From the IMG/VR virus record IMGVR_UViG_3300027792_000023, positions 1 through 53,650 of that record: a stretch of 53,650 nt of DNA; one strand, given 5' to 3'. Under the pieces are notes generated by a model. That model had not been told where the DNA came from and ran no database searches. It worked only from the letters and a program-made list of their open reading frames with translations. Within the stretch, counting starts at the first letter, position 1, and every line of letters begins with the position of its first letter. This document shows, piece after piece, positions 1-53,650 of the stretch. Source of the stretch: a virus. Made by a program: the position numbers and the translations under genes.

Positions 1-1
1 T

Positions 2-1006
2 TGTTTTAATAATGATACAAAACAACTTGAGTATCATATTCCATCCAGAGCTACTTTATATGATTATTCTGGAGAAATGTATCATTTCAGTGGCGGAAAA
101 TTAGATATCAAAGTTACACCCAATCACAGAATGCTTGTTACAAGAAAACTAAAGAAAGGTTGGTCTAATAGTGAGATAATTACTGCTGAAAACCTTTCAC
201 TGGGGACACACTATAGGTTTAGGTCAGTCGCAAAATTCAACGGTGAAGAAAAAGAATCAATTAATGTTTGTGGGAAAAGTATAAAAACTGATGATTATTT
301 GGAATTTTTGGGAAATGTTATAAGTGAGGGATATGTTTGTAAGATAAATGACAAGTATTATAATAGCATAACATTATATCAAGAAAATTGTTCTCCAGAA
401 AAAAATAGTATGGAAACCAATTTAGAAAAAATAGCAAATTGTTTTGGGAAAACCATACAATCAAAAACAATTGATAATAGCCATACTCCATTTTCCGGCA
501 CAAATACAAGCACGATGTGGCGAGGAATTCTGTGCTCATCTGTTTTAACCAAACATTTGTTTGAAGAAATAGGTGAAAACGGAAAATGTAATTCGCACAA
601 CAAACGCATTCCAAGGTGGATTTATTCTCTATCTACACGACAAATGAAAATACTTATTAATTCTCTTGTCGCAGGAGATGGAACAAAATACACAAGTAAA
701 ACTGGTAAGAGTGGATTTAAATATAGTACAATATCTGAAAATTTGGCAAAAGACCTACATGAATTAGTGTTTTTGGCCGGGTTTGCTCCAAAAGTATATA
801 AAACAAAGAATGGTCAAGGAAAAGACTATTGGCTTGTTACCTGGACTGAGAGTGGCAAGGGATCATTCCCGCATTTCGGTGGAGTATCAAATAAAAGAGA
901 ACAACAACTCACTAAAGAGCAATATAATGGTAAGGTTTGGTGCTTTACTGTTCCAACAGGATTATTTGTCACCAGACGAAACGGTTTAATTACAATTCAG
1001 GGTAAT
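2..1006 (+). mobile_element. Intein with LAGLIDADG endonuclease domain (5' partial)
   Basis: The Hint splicing domain is visible as a block-B-like VTPNHRMLV (about 113-139) and a C-terminal strand ending TIQGN followed by Ser, the usual Asn|Ser splice junction (Asn codon 1004-1006). The usual penultimate His is Gly here, which occurs in some inteins. Between the splicing blocks are two LAGLIDADG-type helices: LEFLGNVISEGYV near 300-340 and LINSLVAGDG near 653-682. The N-terminal splice junction, with its Cys or Ser, lies upstream of the window. Inteins excise from the precursor protein; the endonuclease spreads the element into intein-less portal alleles. Confidence 0.88.
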
Positions 1007-1840
1007 AGCGCTGAGTATGATAAAAACTTTAAGATAATTACTCATGCAGGCGTTACGGTTGAAAGAGTTGGTGCTAATGGATCAATATTAGATATAAACC
1101 CAGACATGCAGGCTATTTTAGATAATATTTTGTACGGTCTTATGGTTCCAAAAGCGGTAGTGACACAGGAAGGTTCGTCTTTCAACAGCGCAACTGTTGG
1201 TCTAGAAGTTCTTAGGCAGCGCTACGAGGCTTTTAGGAACATGATGTCGCAGTGGCTCATTAAAAAGATATTTGCTCCAATCAGCGAAATACAAGAATTT
1301 TATGAGTATAAAGATGGGGATAAAAAACTTATTGTCCCAGACATTGAGTGGAATAGAATGATATTGTTTGATATGGATAACTATATCAGTGTATTAAACG
1401 GATTGGTCAAAGAAAAAGCAGTATCCAAGACTACACTTTTTAGAAGCCTTGGTCTAAACATCGATGAAGAGAATAGACTTCGTAAGGAAGAACTAATAAA
1501 AGAAGCTATAATAGGAAAAGAAACAGCTATTCTAAATTCAATGACTCTTGGTGCCTTGCGCTCACTAAAGGCAGAGGACGATATAATAGAACCAACAGAC
1601 CAGGTTTCTCTACCTGGGACACCTGGTTCAGAGGAATCAGGAATACCTGGAATGACTCCTCCTGGCGCCGGCGGATTAGGCGGTGGGGGTCTTGGTGGCT
1701 CTCCAATGCCTCCAATGGGCGGACTTGGCGGCGGCCTAGGTGAGCTTCCAACAGAGGGCCTTGGCGGCCCTGAAGCTCCTGCGGGCGGTGGAGAAACACC
1801 TCAAAGCCCAACGCCAGCACCTACATCACCAACACAATAA
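2..1840 (+). CDS. Portal protein, C-terminal part, interrupted by an intein (5' partial)
   Basis: The frame is open from the first base, so the gene begins upstream. Bases 2-1006 encode an intein; from the serine codon at 1007 the reading changes to the host protein. The roughly 280-residue C-extein has a portal-like section (NILYGLMVPKAVVTQEG, then a long helix with LEVLRQRYEAFRNMM) and ends in a Pro/Gly-rich tail from about 1600. Portals form the dodecameric ring at the capsid vertex through which DNA is packaged and ejected. The identification rests on recalled similarity of the VPKAVV and RQRYEAFRNMM region to portals of large phages and on the protease/scaffold and capsid genes downstream. 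The terminase is expected upstream, outside the window. The first ATG in frame (77) lies inside the intein and is not the start. Confidence 0.75.
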   Translation, partial: CFNNDTKQLEYHIPSRATLYDYSGEMYHFSGGKLDIKVTPNHRMLVTRKLKKGWSNSEIITAENLSLGTHYRFRSVAKFNGEEKESINVCGKSIKTDDYLEFLGNVISEGYVCKINDKYYNSITLYQENCSPEKNSMETNLEKIANCFGKTIQSKTIDNSHTPFSGTNTSTMWRGILCSSVLTKHLFEEIGENGKCNSHNKRIPRWIYSLSTRQMKILINSLVAGDGTKYTSKTGKSGFKYSTISENLAKDLHELVFLAGFAPKVYKTKNGQGKDYWLVTWTESGKGSFPHFGGVSNKREQQLTKEQYNGKVWCFTVPTGLFVTRRNGLITIQGNSAEYDKNFKIITHAGVTVERVGANGSILDINPDMQAILDNILYGLMVPKAVVTQEGSSFNSATVGLEVLRQRYEAFRNMMSQWLIKKIFAPISEIQEFYEYKDGDKKLIVPDIEWNRMILFDMDNYISVLNGLVKEKAVSKTTLFRSLGLNIDEENRLRKEELIKEAIIGKETAILNSMTLGALRSLKAEDDIIEPTDQVSLPGTPGSEESGIPGMTPPGAGGLGGGGLGGSPMPPMGGLGGGLGELPTEGLGGPEAPAGGGETPQSPTPAPTSPTQ

Positions 1841-1849
1841 GGAAGCACA

Positions 1850-2605
1850 GTGTCTAAAAGACTCACAAGCAATAAAGTAGAAAGATCTATGTATCAACAG
1901 TGGTATTATGAAAACAATAAAGACGAAATCACACAATATAAAAAGGCATATAACAAAAAAAATAAAAACAAAATAGCGGAAGAACAAAAACTATATTATG
2001 AAAATAATAAAGAGAAAATAAAATCATATAAAAAGCAATATTACTTAGATAATAAAGACAAAATATCAGAGAAACAAAAACTATATTATGAAAACAATAA
2101 AGAGGTTATCGCAGAAAAAGAAAAACAATACTATGATAAAAATAAAGAAACCATATTGGTAAAAAATAAACAATACTATGAGGAAAATAAAGAAATAGTT
2201 TTAGAGAAAAATTCGGCGTATCGAAAAGAGCACAAAACAGAAATCACAGAAAAACAAAAAGAACGCTTAGAAGTTGATATTAATTTTAAGTTGTCATGTA
2301 GGTTGCGAACAAGACTTAGTGGTGCTTTAAAAAATAATCGCAAATGCGGTTCTGCAGTTAGTGACTTGGGTTGTTCAATATCAGAATTAAAAATTTGGTT
2401 GGAACAGCAATTTTATAATCATTCTTATACTGGCGAACCTATGACTTGGGAAAACTACGGAGAATGGCATATAGATCACATTTTGCCTCTTTCTAAATTT
2501 GATTTAACTGACAAAACACAATTATTGAAAGCTTGTAATTGGTTTAATCTACAACCTCTTTGGGCCGAAGATAATTTAAAGAAATCAGACAAAACAAAAC
2601 AATGA
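1850..2605 (+). CDS. HNH homing endonuclease with repetitive basic N-terminal arm
   Basis: 251 residues from a GTG start nine bases after the portal stop, preceded by a GGAAG ribosome-binding site. Residues about 17-140 are a Lys/Asn/Tyr-rich array of roughly 13-14-residue units built on YYENNKE, probably an extended helical DNA-binding arm. The C-terminus has the HNH signature WHIDHILPLSKFDL followed by NLQPLWAEDN, as in many phage HNH endonucleases. The genes at 16638 and 17482 share this C-terminal type. It lies between structural genes, typical of a free-standing homing endonuclease. The exact cleavage target is unknown. Confidence 0.85.
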   Translation: MSKRLTSNKVERSMYQQWYYENNKDEITQYKKAYNKKNKNKIAEEQKLYYENNKEKIKSYKKQYYLDNKDKISEKQKLYYENNKEVIAEKEKQYYDKNKETILVKNKQYYEENKEIVLEKNSAYRKEHKTEITEKQKERLEVDINFKLSCRLRTRLSGALKNNRKCGSAVSDLGCSISELKIWLEQQFYNHSYTGEPMTWENYGEWHIDHILPLSKFDLTDKTQLLKACNWFNLQPLWAEDNLKKSDKTKQ

Positions 2606-2877
2606 TAGATATTTTTACTAAATTAGATAGTCTTATAAACTATGATGATAATTATAGTATTCTCAAAGCTTTTTCTACTTTGGAAAAAGAATTTAATATG
2701 TGTGTTACCAGGAAAGACAAAAGATATGCCTATCAAATAGTTTATGCTGCAAACAAATTAGCAGGAAAACTATCATTATTGTTTGGTAATAGTGGGGTTT
2801 ATTCTTCTGAAAAATTGGTAAAAATATCATCTGAGCTAGTTAGGAATTTTGGTTTCAGAATAAACAAAATATTGTAG
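2602..2877 (+). CDS. Hypothetical small protein
   Basis: 91 residues. The ATG overlaps the stop of the HNH gene by four bases (ATGA), so it is probably translationally coupled. It is predominantly helical, with hydrophobic heptads such as YQIVYAANKLAGKLSLLF. No recognised family. The segment AANKLAGKL loosely resembles the LxKLA-type motif of neighbouring cargo proteins, but it lacks the LD..G part. It ends in TAG, showing that TAG is a stop here. Confidence 0.7.
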   Translation: MIDIFTKLDSLINYDDNYSILKAFSTLEKEFNMCVTRKDKRYAYQIVYAANKLAGKLSLLFGNSGVYSSEKLVKISSELVRNFGFRINKIL

Positions 2878-2884
2878 GTAAAAT

Positions 2885-5800
2885 ATGCTATTCAATAATT
2901 TTAAAATTTTATCAAAACGCGCCAAAGTTGTCAGTGATAAACCTGCATACAAAGACAAACAAGAAAGTGACAGCGGGAACACAATTTATCACTATGACGA
3001 AAAACATTTATCAAAACGCTGGCAACACAAGCGAGATAAGGTAAAAAATCTCGAAAAAAATGTAAAGAAAATACGAGAACAATATGAGAAGGATTTAAGT
3101 TCAGATGATCCCAGAACACGCGCTATTGCTGCTGTTGTTGGTGTTATAGATGATACGGCCGCGCGCGTTGGAAATCCTGACTCTATTAAAGATCATGACA
3201 CATATGGTATAACTACGCTAAAACTAAAGCACATTTCGTTTAGCGGCGGCAAAGCAAAACTAAAATTCCCAGGAAAAGACAATGTTAATCAAGACCTTAC
3301 TGTTGATAATAAGAAAGTCATTAAGGTCTTAAAAGAACTTACCAAAGACAAGAAAAAAGATGATTTCCTTTTTGAGGTTGATGGGAAAAGAATTTGGGAC
3401 CGTGCTATCAATAGATATTTGTCTCCCTTTAAGATTAGTGCAAAGGATTTGCGCGGTTTCCATGCCAATCGTTTAATGAAAGAGTTACTGAAGAAAAAAG
3501 ACTTTGACGAGGCTTTAGAGGAAACGGCCTCCATTGTGGGTCATGAAAAAGCAACGCTCAAAAATCAATACCTTTTACCCGAATTAGTCGAAAAATACGA
3601 AGGCAAAAAGAAAGATGCTAGCATAATGCGTTTATCAAAACGCGCTGAACTCACACCAGAAGACTTGGCTTGGGTTAATAGCATTAAGGGTTTGACTGCT
3701 GATGTTCCTTCTGCGCCAGCAACACAAACAGGTGGCGTAAAAATAAACAGTTTAATACTAGCTGCTTGGCAAACTTTATTACCATTTTTGCCAAAGGGTT
3801 CTGTGATTACTTCCGGAGAAAGAACGGCAGATGATCAAAAACGAATCCTGGAACACTATTGGCAAAAAGCAACTGGCCAAAAAATACCAGATAAACTTAA
3901 AGCCAATGATAGCGTATGGTTCCAAGTATCTAAGTCTCTTAAAGAGGACTATGGTTATATAGTTGGACCTCCGAAAACAAATGATCCTTATTCTCACTTG
4001 AACGGAAGAGCACTTGATGTTTCTGGTGCAAACTTAAATCAAATTGCCAATATAGCGGCTTCTGTATCAAACAACCCAAAATTACCAGTAAAATTTAGAA
4101 AACCAGTAATAGAGAAGCAAAACAATTGTGTTCATCTGGGAATAGAGAACGCAGAATATAATCCTGCGGCAATTAAAGAAGTATTAAGTAGCGGATTGGG
4201 AGTTACTGCATCTATATCTGTGCGTGCAAATAAATTTTTGGATGAAATGGGTTTTGGTCTTGAAACAGAACAGGGTGATTTATTTGAGAAATCACCAATA
4301 TTCAGGCATTATGATGGCTACCAAACATACAAAATTCATGATATTAGCGAAACAGAAGCTAGCAAATTAGCAAAGAGTGAACCAGACGAATTCTTTTATC
4401 GCGGACTACACAAAGAATACGCTAATCTTGTTCCTGGTGCTTTACGTAGCATGATACAATCGAATGCAAAATTTTTCTTTGTATTTGATTATCACAAAGA
4501 TGAAAAATATTCAGACTTGTTAATTTTGGCCGCCGAACTATTATCTCAACAGGACCCTAGGGCATTTTTCTATTTCGGCCTACATAAAAAGTTTCCAGAA
4601 TTAGGCAGAGGTGCTGTTGTTCAGTTGATTGATACCAATCCGGACTCATTTTTCGATCTTGGTCTGGAAAAAGAATACAGCGATTTAGAGGGAAGTGCTG
4701 GTGCTGCCAGAAACATAAAAGACCCAAATAAAATTGAAATAGAAAAAGATTCTAATTTGAATAAAGCAGCAGAGGAAGACGACGAAGAAAAAAAGAAATT
4801 AGAGGAATATTTGAAACTTCGAGAAAAATATAAGCGATTATTTAAAGACAGAGACTATAAAGAGTTTCCACCAGAGGACCGCAAAAAGGAATTTTGGAAG
4901 CATCAATTTAATCCAAAGGAAATTGGTAGTTTTCCTAGTTTCTGGGAATATCCAAAAGAAGAAGACCCGGATCGTGAGGAAAAAGAAGAAGACCTTAAAA
5001 AAAGACGCAAACAGTACTGGCAGCACCAATTAAGTCCCACCCGGTGGCTTGGCTATGGCGCTATTCCTTTTTGGAAATATCCGAAGAGTTCTGTGATGCC
5101 AGTGCTATCAAAACGCGCAGAAGTCAATGACGTTGCTGGCGTATTTGCAGTATTGCCAAAAGAAATAGCAAAACAATTTAAGTCTCTTGGTGACCACGAC
5201 AACAGTGATCCACACATAACTGTGATTTTTTGCGGTAAAGTAAAAAAGAAAGATAGAAAGTTGCTGGAAGAAACTGTCAGAGGAGTAATAGAAAACTGGA
5301 AGCCCTTTAAAGCAGAATTAGATAGCAAGGTCACTTATTTTCCTGCAACCAAAAATTCAGATGGCTGTAAAATAGCTAAAATGAGTGTGAAATCCAAAGA
5401 ACTTCACAGACTGCACAAAGAATTAAAAGAAGCGATTGAAAGCGCCGGAATAGAAATCGATGATACATTTCCTGATTACAAACCACACGTGACATTGGAA
5501 TATTTAGAAAAAGGTGCAACAAAATACGAAGACGAAGTTCCGGAAGGCTCTTGGGAAATAGATTGTGTAGAAATTTGGGGAATTGGTAAAAATAGAAAAA
5601 TTAAATTTGACAAGCACGAGAAGAAAGCGTGTCTATCAAAACGGGCATCATTCACAGAAGAAGAGGCGAAGGAACTGGCCGAAAAAGGTTCTGATACTTT
5701 TTTTTACTATCACCTACAGGAAACCTACCCACATCTCGCAGAACAGGCGGCGCGTAATCTAGCAAAAGTATCAGCATTTGATTTTTTTTATTACAGACTA

Positions 5801-8800
5801 CACGAAACATACCCACATCTTATAGAATACACAGTACAAAAGTTGGTAGAAGAGAATCCCAAAATGTTCTTTTTTCGTGGTTTTCACAAAACATATCCAC
5901 ATCTTACAGAACAAGCCGCCAAAAACCTAGTAGAAGAGGATTCTGGATATTTCTTTAGTTATGGACTACAGGAAACATTTCCACATCTTACAGAACAAGC
6001 CGCCAAAAGCCTAGCAGAAAAGGATCCTGATACTTTGTTTTTTAGGAAACTAGATAAAATTTATCCACAATTAGGTGAGTTGGCAGCCAAAAACCTAGCA
6101 GAAAATAAACCTGCCGATTTCTTTTACTTCAAGCTGCATAAAACCTACCCACAAATAGGAGAACAGGTGGCCAAATACCTGGCAGAAAATAATATTAGTA
6201 CATTCTTTCATTACAATTTACAAGAAATCTACCCAAAACAGGGCGAGCTACTATCAAAAAATCTAGCAGAAAAGGATCCTGATACTTTCTTTCGCAGGGA
6301 ATTACACAAAATTTATCCGCAACTAGGTGAATTGGCAGCAAAGAGTACGGCAGAAGAGGATCCAAAAAAGTTCTTTCTTTTTGGATTACACAAAACCTAT
6401 ACACACTTTGCAGAATTGGCAGCAAAAGGCATTGCGGAAATCATTCCTGGTTATTTCTTTGATACTGAATTACATAAAATATACCCACAGTTATCAGAAC
6501 AGGCTGCCGAAAATTTGGCGAAAGAAAATATTGTGTCCTTCTTTTATCGCAAAATACACGAAACCTATCCACATATCGCAGAACAAGCTGCCAAAAACCT
6601 AGCAGAAAATGATGAGGGAGAATTCTTTAAATTAAATTTGCAAAAAACTTATCCACAGTTTGCGGAACAACCAATAACAAATAGATTAAAAGCACAGAAA
6701 CAATTTGATTACGAAAATCCCGATCACAGAAATAGACCTCTTAAAGCAAAACAATTAGCCAGTAAAATGTATAATCAGGGATATAAAACCTACATACACA
6801 CTAATGATTTAGATGATTTGGATGGAATCGGCAGTATTCCTGGGGAAATTTGTGTAAGTTCTTGGGACTTATCCAGAAAACTGTTTTCCTCAAGCCCAAT
6901 GACTTACGCTGCAATTTTTGAGGGAAGACCTTCACATTTCTTTAATCAAGATGCTTGGTCTGACGTAGGTCAGGATGGCCTACGATTTTTGACAAGTATT
7001 GGGAGAGATAGGGACTTTTACGAAATGGATGAAAACCATGACGAAGCTTGGTTTAATCCACTAGCACCAGGAAACAAATTAGTTGGCTTTGCTTTAGTGG
7101 GAATACCGAAAGATCAAGAAACATATCAAGATGGAAAGAAAAAACTACAAAAACTGGCGGAGAAAAACGGAGTAGCGTATTTGGAGTTTGGAGAAAATCC
7201 TTGGGACTTGAAAAAAATCAGAGAAAAACCTTTAATGAAAGAATATGAAAAACCAAACCCAATGATCAGCAAATATAAAAATCTACCAGAAATGAGAGAC
7301 TACGCTAAACTGAAACTATCAAAACGTGCCGAAGAGGAAACAACAATACAACTTACCGACAAAGAAAAACAAATCTTTGATGTTTTGCTTGAAACAATAA
7401 AGCATTTTAATTTAAAATCCACCATTAGAGTTGCCGGCGGTTGGGCTAGAGATAAAATACTTGGGAAAAATAGTAAAGACATAGATATAGCAATTGATAA
7501 TATGTCTGGTAAGCAGTTTGCCGAAAAAGTATTGCTATTTGCTCGCACGAAAAACATTCCAGTAAAATCAGTTGGAGTAATAGAGGCCAGACCAGAACAA
7601 TCAAAACATCTCGAAACAGCTGTGGTTAATTTACTAGGCGAGAGTATAGACTTTGTAAATTTGCGCGCAGAAAAATATGATCCAGAAACCAGAATTCCAA
7701 CGGCAGTTCCTGGAACTGCTCTTGAGGACTCATATCGTAGAGACTTGACCATTAATAGTTTATTTTACAATATTAATACTGGGAAAATAGAAGATTTGAC
7801 CGGCAAAGGTATAGATGATTTAAAAAATAAAATAATAAGAACGCCAGTTCCGCCGAAGGAAATTTGGTCACAGGTTGGAATTACAGACGAATCACAAGCA
7901 ATTACTCCAAAGAAAACCTTTATGGATGACCCACTTCGTGTTCTTCGTGCAATTAGGTTTGCCTCAAGATACGGATTTTCTTTGGCACCAGAATTAATGG
8001 AAGCAGCAAAGGACCCCGAAGTTCAGGAATCATTTAAAAACAAAATATCTAGAGAGCGCATCGAGGCAGAATTAAGAAAAATGATAACTGGTCCAAATCC
8101 TGTTTGGGCTCTAAATTTAATAAACGAGTTGGGTTTTAGGTCTGAAGTATTAAAACTCCCAGAACAAACAAACTGGAAAACCGGTGATGAAGATATTTGG
8201 GGAAACATAATTCAAACACTGGATAATTTACAAAGTATAATAAAAGAAAGAAATTTGGGTGAAGCAGACAAGTTCGTTATTAATTTTGCGGCATTCTTGC
8301 ATGATGTTGGCCTACTTGATCCAAAAAACCAAGACGCGAAAAAATTGGAGAAATCCATTGGACGATCTGAATCCAGCGTCGTAGTCGCAGAACATGTATT
8401 ACGAAATTTGCCAGGCGTAAGGGTTGATGAAATAGAAAGAGTAAAGAAACTAATAGATGCCACCAAACTAATAGAAAACCAAAAACACGATTTGTCTGCT
8501 ATTACACGAAAACAATTGGGTAATTTTGTTAGAGCAATAGGAGACGATTGGGAAAATGCAGTTGATATTTTGGCTGCACGAAACAAGGCCAACGAAGGAT
8601 TTAGTCCAGAGTATTACAGTGGAATTAAAAAACAGGTAAAGGATTTTGGTCTTGAAAAAGCCCACACAATGAAACCGCTTTTGACTGGCGAAGAATTAAT
8701 GAAATTGTTTGAAAGAAAGGGCGGAAAGTGGATGGGAGACCTAAATAGAGAACTAATTCAATGGCAGTTAGAAAATCCAAACGCAACGAAGGATGATGCA

Positions 8801-10693
8801 ATTGTCGCAGCAAAAGACATTTATGGTAAGTTTGGGTTAGATAAAAAATCATCTCTTGGCCGTTTGTCTAAATTGGCTAGTGCTGGTTTTTCAGATAAAG
8901 ATGTAATTGATTTATACAAATTTATGTATTTGCGAAACCAATTAGAAAGAAGAGGAGACCCGGAAAGCGATAGTTATATTGAGTATTTAGATGAAACTAT
9001 GAATGATAAACTAAAGCATATTTTTTATGTCCTGTCGACGGTATTTGAAAAATGGCTAAAAAGACATCGAGCTATGTTTGGTGATTTAAATAATCTAGAG
9101 AATTTTGAAACCGCCGTTGCATGGTATGTTGGTAATTTAATGGATCATGTGCATGAAAAAGACATCAACAAGGCGGAGCAATACTTACCACAGTCTCGTG
9201 ATGAGGTTTTAAAGTGGAAAAATACATTTAATACAATACACGAAATATACGAAAATCTTGCAAAAGGTCCATCCAGAGACATGAATAGTAATTTCTCTAT
9301 AATAAGTCGCGCAATTGGGGCATCACATATCCATGGTGATATGTTGTCGTATATTAAAGAAACAGTCGATGATCCAAACCAACAAATTACGCCAGAATTA
9401 ATGTCTCAATTGACTTCTGGAAAACACGAAGATTTTAAAGAGTGGAACAAAGAACTGCGAAGAATTGGTTGTAAAAAATTACACTTATCGAAGAGAGCGT
9501 CTGTTTCTGAAGAAGAAGCAAAAGACCTAGCAGAAAAAGATCCAGATAGTTTCTTTATAGACAAACTACACAAAATATACCCCAAACTTGGTGGGTTAGC
9601 TGCAAAGAATTTAGCAGAAAAAGATCCTAATAAATTCTTTTCTAGATCACTACATATAACCTACCCACATCTTGAGGAATTAGCAGCCAAAAACCTATCA
9701 GAAAATGATCATTATAGTTTTTTTTATAATGGATTACACGAAATTTATCCGCAACTAGGTGAGCAAGCTGCCAAAAACCTAGCAGAAAATGATTTTCATG
9801 AGTTCCTTGCTTTTGGGTTACACAAAATCTATCCCCAAACCGCAGTTCAAGCAGCAAAAAATCTGTCAGAAAAAGATCCAGAAAATTTCTTTTATTTCGA
9901 ACTACAGCAAATCTATCCACAATTCGGGGCCCTGGCGGCCAAAAAGATAGCAGAAGATGATGCAGAGAAATTCTTTAAATTAAATTTGCAAAAAACTTAC
10001 CCACAGTTTTCAGAACAACTCATAAAAAACAGACTAAAAGCACAGAAACAATTTGACGAGGAAAATCCAAATCGCAAAAATAGGCCACTTAAAGCAAAGC
10101 AATTGGCTAATGAAATGTATAATCATGGATATAAAACCTACATACACACTAATCACCTAGAAGATTTAGACGGAATTGGTAGTATTCCTGGGGAAATTTG
10201 TGTAAGTTCTTGGGATTTGTCTCGTAAGCTTTTTTCTGCAAACCCAATGACTTATGCTGCTATTTTTGAGGGGAAGCCTTCACACTTTTTTAATCAAGAT
10301 GTTTATTCTAATATAGGCAAAGATGGCTTGCGGGTTTTGACAGACACCATGCGTGATGACACCTCTATTTACGAAATGGATGAAAACCATGACGAAGCTT
10401 GGTTTAATCCACTTACTCCGGGAAACAAACTGGTTGGTTTTGCTTTAGTGGGAATACCAAAAGACGAAAAAGAATACCAAGAAGCCAAGAAACAGCTACA
10501 AAAACTAGCGGAGAAAAATGGAGTATCTTTCCTAGAATTTGGTGAAAGTCCCTGGGACTTGAAAAAAATCAGAGAAAAACCTTTGATGAAAGAATATGAA
10601 AAACCAAACCCAATGATCAGCAAATATAAAAATCTACCAGAAATGAGAGACTACGCTAAACTGAAACTATCAAAACGAACCAACATTGGTTGA
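2885..10693 (+). CDS. Giant multidomain cargo polyprotein (TopIB, M15-like peptidase, 2H phosphoesterase, CCA-adding enzyme, repeat arrays)
   Basis: 2,602 residues, the largest gene in the window. Motif LSKRA or a near variant (LSKLA, LSKRT) occurs at residues 9-13, 250-254, 741-745, 917-921, 1478-1482, 1994-1998, 2201-2205 and 2595-2599. These sites fall between recognisable modules: topoisomerase IB (14-249), M15-like peptidase plus degenerate repeats (255-740), 2H phosphoesterase (746-916), twelve 28-residue repeats plus an unknown domain (922-1477), CCA-adding/HD enzyme (1483-1993), a helical unknown (1999-2200), and six repeats plus a second copy of the unknown domain (2206-2594). The modules have no common pathway except action on DNA, RNA and cell wall, so separate release is more plausible than one large enzyme. 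Inference: the protein is packaged in the head and cut at or near LSKRA by the prohead protease encoded at 18143. No signal peptide is seen. The eight-residue leader before the first LSKRA resembles a cleaved capsid-targeting peptide. Confidence 0.85.
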   Translation: MLFNNFKILSKRAKVVSDKPAYKDKQESDSGNTIYHYDEKHLSKRWQHKRDKVKNLEKNVKKIREQYEKDLSSDDPRTRAIAAVVGVIDDTAARVGNPDSIKDHDTYGITTLKLKHISFSGGKAKLKFPGKDNVNQDLTVDNKKVIKVLKELTKDKKKDDFLFEVDGKRIWDRAINRYLSPFKISAKDLRGFHANRLMKELLKKKDFDEALEETASIVGHEKATLKNQYLLPELVEKYEGKKKDASIMRLSKRAELTPEDLAWVNSIKGLTADVPSAPATQTGGVKINSLILAAWQTLLPFLPKGSVITSGERTADDQKRILEHYWQKATGQKIPDKLKANDSVWFQVSKSLKEDYGYIVGPPKTNDPYSHLNGRALDVSGANLNQIANIAASVSNNPKLPVKFRKPVIEKQNNCVHLGIENAEYNPAAIKEVLSSGLGVTASISVRANKFLDEMGFGLETEQGDLFEKSPIFRHYDGYQTYKIHDISETEASKLAKSEPDEFFYRGLHKEYANLVPGALRSMIQSNAKFFFVFDYHKDEKYSDLLILAAELLSQQDPRAFFYFGLHKKFPELGRGAVVQLIDTNPDSFFDLGLEKEYSDLEGSAGAARNIKDPNKIEIEKDSNLNKAAEEDDEEKKKLEEYLKLREKYKRLFKDRDYKEFPPEDRKKEFWKHQFNPKEIGSFPSFWEYPKEEDPDREEKEEDLKKRRKQYWQHQLSPTRWLGYGAIPFWKYPKSSVMPVLSKRAEVNDVAGVFAVLPKEIAKQFKSLGDHDNSDPHITVIFCGKVKKKDRKLLEETVRGVIENWKPFKAELDSKVTYFPATKNSDGCKIAKMSVKSKELHRLHKELKEAIESAGIEIDDTFPDYKPHVTLEYLEKGATKYEDEVPEGSWEIDCVEIWGIGKNRKIKFDKHEKKACLSKRASFTEEEAKELAEKGSDTFFYYHLQETYPHLAEQAARNLAKVSAFDFFYYRLHETYPHLIEYTVQKLVEENPKMFFFRGFHKTYPHLTEQAAKNLVEEDSGYFFSYGLQETFPHLTEQAAKSLAEKDPDTLFFRKLDKIYPQLGELAAKNLAENKPADFFYFKLHKTYPQIGEQVAKYLAENNISTFFHYNLQEIYPKQGELLSKNLAEKDPDTFFRRELHKIYPQLGELAAKSTAEEDPKKFFLFGLHKTYTHFAELAAKGIAEIIPGYFFDTELHKIYPQLSEQAAENLAKENIVSFFYRKIHETYPHIAEQAAKNLAENDEGEFFKLNLQKTYPQFAEQPITNRLKAQKQFDYENPDHRNRPLKAKQLASKMYNQGYKTYIHTNDLDDLDGIGSIPGEICVSSWDLSRKLFSSSPMTYAAIFEGRPSHFFNQDAWSDVGQDGLRFLTSIGRDRDFYEMDENHDEAWFNPLAPGNKLVGFALVGIPKDQETYQDGKKKLQKLAEKNGVAYLEFGENPWDLKKIREKPLMKEYEKPNPMISKYKNLPEMRDYAKLKLSKRAEEETTIQLTDKEKQIFDVLLETIKHFNLKSTIRVAGGWARDKILGKNSKDIDIAIDNMSGKQFAEKVLLFARTKNIPVKSVGVIEARPEQSKHLETAVVNLLGESIDFVNLRAEKYDPETRIPTAVPGTALEDSYRRDLTINSLFYNINTGKIEDLTGKGIDDLKNKIIRTPVPPKEIWSQVGITDESQAITPKKTFMDDPLRVLRAIRFASRYGFSLAPELMEAAKDPEVQESFKNKISRERIEAELRKMITGPNPVWALNLINELGFRSEVLKLPEQTNWKTGDEDIWGNIIQTLDNLQSIIKERNLGEADKFVINFAAFLHDVGLLDPKNQDAKKLEKSIGRSESSVVVAEHVLRNLPGVRVDEIERVKKLIDATKLIENQKHDLSAITRKQLGNFVRAIGDDWENAVDILAARNKANEGFSPEYYSGIKKQVKDFGLEKAHTMKPLLTGEELMKLFERKGGKWMGDLNRELIQWQLENPNATKDDAIVAAKDIYGKFGLDKKSSLGRLSKLASAGFSDKDVIDLYKFMYLRNQLERRGDPESDSYIEYLDETMNDKLKHIFYVLSTVFEKWLKRHRAMFGDLNNLENFETAVAWYVGNLMDHVHEKDINKAEQYLPQSRDEVLKWKNTFNTIHEIYENLAKGPSRDMNSNFSIISRAIGASHIHGDMLSYIKETVDDPNQQITPELMSQLTSGKHEDFKEWNKELRRIGCKKLHLSKRASVSEEEAKDLAEKDPDSFFIDKLHKIYPKLGGLAAKNLAEKDPNKFFSRSLHITYPHLEELAAKNLSENDHYSFFYNGLHEIYPQLGEQAAKNLAENDFHEFLAFGLHKIYPQTAVQAAKNLSEKDPENFFYFELQQIYPQFGALAAKKIAEDDAEKFFKLNLQKTYPQFSEQLIKNRLKAQKQFDEENPNRKNRPLKAKQLANEMYNHGYKTYIHTNHLEDLDGIGSIPGEICVSSWDLSRKLFSANPMTYAAIFEGKPSHFFNQDVYSNIGKDGLRVLTDTMRDDTSIYEMDENHDEAWFNPLTPGNKLVGFALVGIPKDEKEYQEAKKQLQKLAEKNGVSFLEFGESPWDLKKIREKPLMKEYEKPNPMISKYKNLPEMRDYAKLKLSKRTNIG
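2924..3631 (+). other. Module 1: type IB DNA topoisomerase domain
   Basis: Catalytic features of poxvirus/bacterial TopIB are in order: Arg94 in DDTAARVGN, the lysine region TTLKLKHI, KDLRGFHANR, His220 in VGHEKATLKNQY, and nucleophile Tyr229 (codon 3569-3571), nine residues after the His as in vaccinia topoisomerase. It would relax supercoils through a 3'-phosphotyrosine intermediate. At about 236 residues it is shorter than vaccinia topoisomerase and appears to lack most of the N-terminal clamp. Confidence 0.85.
3647..5104 (+). other. Module 2: M15-like D,D-peptidase domain plus degenerate repeats
   Basis: VITSGERT followed by YSHLNGRALDVSG and later NNCVHLGI match the SxHxxGxAxD-type and C-terminal His zinc-binding motifs of M15 peptidases, which cut peptidoglycan stem peptides. 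After it come four degenerate copies of the 28-residue repeat (4367-4708), an acidic linker, and two tandem copies of a Trp/Pro-rich unit (FWKHQFNPKE..., then YWQHQLSPTR...). Family placement is likely but not certain. Confidence 0.65.
4367..4708 (+). repeat. Degenerate 28-residue repeats, first cluster (4 copies)
   Basis: Four units with the pattern LxxxxPxxFFxxGLHKxxPxL; three are 28 residues and one is 30. DPRAFFYFGLHKKFPEL is the clearest. They are more diverged than the two later clusters in the same protein. Confidence 0.7.
5120..5632 (+). other. Module 3: 2H phosphoesterase (2'-5' RNA ligase-like) domain
   Basis: Two HxT signatures, PHITVIF and PHVTLEYL, are separated by about 90 residues with the central fold intervening, as in LigT-like and cyclic phosphodiesterase enzymes. 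Such enzymes act on 2',3'-cyclic or 2'-5' phosphodiester bonds in RNA or nucleotides; some viral members degrade 2'-5' oligoadenylates or other cyclic-nucleotide alarm signals. The substrate cannot be read from the sequence. Confidence 0.8.
5675..6682 (+). repeat. Array of twelve 28-residue (84-base) protein repeats
   Basis: Twelve consecutive units of exactly 28 residues, with consensus LAExDPxxFFxxxLHKxYPxL then xEQAAKN. Phe-Phe at positions 9-10, Tyr-Pro at 18-19 and Ala-Ala near 25-26 are nearly invariant. The pattern suggests two short helices per unit, that is an alpha-solenoid. I cannot assign it to a named repeat family. Confidence 0.9.
6683..7315 (+). other. Module 4b: unknown domain, copy 1
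   Basis: About 210 residues after the first repeat array, paralogous to 10031-10666. Conserved points include GYKTYIHTN, SIPGEICVSSWDLSRKLF, PMTYAAIFEG, DENHDEAWFNPL and NKLVGFALVGIPKD. The mixed alpha/beta pattern and the acidic HDEAWF segment could suit an ADP-ribosyltransferase-like or other small enzyme fold, but no catalytic motif is secure. Confidence 0.5.
7331..8863 (+). other. Module 5: CCA-adding tRNA nucleotidyltransferase with HD domain
   Basis: The nucleotidyltransferase head is clear: AGGWARDKILG followed by DIDIAID (GG..DxD), RRDLTINSLFYN, and DDPLRVLRAIRFASRYGF, the class II CCA-adding/poly(A) polymerase signature. An HD segment, FAAFLHDVGLLD, follows. The enzyme would add or repair the 3' CCA end of tRNA. 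Its length, about 511 residues, fits the bacterial HD-containing enzymes. Confidence 0.88.
8879..9484 (+). other. Module 6: helical domain of unknown function
   Basis: About 202 residues between an LSKLA and an LSKRA site. Mostly helical, rich in aromatic and charged residues, with His pairs such as LMDHVHEKD and GASHIHGDM that could bind metal. No family recognised. Confidence 0.5.
9527..10030 (+). repeat. Array of six 28-residue (84-base) protein repeats
   Basis: Six consecutive units of the same 28-residue repeat as 5675-6682, for example LAEKDPDSFF then LHKIYPKLGGLAAKN. The last unit is nearly identical to the last unit of the first array (FFKLNLQKTYPQF), so array and following domain were duplicated together. 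Confidence 0.9.
10031..10666 (+). other. Module 7b: unknown domain, copy 2
   Basis: Second copy of the domain at 6683-7315. DNA from about 10556 to 10678 differs at a single base from 7202-7325, far closer than the rest of the pair, which points to recent duplication or gene conversion. It ends in LSKRT and then three residues and a TGA stop. Confidence 0.6.
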
Positions 10694-10737
10694 AATATAC
10701 TAATAAAATCACATTTATCAGTAGAAGGAGAGAGTTT

Positions 10738-11418
10738 ATGAAAAAAATCGCATCTGGCGCCGAGATTATGAGCACCATACTATCTTTTACTGAAGCACTC
10801 GAAGAAATGTATGAGCATATGCATTGGAGGGCTTCTGGACCAAATTACTACGGTGATCATCTTTTGTATCAGAGACTGTATGAAGACATAGAGGGCGAAA
10901 TAGATGGAATAGCTGAAAAGGCAGTTGGTGTTTTTGGGCCAGATTCGATAGGCCCAAACAAAAATATTTCAGAAACAGCCAAAATAACTGAAAAACTTAT
11001 TTCTGATACTGATACAGCAGAAAAATTTCCAGAGATAGCAATATCCGCAGAGGAAAAGTTTGTTGAATTGGTTTCTCGCGCGCTTAAAGAAATGGATAAA
11101 AGCAACGAATTAACCAATGGCATAGATAATATGCTACAGGGTGTGGTAGATAGCCACGAAGGTCACTTGTATTTATTAAAGCAAAGGGCTAATAAAAAGG
11201 AATCAAGCACAGTCATAAGACTGTTTAAGTTGGCATACTATTTGGATAGAAAGTCCTTATACAACGAAGCACGAGAAATAGAAGAAGTTATGCTACAATT
11301 GGCAAAACGAGTGGGCATAAATCAAGAAGAAATGGTATCACTGGCTGATGAATTGGATCAAATTGGGGATACTGTCGTAGCGGATAAAATAGATAATATG
11401 ATTAAATCAAATAAATAA
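10738..11418 (+). CDS. Dps-like ferritin with C-terminal helical motif
   Basis: 226 residues from the ATG at 10738, chosen over an upstream in-frame start because AAGGAGAGAG precedes it. Residues 15-65 carry the Dps ferroxidase ligands with exact family spacing: His29 (HW), His41 (12 later), Asp56 (15 later) and Glu60 (4 later). Dps proteins form 12-subunit cages that oxidise and store iron and protect DNA. The C-terminus is longer than usual and contains two helices related to the LAxxLDxxG motif of neighbouring proteins (KLAYYLDRKSL; LADELDQIG). It follows the polyprotein directly. That motif suggests packaging with the other cargo proteins, which is inference. The frame might also start at 10690, overlapping the upstream stop. 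Confidence 0.82.
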   Translation: MKKIASGAEIMSTILSFTEALEEMYEHMHWRASGPNYYGDHLLYQRLYEDIEGEIDGIAEKAVGVFGPDSIGPNKNISETAKITEKLISDTDTAEKFPEIAISAEEKFVELVSRALKEMDKSNELTNGIDNMLQGVVDSHEGHLYLLKQRANKKESSTVIRLFKLAYYLDRKSLYNEAREIEEVMLQLAKRVGINQEEMVSLADELDQIGDTVVADKIDNMIKSNK

Positions 11419-11419
11419 T

Positions 11420-11794
11420 ATGCGTCCTCTATCAATTCGGCACAAAATAGCAACAATTGAAGCCTCCAAGTCTGGTGTCGGCGTAAGTGCTGGTGCGAGA
11501 AAATATATGAGAACCGCTATGCCCGAATATAAGAGCGTTGGAAATGCTGAACTAAACGAGCTAATCGTGTTTGAGTTTTCAAAGTGCGCGCCGTGGAGCA
11601 GATTCAAACTAAATAAAACACTAGATGGAATAGCCGAAATAAGAAAAAGTTCGAGGTTTGTATTCGTCGCTAGAATAAGAGATAGAGGGACATCGCAGTC
11701 TGGGTATGATATTATAACGATACAACCAAACTCTAAAGAGGTTTCAGAAAAAATTAGAAAACTACGCCTACAGCCCGGTTGGGGCTTTGAATAA
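11420..11794 (+). CDS. Hypothetical basic protein
   Basis: 124 residues, beginning one base after the ferritin stop. Basic and mixed alpha/beta, with strands such as SRFVFVARIRDRG and YDIITIQPN. No recognised domain. Gene order places it in the head/cargo operon. It lacks the LD..G helical motif found in most neighbours. Confidence 0.65.
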   Translation: MRPLSIRHKIATIEASKSGVGVSAGARKYMRTAMPEYKSVGNAELNELIVFEFSKCAPWSRFKLNKTLDGIAEIRKSSRFVFVARIRDRGTSQSGYDIITIQPNSKEVSEKIRKLRLQPGWGFE

Positions 11795-11805
11795 CGGAGA
11801 ACAAT

Positions 11806-12207
11806 ATGGAAATCCTTAAAAAACTAGCTACTTTGGCAAATGAACTTGATAAGATGGGGCTTACTGCTGAAGCAACTGAAATAGACCTTATAATTGAAAA
11901 GTTGGGCCAAAACGGAATTGATAATGTTTTTGAGCAAATAAAAAATGAGATTACTCCGTTTATTCCAGCAGGAACGCTTAAATGGAATCCCAAAAAGCCA
12001 GTATTATCCCTTCGTCCAGTATTAGATGAGTATTATCCTGGATTATTTAGAAAGGGAATGACTGCGGACGGATTACTGGAGGCCATAAGAAATTCCAACA
12101 AAACAAAGACAAAACCAACCACAGCTCCAATTGGTCAAACGAGAGACCCTGGACCAATTAAAGTCGATTTTCAAATGCCATCGCCTGGACCACAACCTAA
12201 ACTATAA
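11806..12207 (+). CDS. Small head-block protein with N-terminal LAxxLDxxG motif
   Basis: 133 residues with a GGAG ribosome-binding site. The N-terminus is one of the clearest copies of the recurring helical hairpin: LKKLATLANELDKMG followed by LTAEATEIDLIIEKL. The middle is a compact unknown region (GTLKWNPKKPVLSLRP) and the C-terminus is Pro-rich. The stop overlaps the next start by one base. Function unknown; the shared motif suggests a common targeting or assembly role. Confidence 0.75.
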   Translation: MEILKKLATLANELDKMGLTAEATEIDLIIEKLGQNGIDNVFEQIKNEITPFIPAGTLKWNPKKPVLSLRPVLDEYYPGLFRKGMTADGLLEAIRNSNKTKTKPTTAPIGQTRDPGPIKVDFQMPSPGPQPKL

Positions 12208-13103
12208 TGGACAAGCTTGCTATTATTAAAAAACTTCCAAACGGAAAATATCGTCTTTATAGCAAGAAGAAAGATAAAAATGGCAAAAGACGAAATCTTG
12301 GGACATTTGATTCCATTTCAGCCGCGAAAGATAGGGAAAAAGATATAAATTATTTTAAACATAATGCTGATGATGGTGAGACAGATTCAGAGTTGGATAA
12401 ACTTATTTCTGACCTCTCCACTATTGCTGCATATTTAGAGGAGGCAGGAATGTCTGGAGCAAACGAAATAAGCAAAGCTATGGACGCAATAGATGGAAGT
12501 TTTGCAGATGATGGTATTCCAGAGTGGGAAATGGAACTTGCTAATATGGATATTTCTCCCAAAGCGCGTAAAAAAGAAAAACTATATCGAAAACACGAAA
12601 TATTAACTGACCCAGAAGAAATGGATGAAATGACAGGAGAGAACCCTGATTTATACGACTTAATGTCTTACAATAAAATAAATAAAGAGTTGGATGAAAT
12701 TTACAGAACAGAAAGCGCTGGTGGCTACGCAAAAGCACAAAGATGGATAGAGGAAAATGTAGATCAAATGAAACTTTCTGACAATATGAAACAATCTTTA
12801 TTAGATAGAGTTTCATCACCAATGTGGGAAATTTTTGATGCTAACGACGGCGATTATGCTGACGATCCGATAATGGCTAGTGTTCCTGATGTCCAAATGA
12901 ACTACCCTGGTTCTGGAAATTATGAAATGACTGGTGAGGTTGCTGGTGGAACACAAGCACTTTTCTCAATTCCAGAAGCAACCGTAATGGCGCATCTTGT
13001 TGAAAAATTAACAAAACTAGCAAATCATCTTGATGGTATTGGATACTTTGATTGTGCCAGTGAAATAGATGAAATAACCAAATCATTACGAAAAACAAAA
13101 TAA
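12207..13103 (+). CDS. Head-block protein with AP2-like N-terminus and two helical motifs
   Basis: 298 residues. The ATG overlaps the previous TAA by one base. Residues about 8-50 (LPNGKYRLYSKKKDKNGKRR, then LGTFDSISAAKDRE) resemble the small three-stranded DNA-binding fold seen at the N-terminus of many phage proteins. Two copies of the LAxxLxxxG hairpin follow, a divergent one near residues 68-95 (IAAYLEEAGMSGANEI) and a good one at the C-terminus (KLANHLDGIGYFDCASEID). The middle is acidic and helical. Inference: a DNA-associated internal head protein. Confidence 0.7.
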   Translation: MDKLAIIKKLPNGKYRLYSKKKDKNGKRRNLGTFDSISAAKDREKDINYFKHNADDGETDSELDKLISDLSTIAAYLEEAGMSGANEISKAMDAIDGSFADDGIPEWEMELANMDISPKARKKEKLYRKHEILTDPEEMDEMTGENPDLYDLMSYNKINKELDEIYRTESAGGYAKAQRWIEENVDQMKLSDNMKQSLLDRVSSPMWEIFDANDGDYADDPIMASVPDVQMNYPGSGNYEMTGEVAGGTQALFSIPEATVMAHLVEKLTKLANHLDGIGYFDCASEIDEITKSLRKTK

Positions 13104-13117
13104 TAGGAGAGAGAACC

Positions 13118-13933
13118 ATGAAATTTTTGCAGAGACTTATTAAATTAGCAAATGATTTGGACAGCCGCGGTCTTTTTGGCGAGGCTGACGAACTTGATGC
13201 AATTATACGAAATGCAGCGGACGGCGTCTTTGGCCCAGGAACAGGCGGATTGGCTGGATTACCAACACCATCTATGGAGGGAGCCTATCAAAGATACAAA
13301 TCACGAACCAGTCCAGACAATATAAAAACCTGGCAATCACAATATAATGCCGCCCTTCAATTGCTACAAAAACGCTTGGGATTTTTGCCAAGCGGAATGA
13401 CACCGCTTAAAGTAGATGGAATAAGGGGCAAAAACACTATTATGGCCATGAATTATGTAAAGCAAATTCTTGGCGGAAAAGGAACACTAAAAAACTTTGT
13501 AGAAACAGTTGTCGCTAACGAAATGAACAATAAACAATTAGGTAGTCCAGCAGTTGCAACACGAGAACAAATTACCGATGCTCTAAAAAAATATGTTGAA
13601 CAGAACATGAGCATTACTGATGCTCCACTCGACGCAGAAGTTCAAAATAATATAACTGGTGTCGCCAATAAATTATTCGAACAAGTTGCACAAGGACAAC
13701 TAACCCAAAAACAACTACTCTCTGCCATAGTTGATTCCGCAAGGTCAATAGGTTCGCAGTTTGAGGAAAGAATGTATGCACAAATGGGTGAAAACCCTCT
13801 TAAAGATTTCGAGATCTCCGCACCAACACAACCAAAACCATCAATGATTAGAGAGCCACGCGGAGGACAGATAGGAACCTATATGCCAATCCCAGACAGC
13901 GTAATGCCAACCACAAATTACCCAATAAAGTAA
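13118..13933 (+). CDS. Head-block protein with helical motif and peptidoglycan-binding-like domain
   Basis: 271 residues with a strong AGGAGAGAG site. The N-terminal motif is RLIKLANDLDSRG followed by EADELDAII. Residues about 75-120 contain LQKRLGFLPSG, VDGIRGKNTIMAMN and VKQIL, the pattern of a peptidoglycan-binding repeat (short helix, DGxxGxxT, helix). The remainder is helical with a Pro-rich end. Similar binding repeats appear in the genes at 27945 and 31010. Possibly delivered with the DNA to engage the wall, but this is inference. Confidence 0.7.
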   Translation: MKFLQRLIKLANDLDSRGLFGEADELDAIIRNAADGVFGPGTGGLAGLPTPSMEGAYQRYKSRTSPDNIKTWQSQYNAALQLLQKRLGFLPSGMTPLKVDGIRGKNTIMAMNYVKQILGGKGTLKNFVETVVANEMNNKQLGSPAVATREQITDALKKYVEQNMSITDAPLDAEVQNNITGVANKLFEQVAQGQLTQKQLLSAIVDSARSIGSQFEERMYAQMGENPLKDFEISAPTQPKPSMIREPRGGQIGTYMPIPDSVMPTTNYPIK

Positions 13934-13945
13934 AAGAGGACTAAA

Positions 13946-14836
13946 ATGATCACCAAACTTGTAAAACTAGCAAATCACCTAGACTCAATTGGAGAACACG
14001 ATTTAGCAGACCAAATTGATGCTATAGTAAAAAGCGCCGCATTGTTGAGCGCAAGAAATAGTTTAATTGATGCGCTTAAAAACGACGACACCAAAAAGGC
14101 CAATGACGCAATTATGGAATTGGTGTCTCAAATTCCGCGCGGCTCTAATGCCGCTGATGAATTGGGTATTTCCAGCAAAGAATTCAAAGAACTTGCTAAT
14201 GCCATACACACAGGTGATCTTGAATCAGCGCGCAAAGTATTTAATGTTGGCAAAGCGGTAAGCAAGGACCCAAATAAAATAAATCCCTTTACAGGACAAC
14301 CATGGCCATCCGGAGAAGTAAAAGAGGAACCAAAGCAGTCTGATACGGGTAAAAAGAAATATGAATTTACGGGGAAAGAAACATCCACAAGAGGGTTTGG
14401 TGGAGTAAAAGTAAAAGAAATTATGCGGTTAAGTGATGGCAAGATTGGTGGGTGGATAGAGAAAGAAGAAAACCTATCACATGAGGGTCAGTGTTTTGTT
14501 TATGATAATGCCATGGTTTACAATGACGCAACGGTTACTGAAGACGCCATTGTTTGTGGTAATGCACATGTTTATGGAACAGTTAGTGTTAGTGGTAGAA
14601 CCCATGTTGCTGAAAAAGCACATGTTCATGGAAATGCGAAAATTTCTGGTATAGGATATATTGGTGGTAATGCAGAAATACTTGAAGATGCAGAAATATC
14701 TGAAGATGCATCGGTTTACGATGACGCCATTGTTGGAGGGTCTGCAAAAATTAGTGGAACTGCTGACATACGCGGAAATGCAAAAGTGTTTATAGATTTT
14801 TCGAGTGGTACTGTTTCATCAGGAACACATGTATAA
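13946..14836 (+). CDS. Head-block protein with helical motif and C-terminal left-handed beta-helix
   Basis: 296 residues, site AGAGGA. N-terminal motif: KLVKLANHLDSIG followed by LADQIDAIV. After a helical linker the second half has KVKEIMRLSDGKIGGWIEKE and then a run of five- to six-residue units (AHVYGTV, AHVHGNAKISG, AEISEDASVYDDA), a left-handed beta-helix of the hexapeptide type. Such C-terminal domains are common in phage proteins annotated as acyltransferase-like or polymer-forming. No catalytic His is obvious, so a structural role is as likely. Confidence 0.75.
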   Translation: MITKLVKLANHLDSIGEHDLADQIDAIVKSAALLSARNSLIDALKNDDTKKANDAIMELVSQIPRGSNAADELGISSKEFKELANAIHTGDLESARKVFNVGKAVSKDPNKINPFTGQPWPSGEVKEEPKQSDTGKKKYEFTGKETSTRGFGGVKVKEIMRLSDGKIGGWIEKEENLSHEGQCFVYDNAMVYNDATVTEDAIVCGNAHVYGTVSVSGRTHVAEKAHVHGNAKISGIGYIGGNAEILEDAEISEDASVYDDAIVGGSAKISGTADIRGNAKVFIDFSSGTVSSGTHV

Positions 14837-15155
14837 TTCAATTTTTAATAAATTGGTTGTTTTGGCTAATGCGCTAGATTCCAAGGGTTTTTATTTAGAA
14901 GCCTCGGAACTAGACAAAATATTGAGTGATTTATGCAGCGATGAAATGTCTGATATAATAGAGAAATTGGAAGACACAGAAAACAGCAAAAAATCAGTAA
15001 GAGTGGATAAACCAGAGAAAGAAAAACAGAAAAGTGATGTTGTTCCTAATTCAACCGGGCATGTTGGAAGTGGTTTAATAGATAATCCAAATTCCGGAAT
15101 GGGCCAGGGTTTCAGCGAGGCATATATGTACTCCACTTTTGGTGATTTAAGTTAA
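14829..15155 (+). CDS. Small head-block protein with N-terminal helical motif
   Basis: 108 residues from the ATG at 14829, which overlaps the previous gene by eight bases; a start at 14805 would cost a longer overlap and displace the motif from the N-terminus. The motif is KLVVLANALDSKGFYLEASE. The rest is charged and low-complexity, ending in a Gly/Ser-rich segment. Last gene before the promoter-like element at 15170. Function unknown. Confidence 0.7.
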   Translation: MYNSIFNKLVVLANALDSKGFYLEASELDKILSDLCSDEMSDIIEKLEDTENSKKSVRVDKPEKEKQKSDVVPNSTGHVGSGLIDNPNSGMGQGFSEAYMYSTFGDLS

Positions 15156-15169
15156 GCCAAAAAACCATA

Positions 15170-15183
15170 AATCTATCAATATT
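15170..15183 (+). promoter_or_regulatory. Promoter-like motif, copy 1
   Basis: AATCTATCAATATT, exactly repeated at 32707-32720 and 44926-44939. It lies in an 88-base gap, 60 bases before the start at 15244. In all three places it sits in a gene-free gap upstream of a new group of genes. It is probably a phage-specific (middle or late) promoter element. Confidence 0.6.
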
Positions 15184-15243
15184 ATTGAAATATATTGTAC
15201 GGACCGGCCTATCTGGGCCTTATCTTATTTGTAGGAAATATAA

Positions 15244-15837
15244 ATGAAACAATTAAATGCCAATGTCGGTCCAAAAATGGTTCTCGAAATTACCGATACA
15301 GAACGTGAAACAGCAAAACAGGTAAAAGAAGAGTTTAAAGCGATCCTTAAAAAATTGACCTCCGCAATCCGCGTTGTCACTAGTTTAAGGGATGCAATAG
15401 TTGAAGAGCACCCATCACGAGAGGATCTAAAAACCAAATACCACGGTCGTCTTTTAAGATATCGTAGAAAGATTTTAGATACCTTCAATGATTTACTGAC
15501 CGATGTAAAAACCTCCCTAGAAAAATTATCACATATAAGCGATCCAGAAATGATTAGGTTGCGTGAAGTAATAATAGCAGAGGTTGGCGAATTATCTGAT
15601 GGCGTTGAAGCTATTGTTGATTTACTTAAAGACTCTAATAGGGAAAGTTTTACCAAAACACTCGAACGAATTACCTCACAAATCGAAAAAAGACAGCGAT
15701 CAATTATTGATGTAATAGACAACCAATTGACAAATCACATAAACAATGATATATTTGGTAGAATGAAGATTAGTGATTTGCGTTTTAGAATTATGCGCAG
15801 AGCACGATTGGTTAGATTAGCAATAAGGGAAAATTAG
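15244..15837 (+). CDS. Helical protein of unknown function, first gene after a promoter-like element
   Basis: 197 residues, site TAGGAAA. Almost entirely helical and charged, with long amphipathic stretches (KQVKEEFKAILKKLTSAIRV; LERITSQIEKRQRSIIDVID) that probably form coiled coils. The C-terminus is basic (RFRIMRRARLVRLAIREN). No family recognised. Position just upstream of the protease/scaffold region suggests a head-assembly role, but nothing in the sequence proves it. Confidence 0.75.
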   Translation: MKQLNANVGPKMVLEITDTERETAKQVKEEFKAILKKLTSAIRVVTSLRDAIVEEHPSREDLKTKYHGRLLRYRRKILDTFNDLLTDVKTSLEKLSHISDPEMIRLREVIIAEVGELSDGVEAIVDLLKDSNRESFTKTLERITSQIEKRQRSIIDVIDNQLTNHINNDIFGRMKISDLRFRIMRRARLVRLAIREN

Positions 15838-16017
15838 ATGGCACTTGTAAAATATGGAACAGAAATGCCAGTCATTTCCTATTACGACCAGAATGGCGTG
15901 AAAGAAGTTTGCCCCGATTGTGGAAAACTTCTCACGGTTGTTGTGCTGGACGACAATGATACCATCCTTGTGTGCGAGTACTGTATTAAAAAAGAAATCA
16001 AGCAGGAGTCCCGTTAA
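15838..16017 (+). CDS. Small zinc-ribbon protein
   Basis: 59 residues. The ATG follows directly on the previous TAG, and the TAA shares its last base with the next ATG. Two CxxC pairs, CPDC and CEYC, are separated by about 20 residues of beta-rich sequence, as in a zinc ribbon. No catalytic residues. It may bind nucleic acid or protein. Tight packing with both neighbours and an intact frame support a real gene. Confidence 0.75.
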   Translation: MALVKYGTEMPVISYYDQNGVKEVCPDCGKLLTVVVLDDNDTILVCEYCIKKEIKQESR

Positions 16018-16634
16018 TGAATCAAAAAGAAAATGAAATTCTTTCACTACTGGTCAAAATGGCAGACGAATTTGATCAAACCGGTGACCATGATTTGGCA
16101 GCCAATGTAGACAAAACAATTACGTCTATGGCCAGCAGAAGGACACCACTAAAAGAACTAGACGACGAAACCAAGAAAAACCTTATAATTTTTATTCATG
16201 ATGCAAACCAAAATACCTCTAAATCAGTCAAAGGCTTAAAAGAGTTATTTAGACGACTTAGATATTTTGATTTAGTTGATTCAATTAAAGACCTTGGTTT
16301 GGATAGAGTTGTCAAGGATATGAGCAAAACGCAAGAGTGTCTCGATGGCGCAAAAAAGAAATTTTTTGAGTTAATACACGGAAAGAAACCATCAAGACAG
16401 GACTTGGAAAAATTATTTGATACGTTGTCTGATGCTGCCGAAAAATCAGGTGGCCCACTAGATTTCTTTGAATCACAGCTTAAAAAAGAAATTGTGGATA
16501 GTGAAAACGAAGACAGCGATGACGAAGAGGAAAACGAGGACACGGAAGAAGATGAGAAAGAAACAGAGATAGACGAAGAATCACTCAAAGAATTTTGGTC
16601 CGATTTAGAAAACTACAAGGACAAAGAAGAATAA
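16017..16634 (+). CDS. Head-block protein with helical motif and very acidic C-terminus
   Basis: 205 residues; start overlaps the previous stop by one base. N-terminal motif: LLVKMADEFDQTGDHDLAANVD, a divergent copy of the recurring hairpin. The middle is helical. Residues about 160-185 are nearly all Glu and Asp (DSDDEEENEDTEEDEKE), as in some scaffold or DNA-mimic proteins. It sits two homing endonucleases upstream of the protease/scaffold gene and was probably its neighbour before those inserted. Confidence 0.72.
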   Translation: MNQKENEILSLLVKMADEFDQTGDHDLAANVDKTITSMASRRTPLKELDDETKKNLIIFIHDANQNTSKSVKGLKELFRRLRYFDLVDSIKDLGLDRVVKDMSKTQECLDGAKKKFFELIHGKKPSRQDLEKLFDTLSDAAEKSGGPLDFFESQLKKEIVDSENEDSDDEEENEDTEEDEKETEIDEESLKEFWSDLENYKDKEE

Positions 16635-16637
16635 AGA

Positions 16638-17480
16638 ATGAGTTATAGTTTAGAAGAGATTAGTAATTGGGCAAAATATTATAGCGAATGTCATTCGTTT
16701 AATAAGGTTGCCAAAAAATTCCGTGTTAATATAAAAACAGTTAATAAGCATTTGACAAAAAATAAAGAACTGTTATCTATATCTCTTTCGCACGAAGAAT
16801 CGAAAAAACTAAAAGAGGCAGGAGTTAAAAGGTGCAATAAGTGCAATACTACACTTACACTAGATAAGTTTGAGTTCAATAAGTCAAACAATTCGCATAG
16901 ATCCGAATGTATTGTTTGTCGCAGAAACGAAAATAAAAAATACAGGGACTCTCATAAAACAGAGTCAGCAGAGTATCAAAAAGAGTATAGGGAAATAAAC
17001 GCAGACAAAATTAAAGAACACGATTACCAACGGCACCAGAACAACAAGCAAGTATGGAATGCAAACGTAAAAGAATGGTATTATGCAAATTGGTCTGTTA
17101 TAAGACAAACACGAAACGAAAGACATAAAGAAAGAATGCGTGACGACCCAAAATATAGAATTGCTAGAACTTTGCGCGGCAGACTTCATACAATGGCCAG
17201 AAAATCTAAACTTAATAAAAAAGAACAACACACACTTGATTATCTCGGTTGTTCTATTGAGTTTTTTGTTTCTTATATTGAAAATAAGTTTTATCAAAGA
17301 GTAGAAACAAAAGAAAGTATGACTTGGGACAACTATGGATTTTATGGTTGGCACATAGACCACATAAAGCCATTGGATTCATTTAATCTATTTGATGAGG
17401 AAGAAATAAAACTAGCATGTCATTATACTAATCTTCAACCTCTTTGGTCGGAGGATAATTGGAGTAAAGGAAACAGGTAG
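16638..17480 (+). CDS. HNH homing endonuclease with N-terminal helix-turn-helix and zinc cluster
   Basis: 280 residues, starting three bases after the previous stop. Residues 1-40 look like a helix-turn-helix (FNKVAKKFRVNIKTVNKHL). A Cys cluster follows (CNKCNTTLTLDKFEF then CIVC), then a basic spacer. The HNH motif is WHIDHIKPLDSFNL followed by ACHYTNLQPLWSEDN. Same C-terminal type as the genes at 1850 and 17482. It and the next gene form a tandem pair between structural genes. Confidence 0.85.
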   Translation: MSYSLEEISNWAKYYSECHSFNKVAKKFRVNIKTVNKHLTKNKELLSISLSHEESKKLKEAGVKRCNKCNTTLTLDKFEFNKSNNSHRSECIVCRRNENKKYRDSHKTESAEYQKEYREINADKIKEHDYQRHQNNKQVWNANVKEWYYANWSVIRQTRNERHKERMRDDPKYRIARTLRGRLHTMARKSKLNKKEQHTLDYLGCSIEFFVSYIENKFYQRVETKESMTWDNYGFYGWHIDHIKPLDSFNLFDEEEIKLACHYTNLQPLWSEDNWSKGNR

Positions 17481-17481
17481 A

Positions 17482-18150
17482 ATGGAAAAGAAGTGCAAGA
17501 GATGTAATGAAACAAAGACCGAGGAATGTTTTTATCTCAATAAAAAAACATTAAAACGCGCAAATATATGTATTGCTTGTGACAAGAAGAGATTAAAGGA
17601 ATATAGAATCAAAAACAAGGACAAGTTGTCTGCGCGGACGAAAGAGTGGCAAAAACAAAACCCAGAAAAAGCAAAAAAGAATAGGGACAATTGGGCAAGA
17701 AAACACAAAGAAAAAGTAAATGCAAAAAGCAAGCGGTGGAAGGATAAGAATAAAAAACATTCATTAGAATATAATAGTGCTGTATATGCCAGTAGAAAAC
17801 ATGATCCAATGTATATGCTTCCTAGAAATTTGAGGACTAGACTATATCAGGCAATTAAACATAATTTTAAGTCTGGCTCAGCAGTGGCGAGTCTTGGTTG
17901 TTCTATAAAGAGTTTTAAAAAATATATGGAATCTAAATTTTATGATAATAAAAAAACAAAAATGAAGATGTCTTGGGATAACTATGGCAAAAATGGCTGG
18001 CACATTGATCACATTATCCCTTTGGCAAGTTTTGATTTAAGTGACGCTAGTCAGCTTGCAATAGCATGTCACTATACTAATTTACAACCGTTGTGGGCAG
18101 AAGAAAATTTTAAAAAGGGCAATAGAGTTGAGGAGATCAAAAATGTTTAA
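17482..18150 (+). CDS. HNH homing endonuclease
   Basis: 222 residues, one base after the previous stop. An N-terminal zinc cluster (CKRCNETKTEECF, then CIACDKK) is followed by a basic spacer and the HNH end WHIDHIIPLASFDL with ACHYTNLQPLWAEEN. The last eight bases overlap the protease gene, and that gene's ribosome-binding site (GAGGAG) lies inside this coding sequence, so downstream expression is preserved despite the insertion. Confidence 0.85.
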   Translation: MEKKCKRCNETKTEECFYLNKKTLKRANICIACDKKRLKEYRIKNKDKLSARTKEWQKQNPEKAKKNRDNWARKHKEKVNAKSKRWKDKNKKHSLEYNSAVYASRKHDPMYMLPRNLRTRLYQAIKHNFKSGSAVASLGCSIKSFKKYMESKFYDNKKTKMKMSWDNYGKNGWHIDHIIPLASFDLSDASQLAIACHYTNLQPLWAEENFKKGNRVEEIKNV

Positions 18151-21100
18151 AAAACTTGGAGAAAATTTTGATTTTTCTTCATCCAGTTTGCTTGAACCAA
18201 AACAAGCACTACAAGACACGGAAATTGCTGCACGTTTTGTTAAAATGGCAAAAAAGTTACGTCGAATTGCGCCAAAGGCTAAAGATTTCGTGTACGGAGA
18301 TGCCATTATTATGCACTCGGCCGAGGCTTCGTTGATCGACTTGAATACAGGAAAACCAATATTAAACAAAAATGGAGAGCCGGTTCAGGGATGTTTTGAG
18401 GACTTTATAAACAAAAAAGGCGTAAAATCTGTTAGATGGATTTCAAAAGATGGTATTAAGCCATATAAAAATAAAAACGGTGATATTTTCAGTGAAGCAG
18501 AGTTGTTAAAAGCATACAAAAAATGGATAGGTAAGCCTCTGTGTAAAGATCATATCTCTGATTCGGTTGATGGTATTCGAGGAATAATCATTGATACATA
18601 TTATGATAGTAAATTCAAGAGGGTACGCGCTCTTTTTGCCTTAGACCGCAAAAACTACGGTGACTTGGCTCGTAAAGTTGAGTCTGGTTATGCTACAGCG
18701 GTTTCCATGGGCACTGCGGTTGGTAGAGCGGTTTGCACAGAATGCGGAAATGTTGCAGTTACCGAGAAAGAGTACTGCAATTGTATTCGTTCCCACGCAA
18801 ACTATGGCGAAATAAACCTGGACCTAAGCCCACTAGAACTATCTCTCGTTGTTAATGGTGCTGATGGACTCGCTCATGTTAGAAATGTCATCGCTTCTAT
18901 GAATAATTATGTAGAAACTAAACAGGCACGAATTTGCGAGTTGGTTAATGATAGATGCGTTAATCCAACAGAACTACAGAGTATAGCCGATTCTCTCTCG
19001 GATATGCAAACCAAAATAAGTGGATTACTTGGTCTTACGAAAAAAGCAGATCTCGGAGAAGATGTCGCTGCTTTAAGGGAAATTTCAAAAATGGAAGAGT
19101 CCCTCAATGATCCAGAAAAATCAGAAGAGACCAAGGAAAAACTTAAAAAACGAATCCATGATCTTGAAATACAACTTGATCGCGCTGGTGAAGAACAAAA
19201 ACAAGAAAAAACTTGGCCACCAGTTAGACCAGGACCAGTTCCTTCATTGCCAAGTTCTATGGACGGTGATGCAAGCGATTTAGGCAAACCAAGCACAACT
19301 ACTTTCAATGGATTTGCCGAACCAAACCTACGATATGCGAGTTTAGAAGGAGACAAACAGGGTGCTTTGTCAGTTGAATTAGGTCTCCTTCGATCCAAAA
19401 TAGATAAAATGCAAGACAGTTTGAATGTATTGAATACAAAAGTCTCTAAGGAGGAGAATATTATGAATTCTGCTAGATTACGTGCGCGTGCTAAGGCACG
19501 AAGGGCTTATTGGCTTGGCGGTGGTGGTATCAATGAACCAACACCTGGACAACCAAAGTATGAGAAAGATCCTATGGCCGAGAAAGTGCGAGATAGTGAA
19601 GATAAGCAAATGGTGGGAGAACCACTTGAAACTGGATCCGAAGGCTTGCACCCTGGTGATGAAGAGAAATTGAGAGACGCTGGTCGCAATGGTCTAAACC
19701 TAAGTAAGGCCGAACTCAAAGAACGCGCTTTAAAGCGTCGTGGTTATTTCCAAGGTGGCGGCGGCATTAATGAACCAACACCTGGGCAGCCAAAGTATGA
19801 GAAAGATCCTATGGCCGAGAATGTTCGTGACAAGGAAGATAAGCAGTTGGAGACCTATGACATGGGCGGGACCGATGGAACCGTTCCTGGTGATATGGAA
19901 ATAAAGAAAACACTATTGCGTGCCAAGTTGCGCGCAAAGTTTGTTAAGGTTGCTGATAGAACCGGTGGAATCAATAAGGCTGCTTCTCGTTGGGAAGTTT
20001 ATGCTGGCGATAAGATGATTCTTACTGCTACCGGCAAAGAAATCTTTGATGACCAGCTCGAAGGTAGTTGGGATTATCTAAGTTCAAGAGATTACGGCAA
20101 AGATGTTATCGCTGCAATTAGGTCTGACGGTTTTGATCGTGTTGCCTACTTGCTTAAGGGCGCAGCCGATCCAATGCCTGCCGATCCGTTGGCAGGAGAT
20201 CCTTTGGCTGGTCTTCCAGCCGCTGCTCCAGCTCCGGATGCGGCTCCACCAGCCGCAGAAGCACCTGCTGAGCCAAAGAAAGAAGAGGGCGGGGTTAAAG
20301 AGAAGGTAGATTCTGCTCTCGGCGAAATGGAGGAAGCAATTGAGTCAGTTAGATCCGCCGTTACAGAGGGTGGCGAAAAGTTGGTTGATATAGAGGTAAA
20401 GGTTGATGAGGATGCAAAGGGTGAAGGCAAAGATTCAACCCCAGTTGCTGCCCTTACTGCCGCTGAAAGAAGCGAGTTAATGGAATTGCATGCGTTGCTA
20501 AATGAATCAGCAGACGAATTGGCCCTAATAAGTGAAGCACTAGAGTCAAATAAGTCAGACCGCAGGGTTGTTAATGCCGCTTACCAGGCTCTTTCTGATG
20601 CTCAAATTATCCTAGAGGCCAAGAAAAAGAAGGTGAAGGACGACGAAGAGGAAGACAAGGAAGATGGTAAGGGTTTCTTTGGCAAAAAGGACAAGAAGGA
20701 CGAAGACAAGGACGACAAGAAAGATAAGAAGGACGAGGATAAAGACGACAAGAAGGAAGATAAGGACGAGAAGAAAGATAAGAAGGATGCGAAAAAGGAC
20801 AAGAAGGACGAAGACAAGGAAGATGAGAAGGAATCAAAGGCACAGAAGTTGCTAAATGACGCTCTTCGCGTTCGTTCTGAAAACCGCGCCGCATTGCTGT
20901 CAAAGATGGCAGAGCCCGAATTAAAAGACATGGTTAAGGAAAAGGTTAATACAGAAATTAAGAAGGAGTTAGAGGGCGGATTGCCAGCCGATGATGCAAT
21001 GCTAGATGACAGTGGGTGTCTTGGTTGCACAGATGACGTTGTAGAAAGCGATGAATCTGCAAAGCTGGCTCGACGGAAGGCTCGTGAAGAATTGGTTGCT

Positions 21101-21817
21101 AATGCCGCCAAGAGTCTTTTGGGCAAGTACGAGTTGGATCTTGGTCCAGCATCAAACGCCACCGAACCAACTTATTTCCAAGCTCATCCAAGTGGCAAGG
21201 GAACTGTTACCGAGCTTACTCACACAAAAACACCTGAAGCTAAGGTTGAGACAATTTCAGAAGTTCATGATGTTATGCGTGATGTAGCAGAGTCAGGTCC
21301 TCGTAATGTTCGTGAAGCCGCTGCTCTATTACAGGAAGCAATTGTTAAGGGTGCTTTCTCGTCTGCCGATGTGGACGGCTTAGTTGCAGAGGGTAAGGTT
21401 GATGCTGCTGCTGCCGCTTATTGGAAGAAATACTTTGCTATGGCTCCCGATTCAAATAATTTTGGAGCGGAACTAAGCAAGGAATTTGCTACCAAGAAGA
21501 AGGCATCAGAGGATACCAATTATAAGGTTAAGCTTCGCAGAGCTTATGACATTGGTCTCATGGCACAGGAAAAGGGAATGATAGGTGAAACCCGTGCATC
21601 ACTTGATACCTATGTTGATGAGGTTATGCAGTTTGATGACGCTGCATTTGAATCAACCAAGCGTATTGTTGCTGGTATGAGCGGCCGTAGTAAGAAGTCG
21701 TCTCTTCCAAGGGTTGGAGCTGATGCAGCTAATGAAGCTATGAATGTTACTGCCAGCTCAGATGTTGCTCCTGTTGTAAGTTTGACAGACCAACTCGGTA
21801 GCTTGGGTTGGAAGTAA
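18143..21817 (+). CDS. Prohead protease fused to scaffold/core protein
   Basis: 1,224 residues from the ATG at 18143, which has GAGGAG nine bases upstream; an in-frame TTG at 18128 is less likely. Residues about 45-260 match prohead serine proteases of large phages: His137 in GKPLCKDH, Ser188 in TAVSMGT, a Cys cluster (CTECG, YCNC) and the LELSLVVNGAD end. The rest is scaffold-like: coiled coil, two near-identical repeats (GGGGINEPTPGQPKYEKDP at 19513 and 19753), a Pro/Ala linker, an extreme Lys/Asp/Glu run (20620-20840) and a helical C-terminus. The protease matures the capsid by cleaving scaffold and other head proteins. An LSKMA site at about 20896 resembles the LSKRA motifs of the polyprotein. 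The shorter product starting at 19463 is listed separately. Confidence 0.82.
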   Translation: MFKKLGENFDFSSSSLLEPKQALQDTEIAARFVKMAKKLRRIAPKAKDFVYGDAIIMHSAEASLIDLNTGKPILNKNGEPVQGCFEDFINKKGVKSVRWISKDGIKPYKNKNGDIFSEAELLKAYKKWIGKPLCKDHISDSVDGIRGIIIDTYYDSKFKRVRALFALDRKNYGDLARKVESGYATAVSMGTAVGRAVCTECGNVAVTEKEYCNCIRSHANYGEINLDLSPLELSLVVNGADGLAHVRNVIASMNNYVETKQARICELVNDRCVNPTELQSIADSLSDMQTKISGLLGLTKKADLGEDVAALREISKMEESLNDPEKSEETKEKLKKRIHDLEIQLDRAGEEQKQEKTWPPVRPGPVPSLPSSMDGDASDLGKPSTTTFNGFAEPNLRYASLEGDKQGALSVELGLLRSKIDKMQDSLNVLNTKVSKEENIMNSARLRARAKARRAYWLGGGGINEPTPGQPKYEKDPMAEKVRDSEDKQMVGEPLETGSEGLHPGDEEKLRDAGRNGLNLSKAELKERALKRRGYFQGGGGINEPTPGQPKYEKDPMAENVRDKEDKQLETYDMGGTDGTVPGDMEIKKTLLRAKLRAKFVKVADRTGGINKAASRWEVYAGDKMILTATGKEIFDDQLEGSWDYLSSRDYGKDVIAAIRSDGFDRVAYLLKGAADPMPADPLAGDPLAGLPAAAPAPDAAPPAAEAPAEPKKEEGGVKEKVDSALGEMEEAIESVRSAVTEGGEKLVDIEVKVDEDAKGEGKDSTPVAALTAAERSELMELHALLNESADELALISEALESNKSDRRVVNAAYQALSDAQIILEAKKKKVKDDEEEDKEDGKGFFGKKDKKDEDKDDKKDKKDEDKDDKKEDKDEKKDKKDAKKDKKDEDKEDEKESKAQKLLNDALRVRSENRAALLSKMAEPELKDMVKEKVNTEIKKELEGGLPADDAMLDDSGCLGCTDDVVESDESAKLARRKAREELVANAAKSLLGKYELDLGPASNATEPTYFQAHPSGKGTVTELTHTKTPEAKVETISEVHDVMRDVAESGPRNVREAAALLQEAIVKGAFSSADVDGLVAEGKVDAAAAAYWKKYFAMAPDSNNFGAELSKEFATKKKASEDTNYKVKLRRAYDIGLMAQEKGMIGETRASLDTYVDEVMQFDDAAFESTKRIVAGMSGRSKKSSLPRVGADAANEAMNVTASSDVAPVVSLTDQLGSLGWK
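19448..19456 (+). promoter_or_regulatory. Internal ribosome-binding site for nested scaffold
   Basis: AAGGAGGAG, a near-perfect Shine-Dalgarno, six bases before an in-frame ATG at 19463, in the middle of the protease/scaffold frame. It is stronger than the site used for the full-length product. It suggests a second, probably more abundant product. Confidence 0.7.
19463..21817 (+). CDS. Nested scaffold protein from internal in-frame start
   Basis: 784 residues, same frame and stop as the protease gene, beginning MNSARLRARAKARR after a very strong ribosome-binding site. It omits the protease domain and the linker after it. Lysine codons switch from mostly AAA upstream to largely AAG in this part, as in the capsid gene, consistent with high expression of the nested product. 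Nested scaffold genes inside protease genes are established in other phages (lambda C and Nu3). Both repeats, the charged run and the helical C-terminus belong to this product. Confidence 0.65.
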   Translation: MNSARLRARAKARRAYWLGGGGINEPTPGQPKYEKDPMAEKVRDSEDKQMVGEPLETGSEGLHPGDEEKLRDAGRNGLNLSKAELKERALKRRGYFQGGGGINEPTPGQPKYEKDPMAENVRDKEDKQLETYDMGGTDGTVPGDMEIKKTLLRAKLRAKFVKVADRTGGINKAASRWEVYAGDKMILTATGKEIFDDQLEGSWDYLSSRDYGKDVIAAIRSDGFDRVAYLLKGAADPMPADPLAGDPLAGLPAAAPAPDAAPPAAEAPAEPKKEEGGVKEKVDSALGEMEEAIESVRSAVTEGGEKLVDIEVKVDEDAKGEGKDSTPVAALTAAERSELMELHALLNESADELALISEALESNKSDRRVVNAAYQALSDAQIILEAKKKKVKDDEEEDKEDGKGFFGKKDKKDEDKDDKKDKKDEDKDDKKEDKDEKKDKKDAKKDKKDEDKEDEKESKAQKLLNDALRVRSENRAALLSKMAEPELKDMVKEKVNTEIKKELEGGLPADDAMLDDSGCLGCTDDVVESDESAKLARRKAREELVANAAKSLLGKYELDLGPASNATEPTYFQAHPSGKGTVTELTHTKTPEAKVETISEVHDVMRDVAESGPRNVREAAALLQEAIVKGAFSSADVDGLVAEGKVDAAAAAYWKKYFAMAPDSNNFGAELSKEFATKKKASEDTNYKVKLRRAYDIGLMAQEKGMIGETRASLDTYVDEVMQFDDAAFESTKRIVAGMSGRSKKSSLPRVGADAANEAMNVTASSDVAPVVSLTDQLGSLGWK

Positions 21818-21845
21818 ATAATATATAGCACATTGCAGAATTCAT

Positions 21846-21871
21846 AGGAGGAGCGGTAAAACGCTCCTCCT
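21846..21871 (+). terminator. Rho-independent-type terminator after scaffold
   Basis: A perfect 10-base stem (AGGAGGAGCG / CGCTCCTCCT) with a six-base loop (GTAAAA), followed by TTCTCCT. The T-run is short, so termination may be partial. It lies 28 bases after the protease/scaffold stop. The 5' arm also resembles a Shine-Dalgarno, but no gene starts there. Confidence 0.7.
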
Positions 21872-21892
21872 TTCTCCTAATAGAGAAATAAA

Positions 21893-22063
21893 ATGAACAT
21901 TGATGGTTTAATTGCGTGCTTAGAGTTTAATTTAGAGTTGCAAAACCTTAGGAAGATTGGATTATCAGAGGAAGAGATAGAGGGTTTCTTTGATTTCAAT
22001 TGGTGCTCCGATAAGGACATAATAAATTCTCTCTTGGAATTGGTAAAAGATGATGATAACTAG
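21893..22063 (+). CDS. Small acidic protein
   Basis: 56 residues after the terminator, ATG preceded by a weak AGAGA. Helical and acidic (LSEEEIEGFFDFNW). The stop overlaps the start of the next gene by 14 bases, the usual spacing in this operon. Function unknown. Confidence 0.55.
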   Translation: MNIDGLIACLEFNLELQNLRKIGLSEEEIEGFFDFNWCSDKDIINSLLELVKDDDN

Positions 22064-23345
22064 CGACGAGATACTAAACAAATTGGCTGGTATTCTGAGT
22101 GTTGCCATAGAACCGCCACCAGAAGAAGAGGAATTTATAGAAGTAGAGCCGGAACAAATAATTGGTCCTGCTGACGAAGAATCCAATCAAAAAACAATCG
22201 ACATCACAGAAGATGAAAAGAGCATAAAAGTTCCACTAGATGACCTTTCTTGGTCAGACCCAAGAGCTGGGTCACCTGATTGGGTTGCAAGTAATCATCC
22301 CTATGTTTATTTGCGTGGCACTGGAGCACAATATCTTGGCTATTTAAATCCAGCCAATTCAAAAACATCTGATCAATTAGTTAAGCAAGTCTTGAATAAA
22401 AACCCCGAACTGTATTATGAGTGGGAAATAGATAAGGCCGAACCAAAGGCCGGCCAAGACGCAGCTAGTTGGAAAAAAACAGCATTGGATAATTTGATTA
22501 AATCAAATCCGCAATATGCTTTAATTTTGGGTGTTTTCCAGGATAGATTACAGGACACGCAACTTGATAAAGAAATGCTTGGGAATTTATTTAAGAATGC
22601 AATTGCAAGCGAAAGCAAGAACTATTCGAATATTTATGAGATGTTTCCAGGCGTATTGCACAACAGAATGCAGGAATTAGTTAAGACAATAAAATCATCG
22701 TATCCCGATTTATATGCTTCTCTTATTGCTGGGACAGAGTGGGAATATAGACTTGCCCCTGGAACGACTGCTCCAGAACAAAAAAACAAACTAAGCTCAA
22801 GAGAGCCAGCTAGAGGTTCATATGAGTGGATGGCCCAAAATTACCCACACACTTATTTGCGTGGACAAAATACAATGAAACATGGATTTATTCGCGAGAA
22901 ACAGGATCCAAAAATCATTCAACCGTTGATGGACACAATAGTTAAAGAAAATCCAGATAAATACTTTGCTTGGCATTTAAATCTGGTTGGTGGGCAGCCA
23001 AGAAAAAGGGATAGTAGCGCGATTAATTTCAAAGATTGGTTGCGTCCGGCGATATCTTCCATAGTTGATAAGAGCCCCTACGGCGCACTAGTGTATGATG
23101 TGACTAGGTTCAAGAATGAGTCTGCACCGTATCTGGAAAAATTATGGAATAATCTACAAAATATTGCAAATAATAGGTTTGAACAGGGTTTGGATCCATA
23201 TCCTGGTCAAATAGCTGGCAGTATGAGGAAATTGGCCGGAAGAATGGCAGTAGTTCGACCTGATTTATATATTCAGCATGTAATTGGAACACGATTTGAG
23301 GACAAGGATTTCACAGATCGCGCTAAACAAAACTTGAAACAATAG
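22050..23345 (+). CDS. Head-block protein with internal duplication
   Basis: 431 residues. After an N-terminal NKLAGILSVA and an acidic linker there are two copies of one unit: SDPRAGSPDWVASNHPYVYL (from about residue 68) and REPARGSYEWMAQNYPHTYL (from about 250). Both are followed by a segment like VxxNPxxYxxW. The phrases NPDKYFAWHL and YPDLYASLIAG recall the DPxxFFxxxL...YP pattern of the 28-residue repeats in the polyprotein, so the two may be distantly related. No enzymatic motif. It lies between the scaffold and decoration-like genes, which suggests an internal head protein. Confidence 0.7.
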   Translation: MMITSDEILNKLAGILSVAIEPPPEEEEFIEVEPEQIIGPADEESNQKTIDITEDEKSIKVPLDDLSWSDPRAGSPDWVASNHPYVYLRGTGAQYLGYLNPANSKTSDQLVKQVLNKNPELYYEWEIDKAEPKAGQDAASWKKTALDNLIKSNPQYALILGVFQDRLQDTQLDKEMLGNLFKNAIASESKNYSNIYEMFPGVLHNRMQELVKTIKSSYPDLYASLIAGTEWEYRLAPGTTAPEQKNKLSSREPARGSYEWMAQNYPHTYLRGQNTMKHGFIREKQDPKIIQPLMDTIVKENPDKYFAWHLNLVGGQPRKRDSSAINFKDWLRPAISSIVDKSPYGALVYDVTRFKNESAPYLEKLWNNLQNIANNRFEQGLDPYPGQIAGSMRKLAGRMAVVRPDLYIQHVIGTRFEDKDFTDRAKQNLKQ

Positions 23346-23355
23346 GAGAATAAAA

Positions 23356-23838
23356 ATGTCACAGTCTGGAGAAGAGATGATTGCGGGACTTTCGAAACTT
23401 TTGGACAGTAAAGTGGTAACAAAAACAGCTTCTACAAAGGTAGAAACACAGAAAGTTCCCAAAAAGAAGGCAAACGTAATAAGCATATTGAAAGAACTTT
23501 CTAAATTAGCATCAACACTTGATGAGTCTGGAGCATGGGTTGCTGCTCAACTGGTTGATGATTCTATAACCGCGATTTCATCGAACATGGACGAAGACGA
23601 AGATCCCACAGAGATTTTTGAGGAAGAACTACCAGTCAGTGGTAACGAAGAAGGAATGGGGTCTAGGATGGAACGCACCTTACAGGATGATGGCCAGCCG
23701 CCACAAGAAATGACTCCAGAAGGACTTGGAATGAGTGATTTCAATGAAGCCGGTGGGACGGTGCATGAAGACAAAATGGACGCACTATTCCGCGATCCAG
23801 CTTTCCGCGCAAAAGTAAAAGAATTTTTGGGCCAATAA
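23356..23838 (+). CDS. Head-block protein with central helical motif
   Basis: 160 residues, site AGGAGAA. Near residue 43 is LKELSKLASTLDESGAWVAA, which joins an LSKLA sequence directly to the LD..G hairpin. This links the two motif types seen elsewhere in the block. A similar GLSKLLDSK occurs near residue 12. The rest is acidic and disordered, ending in a short helix (FRDPAFRAKVKEFLGQ). Function unknown. Confidence 0.72.
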   Translation: MSQSGEEMIAGLSKLLDSKVVTKTASTKVETQKVPKKKANVISILKELSKLASTLDESGAWVAAQLVDDSITAISSNMDEDEDPTEIFEEELPVSGNEEGMGSRMERTLQDDGQPPQEMTPEGLGMSDFNEAGGTVHEDKMDALFRDPAFRAKVKEFLGQ

Positions 23839-23853
23839 TCAAGGAGAAGTAAG

Positions 23854-24546
23854 TTGCTTAAACTTATTCAAATCGGACAGTCATTACCTGTTAGTTTCCC
23901 AGTAGACCCAACTGCGCAGTTTCAGCCAGGACAAATTGCGCAACTTAAAGTTCTTGGAAACGAAGTTGTGTGCGGTGTTTCTGATGGAACTGCTCCATTT
24001 GGAATTATAGATGAAATAAATACATCTGCTTTTACTGCCCCAGTGAGAGATGAGGTTGTCGTAATATCCACCGTTGGAATGAATGATGGATACGGAAGAT
24101 ATGTGTCTATCATAGAGTCTATGAAAAATTTGAGATTTTCCAACATAGTTAGAAGTAGTTTTAGTTGCGATGTAGAGGGCTTAATACTAAATGATGTGAA
24201 TGGTTTGGTTATTGCGCCAGCAGGAACACCACTTAATTATGACTACGATGGTGATGGGGTTCTCGATTCAATTAGGGTTATTTGCACATATATTTATAGG
24301 ATAGCCAATATACCAGGAGACAACACAACGATAGGTAGCGGAAGAATGACAATCTGGTTTCAGAGAGGTATATTTGAAACCGATCAATATGACACACGGG
24401 CAGCATATGTCGTTGGTGCAGTTTTGTTTTGTAATGCAGAAGGATATCTAACCACTAATCAATTAACACCACAACATCCTGGTTTTGCTATGGTAACTGG
24501 ACCCCCAACAGGTCTTAATAATACATTAGAATTTTTGTTTTACTAG
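23854..24546 (+). CDS. Decoration-like virion protein
   Basis: 230 residues from a TTG start with AAGGAG eight bases upstream. Beta-rich. Residues about 150-200 (GSGRMTIWFQRGIF, YDTRAAYVVGAVLFCNAEGY) align in spacing with the protein at 32811 (GSGKVTLWGMAGMYG, NLYDTPLPGDLLYRSTAGR), so the two are probably paralogous surface or structural proteins. Two DGDG-like turns (YDYDGDGVLDS) could bind calcium. Confidence 0.65.
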   Translation: MLKLIQIGQSLPVSFPVDPTAQFQPGQIAQLKVLGNEVVCGVSDGTAPFGIIDEINTSAFTAPVRDEVVVISTVGMNDGYGRYVSIIESMKNLRFSNIVRSSFSCDVEGLILNDVNGLVIAPAGTPLNYDYDGDGVLDSIRVICTYIYRIANIPGDNTTIGSGRMTIWFQRGIFETDQYDTRAAYVVGAVLFCNAEGYLTTNQLTPQHPGFAMVTGPPTGLNNTLEFLFY

Positions 24547-24556
24547 TGGATTTATT

Positions 24557-25288
24557 ATGATTTTTAAAATTTGTCCTCATTGTGGCGTCCAAAAAGACGA
24601 AAATGAATTTGGAAAAAATAAAAACAGACGTGATGGCCTACAAGGTTATTGTAAAATTTGTAGAAAGCAACAGTATGAGGAAAATAAAGAAGAAATTTTA
24701 GAATGTAATAGAAAATTCTATGAAGAAAATAAAGAAATGATTTCCGCAAGAAACAAAGATTGGCGCGCAAAAAATCCAGAAAAAGTTAAAGCAAGAAAAA
24801 AACATTATCGCGAAACAAATAAAGAAAAAATTGCTGTGGGAAACAGATGCTATCGCACAGAGAACGCAGAAAAAATTAAAACACACTATAAATCATATTA
24901 CGAACAAAATACAGATATGCTTAAAACAAAAAGCAGTCTATACAAAAAAACACATCCAGAAAAGATACGCGAACAAACAAGAAAACGACGCGCCATGAAA
25001 CGATCAGTTAATGAAAATTTTACCGCACAAGATGAGCTACTTGTTTTTGAAGTTTTTGGCAATCGGTGTGCGAATTGTGGTTCGATAGAAAATTTATGTA
25101 TTGATCATTTTTACCCCCTTTCGGCTGGAAACGCCTTAACTATCAATAATGCGTGTTTATTATGTGGCCATTGTAATTGTTCCAAACGAAATAGTGATCC
25201 AAAATGTTTCTTTACCGCAGATAAATATAATGAAATTACACAACTAATGTCAAAAGCGATAGAACTCAATTGGAGACAAAATGTTTGA
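24557..25288 (+). CDS. HNH endonuclease with zinc cluster and repetitive basic spacer
   Basis: 243 residues. N-terminal cluster CPHCGVQKDENEF then CKICRKQ. A spacer of YEENKE-like repeats resembles the arm of the gene at 1850. The C-terminal HNH is of a different type: CANCGSIENLCIDHFYPLS followed by CGHCNCSKRNSDP. Its last eight bases overlap the next gene, and that gene's GGAG site lies inside it. Probably a homing endonuclease in the structural operon. Confidence 0.83.
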   Translation: MIFKICPHCGVQKDENEFGKNKNRRDGLQGYCKICRKQQYEENKEEILECNRKFYEENKEMISARNKDWRAKNPEKVKARKKHYRETNKEKIAVGNRCYRTENAEKIKTHYKSYYEQNTDMLKTKSSLYKKTHPEKIREQTRKRRAMKRSVNENFTAQDELLVFEVFGNRCANCGSIENLCIDHFYPLSAGNALTINNACLLCGHCNCSKRNSDPKCFFTADKYNEITQLMSKAIELNWRQNV

Positions 25289-25715
25289 ATTTGATGATGG
25301 GCTTTTGTTTAAATCAATAGCTTCGTTGATTAGTGACGAAGCAAGTCGCATCGTGTCACTTGGGCTAGCCTGTCACGCAGATATGAAAAATTGGCTGGAC
25401 CACTCAATTGGCGATTTGAACCAACACGATAGGGACACTGCACTAGGTGAATTAGCAGAAACGCATAAGACTCTTTCTGCAATTTGGCTTCCCGGCGACT
25501 TTGAAAAAATAGCAATAGTAGAAGAAGAAGAAAAAATAGAAGAAGTTCCGGAAAAAACAAGTGAAACAAAAACGATTGTTGATAATAATATGTCAATAAT
25601 TCGTTCAGGTCTTACTGGAATTGCATATAAACTTGGTAGTTCGGGCAACCATAAGGCGGCCTATCTGATCGAAAGAGCGTTATTTGATATAGAAAATATT
25701 ATTGACCGTAAATAA
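25281..25715 (+). CDS. Head-block protein with C-terminal helical motif
   Basis: 144 residues, GGAGAC site inside the upstream HNH gene. Helical N-terminus with IASLISDEASRIVSLGLA, an acidic linker, and a C-terminal divergent copy of the hairpin (GIAYKLGSSGNHKAAYLIER). No family recognised. Confidence 0.68.
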   Translation: MFEFDDGLLFKSIASLISDEASRIVSLGLACHADMKNWLDHSIGDLNQHDRDTALGELAETHKTLSAIWLPGDFEKIAIVEEEEKIEEVPEKTSETKTIVDNNMSIIRSGLTGIAYKLGSSGNHKAAYLIERALFDIENIIDRK

Positions 25716-25727
25716 TTGGAGACAACA

Positions 25728-27926
25728 ATGAAACACATAGGATTTAGCGAAAGCACTGTTATGGGAGAATACGCAAGAATAGCGAGTGAGCAAGGACTCA
25801 TTAAGGTTGCTGATATTCAGTTTGGAGAGCCAGAGATAAAAACGGATACAAGGTGGTCTCCATCTATGTCTGTGGATGACTACACTGACTATGTTCTTAA
25901 AAATGTATTTAAACTAGATACATCTGTTGCTCCAACAATTCAGTCGGCACAACTATTTCCACAATTATTGGTCAAATACGAACAGTATCTCCGCAGTGTT
26001 GTTTCTGCACAGGTTGGTGCGCTGTCTGGTAGAGAAGATCGCGCTGCCGCTCACAAATTTCATTCTGATGTAAGAAAGGCAATTGGCAATAAGGTATCAG
26101 AATGGTATAAACTTAATAAATTACCAGTAGCGCAGAGCGAAGTTTCTTTTATTGTCCCGGCTCAAAAATTATATTCAGCAATAGTTGAGGGCATTGCCCC
26201 AATTAGCCAAGAAGCAAATGACGGTGGTGCAAACCCACTGACACCTCATATGCAACGTCTTAACAGTACATTTGCAAATCTTATGAAGCAGTATGGTAAC
26301 GATCAGGCAAAGGTGAGACCACTATACAACAAAAAAGTTGATGAAATGATGAAATCATTAGAGAAATTTAAAAGTAATCCCGCCAATATACCTGTGCTAA
26401 AACAATTCGAGAGTTCTGCCAGACAAATTGGAATAGATGTAGACAAAAAGAAATCCAGCAAACTTGATATTGATTTATCCAAGCGAGCCAAGGGTAATTC
26501 TGGCGGAGTTTATGATGTTTCTGGCGAAACCGGAGAACAATTGATAGATTCTGCTCACCCAGGCAAAATGAGAACAGAACTAACCAGCAAAACCGATGAA
26601 AATTTGGTAGAAACAATCATAGAACAGCAGGTTCGTGACATCGAAGTTGCAAACAGTATTCCAAAGGGAACATACGCTGCCCTAGTAAGTCTTGTCGCTA
26701 AACTCAATAAGATGGGGTATTCAAAGCAGGCAGAACCGCTAAAGAAAATGATCGTTAAATTAAACGGCTTTAATATGGTGGATGTAGAACTTATATCTCT
26801 GGCTATGAAACTAAAAGACGGTGGCCTTAAAAAAGAGGCAGTAAAAGTAATACGATTACTATCAAAAAAAGCACAGGGAACCCAGGAATCGGTTAATGAG
26901 ACACTACCTAAGGTTTCCGGAAATCTATCAAGTCTAGTGTCTTCAATGAATGCCTTGGGACTTGGAAACAACCAGGAATTCGCAGGTATTTTAGATGAAT
27001 TAAAGAGAGACCTTACTAATATACAGAACATACAAGCTGTAGCAGCGATGGATAGAAAAACGGCAGATGGGGCTCAAAATTCACTTAAAGAGATATTAGC
27101 AAACCTCAATAAAGCACAATCAGTAATTGTTGTTGCATCAAGGTCTGGCGAATTTACTGGTATGCCCGGTGATATAAGTAGTGTAAGCAAAAGTATAGGT
27201 TCCACAATTTCATCTGTTGTTGCTGCATCAGTGGCGGTTAGGTCATTTGCAGAGACCCTGCCGCAAGAAGTTGCACAGCCAACCGAACAAGAAAAGAAAA
27301 AGATACCGTTCATAAAGCAGTTGTTGTCTGAAGAGAAATTTGCCAATGAGTGGGGTAAGAGATTTAATGCACAATTAGAGGAAATAAGGGAAAAGAATGA
27401 TGTCTCCGAACAGTATCTTCCTGATGAAATTAGTGCACTGCGAGCAAAAACCGATGGAAGTTGGGATGAGCTAAAACGAAGCCTAAGCAATATAGTTAAG
27501 GTATGGCGATCTAAAGGAAAGTGGAATGATTTTATTAAATACATAGATGATGTTATGAAGAATGTTAATATGGATTTTAAGGACAAGGACAGTCCCTCTG
27601 ACACAGTTCCCGATGTAGAACAAGAAACAAAGATATCAGGTGACCGCAGCGCAGAGGATATTAGAAGATATAATCAAATGATTCATGATCGCGCATTGGA
27701 GCTAACAAAGTGGTCTTATGCAAATTCCGCAAAATTAATCGGAGTTGATTTGAGGAATTCTGGCATTACCCCAGCACAAGCACGGCAATGGAGAGATAAA
27801 CTATATGAAGACGCTTTTAGTTTCATAAGGGATGTGACGCCGTATGTGCTGGATGCTGCTGCAAGCCCGCTTCAAGACTTAAGACAAGATTTTACTGATT
27901 TTGTTAAAGAGAAATATAAGAAATAA
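25728..27926 (+). CDS. Large helical head-block protein with LSKRA site
   Basis: 732 residues from the ATG at 25728 (TTGGAGAC site); a TTG 12 bases upstream is part of that site. LSKRA occurs at residues 250-254 (26475-26489), in the linker after a helical N-terminal domain. Two hairpin-like segments follow near residues 315-350 and 355-380 (LVAKLNKMGYSKQAE; LAMKLKDGGLKKEA), the latter ending RLLSKKAQG. The C-terminal half is helical, with no enzymatic motif. If LSKRA is cleaved, it would give products of about 250 and 480 residues. Likely an internal or ejected virion protein, by position and motif. Confidence 0.7.
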   Translation: MKHIGFSESTVMGEYARIASEQGLIKVADIQFGEPEIKTDTRWSPSMSVDDYTDYVLKNVFKLDTSVAPTIQSAQLFPQLLVKYEQYLRSVVSAQVGALSGREDRAAAHKFHSDVRKAIGNKVSEWYKLNKLPVAQSEVSFIVPAQKLYSAIVEGIAPISQEANDGGANPLTPHMQRLNSTFANLMKQYGNDQAKVRPLYNKKVDEMMKSLEKFKSNPANIPVLKQFESSARQIGIDVDKKKSSKLDIDLSKRAKGNSGGVYDVSGETGEQLIDSAHPGKMRTELTSKTDENLVETIIEQQVRDIEVANSIPKGTYAALVSLVAKLNKMGYSKQAEPLKKMIVKLNGFNMVDVELISLAMKLKDGGLKKEAVKVIRLLSKKAQGTQESVNETLPKVSGNLSSLVSSMNALGLGNNQEFAGILDELKRDLTNIQNIQAVAAMDRKTADGAQNSLKEILANLNKAQSVIVVASRSGEFTGMPGDISSVSKSIGSTISSVVAASVAVRSFAETLPQEVAQPTEQEKKKIPFIKQLLSEEKFANEWGKRFNAQLEEIREKNDVSEQYLPDEISALRAKTDGSWDELKRSLSNIVKVWRSKGKWNDFIKYIDDVMKNVNMDFKDKDSPSDTVPDVEQETKISGDRSAEDIRRYNQMIHDRALELTKWSYANSAKLIGVDLRNSGITPAQARQWRDKLYEDAFSFIRDVTPYVLDAAASPLQDLRQDFTDFVKEKYKK

Positions 27927-27944
27927 TTAAACTAGGATTATATT

Positions 27945-29750
27945 ATGCAAAAAATTTCTTGGACCTGGCGAGATATAGTTACGGAGCTTGGAGTTGGGGC
28001 CGTCACTGACCTGGCAATTGCTGGCGGTGCCGCAGCTCTTGGTCTTGGCACTGGTCCAATAGGATGGACTCTATTGGCTGGAGCAGGAATTACAGCGGCA
28101 GTTTGGTATTTTACGCGCCAAATGGACGACAACTTACCAGACCTCATAGATAGACTTGAAGACCTTGATCCAAAACCAGAGTATGAACTCAAAATAAATA
28201 ATTGGATTGACACACTAAAATCAATACTGCCCACAATTTCTGCTCCACCAACCACTACTGATGTTGCACAAAGAGGACAACTCAATGCTCAACAGTATGT
28301 TGCTATGAGAAATTTGCTTGCTTATATGGAGCAATTAGAGAAAGAGTGGAGAACAGATGTATATCCAAATGGACTTACGGATATCGTTTTTGATGCAGGT
28401 CAGGTAAATTATACTATATCTGAAACCCTAAATGCTATAAAGACTTCTATCACAAAAATGCGTGAAGCTGCAAAACAAGATGCTGACACACTATTGAACC
28501 AAATTAAAGAAAAATCAAAGATTGATTACAAGCAATTATCCACAGATATAGTTGGTTTATATGACCAATTGACCAGTTTATATGGAAAGGCACCAGAGTG
28601 GGAAACAAATGAAAGAAATTTGGAGGCAGCTTTTAATTTTGCAAAAAATATAGTTGGCCGAGGCGAGGAATTCAAAGCATTCACACAGCAGGATTTGACT
28701 GCTATGTTGCCCCTGATGAATAAAGTTAAGGAATTGTTTTCTCGTGCCCTACAAGCAAAACAACCTGCTCAAAAAACATCATCTCACCAGGCTTTATCTA
28801 AACGGGCACTTATATTGGGTGATGGTAGTCGTATTTCAGACACAGAATCTCCAATTCCACATGGCCAGTTAAGGCAGGCACCACTTACCTCAAAATCTCC
28901 AACTGTGGCAAAATTACAAATGGCGCTTAATGTAATAAACGAAAAGATTGGCAGTCCAACAAAATGCATAGTTGATGGGCTGTATGGAAAACAAACAGCC
29001 GGCGCAGTTGTTGAGTTAATGGGAAAAAGCAAAGCAGTTGCAGATATGGTTGCACCTCTTGATGCAGAACAAATATCTAATGTCTCCGCCATGAATCAAA
29101 ATCCAGGCAATATAAAAGATTTGTTTGACGCGTTTTATTCAATTGCCCTACAATTAAAAGAGAGCGGCGGTAAAGGCACAGAGCAACCAGCAGCACAGTG
29201 TAATCCAGAAAAATTCAATCCAACTCCGGCAGAAATGTTGGCTTGTTTAAAGGAAGAATTGCAAGTAGAGGAACCAAATACTGGTAAAAGAATGTATGCC
29301 TATGATTGGATGAGAAGTCTTGGTGTAAGTGATTCCACAATGATTTCTTGGGTCACGAGTTTATTTCCGCCAAGTGATTATAGACCAAAGGACTGGTCTC
29401 CTTCGGTTTTGGTATCTCACGTAAAATCAGAGTTTGCTAGGGCTCAAAAAAACAAAAACCCAACACAATTGGGAAATATATCAATACCAAAGGATGATAA
29501 TAGCCTAATAAGATATATGAAAAATTATTTTGAAGTAATAGACCCACCAACCAATGAAAAAATGGGAGTATATTTCTGGCTACAAGGAAAAGGATTGGAT
29601 AAATACATATCATTAAAAATGATGAATGATTTCATAAACAAACAACAAGGTGGCCAGAGAATTTGGAACACAGCAACAACTCCAAGACAATTCACCTCTT
29701 TTGTTGAATCACTTATGGGAGGCCGAGAAGGTGCAGCACGTATTATCTAA
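27945..29750 (+). CDS. Putative ejection protein: hydrophobic N-terminus, LSKRA site, peptidoglycan-binding-like domain
   Basis: 601 residues. Residues about 20-55 form a Gly/Ala-rich hydrophobic segment (LAIAGGAAALGLGTG, then WTLLAGAGITAAVWYF) that could be one or two membrane helices. A helical domain follows. LSKRA lies at residues 284-288 (28794-28808). The second half opens with a peptidoglycan-binding-like repeat (VAKLQMALNVINEKIG ... VDGLYGKQTAGAVVELMG) and then two similar units (EMLACLKEELQVEEP; SLIRYMKNYFEVIDP). Cleavage at LSKRA would separate membrane-active from wall-binding halves. A role in crossing the envelope during ejection is inference. Confidence 0.68.
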   Translation: MQKISWTWRDIVTELGVGAVTDLAIAGGAAALGLGTGPIGWTLLAGAGITAAVWYFTRQMDDNLPDLIDRLEDLDPKPEYELKINNWIDTLKSILPTISAPPTTTDVAQRGQLNAQQYVAMRNLLAYMEQLEKEWRTDVYPNGLTDIVFDAGQVNYTISETLNAIKTSITKMREAAKQDADTLLNQIKEKSKIDYKQLSTDIVGLYDQLTSLYGKAPEWETNERNLEAAFNFAKNIVGRGEEFKAFTQQDLTAMLPLMNKVKELFSRALQAKQPAQKTSSHQALSKRALILGDGSRISDTESPIPHGQLRQAPLTSKSPTVAKLQMALNVINEKIGSPTKCIVDGLYGKQTAGAVVELMGKSKAVADMVAPLDAEQISNVSAMNQNPGNIKDLFDAFYSIALQLKESGGKGTEQPAAQCNPEKFNPTPAEMLACLKEELQVEEPNTGKRMYAYDWMRSLGVSDSTMISWVTSLFPPSDYRPKDWSPSVLVSHVKSEFARAQKNKNPTQLGNISIPKDDNSLIRYMKNYFEVIDPPTNEKMGVYFWLQGKGLDKYISLKMMNDFINKQQGGQRIWNTATTPRQFTSFVESLMGGREGAARII

Positions 29751-30381
29751 ACGAGCCTTTGAAATAGAGGATTTATGGCAACAGATTAGTTCTGTTTGGC
29801 ACACTAACGAGGGTTTTTGTGAAAATCTGTTTAGGATTTCATCATACCTTTTGCCATTTGTTCCTGGTTTGGGGTGGAGTGTTTTTATACTTGAAAAAAT
29901 TGCTGCGTTTTTTGGATTTGGTTTAGCAGACTTGGGTGCAGCAATTGATAGGTTTGCTGGGTGGGAACCTAGTAATAATTTAAACATTGGTCAGAGCGAG
30001 TTTTCTTCTGTTTTGGTAGATTTCATAACCACTCAATCTAAATCTGTAAATGCTTCTAAAAACCTAGAGCAAATAACAAAAACTGCTTGGTTTGGTGGTC
30101 TAATAAAACTAATCCAATTATTGCCAAGAGCAATTGTTCCACTAACGAATGCAGTCAAGTTTATGCTACTGACATTTGGATTTTCAAAGGTTGGTGAAAT
30201 ATATTCTGCCGTAAGTGGAACAACAAAGGCCCCGGGTGCCTTGATGTTGGAAAACTCAAAACCCCAAAAAACAGAATTGCTATCAGAAGAGAACATTAGT
30301 GCGTTTAAAGACCTTATATCAAACCCACTCAATGTTGTAAAACCACTAACAGACCTATATAAAGTAATGGAGACAAAATGA
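29731..30381 (+). CDS. Putative membrane-active virion protein with N-terminal LSKRA
   Basis: 216 residues from the GTG at 29731, eight bases after GGAGG; the longer frame from 29650 would overlap the previous gene by 101 bases. The chosen start puts LSKRA at residues 5-9 (MQHVLSKRA), matching the position of the first LSKRA in the polyprotein. Two hydrophobic stretches follow (SSYLLPFVPGLGWSVFILE; LIQLLPRAIVPLTNAVKFML). It overlaps the previous gene by 20 bases and the next by four. Candidate ejection-channel component. Confidence 0.7.
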   Translation: MQHVLSKRAFEIEDLWQQISSVWHTNEGFCENLFRISSYLLPFVPGLGWSVFILEKIAAFFGFGLADLGAAIDRFAGWEPSNNLNIGQSEFSSVLVDFITTQSKSVNASKNLEQITKTAWFGGLIKLIQLLPRAIVPLTNAVKFMLLTFGFSKVGEIYSAVSGTTKAPGALMLENSKPQKTELLSEENISAFKDLISNPLNVVKPLTDLYKVMETK

Positions 30382-30959
30382 GTATTACTAAAAACGAAAT
30401 CATGGATGAATTTTTCAGATTAGCAAAAGAACAGGGATTCGCTGATGAAGTTGAACCAAATCCTTATCAAGAGGACGAAAAGGTTATACGTGAAAAGAGA
30501 GTTAAAACTCCTGAAAAAAATATCATAGAAGAAGCTCATCCGGAACCAATTTATGTTGCAGAGGCTTTTGGAGATGGTGGTTTGGTTGAAAATCAAGTTG
30601 AACAGCAAAAGAAATTAATTGATATGATAAATAAAATGCCAACAGGTAATCTCACTGCTCATTATGCATCAACCGCAATAGAGTTGCTTAAAATTGCCAA
30701 CAAATGCGATGACTTGGGACACACAAAGGCTGCTGATTTAATTACCACTGCGGCAGAAAACTTACTTGAAATGGCTGAAAAAAATGATCTTGGATTTGAA
30801 TGCCCTGGGTGTGAGAAACCAGAAGACCAATGCACTTGCGACAAATCAAATGATGCTGAGTATTGTGATAAGTGCGACCGAAGTATGGAAAATTGCATTT
30901 GCGATAAAGAATCAGGCAACGAGAAAGCCTTCCCTTTTACCAAGGCTCCTATCGTTTAA
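30378..30959 (+). CDS. Head-block protein with helical motif and Cys-rich C-terminus
   Basis: 193 residues, ATGA overlap with the previous stop. An N-terminal helix (FFRLAKEQGF) is followed by a linker, a copy of the hairpin (LLKIANKCDDLGHTKAADL) and a C-terminus with CPGCEKPEDQCTC and CDKCDRSMENCIC, two Cys clusters that probably bind zinc. The last codons contain a slippery heptamer (30932-30938) that could feed the frame of the next gene. Confidence 0.72.
   Translation: MSITKNEIMDEFFRLAKEQGFADEVEPNPYQEDEKVIREKRVKTPEKNIIEEAHPEPIYVAEAFGDGGLVENQVEQQKKLIDMINKMPTGNLTAHYASTAIELLKIANKCDDLGHTKAADLITTAAENLLEMAEKNDLGFECPGCEKPEDQCTCDKSNDAEYCDKCDRSMENCICDKESGNEKAFPFTKAPIV
30932..30938 (+). other. Possible -1 frameshift slippery site
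   Basis: C CCT TTT in the zero frame of the 30378 gene (codons CCT 30933, TTT 30936) is an X XXY YYZ heptamer. A -1 slip enters the frame of the 31010 gene, which is open from 30908 but has no ATG, GTG or TTG before 31010. Only weak downstream pairing (AGCG/CGCT) is visible, so this is tentative. Confidence 0.3.
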
Positions 30960-31009
30960 GCGCTAGGGTAAGTCCGCTATTAAAGAAAGCCTGGATAGGA
31001 AGTGCTATT

Positions 31010-32701
31010 TTGGCCGGCGCTCGTGCTTTTTTAAAGGGAGTTGGAGCAAAAGGTGCACAAAAACTTGGAGTCAATACTGCAAAGACCATAGAAAATGCAG
31101 GACCAGGTGTTTTAAAAACACTAACCAATTGGTGGGATGGCGGAATGAAACAAGCCGCCAAAGAAGCACAGGAGTTTGCCGGGAAATCATCACAAGAAAT
31201 GATTCAGGCTCTTGACCCTGGATTGTTGTCTCGTGTAAGTTCTGAAACCGCAACTAGGCTAAATGCATCCTTGGCTAGCGCAAGACAAAAAATGGCAGAA
31301 ACGGCGGTGAGACTTTCTGAGGAACTAACAAGAATACCAGGTGCTCCCAGATTATTGCCAGGTGTTTCTATGTCAGAGGCCAATGCTGCCAAACAGACCA
31401 TTAAAAATACTGCTAATTCTGTGGCAAAACAACTAGACGAAGTAAAAAACAAAGCTGGTGCTCTTGAAGAACAAATGGAGCATATGGTTGGTGAAAACTC
31501 AAAAGATGCAGTTCAAATGGCAACTTTTATGCGAAGTGAACTAAATTCTCTTGCATCAAAACAAGTAAAGTTAGAAAATCAATTGGTTGGGCTTGAACAC
31601 GCAAAAAAGATTGTTGGAAAACTCTCTCATGTGTCTGAACTTGATAATCTACTAATTCAGAAAAAATACGACGAAATTCTAAAAAGAATGTATTCCTATG
31701 ACCCAAATATTTCAAAATGGACATCTGACTTAATGGGGCACGATGTAGCGGCTCAAGTTGAAGCAGCACGTCATTCACTGTCTGCTGCAAGCAAAAACTT
31801 AAACAAACCAAAAGCTCTTTTACAAGAATATTTGGATATGATTAATAGGGGCGATAAAGTAAATGCCGATGCCTTTAGAACAAATCCGCACAATGCCTCT
31901 GTTTTGCTAGACATAACCAAGAGACGCCCTGATTTAATGGCACAAGTAACCAAGGGAGAAATTACAAGGGTTCCGCTTAGGCAATCTTTGGTTGGTCTCA
32001 CTCGTGGTGATACGGTAAAAAGGCTTGGTCTTGGTGCTGCTGGTCTAACTGCTACTGGATTTGGCGCAGTGAAAGCTTTTGACTGGTTTGGTAAAAACGA
32101 TCCAGCACAAACAGCAAAAGACAGCACCTTGGTTCGTGGTTCTATTTCTTCACTACGAGTAAAGGAACCAGGCGCTTCCGTTCTTAGGTCAGCACAAAAT
32201 GCCGTCACAAGAATAGGCGAAATAGCAAACAACACCAACACTCAATTGGCCCAAGAAACCACTTCTGCTTCCGCCGCAGGCAATTTTGTTACCGGAATTT
32301 CTTCAGAGCTTTCAATTTTAGTTAAGGCTCTGGAACAATGGGACCTAGTTGAACAAAATGCAGAGGACCCCCAACAAGCAAGAGAAGTTGGAGAAGATTT
32401 GGCTGAATTTGCAAACGGAATAGCTAGCAGTTTGGGTGAGTTAAATACACAAGTTGCCAGTGGTTCTGATAGCAATCCGTCAGTTGGTTCCGAGAATTTA
32501 TCAAAAATTCAGGGGTTTTTAAATATACCAGTGACAGGGAAATTAGATGAACCCACCGCAACTGGATTAAAAAACCTAGAGAAGCAGTTTAATGCGAAGA
32601 CAAATGACACTGCTTTTACTGGGGCTTTAATAAAAAACGATGGAAGTGTGATATCTTATGATAATTTAATCAAAGCATATCAAAAATTACAGAATTATTA
32701 A
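31010..32701 (+). CDS. Large helical virion protein with C-terminal peptidoglycan-binding-like domain
   Basis: 563 residues if it starts at the TTG at 31010 (AGGA nine bases upstream), the first start codon in the frame. The frame is open and protein-like further upstream (RLSARVSPLLKKAW), so the true N-terminus is uncertain. Long helical regions, a Gly-rich hydrophobic segment near residue 340 (LGLGAAGLTATGFGAVKAF), and a C-terminal peptidoglycan-binding-like repeat (LSKIQGFLNIPVTGKLDEPT). With 27945 and 29731 it forms a trio of putative ejection or internal virion proteins just before the capsid genes. Confidence 0.66.
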   Translation: MAGARAFLKGVGAKGAQKLGVNTAKTIENAGPGVLKTLTNWWDGGMKQAAKEAQEFAGKSSQEMIQALDPGLLSRVSSETATRLNASLASARQKMAETAVRLSEELTRIPGAPRLLPGVSMSEANAAKQTIKNTANSVAKQLDEVKNKAGALEEQMEHMVGENSKDAVQMATFMRSELNSLASKQVKLENQLVGLEHAKKIVGKLSHVSELDNLLIQKKYDEILKRMYSYDPNISKWTSDLMGHDVAAQVEAARHSLSAASKNLNKPKALLQEYLDMINRGDKVNADAFRTNPHNASVLLDITKRRPDLMAQVTKGEITRVPLRQSLVGLTRGDTVKRLGLGAAGLTATGFGAVKAFDWFGKNDPAQTAKDSTLVRGSISSLRVKEPGASVLRSAQNAVTRIGEIANNTNTQLAQETTSASAAGNFVTGISSELSILVKALEQWDLVEQNAEDPQQAREVGEDLAEFANGIASSLGELNTQVASGSDSNPSVGSENLSKIQGFLNIPVTGKLDEPTATGLKNLEKQFNAKTNDTAFTGALIKNDGSVISYDNLIKAYQKLQNY

Positions 32702-32706
32702 CAATA

Positions 32707-32720
32707 AATCTATCAATATT
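32707..32720 (+). promoter_or_regulatory. Promoter-like motif, copy 2
   Basis: Exact copy of AATCTATCAATATT, preceded by ATA as in copy 1, in a 109-base gap, 90 bases before the decoration-like gene at 32811. This is where a strong late promoter for capsid-surface genes would be expected. The leader between motif and gene contains ATTCTC...GAGAAT, able to pair, and a good TTGGAGGA ribosome-binding site. Confidence 0.65.
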
Positions 32721-32810
32721 TTCTAATTAGATAAGCGGTTATTCTCTATGACCAACTAAGTTTTTCACCGAGAATTCACCCAAAAAACAAATTTTGGAGG
32801 AAATGCATAA

Positions 32811-33500
32811 ATGGCATTATTTATTTTTCAATCAGGTCTTACACCCCTTGGTGATTTTGACTGCCTAGACACCGATCAAGCTAGTATTCTTGGTGGAGAG
32901 GTAATGTGTTTGGATGAGGCAGCTGCGGCCAATTCAGCAACTGAAAAGGCTGCTTACGATGTTTTCGATGGTTATATCGCTAATGCAGTAAGCGAAAATT
33001 CACCAACAAGAACCAGAACCATTGCGCGTATTGCCGATGAAAGCACTGAGACCTATAATCTCTTTTATCTCTCAGATGAAGGCACTACGAGTTACGGCGT
33101 TATGTTTGGGTCAGTGATTGGCGCTCCTGTTGGCCAATCAACTACCGGGACCAATCTTGGGCCACACACTCAGTCTGGGTCTGGCAAGGTTACTCTTTGG
33201 GGTATGGCCGGCATGTATGGCGTGTCTTTGACCGCTTTGGCTACCGATGTAGTTCCAACCACAACTGGAGCTGGTTCAGCAGCTGTCAATCTTTATGACA
33301 CTCCACTTCCCGGTGACTTGCTCTATCGTTCTACTGCTGGTCGTTTGACTCGTGCAACTGGAACATCGGACAAGATTGCCTTGTTCGTAGAGCTTACCAA
33401 CAATGGTTCCTTGGTCACTACTCCAGCTAAGTTGGTTGGTGCCGCTGAAACATTTGACCGCATCAAGATCCAGTATCTTGGCGCGACTCATAATGCGTAA
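32811..33500 (+). CDS. Head decoration-like virion protein
   Basis: 229 residues with a strong TTGGAGGA site. Beta-rich, Ala/Gly/Thr-rich, no Lys runs. Related in pattern to the protein at 23854 (GSGKVTLW, PLPGDLLYRSTAGRLT). It has its own promoter-like element, an immediate hairpin terminator and lies just before the major capsid gene; small capsid-stabilising proteins usually occupy this place. Codons favour C and G third positions more than the cargo genes, consistent with high expression. Confidence 0.7.
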   Translation: MALFIFQSGLTPLGDFDCLDTDQASILGGEVMCLDEAAAANSATEKAAYDVFDGYIANAVSENSPTRTRTIARIADESTETYNLFYLSDEGTTSYGVMFGSVIGAPVGQSTTGTNLGPHTQSGSGKVTLWGMAGMYGVSLTALATDVVPTTTGAGSAAVNLYDTPLPGDLLYRSTAGRLTRATGTSDKIALFVELTNNGSLVTTPAKLVGAAETFDRIKIQYLGATHNA

Positions 33501-33513
33501 TTAGTTGATTAGT

Positions 33514-33546
33514 CTACTGGGTTTGGTCCGAACCCGAACCCAGTAG
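33514..33546 (+). terminator. Hairpin terminator after decoration-like gene
   Basis: A perfect 10-base stem CTACTGGGTT / AACCCAGTAG around a 13-base loop, followed by AATTTT. The T-run is short. It is 14 bases after the stop and before the inserted homing endonuclease, so it may limit read-through toward the capsid gene or act as a processing hairpin. Confidence 0.6.
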
Positions 33547-33569
33547 AATTTTGGAAATGGAAAGGTAAG

Positions 33570-34322
33570 ATGATAGATAGAGATACATTGTATAGACTAT
33601 ATGATGTTGAAGAAAAAACGACATATGAAATTGCAGACATTTTTTCGGTTGATCGCTCCTCTGTGTGTCTTTGGTTAAAGAAATATAATATTAAAACAAG
33701 AATTGCCAAAAGAGATGAAGCAGTATTGGATAGAAAACTTACAGAAATACAAAAAAATTTTTTAATTGGCTCAATTCTTGGTGACGGACATATTACAGAC
33801 AACAGAAAAACACCAGTATATACAACAAGCCATAGTGACAAACAAAAAGAATATATCTACTGGAATTGGAAAATTTTTGGTGATTTGGGAAATGAACCTA
33901 AACTATTTAAAACCATAAACAAAACAAATAATAAGACGTATTCATTTTATAATTTTAGAACAAAGTGTATCCCAGAGTTAAAAATATTTAGAGAAATATT
34001 TTACACAGAAAGCAGAACAAAGATTATTCCAGAAAATATTAAAGATATTATTGTTAGTCCGTTTTCTTTTGCTGTGTGGTTAATGGAAGATGGTTCTTTT
34101 GCGAGAAGAGGAAAGCAAACAATTTTATGCACTGATTGTTTTACATATCGAGAGCACGAAATACTTAAAGATGCTATTGAATGTAATTTTAAACTTAAAG
34201 CAAATATAATAAAATACAACGATAGACATTTTAGGTTAAGATTTGGCGCAAGTGAAGCGCAAAAGATAAAAGAATTACTGGAAGAACACATAATAGAAAG
34301 TATGAAGTATAAAATTTTTTAG
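33570..34322 (+). CDS. LAGLIDADG homing endonuclease, free-standing
   Basis: 250 residues, site AAAGGTAAG. The N-terminus has a helix-turn-helix (TTYEIADIFSVDRSSVCLWL). Two LAGLIDADG helices are visible: FLIGSILGDGHI (residues about 69-80) and FAVWLMEDGSF (about 166-176), each ending in the acidic catalytic residue. It lies between the decoration-like gene and the major capsid gene, neither of which is interrupted, so it is neither an intein nor clearly intron-encoded. Confidence 0.88.
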   Translation: MIDRDTLYRLYDVEEKTTYEIADIFSVDRSSVCLWLKKYNIKTRIAKRDEAVLDRKLTEIQKNFLIGSILGDGHITDNRKTPVYTTSHSDKQKEYIYWNWKIFGDLGNEPKLFKTINKTNNKTYSFYNFRTKCIPELKIFREIFYTESRTKIIPENIKDIIVSPFSFAVWLMEDGSFARRGKQTILCTDCFTYREHEILKDAIECNFKLKANIIKYNDRHFRLRFGASEAQKIKELLEEHIIESMKYKIF

Positions 34323-34332
34323 TCGTGAGCCT

Positions 34333-34348
34333 GTCGGTAACAACCGAC
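34333..34348 (+). other. Hairpin in the leader of the capsid gene
   Basis: GTCGGT AACA ACCGAC: a six-base stem with a four-base loop, 11 bases after the endonuclease stop and 60 before the capsid start. It is followed by TTAAAATTTT rather than a T-run, so it is a weak terminator candidate and could instead be a leader structure. The remaining leader holds the TAGGAG site. Confidence 0.4.
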
Positions 34349-34407
34349 TTAAAATTTTAAAATAACTCGGCCGGTTTTCCGCTCGGGTAAAACATAGGAG
34401 TTTCTAT

Positions 34408-35433
34408 ATGAGTCTTTTTAATACCCAAGGTGAGCTAAATGCGCTTAACGATCGTGACGCACTTAGCCAAATCGTAAAATATGCTTCGATTATCCAAAAT
34501 AATCAATCAGCAAGTCAGGGTCTTGCCGGCCGTCCATCTTTTACTGAAGAGCAAAAAGATGAGCTGCTTCGCAAGGCTTTGATGTCAACTGAAGGTAAGG
34601 TTGCTCTAGGTCAGGCTATGGCTAACCCAATCCGCCGAAACTTAGATTATCAGGGTGTAGGCCGTCGGGTTCTTGTTGTAGACCCACTACCACAAGGTGC
34701 TTTGCCTGTTTACGACCGTGATATCGATGTTTCAGCCGTAGTGATTTCAAGCAACGGTTCAGCTCCAGAATCTCGCGTGTTCTCAGATCGCGTGACCATT
34801 CCTGAGTTTGAAGTTGTTTCTAATCCAACCGTTCGTATTGCTGAAGTAAAGCGACGTCGGTTTAACGTCATTGATCGTGCGCAGCAAAAAGCTCGCCAAG
34901 AAATTCAGGCCCAAGAAGATGCTAACATTTTCGCGGCTCTAGATTTCGCTGGTGACCTAAGTCTTGGTGGCGAAAACACCGCACAGGACATCGCTGACGC
35001 TGGTCTACTTAAGCGTGACCTCTCAGAAGTCAAAGTTCAGGTTGATCGTTGGGACCTAGTGACCTCAAAGTTCCTCATGAATATCGTTGAGTTTAACGAC
35101 ATTCTAAACTGGGGCTCAGGTGGTGGTCAGGCTGCCGGTTCTGGTGGTGAGTTGGACATGGTAAGCCAACGCGAAATTCTCCAGACTGGTCTTTTCGCTC
35201 ACATTTGGGGCGCTGACATTATCGTAAGCAAGGTAGTTCCAGCGGGCACAGTGTTCGGTGTTGCGGATCCAGAGTTTGTTGGTGTGATGCCTATCAGGCA
35301 AGATATAGAGGTGCTCCCCGCAGACGAGCCGAAGCAGCTTAAGTTGGGCTGGGTGGTGAATGAGATCATTGGTATCGGAATTGTGAACCCAAGAGGTGTA
35401 AGCGTTGGTCGTAAGAGCGTGACTGCCGGCTAA
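34408..35433 (+). CDS. Major capsid protein (HK97-fold type)
   Basis: 341 residues, site TAGGAG. Helical N-terminal arm, then the beta-rich body with phrases typical of the family: IRRNLDYQGVGRRVLVVDPL, FNVIDRAQQKARQEIQAQED, HIWGADIIVSKVVPAGTVFG and a C-terminus with KLGWVVNEIIGIGIVNPRG. Major capsid proteins build the icosahedral shell. It lacks an LSKRA site; removal of the N-terminal arm by the prohead protease is possible but not visible. C- and G-ending codons are more frequent than in neighbours. A strong terminator follows. Confidence 0.88.
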   Translation: MSLFNTQGELNALNDRDALSQIVKYASIIQNNQSASQGLAGRPSFTEEQKDELLRKALMSTEGKVALGQAMANPIRRNLDYQGVGRRVLVVDPLPQGALPVYDRDIDVSAVVISSNGSAPESRVFSDRVTIPEFEVVSNPTVRIAEVKRRRFNVIDRAQQKARQEIQAQEDANIFAALDFAGDLSLGGENTAQDIADAGLLKRDLSEVKVQVDRWDLVTSKFLMNIVEFNDILNWGSGGGQAAGSGGELDMVSQREILQTGLFAHIWGADIIVSKVVPAGTVFGVADPEFVGVMPIRQDIEVLPADEPKQLKLGWVVNEIIGIGIVNPRGVSVGRKSVTAG

Positions 35434-35467
35434 TTGCCTGATTTAGATAGTAAAATAGAATAGCATT

Positions 35468-35500
35468 AAGGCGACCCACTGGGTCGCCTTTTTGTTTTTT
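35468..35500 (+). terminator. Rho-independent terminator after the major capsid gene
   Basis: A perfect 10-base stem AAGGCGACCC / GGGTCGCCTT with a three-base loop (ACT), followed by TTTGTTTTTT. It is the best terminator in the window, 35 bases after the capsid stop. Confidence 0.92.
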
Positions 35501-35629
35501 GTGTTTCGTGACGTCTGATTCGCTCATTTTTTTGGTTCATCTGCTGGCAGACCTTGTTTAAAATAATTTAAAATTTTTCAACAATGTGCTTTAAATTTTT
35601 ATTGGCTTGGCGTATTACTATAGACAGCA

Positions 35630-35643
35630 GGGAATCTTTTCCC
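35630..35643 (+). other. Short leader hairpin before HNH gene
   Basis: GGGAA TCTT TTCCC, a five-base stem with a four-base loop, shortly before the GGAGA ribosome-binding site of the gene at 35663. Upstream, around 35615, TATTACTATAG could be a weak -10-like sequence. The rest of the 229-base gap holds the capsid terminator and AT-rich sequence without a gene. Confidence 0.35.
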
Positions 35644-35662
35644 ACCTAACAATGGAGACATT

Positions 35663-37195
35663 ATGAAAAAGTTTACGGACACAGAGATTTTAAATGAAAT
35701 GAAAAAAATATTTGAAGAACATGGATCTATACCTTCCATAAAAGAGTGGAGGAAACTAGGACGCATTTCGGCAGATGCAATTCTACGAGCATTCGGAACT
35801 TGGACAAAAGCGTGGCAAGCGGCAGGGTTGCTAAGCAGTGAGGGTCCTGTATATCAGATTAAAGAAAAAATGATTATTGAAATACAAAAAGCATTCATTG
35901 AATACAAAAAGGCCGGAGAAGCGTTTGGCGTTCAAGAATTAGTAAGAGCGTCTGGTCATTCTCGCCCAACCGTAGTAAAATATTTTGGGTCAGTATCAAA
36001 TTTATTGAGTGCCGCCAAAATAGATATAAACAAGCAAATCACCAAAGATGACCTTATTAATGATTTTTTGGCAACCCACAAGAAACTAAGCAGAATACCT
36101 ACAGCAAAAGATATAGAAAATAATTGCGAACACGCAAAATCAACTTTTCTTAGAGTATTTGGTTCTCTTGATGCGGTTATCTCTGCTGCTGGCCTTGAAA
36201 AACCAGAGGTAAAAGATGGTTTATCTGATGATGAATTATTGGAAGATCTTAAACGACTTCATGCAGAATTATCTCATACGCCAACCAATGAAGACATAAT
36301 GATTCACGGAAAATTTAGTCCAAATGCTTATTCGAGAAACTTTGGTTCTTTCTCTAATGCTTTGGCTAAAATTGGTCTCTCTGCCGCCACACAAACAAAA
36401 AGTAATCAGGTTTGCCGTGTATGTGGGATTAACACAGTCTCAATGATATCACATGTGTCAAAAGATCATCCCGAAGAATTTAAAAAGCAAGAGCAGTCTG
36501 TAGTAGAATTATATCGTTCTGGACTAAGCTCAAAAAAGATTTGTGCTCGCGATGATCATATATTTATTAGTTCAACCAGCGTTGCCCGTATTATTAAAAA
36601 ATACACTACGGCAGAAGAACGAGAATTGCTTAGAAAACAGAAAATTGAAACTACTTTAAAAAAGGATTACGCCGATGGCAAATATAATTGGGTAAACGAA
36701 TTAAATTCTAATCGAAATATATCCTCTGAGGCGCGACAAAAGAATTCCGACGGACTTAAAGAGGCTTATTTGAGTGGTGATCGCGAACCATGGAATAAAG
36801 GCGCCACCAAAGAAACGGACCCGAGATTGGCTCTGGCTGCCATTAATACAAGTATATCTATGAAAACTCTATTTAAAGCAGGAGAGATAGACAAGAAAAT
36901 AGGACCAGAAAGCAGTAGATGGATCGAAGACCGTGGAAAGGTTGCAAAGAGATATAGGTTGGGCCTTAGTTTTAATTATGAAGAACGCTCTAATATTAAG
37001 AAAAGAGCCAACTATTGCTGTCAGCACTGCGGAATTTCACAAGAACAATTGGAAGAAAGCAACCAGACTTTGGAATGCGACCACATTATAGCTATTACAG
37101 ATGGCGGGCTTAGAGATTGGGAAACCAATGGCCAAGCCCTTTGTCCAATTTGTCATTTAAAGAAAACCGCCAGTGATGCAGAAAGGTCAAAATGA
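35663..37195 (+). CDS. HNH endonuclease with homing-endonuclease-associated repeats
   Basis: 510 residues, TGGAGA site. The first 245 residues hold four units of about 55 residues with the pattern LLEDLKRLHAEL...TPTNEDI...FGSFSNALAKIGL, the homing-endonuclease-associated repeat thought to recognise DNA. A zinc-finger-like segment (CRVCGINTVSMISHVSKDH) and a helix-turn-helix region follow. The HNH domain is at the end: CCQHCGISQEQLEE, LECDHIIAITDGG, CPICHLKK. It overlaps the next gene by four bases. It lies just behind the capsid gene, a favoured niche of homing genes. Confidence 0.87.
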   Translation: MKKFTDTEILNEMKKIFEEHGSIPSIKEWRKLGRISADAILRAFGTWTKAWQAAGLLSSEGPVYQIKEKMIIEIQKAFIEYKKAGEAFGVQELVRASGHSRPTVVKYFGSVSNLLSAAKIDINKQITKDDLINDFLATHKKLSRIPTAKDIENNCEHAKSTFLRVFGSLDAVISAAGLEKPEVKDGLSDDELLEDLKRLHAELSHTPTNEDIMIHGKFSPNAYSRNFGSFSNALAKIGLSAATQTKSNQVCRVCGINTVSMISHVSKDHPEEFKKQEQSVVELYRSGLSSKKICARDDHIFISSTSVARIIKKYTTAEERELLRKQKIETTLKKDYADGKYNWVNELNSNRNISSEARQKNSDGLKEAYLSGDREPWNKGATKETDPRLALAAINTSISMKTLFKAGEIDKKIGPESSRWIEDRGKVAKRYRLGLSFNYEERSNIKKRANYCCQHCGISQEQLEESNQTLECDHIIAITDGGLRDWETNGQALCPICHLKKTASDAERSK

Positions 37196-37824
37196 AATGT
37201 AAAAATTGTAAGAACGAAGCCACTATCGATAGGTCATTGTGCCAATCGTGTTTGGATAAAGCTCGTCTTAAGTCAGAAAAACGTAGACAGGTTTTGTTGT
37301 CTGTTGGTAAATGCATTAGTTGCGGCAAAAACAATCACTTAGAACAAAAGGAATTATGTCAAGTTTGTTTGGATAAAAAAACAATTTCATCAAAAAACAG
37401 AAAAGAAAGATATAAAAGTGAAAATAAGTGTGCAAAATGTTCTAGAACAAAATCTAATGTTGTGTTGTGGAGTAACGCTTGCTGTGCTGGATGCCATTTA
37501 AAATATAAATTTGGATTCAGCGGCACCAAAGAAGAGGCAGAAAAAATAATAAACGACTTATTGATAAAACAGAACTTTTGTTGCGCTCTTACTGGCAGGG
37601 ATTTAAAAATAAACAAATTTCATATCGATCATATAGTTTCACGCTCTACTGATCCATTAAGAATATCGGATCCAACCAATTGGCAGTTGATAGTTGAAGA
37701 CGCCAATATGTTTAAAGAGACAGCATCACAAGAAACAATCATTGCTCTTGCTCGCGATATCGTTGTAAAAGCACTGCACGATGGTGTATTATGTATCGAT
37801 GACATACAGAAAGGACCAAAATGA
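37192..37824 (+). CDS. HNH-like endonuclease with multiple zinc-binding Cys pairs
   Basis: 210 residues, ATGA overlap with the previous gene. The N-terminal half has repeated Cys pairs (CKNCKNEA, CQSCLDKA, CISCGKNN, CQVCLDK, CAKCSRT, CAGC), probably three zinc ribbons. The C-terminal half has CCALTGRDLKINKFHIDHIV followed by NWQLIVEDANMFK, an HNH-type active site with paired His/Asp. Likely mobile, possibly acquired with the preceding gene. It overlaps the methyltransferase gene by four bases. Confidence 0.75.
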   Translation: MKCKNCKNEATIDRSLCQSCLDKARLKSEKRRQVLLSVGKCISCGKNNHLEQKELCQVCLDKKTISSKNRKERYKSENKCAKCSRTKSNVVLWSNACCAGCHLKYKFGFSGTKEEAEKIINDLLIKQNFCCALTGRDLKINKFHIDHIVSRSTDPLRISDPTNWQLIVEDANMFKETASQETIIALARDIVVKALHDGVLCIDDIQKGPK

Positions 37825-38939
37825 ACACTACACCTTACGACGCCACTAATTCAACTAATCCGTGGCTGATGAATAAAAAATCCACACCAATAATTGGGCC
37901 AGAGAACCTACCATTAACAGCCGAAAATATATGGAGCAAACAGGGCCAGGACCGCATAGATTTAGTTGATTGGATTTTTAATTATTATCGGACCAAAGGT
38001 TTTCCGTATTTTAAGCTAACCGACCAAGAATTATTTGACGAATTTCAAAATCTTAAATCAAAAGACCCTAATATTATATTTGACGGACAAATTATAAAAA
38101 ACTCAAATACCGCTGGCCTTAATATCGCTAAACATTTTACCAGCGAATTATTTTACGCATCCAGAGAAAAAACAGGGAAATCGTGTATAGATGTTTTCAA
38201 TGATGATGAATTATTTAAGAAAGTTCTTCAAAATCGAATGGGTTTTTGTACGAGCAAAGAAGATGGAACAGAGCGACCTTATATTTTTGCCATTGATGAT
38301 GATATGATTTTGCAAGGATTTAGATCATCCAAAATTGGGGGTGCGAGCAGTATCAGTCACTTCAAGCCTATGATTGCAAAATATATTTATGCAAAATATA
38401 ATACAAAGAAAACATTAGATTTTTCATGTGGTTGGTCGGCTCGTTGTGTGGCAGCTTTGTCGCTTGGAATAGAGTATTATGGCATTGACCCACTTACCGC
38501 AGAAAAAATAAATGAAACTATAAAGTATTTTGGTGGAACTGGGAAATGCATAAAGGACTGTTCTGAAAGCGCTGACTATAGTGTTTTTCCGCAAGTTGAT
38601 TTGTGTTTTAGTTGTTGTCCATATTTCAACATAGAAATATACAGCAACGATACAACGCAAAGCAGTAATTATGGCGACTATCAGGACTGGTTGGATAAGT
38701 ATTGGAAAGCAACGGTTTTAAATTGCTACCAAAAAACTAATTATTTCGGTTTCGTTGCCATGGAAAATGTTAGAAAATTTAGTTTTTTGGCCGACCTAAT
38801 GAAAATTTGTTCTGATTGTGGCGGTGTTTTGGTGGAAGATACTTTGATTTCTGCCGCACGAAGTCATTTAAGCGGTAAAAAGAAAAGTGGTCAAGTTAAT
38901 AAAAAGACAGAGCATTTAGTGGTTTATAAGGTAAGGTAA
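37821..38939 (+). CDS. DNA methyltransferase-like protein
   Basis: 372 residues, ATGA overlap upstream. The SAM-binding region is TLDFSCGWSARCVAALSLG then YYGIDPLT (motif I and the acidic end of strand 2). The catalytic region is VDLCFSCCPYFNIEIYSND (residues 264-269 SCCPYF), aligning with the SPPYF motif of amino-methyltransferases but with Cys for the first Pro. It would methylate an exocyclic amino group, probably adenine or cytosine in DNA. The changed motif leaves activity uncertain. It forms a tight cluster with the GNAT-like gene at 38943, which hints at a joint modification pathway (inference). Confidence 0.72.
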   Translation: MNTTPYDATNSTNPWLMNKKSTPIIGPENLPLTAENIWSKQGQDRIDLVDWIFNYYRTKGFPYFKLTDQELFDEFQNLKSKDPNIIFDGQIIKNSNTAGLNIAKHFTSELFYASREKTGKSCIDVFNDDELFKKVLQNRMGFCTSKEDGTERPYIFAIDDDMILQGFRSSKIGGASSISHFKPMIAKYIYAKYNTKKTLDFSCGWSARCVAALSLGIEYYGIDPLTAEKINETIKYFGGTGKCIKDCSESADYSVFPQVDLCFSCCPYFNIEIYSNDTTQSSNYGDYQDWLDKYWKATVLNCYQKTNYFGFVAMENVRKFSFLADLMKICSDCGGVLVEDTLISAARSHLSGKKKSGQVNKKTEHLVVYKVR

Positions 38940-38942
38940 TAA

Positions 38943-39665
38943 ATGTTTGAATATAATTCAAAGTATTGTATTTTAGGCATGATGTCAGCAAAAACTGTTC
39001 CTTCACCAGACTGGAAGTGGTTTAAGAAAAATAGAACCACTGCGGTTTGTTTTGATGCCAACTTTAAACCAGATTTTCCAAAAGTATCTTATTCTTATAT
39101 TTACAACAAACCACCAAAACCGATCAAATCATATAAAAGCACACAATTAACCTCCAAATTGGATGCTGGTTTTTTTGATTTGTCTGGTAAAAAATATCAA
39201 GAGATACGAGAAACACGAAACCATTTTGATAGAATTATCACAACCAGGGATTACAACAAACAAGATGTTCTCGATTTAATAGATTTTTGGGACACACATA
39301 CAGGGAAACCCAAGTATAAATGGCAGTTACACTCAGGCTATGATCGTAATTTTTTTAATATTTGGTATGATCAAGAAAAGGATAATTTATTTTCCAGATT
39401 TTATTATATTGAAGACCGTATGGTGGGATATTCTATTCTTCATAAAGGCGTAGATTGCTGGGAATACTTGCTGCGTAAGGCAGACAATACATTAAGAAAC
39501 ACTTGTTTGTATATTGATTATAAAACATTCGAGTCTATTTATCAGCAAGAACAACGGGATTTCTTTGTTTGTTGGGGGTCCAGTAAAGGTAGTTTATTGA
39601 TTTATAAAAGAAAGTTTGGTAGTTACGACGAAAGACCAACATATTTTTATAAGATTGGTGGATAA
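38943..39665 (+). CDS. GNAT-like acyltransferase
   Basis: 240 residues, three bases after the methyltransferase stop. The C-terminal part has the strand order of GNAT or leucyl/lysyl-transferase-like folds: LFSRFYYIEDRMVGYSILHK, a central WEYLLRKADNTLRN strand-helix, CLYIDYKTFESIYQQ, then FFVCWGSSKGSLLIYKRKFG, which resembles the closing part of phage GNAT-like proteins. No clear acetyl-CoA loop is visible. It could acylate protein, tRNA or a DNA base; the adjoining methyltransferase favours the last only weakly. Confidence 0.55.
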   Translation: MFEYNSKYCILGMMSAKTVPSPDWKWFKKNRTTAVCFDANFKPDFPKVSYSYIYNKPPKPIKSYKSTQLTSKLDAGFFDLSGKKYQEIRETRNHFDRIITTRDYNKQDVLDLIDFWDTHTGKPKYKWQLHSGYDRNFFNIWYDQEKDNLFSRFYYIEDRMVGYSILHKGVDCWEYLLRKADNTLRNTCLYIDYKTFESIYQQEQRDFFVCWGSSKGSLLIYKRKFGSYDERPTYFYKIGG

Positions 39666-39666
39666 A

Positions 39667-39999
39667 ATGGGTTTTGTTCCAATCACGCAGGGTAGAAAAA
39701 CAAAGAGAGCAAAGAAACTGGATAGAGCGAGTCGTAGGTCTTGTTTGAAGGGAAAAAATAAACTAGCGAGTGCTGGTTTAGGTGATTTTTATTTTTCGCC
39801 TGGCATTTGCTGTTATGTGGCTACCAAACAAACGAACGAATGCATATTTTATATTAAAGAGGAGCGCGCAATAAACACTTTATTGAAAAGTGATTGTAAA
39901 ATATACTACGAAGATGAAAAAACATGGTTTTATAACATAGAAGAATTTAGAAAATATTTATTGATATTAAAACTATCTTGTTTGGAGAAAAATGAATGA
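39667..39999 (+). CDS. Hypothetical protein
   Basis: 110 residues from the ATG at 39667, one base after the GNAT-like stop, with GGTGG seven bases upstream; an earlier in-frame start overlaps the previous gene by 50 bases and is less likely. Basic N-terminus (GRKTKRAKKLDRASRR) and a mixed alpha/beta C-terminus. The end (FRKYLLILKLSCLE) resembles the end of the next protein (LKTLLLTIKLAGLY), so the pair may be distant paralogues. It overlaps the next gene by eight bases. Confidence 0.65.
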   Translation: MGFVPITQGRKTKRAKKLDRASRRSCLKGKNKLASAGLGDFYFSPGICCYVATKQTNECIFYIKEERAINTLLKSDCKIYYEDEKTWFYNIEEFRKYLLILKLSCLEKNE

Positions 40000-40267
40000 T
40001 ACTATTGGCCTCAAGGCTGCCTTTGGTTTAGAGAACCTTTGTTTTTATGAAAAGGGAAGTAAAAAGCGCGGCAAATACCATTGCTTATACATTTCTGATC
40101 CAGACTCCAAACACGACACCATACCAACAGAAGAATTGGAGTTTTTGCTGCAATCATTGTCAAGGCAACAGGGAGTAATTTATTTCGATGATTACCAAAA
40201 AACCTGCACTGGACTAGATGAATTAAAAACACTGTTGCTAACAATTAAATTAGCTGGTCTCTACTGA
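39992..40267 (+). CDS. Hypothetical protein
   Basis: 91 residues, TTGGAGA site inside the previous gene. Alpha/beta composition (YHCLYISDPDSKH, GVIYFDDYQKTC). Ends in LKTLLLTIKLAGLY, see the preceding gene. Last gene of the modification-type cluster before a gap with a promoter-like sequence. Confidence 0.62.
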   Translation: MNDTIGLKAAFGLENLCFYEKGSKKRGKYHCLYISDPDSKHDTIPTEELEFLLQSLSRQQGVIYFDDYQKTCTGLDELKTLLLTIKLAGLY

Positions 40268-40323
40268 TATTTCAAAAGTTGCAACTCCTTTTCGACAAAC
40301 CGAATTTATTCAGACCATATTTA

Positions 40324-40360
40324 AAAATATACTAATATTTTTTGATAATGTGTATATTTT
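40324..40360 (+). promoter_or_regulatory. Promoter-like TACTAATATT inside an AT-rich inverted repeat
   Basis: TACTAATATT (40330-40339) is a near relative of TATCAATATT in the three exact promoter-like motifs. It is flanked by AAAATATAC (40324) and GTATATTTT (40352), a nine-base inverted repeat. It lies 39 bases before the tail-gene start at 40379. Either a promoter variant or a hairpin; a similar TACTGATATT is at 40262. Confidence 0.4.
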
Positions 40361-40378
40361 GACCAATGGTGGATCATT

Positions 40379-40672
40379 ATGACCAGAAATAGAGATAATA
40401 ATTTTTTTGAAGAATTACATGTATCATCAACTAATTTTGTTGTTTCAGTAAGTTGGAATTTTGTTTCTGTTGGAATTGCTCTTATGATAGAGAGTAATGA
40501 TGCTAATGATATAATCCATTATTCATTTGATGGTTCTACTGTTCATGGCTCTATGCATGCCACTTTCCCATCCGAAGCCATTATATTTGATAACAGAAGC
40601 CAGTGTCAAGTCTGGTTTAAGCGGGCGTCTGGAAGCACGCCGGTTTTGGTGCGAGTTGAGGCTTGGCGGTAA
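40379..40672 (+). CDS. Small beta-rich virion protein
   Basis: 97 residues; weak GGTGGA site. Beta-rich (NFVVSVSWNFVSVGIALMIE, PVLVRVEAWR). Resembles in length and strand pattern the 77-residue protein at 48288. The stop overlaps the next start by one base (TAATG). First gene of the first tail-fibre group, so probably a virion component. Confidence 0.62.
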   Translation: MTRNRDNNFFEELHVSSTNFVVSVSWNFVSVGIALMIESNDANDIIHYSFDGSTVHGSMHATFPSEAIIFDNRSQCQVWFKRASGSTPVLVRVEAWR

Positions 40673-41427
40673 TGAGTCATTTCTTTGGACGAAACATCTA
40701 CAAACCGGCTTTAGCGGATTTAACAGATGTATCTGATACAGATACTCCAGCCTCTAATGATGTTCTTATTTTTAATGGAACAGAATGGGTTTTTGCTCCA
40801 TACAATACTACATTTTCATTTTCAATTGCATCATTTACCGACTCACAATCTTCAACAATTTTGATTGGAACTGGTGTTTGGAAAGCTATTGGAGCATTAT
40901 CCTATACCGCTTCCTACTCTAATGGACCAGCTACTGGGGGGTACGTCTCTCACAATGGATGGACTGGAAACCTAACTTTAACCAGTACTTTCCAGGGCCC
41001 TACGGTGTCCACAGAGAATACTAGTTACCCAGCATCTCCTGGGTCTCTTTCTTTTGTATTACATGCAGCCAAGGGAGCCGAAACTGCTACCTCCACTATC
41101 ACCAGAAACTTTTACAATTATCGTTTTTGGGGAGTAACAACAACTGCTGGTGGATATACCGAAGCAGATATTGAAGCATTTAATAGCAGCGAACTTTCCA
41201 ACTTGCGGACCAAAACTTTTACTGTTGTTCCAGCTGCTGGTGAGTACATTGTCTACGCTTACCCCAGTAGATTGGGAACTGCTACGTTTTTTGTGGGAGG
41301 ATTCGAAGGGGGATTTGTTGGGCCCGAAACGGTTTCTGTAACAAATTCCGCGGGCTATGTTGAAAATTACTACGCCTATTATTCAACTAATTCTGGTCTT
41401 GGAAGTACAACAGTGAGTGTAACCTAA
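40672..41427 (+). CDS. Tail-fibre-group protein, beta-rich
   Basis: 251 residues from the ATG at 40672, which shares a base with the previous TAA. The start LADLTDVSDTDTPASNDVLI and FNGTEWVFAPY is the short repeat typical of phage fibre N-termini (DVSD...NDVLIFNGTEW). The rest is Ser/Thr/Gly/Tyr-rich beta sequence without Lys-rich helices. A virion attachment or fibre function is likely. It overlaps the next start by one base. Confidence 0.72.
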   Translation: MSHFFGRNIYKPALADLTDVSDTDTPASNDVLIFNGTEWVFAPYNTTFSFSIASFTDSQSSTILIGTGVWKAIGALSYTASYSNGPATGGYVSHNGWTGNLTLTSTFQGPTVSTENTSYPASPGSLSFVLHAAKGAETATSTITRNFYNYRFWGVTTTAGGYTEADIEAFNSSELSNLRTKTFTVVPAAGEYIVYAYPSRLGTATFFVGGFEGGFVGPETVSVTNSAGYVENYYAYYSTNSGLGSTTVSVT

Positions 41428-42815
41428 TGGCTATTAATTTAATTGATAAAATTGTTGCGAAAAATAACGCTTTTACTGGGCTTGTGGACGCCGAGCAAAT
41501 TATTGGCGACGGGGCAACCAATGTGCTTCCGGACGCTGTAGTTTCTGTTTCTAATGTTACACAACATGAGATTTCAATAGACCACGAAAACCTACTTAAT
41601 GCCGGAATCGACATAAGAAACGAGGGGCTGGCTATTTATGTTGACCCAGCCGGTAGCGATGATGCCTCTGGAGACATTGGTCATCCAGTACAAACGATTT
41701 GGGGTGCAATTCAAAAAATTCCTGTGCAGGGGCTCACTTATGTTTATTTAGCAGCAGGAACTTATACCCTTCCAAACTGGACTGCAGATGTTAACTACTA
41801 CAAAAACACCATCATTCAGTCAGAAGGCCGAGTGGCTGTTATTGGAACAGTAACTACTCTCGAATCTTTTACCGTTCTTTCTTGTGTTAATAATATTGTA
41901 ACCGCTACGCCTGATCCGGGGTGGACGATTAATGAACATCGTGGAAAATGTCTTCGTTGGGGAACCAGTAGTCATTATTGGATAATTAGCAATACTTCAG
42001 ACGCGTTGACTGTTGCCATTACAACCTCTGATATTGGCGGATCTAATGCAAAGCCAACCGGAACTGTAAATATTTGTGAGCTTTCCTCTATTATAGCCCC
42101 GGGCACAAGTAATAATTATAGTTCCTATCTTTATGCTACTGGTCGTACTATTTTTTGGGATATACATTTTAATGGATCGGCTGGTGGTTCGGCGGGGAGA
42201 ATTGGGCTTAACGGAATTGGCGGGAACGAACTTACGGTTAAAGAGTGTAAATTTTCCAATTGGTCTTGGTATGGCATAGTAGGCGCTTATTATATAGCTG
42301 TCACTAAAACCATGTTCGACAACTGCGCAATTGGAATTGCTCCTGGTTATGGAGCAACTATCAATGGCAATAACTTTTTTTATAACAAGCTAACAGGAGT
42401 AGCTATTGAAAGCCGTTACACAAACAGTTTAGTTACGCTCAACCATGATTGCGCAGCCTGGATGCATGACATTGGAACTTATTTGAGAATCGGCAACAAT
42501 ACAATGGTTGATGATTCGTCGTTTCGTGTTTGGGCAAGCGGAACATGCCAAACATATGCAAATCTTTGGGCTCTTGCTATTTATAAAAATAGTGGCCATG
42601 GTCTAATTGGAATGCCCGGAGCACTTACCTTCACCGTTCAAGTGTTTTATTTCAAAGAAGAGCATAACAAGCTTGTTCTTTATGATTCCACAACCTCCAC
42701 GCTTCAACCCGACGCTAGCTATTTTAAAAGTGATACTTACACTTTGTCTTTAACAGACTATATAGCAGAAGGCTCGTCAGTTGAGTTTGATGACGGAAAC
42801 ACGGCAATAGGTTAA
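41427..42815 (+). CDS. Beta-helix tail-fibre or tailspike protein
   Basis: 462 residues; the start overlaps the previous TAA by one base. After a short N-terminus comes LAIYVDPAGSDDASGDIGHP with VQTIWGAIQKIP, the entry of phage beta-helix proteins, followed by a parallel beta-helix pattern (TVKECKFSNWSWYGIVGAYY, TKTMFDNCAIGIAPG, INGNNFFYNKLTG). Such proteins bind or cut surface glycans. No catalytic residues can be assigned. Confidence 0.78.
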   Translation: MAINLIDKIVAKNNAFTGLVDAEQIIGDGATNVLPDAVVSVSNVTQHEISIDHENLLNAGIDIRNEGLAIYVDPAGSDDASGDIGHPVQTIWGAIQKIPVQGLTYVYLAAGTYTLPNWTADVNYYKNTIIQSEGRVAVIGTVTTLESFTVLSCVNNIVTATPDPGWTINEHRGKCLRWGTSSHYWIISNTSDALTVAITTSDIGGSNAKPTGTVNICELSSIIAPGTSNNYSSYLYATGRTIFWDIHFNGSAGGSAGRIGLNGIGGNELTVKECKFSNWSWYGIVGAYYIAVTKTMFDNCAIGIAPGYGATINGNNFFYNKLTGVAIESRYTNSLVTLNHDCAAWMHDIGTYLRIGNNTMVDDSSFRVWASGTCQTYANLWALAIYKNSGHGLIGMPGALTFTVQVFYFKEEHNKLVLYDSTTSTLQPDASYFKSDTYTLSLTDYIAEGSSVEFDDGNTAIG

Positions 42816-42817
42816 AC

Positions 42818-43588
42818 ATGAAGTATAATATAGGCGACAGAGTTTTTGCAAACGACGTAGAAATACGGGGCAATCTTACAATTGTGGGAGCAACCACGGG
42901 TCTTGCTCTAGACGGTTATGCATTAGATTCTGCGCTAGACTCCAATTGGGCCGAGCTTAACTCTCAAACACAAGCTTTACGAGACGCTTGTGACGGTTAT
43001 GGTGCGCCAGATACTACAACCATAGATGCCCATTGGACTGAGTTAAATAGCCAAACACAAAGCCTGCGCGATGTTCTAGATGATTCAGACGGGTATGTGC
43101 TTTGTGATGGTTCTCGTCCTTTAACCGGTTTATTGAAATTTGAGGGAACTACGGCAGATTACCCGGCTCTCAAGGCCGTAGGAAATGGTTTACATGCACG
43201 ATTGGCTAGTGACGACGGCTATTGTTTTGTCTCTGTTGGCAACTTAGAAATTAATGGACAAGCCTGGAGCACAATACCCGCTGTCCTAACTCCTACTGGC
43301 ACCACACAGAACATAGACTGGAGCTTGGGTGCATATCAGATACTAGACTTGGAATCGGCCAGTGGTAACGTTACTTTAACCTTTTCTGACGAAAAAGCTG
43401 GTGCAAGTTATGTTTTAGAAATACGTCAAGATTCGTCGGTAGCTCTAACCGTAACTTTCCCAGATAATGTGTGGTGGGCAGACGGAATCAGCCCTGTCAT
43501 ATCTATTGGCGCAAATGCTGTAGATGTATGCACTTTCGTCTTTAACGGCGCTAATTTTTTTGGTAGCTGTGGTAAAAACTACTCCTAA
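42818..43588 (+). CDS. Tail-fibre protein with WAELNxQTQ repeats (copy 1)
   Basis: 256 residues. N-terminus NDVEIRGNLTIVGATTG, then two copies of the WAELNSQTQALRDACDGYG unit, and a beta-rich C-terminal domain (LDLESASGNVTLTFSDEKAG ... FFGSCGKNYS) homologous to the end of the protein at 49856. Probably an elongated trimeric fibre. Its stop overlaps the first codon of the decayed adhesin gene at 43588. Confidence 0.78.
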   Translation: MKYNIGDRVFANDVEIRGNLTIVGATTGLALDGYALDSALDSNWAELNSQTQALRDACDGYGAPDTTTIDAHWTELNSQTQSLRDVLDDSDGYVLCDGSRPLTGLLKFEGTTADYPALKAVGNGLHARLASDDGYCFVSVGNLEINGQAWSTIPAVLTPTGTTQNIDWSLGAYQILDLESASGNVTLTFSDEKAGASYVLEIRQDSSVALTVTFPDNVWWADGISPVISIGANAVDVCTFVFNGANFFGSCGKNYS

Positions 43589-43818
43589 TGCTTTATAATA
43601 ACCTACTACAAAACATTGGCTGCCAAAACCCCCACTTTTAAGATTTTTGACGGTGTAAATAATTTAATTTCATTCGAGGTAGTGCTGCCCCAACAAGGAA
43701 ATAAGAGTCACTAACAAATAATCAGATTGACGACCGAATATTGGCTATTGAAACTTTACTCACAGATTTACAAGAAGATATTAACCAGCTACCAGAAAAC
43801 TTGTACTGGTTTGGCTGA
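43588..43818 (+). pseudogene. Decayed relative of the MLY-type adhesin gene
   Basis: ATGCTTTATAATAAC at 43588 matches the start of the gene at 51926. The frame stops after 17 codons. Omitting one C from the CCCCC run near 43629 restores NPTFKIFDGVNNLISFEVVL, comparable to NPTFEVFQKG of the intact gene. A second shift near 43712 is needed to reach QIDDRILAIETLLTDLQED, which ends at TGA 43816-43818. Two frameshifts and the short length indicate a broken gene; a sequencing error in the C-run could account for only one of them. The rest of the 43589-43976 gap holds a promoter-like sequence and no further gene that I accept. Confidence 0.6.
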
Positions 43819-43857
43819 AATAAAACACCACTGTCGACAATGAAATTCACAACTCTC

Positions 43858-43867
43858 TACTAATATT
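43858..43867 (+). promoter_or_regulatory. Promoter-like TACTAATATT
   Basis: Same ten bases as at 40330-40339 and one swap from TATCAATATT of the exact motif. It lies in the gap before the membrane-protein gene at 43977. Supporting evidence is positional only. Confidence 0.35.
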
Positions 43868-43976
43868 TATTTTAATTTATGGGGAAACCCAATAAACCTT
43901 TTGAGAGAAACGATGCCTGAACTATTAGAGCAAGAAACGCAAGAAGACTCCGAACCTCCAAGTAAAAGAGCAAGTT

Positions 43977-44243
43977 ATGCTAACCCTAATATTGCTGTTC
44001 ACGATATCCGTTGTGTTAGAGGTCCTAATAGTTGGATGCACTCTTGCTATAACACATCGAAAAATATTATTAGCCGCGCTTTTGTCGGCCTCTATAGAGC
44101 CATTAAAAGCAGCAGCAATTATACTAGTTGTGGATGGGGACCAAAGGATAATAATGATTTTGCTGCTATCTATATCTTGCTTCGTAGGTAATATTTTAGC
44201 ATTTTATGGATTTGATAGGATTTTCAAAAAGAAAGAAAAATAA
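43977..44243 (+). CDS. Small membrane protein
   Basis: 88 residues with two or three hydrophobic segments: LTLILLFTISVVLEVLIVG, LLAALLSASIEPLKAAAIIL and IILLLSISCFVGNILAFYG-like, then a basic tail (FKKKEK) expected on the cytoplasmic side. Resembles small phage inner-membrane proteins. Preferred over an overlapping 96-residue frame from 43901/43913 whose composition is not protein-like past the overlap. The ribosome-binding site is weak (AAAAGAG). A lysis (holin-like) role is possible but unproven. Confidence 0.65.
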   Translation: MLTLILLFTISVVLEVLIVGCTLAITHRKILLAALLSASIEPLKAAAIILVVDGDQRIIMILLLSISCFVGNILAFYGFDRIFKKKEK

Positions 44244-44262
44244 CTAACTTTTTGAGGCACCT

Positions 44263-44919
44263 ATGCGTACTTTAGTTGTTTCTGATTTGCATTCTGGCGA
44301 TCCAAGATGTGAAAACACTAGTTTTGTTTTAAAAGTATTGCGCGAAACTAATTACGATCAGCTAATATTGAACGGCGATATAGTTGATTTATGGTTAGTT
44401 AGCCCAGCCCAAATAAAAACTCATCCGGTTGTAATCGAGTTATCGCGGATAGCAAAAAACAAAAAGGTTATCTGGGTTCTTGGAAATCATGACTGGGATG
44501 CTCGTGGCCAAAACATAATACCGGGCGCAGAAGAAGTAGAATCCTATACTTTAAAAACCAGCAACCATGATGTGTTTTTTATACACGGGCACCAGGTTTA
44601 TGAATTTCAGAATATGCCGTGGTATTCTAAATTACTAACAAAAATAAATTTTTGGTTTTGGCAAAAAACTGGAATTAATTTTCAAAGATTTCTTAATCGC
44701 GGTCCAATGTATGTGTGGCTAATTAGATATAGAAGAAAAGAAATAATAAAACAATATAAAGATAAATCAAACACAATAGTTATTGGTCATACTCACCTTT
44801 TTGGTTGCTCTAGTTCGTCTAAAACAACCGTCTTTGATATCGGTAGTCTTCCGATACGCAAAACCTACTGCATCATAAACGATAACGGTGACGTTTTGCT
44901 TCAAAAATTCCAATATTAG
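44263..44919 (+). CDS. Calcineurin-like metallophosphoesterase
   Basis: 218 residues, TTGAGG site. All metal-binding motifs are in order: SDLHSG, NGDIVDLW, LGNHDWD, FIHGHQV and GHTHLF. The size and the GNHDWD/GHQ pattern are closest to the UDP-2,3-diacylglucosamine hydrolase (LpxH-like) branch, which removes UMP in lipid A synthesis, but many phage members have other phosphodiester substrates. It lies between the membrane protein and the promoter-like motif at 44926. Confidence 0.85.
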   Translation: MRTLVVSDLHSGDPRCENTSFVLKVLRETNYDQLILNGDIVDLWLVSPAQIKTHPVVIELSRIAKNKKVIWVLGNHDWDARGQNIIPGAEEVESYTLKTSNHDVFFIHGHQVYEFQNMPWYSKLLTKINFWFWQKTGINFQRFLNRGPMYVWLIRYRRKEIIKQYKDKSNTIVIGHTHLFGCSSSSKTTVFDIGSLPIRKTYCIINDNGDVLLQKFQY

Positions 44920-44925
44920 TTGCTC

Positions 44926-44939
44926 AATCTATCAATATT
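44926..44939 (+). promoter_or_regulatory. Promoter-like motif, copy 3
   Basis: Third exact copy of AATCTATCAATATT, seven bases after the phosphoesterase stop and 97 bases before the cold-shock gene. As at copies 1 and 2 it opens a new gene group. Confidence 0.6.
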
Positions 44940-44957
44940 TTGACTTTAAATTGTAAG

Positions 44958-45015
44958 GATTGGTTTGCCTTGCGTTAGGCAGGCACCAATCTAATCAAGG
45001 CGGGAAGTAACCCGC
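44958..45015 (+). promoter_or_regulatory. Two-hairpin leader of the cold-shock gene
   Basis: Hairpin 1: GATTGGT (44958) pairs with ACCAATC (44985), and TGCCT (44966) with AGGCA (44977), enclosing loop TGCGTT. Hairpin 2: GCGGG (45000) pairs with CCCGC (45011), loop AAGTAA. They lie between a promoter-like motif and the AAAGGAG site. Structured leaders regulate many cold-shock genes, so RNA-based control is plausible. Confidence 0.55.
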
Positions 45016-45036
45016 AAATTAAAGGAGAAGTACAAG

Positions 45037-45267
45037 ATGGCGCAAGTTTTTACAGGAAAGGTTTGTTGGTTTGATCCGGCTCGTGGAATTGGTTTTATTT
45101 CAAAGGATGACGGAACTGGTGATGTTTTCGTTCACTGGACCAATATAGAAATGGAAGGATTTAAGACACTAAAACCAGGTCAGCCTGTTTCTTTTGAGAT
45201 GGGCGAGAATAACCGCGGCCCGCAAAGTATAAAAGTAAAATTGTTGGGAACACCAGCAAAGAGCTAA
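45037..45267 (+). CDS. Cold-shock domain protein (CspA-like)
   Basis: 76 residues, strong AAAGGAG site. A single cold-shock domain with GKVCWFDPARGIGFI (RNP1 region, RGIGFI) and DVFVHWTNI (RNP2), and the closing QPVSFEMGENNRGPQSIKV. It binds single-stranded RNA or DNA and melts structure. The usual length for the family is about 67-75. It heads the last operon, behind its own promoter-like motif and structured leader. Confidence 0.93.
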   Translation: MAQVFTGKVCWFDPARGIGFISKDDGTGDVFVHWTNIEMEGFKTLKPGQPVSFEMGENNRGPQSIKVKLLGTPAKS

Positions 45268-45290
45268 ACCAGCAAAAGAGGAGCAAAAAA

Positions 45291-46301
45291 ATGAAAGTTA
45301 AGAACAACAATGTTTTGTGGTTGTTGAATACCACGAAACATGCCGTAAGTATTAGTGATTTGGGCGTTAAAGTTGCACCAGGAAACACCGTGAATATTTA
45401 CAAACACAACCCATATTTGACAAAGGAACAGGTCGATTGTTCCCTTAAGTCTGGATCACTTGCTAGCCATCTTGCATCAAAAACTGTAAAAATAGTTAAT
45501 AAGAATGTAAGTTCTGTGGCAGATACTATTGGCAAAATAAAAGCAAGTAAAGAGGGTAATAGCAAGGCAATAAAGACAAAATCATCTGTAGTATTAGATT
45601 CCAGTTCCCAAAACGAAGAAGATGGAGAGTCCTTTGATTTTGCAGACTATGGTGTATCTGACATAGGTGCGCTTAGTAAAAGGCAAAATGATGGTTCAGT
45701 TGTTATGAAAACAGAACCACTTGCAGAAAAACCCCAAAGCACTGAGACCAAATTAGAACCACAAGTTGAATCTGGCGTAAGCAAGCAATCTCAAATTGTT
45801 ATGAAAGTAACACAGGAAGCAATGGTTGATCCCACTGGTCCTATTGCTCCTGCATCACAACCAACAACATCACAACCATTCACCGTTGTAAAACCTGAGG
45901 AAAAAGAAGGTGTTTGGTGTGCTGTGGCCGATGATGGAAAAATTCTCACATCCAAAGACGGTAGTGTTTTGGTTGAGGGAGCGCAAGAATCAGAAGAACC
46001 AACTAGCTTTTCACAAGAGCAGCAGACGTACAAGTCCTATGTTCGCGACACCCACAAGGACGAAAGTGGAGCAATTGTGGTAGGAAATGCTCCTGCTCGC
46101 TCAATAAAGAAAATTTCACAGCAACCGGAATCAGAAGCAGATGGAGCACTTGGTGACGCAGATGATTCTGTTATAGTGTTTGGTGACGTTGGAGAACAGG
46201 TAAGGGAACCCGAAAAACTAGACGATGGCGCAATCGTTATGAAGGTTGAACCAGAGCCAGAGCCTGTTAAGAGAGTTAGAAAGAAGAAAGTGAAAGAATA
46301 A
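45291..46301 (+). CDS. Virion-associated protein with repeated short beta motif
   Basis: 336 residues, GAGGAG site. Residues 1-65 form a small beta domain (LWLLNTTKHAVSISDLGV, APGNTVNIYKHNPYLTKEQV) found in many large-phage hypothetical proteins. The remainder is low-complexity, carrying about six copies of a short hydrophobic motif: DGSVVMK, SQIVMKV, DGSVLVEG, SGAIVVGNA, DDSVIVFGD, DGAIVMKVE. An LSKRQ sequence near residue 127 resembles LSKRA. It ends in a basic tail (RVRKKKVKE). Function unknown. Confidence 0.68.
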   Translation: MKVKNNNVLWLLNTTKHAVSISDLGVKVAPGNTVNIYKHNPYLTKEQVDCSLKSGSLASHLASKTVKIVNKNVSSVADTIGKIKASKEGNSKAIKTKSSVVLDSSSQNEEDGESFDFADYGVSDIGALSKRQNDGSVVMKTEPLAEKPQSTETKLEPQVESGVSKQSQIVMKVTQEAMVDPTGPIAPASQPTTSQPFTVVKPEEKEGVWCAVADDGKILTSKDGSVLVEGAQESEEPTSFSQEQQTYKSYVRDTHKDESGAIVVGNAPARSIKKISQQPESEADGALGDADDSVIVFGDVGEQVREPEKLDDGAIVMKVEPEPEPVKRVRKKKVKE

Positions 46302-46323
46302 TATTTTATTTGGAGCGTAGTAA

Positions 46324-47214
46324 ATGGCCTGTCATCGTGTCGGAATACGCGGAAGAACAGTGGAATTGTATGTTCAATTCGTCGATTCTGCTGGAAATCC
46401 AACAAACGCCGATGACACGCCCCAAGTAGAAATACGCGATTCCGCTGGAACTATTTTACAAGCATCCACAAATCTTGGTGTTGGTTTATCTAACGGCCAA
46501 GCAGGTCTTTACTACCTAATATACACAATTCCAGAAACAGCTGCTGACGGATACGCGGAAGACAAATGGACTGCGGAAATTGGCGGAGTTGAGATAGAAA
46601 ATACTTTTGAGTTTTTAATTTCAACCTCTGGTGATGTTGATGATTCGTGTCCCCCAGATTTTACTCCAGGCGATTTAGTTGCGTGGGATTTTTCAAAAGA
46701 AGAATCTTATGGAATAAATATTCTTTTAAGGCTTGTAAAAGCAAGAGTAAAAAATAATGGAACAAGAAAGGTAAGAGAAGGCGATCATTACATAGACATT
46801 CCCTGCAATATATTTACTGACGACGAGCTGGTTTGTTTTTTGGTAAATAGTCTATCAAGCTTCAATCAGTACCCACACTTTACTCAATTTACTTTTGCTG
46901 ATCCCGCCATTTACGGGATTTTTAGCGAAATAATTACACAGGGTGGTGTGTTATTGGCCCTAGCAGCACAGTCACTAATAGAAAAGGGCAAAGAATTCAC
47001 AATAACTGATAATGGTGTTGCTTATCAACCACCAATGGTTGCCGATTTGCTTAGCTCGCAGTATAGTGCACAATTAGCAGACTACAAAGAGAAACTCAAA
47101 ATGATAAAAAACTCAATTAAACCTGCTCCACGTGGTCAGGGCACCTTCAGATCTTTGGGCATGAACCCAAGCTACCTTCGTCTGAGGCACCTTCGATCAC
47201 ATCAAATTGTATAA
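46324..47214 (+). CDS. Virion structural protein with Ig-like N-terminal domain
   Basis: 296 residues, GGAG site. Residues 1-100 look like an Ig or BppU-type beta domain (VELYVQFVDSAGNPTNADDT, AGLYYLIYTIPETAADGYAE). The rest is mostly helical, with NQYPHFTQFTFADPAIYGIF and an amphipathic end. Its neighbourhood suggests a neck, baseplate or head-completion component. No more exact assignment is possible. Confidence 0.65.
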   Translation: MACHRVGIRGRTVELYVQFVDSAGNPTNADDTPQVEIRDSAGTILQASTNLGVGLSNGQAGLYYLIYTIPETAADGYAEDKWTAEIGGVEIENTFEFLISTSGDVDDSCPPDFTPGDLVAWDFSKEESYGINILLRLVKARVKNNGTRKVREGDHYIDIPCNIFTDDELVCFLVNSLSSFNQYPHFTQFTFADPAIYGIFSEIITQGGVLLALAAQSLIEKGKEFTITDNGVAYQPPMVADLLSSQYSAQLADYKEKLKMIKNSIKPAPRGQGTFRSLGMNPSYLRLRHLRSHQIV

Positions 47215-47231
47215 CGATTTCAAGGAGTTAT

Positions 47232-48269
47232 ATGACAGACACTTATCACAAGAGACAAAAACAAGCGGGAGAGAAACAGGGTAGGGGAACGGTTTGGTCT
47301 GAGGAAGAGTTGAATTTTTTGAGAGAAAATTACAGGGCAGACAAGAAACAGGAATTGATTGGCAAACTTAATAGGCGTTGGCCAGCAATTACGCATATGG
47401 CTGGGAAACTGGGGTTTAAATTCGATAAATCTGGAATGACATATAATGTCATTTGGACTGATGAAGAAGAAACTTATTTAATTGATAATTATGCTTCCGG
47501 TGATTTAAAAGAAATTGCAGAAAAATTAGGTAGAACAAAAAAGGCAATTACTGAAAGAGCGAAATTACTAAAGATACAAAGAGACTACGACATCGTTAGG
47601 AAACAGTGCCATCATTACACTATTAATGAGGATTTTTTCAAGGTTTGGTCGGATGATATGGCATACATACTTGGGTTAATTTGGACTGATGGTTGTATTC
47701 TTGATAATGATTATTGCGTAGATATAACCCAGCACGTAAAAGACAAATATATTTTAGAAAAAATAAACACACTTATTGGCAGTAATAGGCCAATCAGGAG
47801 AGACAGAAATACATCTGTTTTTGCTATTAATAATAAAATAATATATGAGGATTTGCTTTCCTTGGGGCTTATACAAAGAAAATCAAAAACTGTAGATGTT
47901 CCTATTAATTTACCAAGCAATCACATACCATCATTTATTAGGGGTGTTATGGATGGAGACGGCTCTGTGAACACAAAAGCAAAACGAATGAGGATTTGCA
48001 CTGCTAGTAAAAAGTTTGCAGACGGAATTTGTGGGATGTTGTCACAACTAAACGTAGAACAAAAAACCTATAATATGGCATATGTTTTAAGAGACAGCCA
48101 CAAGGTCAAAAAACAAGATCAGGTTCCCGGTGACATTAAAACAGATTTTTATGTCATAGAGATTATTAGGAGAGATAGTGTAAAAAAATTATATCACCTA
48201 ATGTATGACAACCAAAGTTTATATTTGGATAGAAAGAAAGAATCATTTGATAAAATGTGCTTAATTTAG
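47232..48269 (+). CDS. LAGLIDADG homing endonuclease with two Myb-like domains
   Basis: 345 residues, AAGGAG site. Two N-terminal Myb/SANT-like DNA-binding units (WSEEELNFLRENYRA; WTDEEETYLIDNYASGDLKE) precede LAGLIDADG helices AYILGLIWTDGCI (residues about 137-149) and SFIRGVMDGDGSV (about 234-246). It lies between two virion genes, both intact, so it is free-standing. Confidence 0.88.
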   Translation: MTDTYHKRQKQAGEKQGRGTVWSEEELNFLRENYRADKKQELIGKLNRRWPAITHMAGKLGFKFDKSGMTYNVIWTDEEETYLIDNYASGDLKEIAEKLGRTKKAITERAKLLKIQRDYDIVRKQCHHYTINEDFFKVWSDDMAYILGLIWTDGCILDNDYCVDITQHVKDKYILEKINTLIGSNRPIRRDRNTSVFAINNKIIYEDLLSLGLIQRKSKTVDVPINLPSNHIPSFIRGVMDGDGSVNTKAKRMRICTASKKFADGICGMLSQLNVEQKTYNMAYVLRDSHKVKKQDQVPGDIKTDFYVIEIIRRDSVKKLYHLMYDNQSLYLDRKKESFDKMCLI

Positions 48270-48287
48270 CACATTCAAGGAGAAATA

Positions 48288-48521
48288 ATGGCATCCAATA
48301 CTTTTGCTGGCGGAACAACGGATGAGACGGTTGTTTTCGATAAGCCAATAAACTATTTAAATATTTTTGTCGGCACAGGAGTAACATTTGCCGTAAGTCT
48401 CGATAAAGGAGAGAATTTTTTAAGTCTTCCCGTCGGATTTCATAGTTTTTTTATAGGCCATGTTAAAGAAGTTCAAGTTCAGTCTTCTGGAGCTTGGCAA
48501 CTAATTGGAGTTCAGGCGTAA
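48288..48521 (+). CDS. Small beta-rich virion protein
   Basis: 77 residues, AAGGAG site. All-beta pattern (ETVVFDKPINYLNIFVGTG, VTFAVSLDKGENFLSLP, EVQVQSSGAWQLIGVQA). Similar in size and pattern to the protein at 40379. In large phages such proteins accompany fibre or baseplate genes. Function unknown. Confidence 0.68.
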   Translation: MASNTFAGGTTDETVVFDKPINYLNIFVGTGVTFAVSLDKGENFLSLPVGFHSFFIGHVKEVQVQSSGAWQLIGVQA

Positions 48522-48539
48522 ATAATGGAGTTACAAACA

Positions 48540-48707
48540 ATGAGTTATCATGAAATTGAAATAATGCTTACAGCTATTAAAGATTTCATAGATAGTTTAA
48601 ATGAAACAATTGCTAACAACGCAATAGATGACGTAAGAAGAACAAATGAGCAGTATCGTGAGGCAATTAAGTTGGTTGGTGAAATAGATGGCCGCATTAA
48701 AAGATAA
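48540..48707 (+). CDS. Small helical protein
   Basis: 55 residues from the ATG at 48540, nine bases after GGAG; an upstream ATG at 48525 has poorer spacing. Helical and charged (IKDFIDSLNETIANNAID, IKLVGEIDGRIKR). It overlaps the next gene by 20 bases. Possibly a partner of the coiled-coil membrane protein that follows. Confidence 0.55.
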   Translation: MSYHEIEIMLTAIKDFIDSLNETIANNAIDDVRRTNEQYREAIKLVGEIDGRIKR

Positions 48708-49146
48708 TATAGCAGAAGATCTTGCAAAAAGTCTTGAGTCTGCTACACATCTTATGAAGAATCTTCTTGGAGACATAAAAGATAATGCGGCATCAGCAGC
48801 GGCAGTTAAGTCAAAGTTAGAGTCGTTGTCAGATAATGTTGCAACACTATTACACGATAGCAACGGTAGAGGCTCTGTCATTACCAGGCTAACACTGGTT
48901 GAAAAAGAAATTGAAAACCTAGAAGAAAGATTTGATGATTTTGAAAAAGACACTGCTGATTCTTTTTTAGATATTAAGTCTGGTATCAAAGAACAAAAAA
49001 AATTCGAAGAAGCTACACTTAGTCAGGAAAAAACCTTCAGGCGCGACAAACTAATAACAAAATTAAAATTAGCGGCAGTAATTGCTCCTGGAACTTTATC
49101 ATTAATAATATTGGCACTAAAAGCCTTAACAGGACTTGTTCCCTAG
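48688..49146 (+). CDS. Coiled-coil protein with C-terminal membrane helix
   Basis: 152 residues. Long amphipathic helices (LTLVEKEIENLEERFDDFEK) and one C-terminal hydrophobic helix (LAAVIAPGTLSLIILALKAL). This architecture matches XhlA/hemolysin-type holin accessory proteins, so a role in lysis is possible; a structural role cannot be excluded. It starts inside the previous gene. Confidence 0.6.
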   Translation: MAALKDNIAEDLAKSLESATHLMKNLLGDIKDNAASAAAVKSKLESLSDNVATLLHDSNGRGSVITRLTLVEKEIENLEERFDDFEKDTADSFLDIKSGIKEQKKFEEATLSQEKTFRRDKLITKLKLAAVIAPGTLSLIILALKALTGLVP

Positions 49147-49154
49147 GAAAAAAT

Positions 49155-49388
49155 ATGAAAGATTTAGATAAATTACAAATTAATTACATAGGGTATAAAG
49201 AACCAGAGTCAGTAATGGAATTGGAAATAGAAATTGCTGGTCTGCGAACGGCGATTGCTTTTGCACAACAGAGAATTGCTGTTTTGGAACAAAGCTTAAA
49301 AATCCGCGATCTTATAGAGCAAAACGGAGCGACGAAACATGAGACGACTATCGATCAGGGAACCGGCGACTCTAAAACGAATAAGTAG
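49155..49388 (+). CDS. Small helical protein
   Basis: 77 residues. A coiled-coil helix (LEIEIAGLRTAIAFAQQRIA, VLEQSLKIRDLIEQ) follows a short N-terminus, with a polar disordered end. Its last 50 bases overlap the start of the metallopeptidase gene in another frame. Function unknown. Confidence 0.58.
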   Translation: MKDLDKLQINYIGYKEPESVMELEIEIAGLRTAIAFAQQRIAVLEQSLKIRDLIEQNGATKHETTIDQGTGDSKTNK

Positions 49389-49854
49389 TAGAGAACTCCC
49401 GAACACAGACAAAATAATCGCTCTAATGCGCGAGTCTGTAAAAAAAGATCCAGTAATAAAAGAAAAATTCAAAGAGTATGGCGTTTCTATCAGCGAAATA
49501 GACGATATCCCTGTTTGTTTTTGTGATCTTGATGTTTCTGCAAAAACAAAAGATAAGAAAATTTACCTAAATATTGGAATGTTGTTTGACAGGAACATCA
49601 ATCCAACACATTATTTGATTCACGAATTAATACACTTTCTACAACAAAAAACCGGGTTAAATAAAAATGAATCCGATACAGAAGATTATTTGGACAAAGA
49701 AAGTGAAAAAGAGGCATTTCAAGCACAAGTAGATTACAAAAAAAGAGATGAAGGCGAACACGGCGCAGAGGAATATGTCGACGGGTTACTGGATCATCAC
49801 GGACTTAGTGGCAAAAAACGAAAAAATAAGAAAAAAGAATTAATGGACGAATAA
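49339..49854 (+). CDS. Zincin-type metallopeptidase
   Basis: 171 residues; site CGGAGC. The motif HYLIHELIHFLQQ contains HExxH (HELIH, residues about 95-99), followed about 25 residues later by EKEAFQAQ, where a third zinc ligand or structural Glu is usual. The arrangement resembles small SprT- or ImmA-like zincins. The C-terminus is very basic. A substrate cannot be inferred; it lies among virion genes just before the fibre. The 50-base overlap with the previous gene leaves some doubt on the exact start. Confidence 0.7.
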   Translation: MRRLSIREPATLKRISSRELPNTDKIIALMRESVKKDPVIKEKFKEYGVSISEIDDIPVCFCDLDVSAKTKDKKIYLNIGMLFDRNINPTHYLIHELIHFLQQKTGLNKNESDTEDYLDKESEKEAFQAQVDYKKRDEGEHGAEEYVDGLLDHHGLSGKKRKNKKKELMDE

Positions 49855-49855
49855 C

Positions 49856-51271
49856 GTGCGAATACCAATTTGTAATTATAATATAGATGCACAGTGGCGT
49901 ATTAGCTCCGATGGATATTTGTATCGAGAGAACACAAATATCGGAATTGGAACAAGTACGCCCGATGAAAGATTGGTGGTAGATGGAGTAGTAAGTTTAG
50001 GATACGAATCAACTCCGGATATTACAGATTTGCACGGAAAACTGTATGTTAATTCGGCTGGGGAGTTGCATTTCCTTAGTGCAACCCTAGGGGACATAAA
50101 CTTAAACTCCATTAGTGACTACGAACTTGCTTCAGTATCCAACGGCAGGTGGGCCGAACTTAACTCTCAAACTCAGGATTTGCGAACTGCTTGTGATGGG
50201 TATGGCGCTCCGGACACCACCATAATAGATGCACATTGGGCCGAGCTAAATAATCAAACCCAAAATCTTAGGGATGCTTGCGACGGATATGCCTCGGGCC
50301 TAACAGCAGATCTAAATTGGGCAGAGTTAAATACACAAACACAAGCGCTCCGAAATGCTTGTGACGGTTATAGTGATTTAATAACCGGCATAGAAGATCT
50401 GGAAGTAGAGCATTATCAACAGCAGAATGATATTCTGGTTACTATAATCAAAGATTTAGATGGTTATGCTTTAGACACCACAGTAGACTCCAATTGGGCA
50501 GAACTAAACAATCAAACGCAGGAGCTTAGAGATACTTGCGATGGATATGCTACCACTATCGCAGTTGAAGCAAACTGGGCCGAGTTAAATGATCAGACCC
50601 AGAACCTCAGAAACGCCTGTGACGGTTACGGCGCACCAGATACCACTACAATAGATGCTCATTGGGCTGAACTAAACAACCAAACACAGCAACTAAGAAA
50701 CGCGGCCGATGGTTATGCTCTTGATTCAACTGTGGATTCAAATTGGATTGAAAATATTTCGCAGTCACAGGACATTAGAGACTCCTTAGATGGGTATGCG
50801 CTACTGGATGGCAGCAAAAACTTCGATCTTATTAAGTTTGACCAATCACAAATAAAGCCTGCTGGTGACGGATTAGTTTTGCGAAACTCCGCAGGTGATG
50901 GATATATGACTCTTTTAACCACCGGTGACCTAGAAATAAACGGTGGCATAAATAATCCAGTTGTTACCTATACACCGGTTGGGACAACCCAAGAAATAAA
51001 CCTAAACAATAGTAATAGTTTTATATTAGACCTGGGTAGTGCGGCAGGCAATGTTTCGTTAAATTTTTTTGGTGAAAGGGCTGGATCTAGCTTCTTCATA
51101 GTTGTAATACAAGACTCCGCAGTAGCAGTTGATGTTGTGTGGCAAAACAATGTGCTATGGTCTGATGGTGTTACTCCGGTTATTTCTACTGGTGCTGCGA
51201 CAAGAGATTGCATTTCGTTTATTTTTGACGGTAGCTATTTCTACGGTAGCATCGGTAAGAATTTTAGTTAA
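49856..51271 (+). CDS. Tail-fibre protein with WAELNxQTQ repeats (copy 2)
   Basis: 471 residues from a GTG start two bases after the previous stop. N-terminus with NIGIGTSTPDERLVVDGVV (a fibre phrase), then seven copies of a roughly 30-residue unit, WAELNNQTQNLRDACDGYA, some joined by APDTTTIDAH linkers, and a C-terminal domain homologous to that of 42818 (AAGNVSLNFFGERAG ... FYGSIGKNFS). The repeats are likely to form a long trimeric shaft. The difference in repeat number between the copies shows expansion or contraction. Confidence 0.82.
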   Translation: MRIPICNYNIDAQWRISSDGYLYRENTNIGIGTSTPDERLVVDGVVSLGYESTPDITDLHGKLYVNSAGELHFLSATLGDINLNSISDYELASVSNGRWAELNSQTQDLRTACDGYGAPDTTIIDAHWAELNNQTQNLRDACDGYASGLTADLNWAELNTQTQALRNACDGYSDLITGIEDLEVEHYQQQNDILVTIIKDLDGYALDTTVDSNWAELNNQTQELRDTCDGYATTIAVEANWAELNDQTQNLRNACDGYGAPDTTTIDAHWAELNNQTQQLRNAADGYALDSTVDSNWIENISQSQDIRDSLDGYALLDGSKNFDLIKFDQSQIKPAGDGLVLRNSAGDGYMTLLTTGDLEINGGINNPVVTYTPVGTTQEINLNNSNSFILDLGSAAGNVSLNFFGERAGSSFFIVVIQDSAVAVDVVWQNNVLWSDGVTPVISTGAATRDCISFIFDGSYFYGSIGKNFS

Positions 51272-51283
51272 GGTGAATAAATA

Positions 51284-51925
51284 ATGAAAGGTATTATTTA
51301 TTTGGCAGCTGATACAACTAACGATTTACAATATGTTGGACAAACTGTTCGTACACTTGAAAAAAGAAAACAAGGTGGTTATAATTCATACTTTCAAAAT
51401 GCCATAAATCATCACGGTGATAAAATAGTATGGGATATAATTGGAGAGTTTGAAGAATCAGAACTGGATTTAATAGAACGTTGTTATATTTATAGTTTAG
51501 ATACAGTTTATCCTAACGGATATAATTTTGACAGCGGTGGTTGTAAGCATAAACATATGTCTGAATCATCACGAAAGAAAATGAGTGAATCAAATAAGGG
51601 CAAAATAATATCAGATGAAACCAAACGCAAATTAAGTGAAGCAGCAAAAGGCAGAAAACACTCTGAAGAAACAAAAAGAAAAATTAGTGAGTCACTTAAT
51701 GGCAAAACTCACACTGATGATCGAAAATTAAAAATGTCAATTGCTGATGGTGGTAAATTGTTTTGCGTATATGATTTACAAGAAAATTTTATAGGTTTGT
51801 GGATAAATCAAGCAAAATGTGCTAGGGACCTAGGATTACTAAGAACATCAATTAATAATTGTCTTAATAATAAAAGAAAAACTCACCACAACTATACTTT
51901 TCGATACTTAGTAGAGAATAAATAA
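51284..51925 (+). CDS. GIY-YIG homing endonuclease
   Basis: 213 residues. GIY-YIG catalytic domain at residues 3-90 (GIIYLAADTTNDLQYVGQT, later NHHGDKIVWDIIGEF and IERCYIYSLDT). NUMOD3-type repeats follow (SDETKRKLSEAAKGRKHSEE, TKRKISESLNGK), then a C-terminal IENR1/NUMOD1-like helix-turn-helix (WINQAKCARDLGLLRTSINN). It is inserted exactly between the fibre stop and the adhesin start. Copy 1 of this pair (43588) lacks it. Confidence 0.92.
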   Translation: MKGIIYLAADTTNDLQYVGQTVRTLEKRKQGGYNSYFQNAINHHGDKIVWDIIGEFEESELDLIERCYIYSLDTVYPNGYNFDSGGCKHKHMSESSRKKMSESNKGKIISDETKRKLSEAAKGRKHSEETKRKISESLNGKTHTDDRKLKMSIADGGKLFCVYDLQENFIGLWINQAKCARDLGLLRTSINNCLNNKRKTHHNYTFRYLVENK

Positions 51926-53650
51926 ATGCTTTATACTAAAAACTTTAATATAGATACTCCAAATCCAACTTTTGAGGTATTTCAAAAAGGTAGCACCAGT
52001 GGAGTTGCTAACCTATCTCGCGATCTCACTATAAACGGTACCACTGTTAGTCCCACCTTGCTTTATTATGGGGGAGATGCTAATTCTACTAATTGGACAG
52101 CGCAAATTGGAGAAACTCTGGTTTTGCAAGCCGGTACAGCACCTAGTTATAACCAAGGCAGTCCTTTGCTTGGTACCAATGACGATTCAGTAAAATTTAA
52201 TTCTGGTGGATATTACCGTGCGTCTACTGCTAGTATCGGCGATATTACAACAGAGGATATGGTAGTTGAATGCATTGTCAGAATGTCAGCTTTCCAACCT
52301 CTTGTTCTCTTCGGTCATCGTACCGGAGCAGTGCCTGGTTGGAAGGTTGCAACAACCACTGCTACTAGACTATTTTGTACAATTGGTTCGGGCACCACAC
52401 AAATATCAGCTGGAGTAACCGGAATTCTGACTGCTAACTGTTGGTATCATGTTCTCTTTTTTCTTGACCGTAGTGGTAGCAGTATTTCATATGTTAATGG
52501 GGTAGCTTCTGCTGCAGTTGATATTAGTGCTCTTGTTGCTGCTTCTCTTTCTACTGATGATCTCTTCACTGTTGGTGCTGCTAGTGATGGTGGGAATGCA
52601 TGTGATTGTCCTATTGCACTTCTAGCAATGTGGAAACAGGCTTCCTGGCTTGATACCCATTTACAAGCAGCATTAGCACTTGAAAGATTTAATAAACTGC
52701 TGAACTTAATGCCACAAGTTGCTTTGGGCACCGCGGCACCAACAGCACAAACGCGGGCAAGCGCAACCCACCTAAACAACGCCGGTGAATTGTATAGGGT
52801 TGGTGCAAATTGGCTAAGGGTAGAAAGCCCAGGTTATTTTTGCGAACCAGCAGCTACAAACAAAATACTACAATCACAAGTTTTCCAAAGCGATGGTGTT
52901 TGGACTTTGCTGGACGCGGGTGATACTTTTGGCACTCAGCTGTGTAACGATGCTGACATGGAGGCAGCAACCACAGCAGCTTGGTCCACTACTAATGGAG
53001 CTACTCTTACAAAAGAAACCACAACCCCTCATGGCGGCACTAATTGTTTGCGAGTAGCGCGAGGAACCACAAATAATCCTAACTCATATCAAGTAGTGCT
53101 AACCGTGGGCAAAACCTATTGCGTTACCGGTTGGGCTCGTAGCAATGGTGTTTCTAACCCTTATGTTTATTTGGGTATAGCAACTGGATATGAGTGGGTT
53201 GGAACAACATCAACTGATTGGCAATATTTTACTTTAATTAGAAAGGTAACTGATACTCGTTTAGCTTTAGCTTCTAACGCGACAACTGGTAATTATGTTG
53301 AGTTTGATGATATTAAACTATACGAAGTCACAGAAACTGCACCAAATAAAGAATTAGAGTCAAGTGGCTTGGTTCCTGATTCCACCAACGGAATCCACGG
53401 ATTTACGCAAGCAGTTATTCTTACTGCTGTTAATCATACTTTATCTGTGTATGCTAAAGCCGGCGCGCAAAACTGGATATATTTGAGTGATGATACAGTT
53501 GCAAATGCTACCTGTTACTTTGACCTTGGTACTGGTGTTGTTGGAAAAACTTTAGCCGCAAAGCTGAATGAACTCGGACACGAAGTGATGATTGGAACCA
53601 GAAGTGTTTCTGAAACAATGGCTAAAACTGAAACTGATATGATGGGAAGT
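51926..53650 (+). CDS. Tail adhesin with LamG-like and carbohydrate-binding-like domains (3' partial)
   Basis: 575 codons, open to the last base. N-terminus MLYTKNFNIDTPNPTFEVFQ. Residues about 80-240 form a concanavalin/LamG-like domain (DSVKFNSGGYYRASTASIGD, NCWYHVLFFLDRSGSSISYV). Residues about 345-530 form a carbohydrate-binding-like jelly roll (SYQVVLTVGKTYCVTGWARS, FDDIKLYEVTE) with TLSVYAKAGAQNWIYLSDDT. Likely a receptor-binding protein. From about 53543 the protein abruptly reads GKTLAAKLNELGHEVMIGTR, which is the dinucleotide-binding start of an F420/NAD(P)-type reductase, not a fibre; see findings. Confidence 0.72.
   Translation, partial: MLYTKNFNIDTPNPTFEVFQKGSTSGVANLSRDLTINGTTVSPTLLYYGGDANSTNWTAQIGETLVLQAGTAPSYNQGSPLLGTNDDSVKFNSGGYYRASTASIGDITTEDMVVECIVRMSAFQPLVLFGHRTGAVPGWKVATTTATRLFCTIGSGTTQISAGVTGILTANCWYHVLFFLDRSGSSISYVNGVASAAVDISALVAASLSTDDLFTVGAASDGGNACDCPIALLAMWKQASWLDTHLQAALALERFNKLLNLMPQVALGTAAPTAQTRASATHLNNAGELYRVGANWLRVESPGYFCEPAATNKILQSQVFQSDGVWTLLDAGDTFGTQLCNDADMEAATTAAWSTTNGATLTKETTTPHGGTNCLRVARGTTNNPNSYQVVLTVGKTYCVTGWARSNGVSNPYVYLGIATGYEWVGTTSTDWQYFTLIRKVTDTRLALASNATTGNYVEFDDIKLYEVTETAPNKELESSGLVPDSTNGIHGFTQAVILTAVNHTLSVYAKAGAQNWIYLSDDTVANATCYFDLGTGVVGKTLAAKLNELGHEVMIGTRSVSETMAKTETDMMGS

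Follow-up and report, generated by a model that had tools for sequence, protein, structure and literature searches.

A poly-enzyme with repeated LSKRA-like motifs in the head gene cluster of a jumbo phage related to phage G, a putative motif-addressed head cargo

Phages and conjugative elements encode polyvalent proteins, giant multi-enzyme proteins found in late or virion gene contexts and thought to be injected together with the DNA (Iyer, 2017; PMC5512222). They join 2-15 disparate domains in one polypeptide, and 2H domains are present in those of the phage type. Release of the parts by a peptidase, likened to the processing of RNA-virus polyproteins, has been proposed, the enzyme being an embedded MPTase, a common but not universal domain of these proteins (PMC5512222). 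In phage T4, the ten N-terminal residues of the capsid-targeting sequence (CTS) direct a protein to the core of the prohead and also contain the site at which gp21 cleaves, LIE being an example of T4 cleavage given in the same work (PMC9026906). Jumbo phages process their head and ejection proteins at comparable short sites: SPN3US cuts at A-X-E↓, with V favoured at P4 and S at P1′, and in phiKZ and SPN3US nearly all cuts strip N-terminal propeptides (PMC10052503).

Here we describe a poly-enzyme of 2,602 residues encoded on the + strand at 2885..10693 of a viral DNA stretch of 53,650 nucleotides (IMG/VR record IMGVR_UViG_3300027792_000023), hereafter the window. In agreement with the preliminary description, the frame is open across its whole length. 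The protein gathers TopIB, 2H, CCA-adding enzyme, M15-like and other domains, and its neighbourhood is that of phage late/virion genes, with portal (77-1840), protease (18143) and MCP (34408), two traits of polyvalent proteins. By analogy, it would work like a polyvalent protein whose parts bear a leader resembling the T4 CTS, and its injection is predicted. A uniform separator motif, nevertheless, was not found described in PMC5512222, and a search of that text returned no CCA-adding enzymes and topoisomerase only in a reference. Primpol is regarded there as specific to conjugative elements (PMC5512222), whereas LigD-Prim-Pol-like modules occur in two of the phage records considered here (G001, G009). 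The earlier suggestion that such a poly-enzyme had not been described must thus be narrowed: giant injected multi-enzyme proteins are already known, and what is new is the uniform separator, its use as a module leader, and the domain set. No paper combining LSKRA and phage was found in a literature search.

The modules, numbered from the N-terminus and all on the + strand, begin with a TopIB (module 1, 2921..3643, residues 13-253; Pfam PF01028, E 1.9e-30, residues 47-240), which has a homologous fragment in five other polyproteins. R94, K131, R190, H220 and Y229 are invariant in its alignment, and by analogy they would be the catalytic residues. Module 2 (3644..4225, residues 254-447) is a weakly assigned M15/VanY-like peptidase, followed by helical repeats with a charged tail (module 3, 4226..5116, residues 448-744). 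Module 4 (5117..5644, residues 745-920) is a 2H phosphoesterase (PF13563, E 9.5e-12, residues 769-879) with the HxT motif intact twice in the alignment. Module 5 (5645..7327, residues 921-1481) consists of tandem helical repeats of 28 residues (84 nt) and a C-terminal domain. Next come a CCA-adding enzyme/tRNA nucleotidyltransferase (module 6, 7328..8875, residues 1482-1997), whose CCA/poly(A) polymerase head domain covers residues 1515-1652 (PF01743, E 6.6e-25) and which also matches phrog_2244 (E 2e-37) and PDB 9kma (E 3e-83), and a helical module with a homologue in L160 (module 7, 8876..9496, residues 1998-2204). Module 8 (9497..10678, residues 2205-2598) is a duplicate of module 5, the DNA of the two being 82-89% identical across two 300-nt pieces; the 84-nt tandem repeats of this duplicated pair, at 5652-6629 and 9504-9977, encode helical repeats of the form FFxxxLHKxYPxLxExAAKxLAE. 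The identities proposed beforehand for the TopIB, 2H and CCA-adding enzymes are firm, given their Pfam, PHROG and PDB matches. For the M15-like peptidase, the conserved R, HxxGxAxD and H stand, but the window module has no Pfam match, a sub-threshold VanY match (E 0.002) was seen only on a G003 paralogue, and neither Pfam nor PDB profiles confirmed an M15 identity.

Nine sites of the type phi-S-x-R/L-A/T are distributed along the chain on the + strand: six LSKRA, one LSKLA, one LSKRT and one ISVRA. The LSKRA copies start at residues 9 (2909..2923, within the N-terminal leader MLFNNFKI-LSKRA), 250 (3632..3646), 741 (5105..5119), 917 (5633..5647), 1478 (7316..7330) and 2201 (9485..9499). LSKLA (residue 1994, 8864..8878) is ISKRA at the homologous position of L160, and LSKRT (residue 2595, 10667..10681) belongs to the C-terminal end LSKRTNIG. 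These eight had all been listed previously; the ninth, ISVRA (residue 444, 4214..4228), located between the M15-like and helical-repeat modules, had not. Seven of the sites are strict, against 0.124 in shuffles (maximum 3 in 2,000), so that the repetition of the motif in the poly-enzyme is not due to chance. An AlphaFold model of residues 1-1000 was poor (pLDDT 55.5); its five sites fall in low-confidence linkers, but so do 42% of its residues, which makes this weak support. The notion of modules separated by the motif holds for the module edges, but the motif is also present at the very ends of the chain, N- and C-terminal, and in further proteins of the head cluster (26475, 28794, 29743, 49348).

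The enrichment extends to the clade. In its head-cluster ORFs, [LIF]S[KIVR]R[ADE] is found 48 times, while the 119 permutations of this pattern average 5.2 occurrences and reach 14 at most. In subclade A, defined by an MCP at least about 80% identical (468 ORFs, 156,455 aa), LSKRA ranks first among 5-mers in number of independent contexts (18, with 0.26 expected; ISKRA has 10), and across the whole G003 record the motif is concentrated in the polyprotein and the head-cluster proteins. In the sister subclade B (MCP 70-74%; 303 kaa), LSKRA is not enriched and is missing from the list of top 5-mers, and a search there for an alternative enriched pentapeptide gave for the most part strings of low complexity and xKxA words of helical character.

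In stand-alone genes of the head cluster, the motif lies 3-13 residues past the start codon, as in MIP-LSKRA, MAWPS-LSRRA, MRR-LSIRE, MKK-LSIRQ and MTTKLA-LSLRA. Of 66 lenient sites in all, 17 fall within the first 25 residues, where the number of ORFs and their total length predict about 5. A short N-terminal leader is therefore common to unrelated head-cluster proteins, as with T4-type CTS. On the + strand of the window, further LSKRA copies stand inside the protein 25716-27926 (26475..26489), before the second part of the protein 27945-29750 (28794..28808; kept in G003, L001 and L016 despite an unrelated upstream flank) and near the N-terminus of the protein 29650-30381 (29743..29757; ISKRA in the G003 homologue). 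Several N-termini carry tandem motifs 8-12 residues apart, and in some polyproteins a motif ends 1-5 residues before the stop codon (LSKRAK in L160, LSKRTNIG in the window). Arg at P1 is broken in the variants LSKLA, LSRLA and ISKLA.

Relatives were recruited by whole-record searches and by searches with module alignments; MCP and module alignments were needed, and the full poly-enzyme used as a single-sequence query against IMG/VR found no relatives. First-type polyproteins in relatives range from 1,290 to about 2,620 aa: 1,290 in G003, at least 1,619 in G001, 2,366 in L161/L173, 2,621 in L170, at least 849 in L171, and 865 + 1,406 in L160, where the CCA module is interrupted between both ORFs. 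Two tandem LW(H/R)G...WF modules, ADP-ribosyltransferase-like by eye, are also found in L160 (ORF 7397-11617, residues 573-872). In silico cutting of the first-type polyproteins at phi-S-x-(R/L)↓, followed by clustering of the fragments with BLAST, yields module families of near-constant length across phages with different module order. The TopIB fragments measure 238-243 aa in five of six polyproteins and 261 aa in L161, whose leader is degenerate; the 2H fragments measure 175-179 aa in five of six, that of G001 being joined to the upstream module; and the CCA fragments measure 516-549 aa in the window, L161 and L170. The helical-repeat fragments and the M15-like ones are linked into a single larger cluster by fragments that contain both.

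The order of the modules is far from fixed. TopIB occupies the N-terminus in the window, G003, L160 and L161 but an internal position in L170 and L171, and in both situations the motif stands immediately upstream (degenerate in L161); the CCA module lies ahead of 2H in L160 and L161 and behind it in the window. In L170 the 2H has been relocated to a gene of its own starting MKL-ISRRH, and a stand-alone 124-aa gene of the window (11420..11794, +), starting MRP-LSIRH, has an L170 homologue fused behind 2H across LSCRH. Thus, modules are reordered, duplicated or relocated as separate genes and the motif remains at their edges. Altogether the first-type polyproteins hold 45 strict sites, where composition shuffles predict 0.62. 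The preliminary description had pointed out that loss of LSKRA with retention of the flanking domains would speak against it; within the clade, the edges of TopIB, 2H and CCA retain the motif at roughly 40-60% identity despite the reordering, and loss with the domain retained is limited to distant relatives (the G004 TopIB; stand-alone 2H genes in L162-L169). That the motif stays constant while enzymes are swapped around it suggests a head-loading label and cut site. In L176, L162, L166, L168 and L169, a TopIB or 2H gene adjoins a portal-like gene and/or protease in the absence of LSKRA, and the position is therefore conserved more widely than the motif.

A second polyprotein type combines ATP ligase, LigD-Prim-Pol-like, DJ-1/PfpI and LigD 3′-phosphoesterase modules; its members are found in G009 (3,474 aa), G006 (2,718 aa), G005 and G004, the domain calls in G005 and G006 having been made partly by eye. 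The poly-enzyme of 3,474 aa at L140:3364-13788 (-), with ATP ligase, LigD-Prim-Pol-like, DJ-1/PfpI, LigD 3′-phosphoesterase and nucleotidyltransferase-like domains, resembles a split NHEJ kit.

The window poly-enzyme belongs to one head cluster with the portal (77-1840), a Dps-like protein, the protease/scaffold (18143-21817) and the MCP (34408-35433). The order portal/protease/MCP is the same in G003, G001 and others, and the poly-enzymes of relatives also lie upstream of the protease. The likeness to the head module of Bacillus (Lysinibacillus) phage G resides in the MCP, 52% identical to gp27, and in the fold of the protease, which matches gp19; the first 40 kb of phage G contain neither the motif nor the polyprotein. 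About 300 IMG/VR stretches encode MCP relatives, and a search of GTDB contigs for the host recovered no relative of the MCP.

The protease (18143..21817, +), which carries a scaffold-like C-terminal part and is the proposed reader of the motif, matches the head maturation protease family phrog_18299 (E 1.1e-11), and H137 and S188 are invariant in an alignment with 18 relatives. A structure model of moderate confidence (pLDDT 70) gave fold matches in BFVD to phage G gp19 (E 5.5e-13) and to an annotated prohead protease (E 1.4e-5); profile and fold searches of PDB gave no useful match. Its identity to the proteases of the sister subclade, where the motif is lacking, remains at about 44-49%, and motif and protease therefore do not co-occur strictly.

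On balance, we lean towards considering the window protein, by analogy with the systems mentioned above, as a packaged, motif-addressed poly-enzyme of a jumbo phage related to phage G, which would be cut by the 18143 protease and its enzymes ejected with the DNA. In this scheme, phi-S-(K/I/V)-R-(A/D/E) would be the head-cargo signal of the clade, marking the N-terminus of every cargo module, whether encoded by a separate gene or strung together with others. The motif would draw the cargo into the prohead core, as the CTS does in T4, and the S-type maturation protease encoded at 18143 would cut after Arg, phi-S-x-R↓A (P4-P1↓P1′), releasing TopIB, 2H, the CCA enzyme and others as separate enzymes that would be ejected along with the DNA. 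The head-cargo precursor first envisaged is partly supported by the multi-enzyme protein itself, its head cluster, the nearby homologue of prohead proteases and the conserved edge motif. A pure separator fits poorly, since the motif is present near the start of stand-alone genes and near stop codons; a targeting tag, possibly cut, fits better, and because the T4 CTS combines targeting and cleavage, a combined tag and cut site is the preferred reading.

In T4, Glu occupies P1 of the cleavage site. Given that the T4 and SPN3US enzymes cut after Glu, Arg at P1 would represent a changed specificity; a phi-S-x-R sequence lacking Glu at P1 may therefore be said to work like a T4 CTS, not to be one. 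The likeness to T4 internal proteins and Alt lies in a short N-terminal peptide on unrelated cargo and a phage-encoded maturation protease (PMC9026906), and the differences in another sequence and in leaders that in T4 stand at protein ends, none being repeated inside one chain. With phiKZ and SPN3US ejection-protein processing it shares jumbo-phage head proteins and a P4-P1 motif with a small P3 and a hydrophobic-leaning P4, although no enzyme chain exists there; in SPN3US gp245, too, P4 is hydrophobic, P3 small, P2 free, P1 charged and P1′ small (PMC10052503). The wider proposal, that the injected arsenal of these phages consists of giant polyproteins of interchangeable cassettes in which a universal pentapeptide is both capsid address and cut site, read by a protease switched from Glu to Arg, seems to us to fall a little short of an even chance.

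Whether the chain is cut at all is where the main alternative departs. The phi-S-x-R-A motif might be a docking tag only, a short linear motif to which the prohead core or the portal region binds. The poly-enzyme would then enter the head, and later the host, intact as one multivalent chain; a precedent for a giant protein that is packaged but escapes processing is the N4 virion RNAP (PMC5512222). The tandem motifs of several N-termini agree with such a tag, as do motifs placed where a cut would gain little, at residues 3-6 of stand-alone genes or at the very C-terminus, and cutting at the near-stop motifs would indeed release almost nothing. The SPN3US enzyme, moreover, auto-cleaves at its own motif, and no convincing copy was found when such sites were sought in the protease-scaffold ORF; both points count against cleavage, as do the variants that have Leu in place of Arg at P1 and the moderate divergence of the protease in the motif-less sister subclade. 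One or two tags, however, would suffice for an uncut chain, yet every internal edge keeps its own motif while the flanks diverge, which is the argument for a cut site, and the R(A/D/E) pattern with variable P2 looks like a protease site. We thus regard docking alone as rather unlikely. If cutting does take place, the enzyme might instead be the HExxH metallopeptidase (49339..49854, +), a zincin that starts MRRLSIREPATLKRISSRE with two motifs, in line with the MPTase proposed to release domains of polyvalent proteins (PMC5512222). A motif-bearing HExxH protein exists in the window, G001, G003, G005, G006, G009, L161 and L171, being a polyprotein module in L161, L171 and G001 and a separate gene in the window. 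Its gene, nonetheless, is about 39 kb from the window polyprotein, the head maturation protease homologue is closer, and the zincin bears the leader itself and so looks like cargo; we find it improbable as the cutter.

Two further explanations dispense with a function of the peptide. Separately tagged genes might have fused, their leaders persisting as passive linkers, a history suggested by the occurrence of the same modules, under the same leader, both within fusions and as genes of their own. Linkers that had become passive should have degenerated, however, and the motifs are retained at roughly 40-60% module identity with codons and flanks fully diverged, which makes such a relic slightly more doubtful still than the zincin. 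The exchange of modules at the motif could also evoke a DNA-level recombination element or repeat of which LSKRA is a reading-frame by-product. Here the 22 LSKRA sites checked have 22 distinct 15-mers, employing two Ser and two Arg codon families; selection therefore acts on the peptide, and a DNA-level repeat, contradicted at all 22 sites, was rejected as extremely improbable. The packaged poly-enzyme cut by the maturation protease remains the reading that we retain.

As for the cargo, the CCA-adding enzyme and 2H could serve tRNA-end repair or the breakdown of nucleotide alarm signals, as has been discussed for their counterparts in jumbo phages and polyvalent proteins (PMC7824862; PMC5512222). 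TopIB, ATP ligase, Prim-Pol and 3′-phosphoesterase would act on the incoming genome, and the M15-like and other cell-wall-related modules on peptidoglycan. If the preferred reading is right, the motif would reveal head-bound proteins of uncultured giant phages independently of proteomics, the about 50 sites in the examined loci flagging candidate injected enzymes: TopIB, CCA-adding enzyme, 2H, ATP ligase, LigD-type phosphoesterase/primase, zincins and peptidoglycan-related proteins. It would also make the processing proposed for polyvalent proteins testable at defined peptide bonds, provide a maturation protease with a new P1 specificity and a short peptide with which proteins could be loaded into large phage capsids, and imply a modular cargo-loading code in which new enzymes reach the virion by acquiring a five-residue leader.

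Several other features of these loci deserve mention. In L177 (735-kb phage LR756501), several neighbouring genes, including a CCA-enzyme ORF, open with a common MIxKFKLFE-like peptide that recalls a T4-type CTS; this megaphage, although unrelated, may package its CCA enzyme. The portal gene of the window (77-1840) harbours an intein-like insertion (ending ..FVTRRNGLITIQGN, with S following), and portal profile matches begin only at residue 311. The sequence (A/G)Y(W/F)xGGGG(I/V)NEPTPG..KY is repeated within the protease-scaffold (18128-21817) and, in the sister subclade (L152, L153, L154), stands at the N-terminus of another head protein. A helical hairpin, LxxLAxxLDxxGxxxEAxxIDxII, recurs N- or C-terminally in many head-cluster proteins and their relatives (10690-11418, 11806-12207, 12207-13103, 13118-13933, 13946-14836, 14805-15155 and 16017-16634 in the window) and is possibly another docking element. 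Finally, the structural cluster is interspersed with many genes that look like homing endonucleases (by eye HNH-, LAGLIDADG- or GIY-YIG-like), at 1850-2605, 16638-17480, 17482-18150, 24557-25288, 33570-34322, 35663-37195, 37192-37824, 47232-48269 and 51284-51925.
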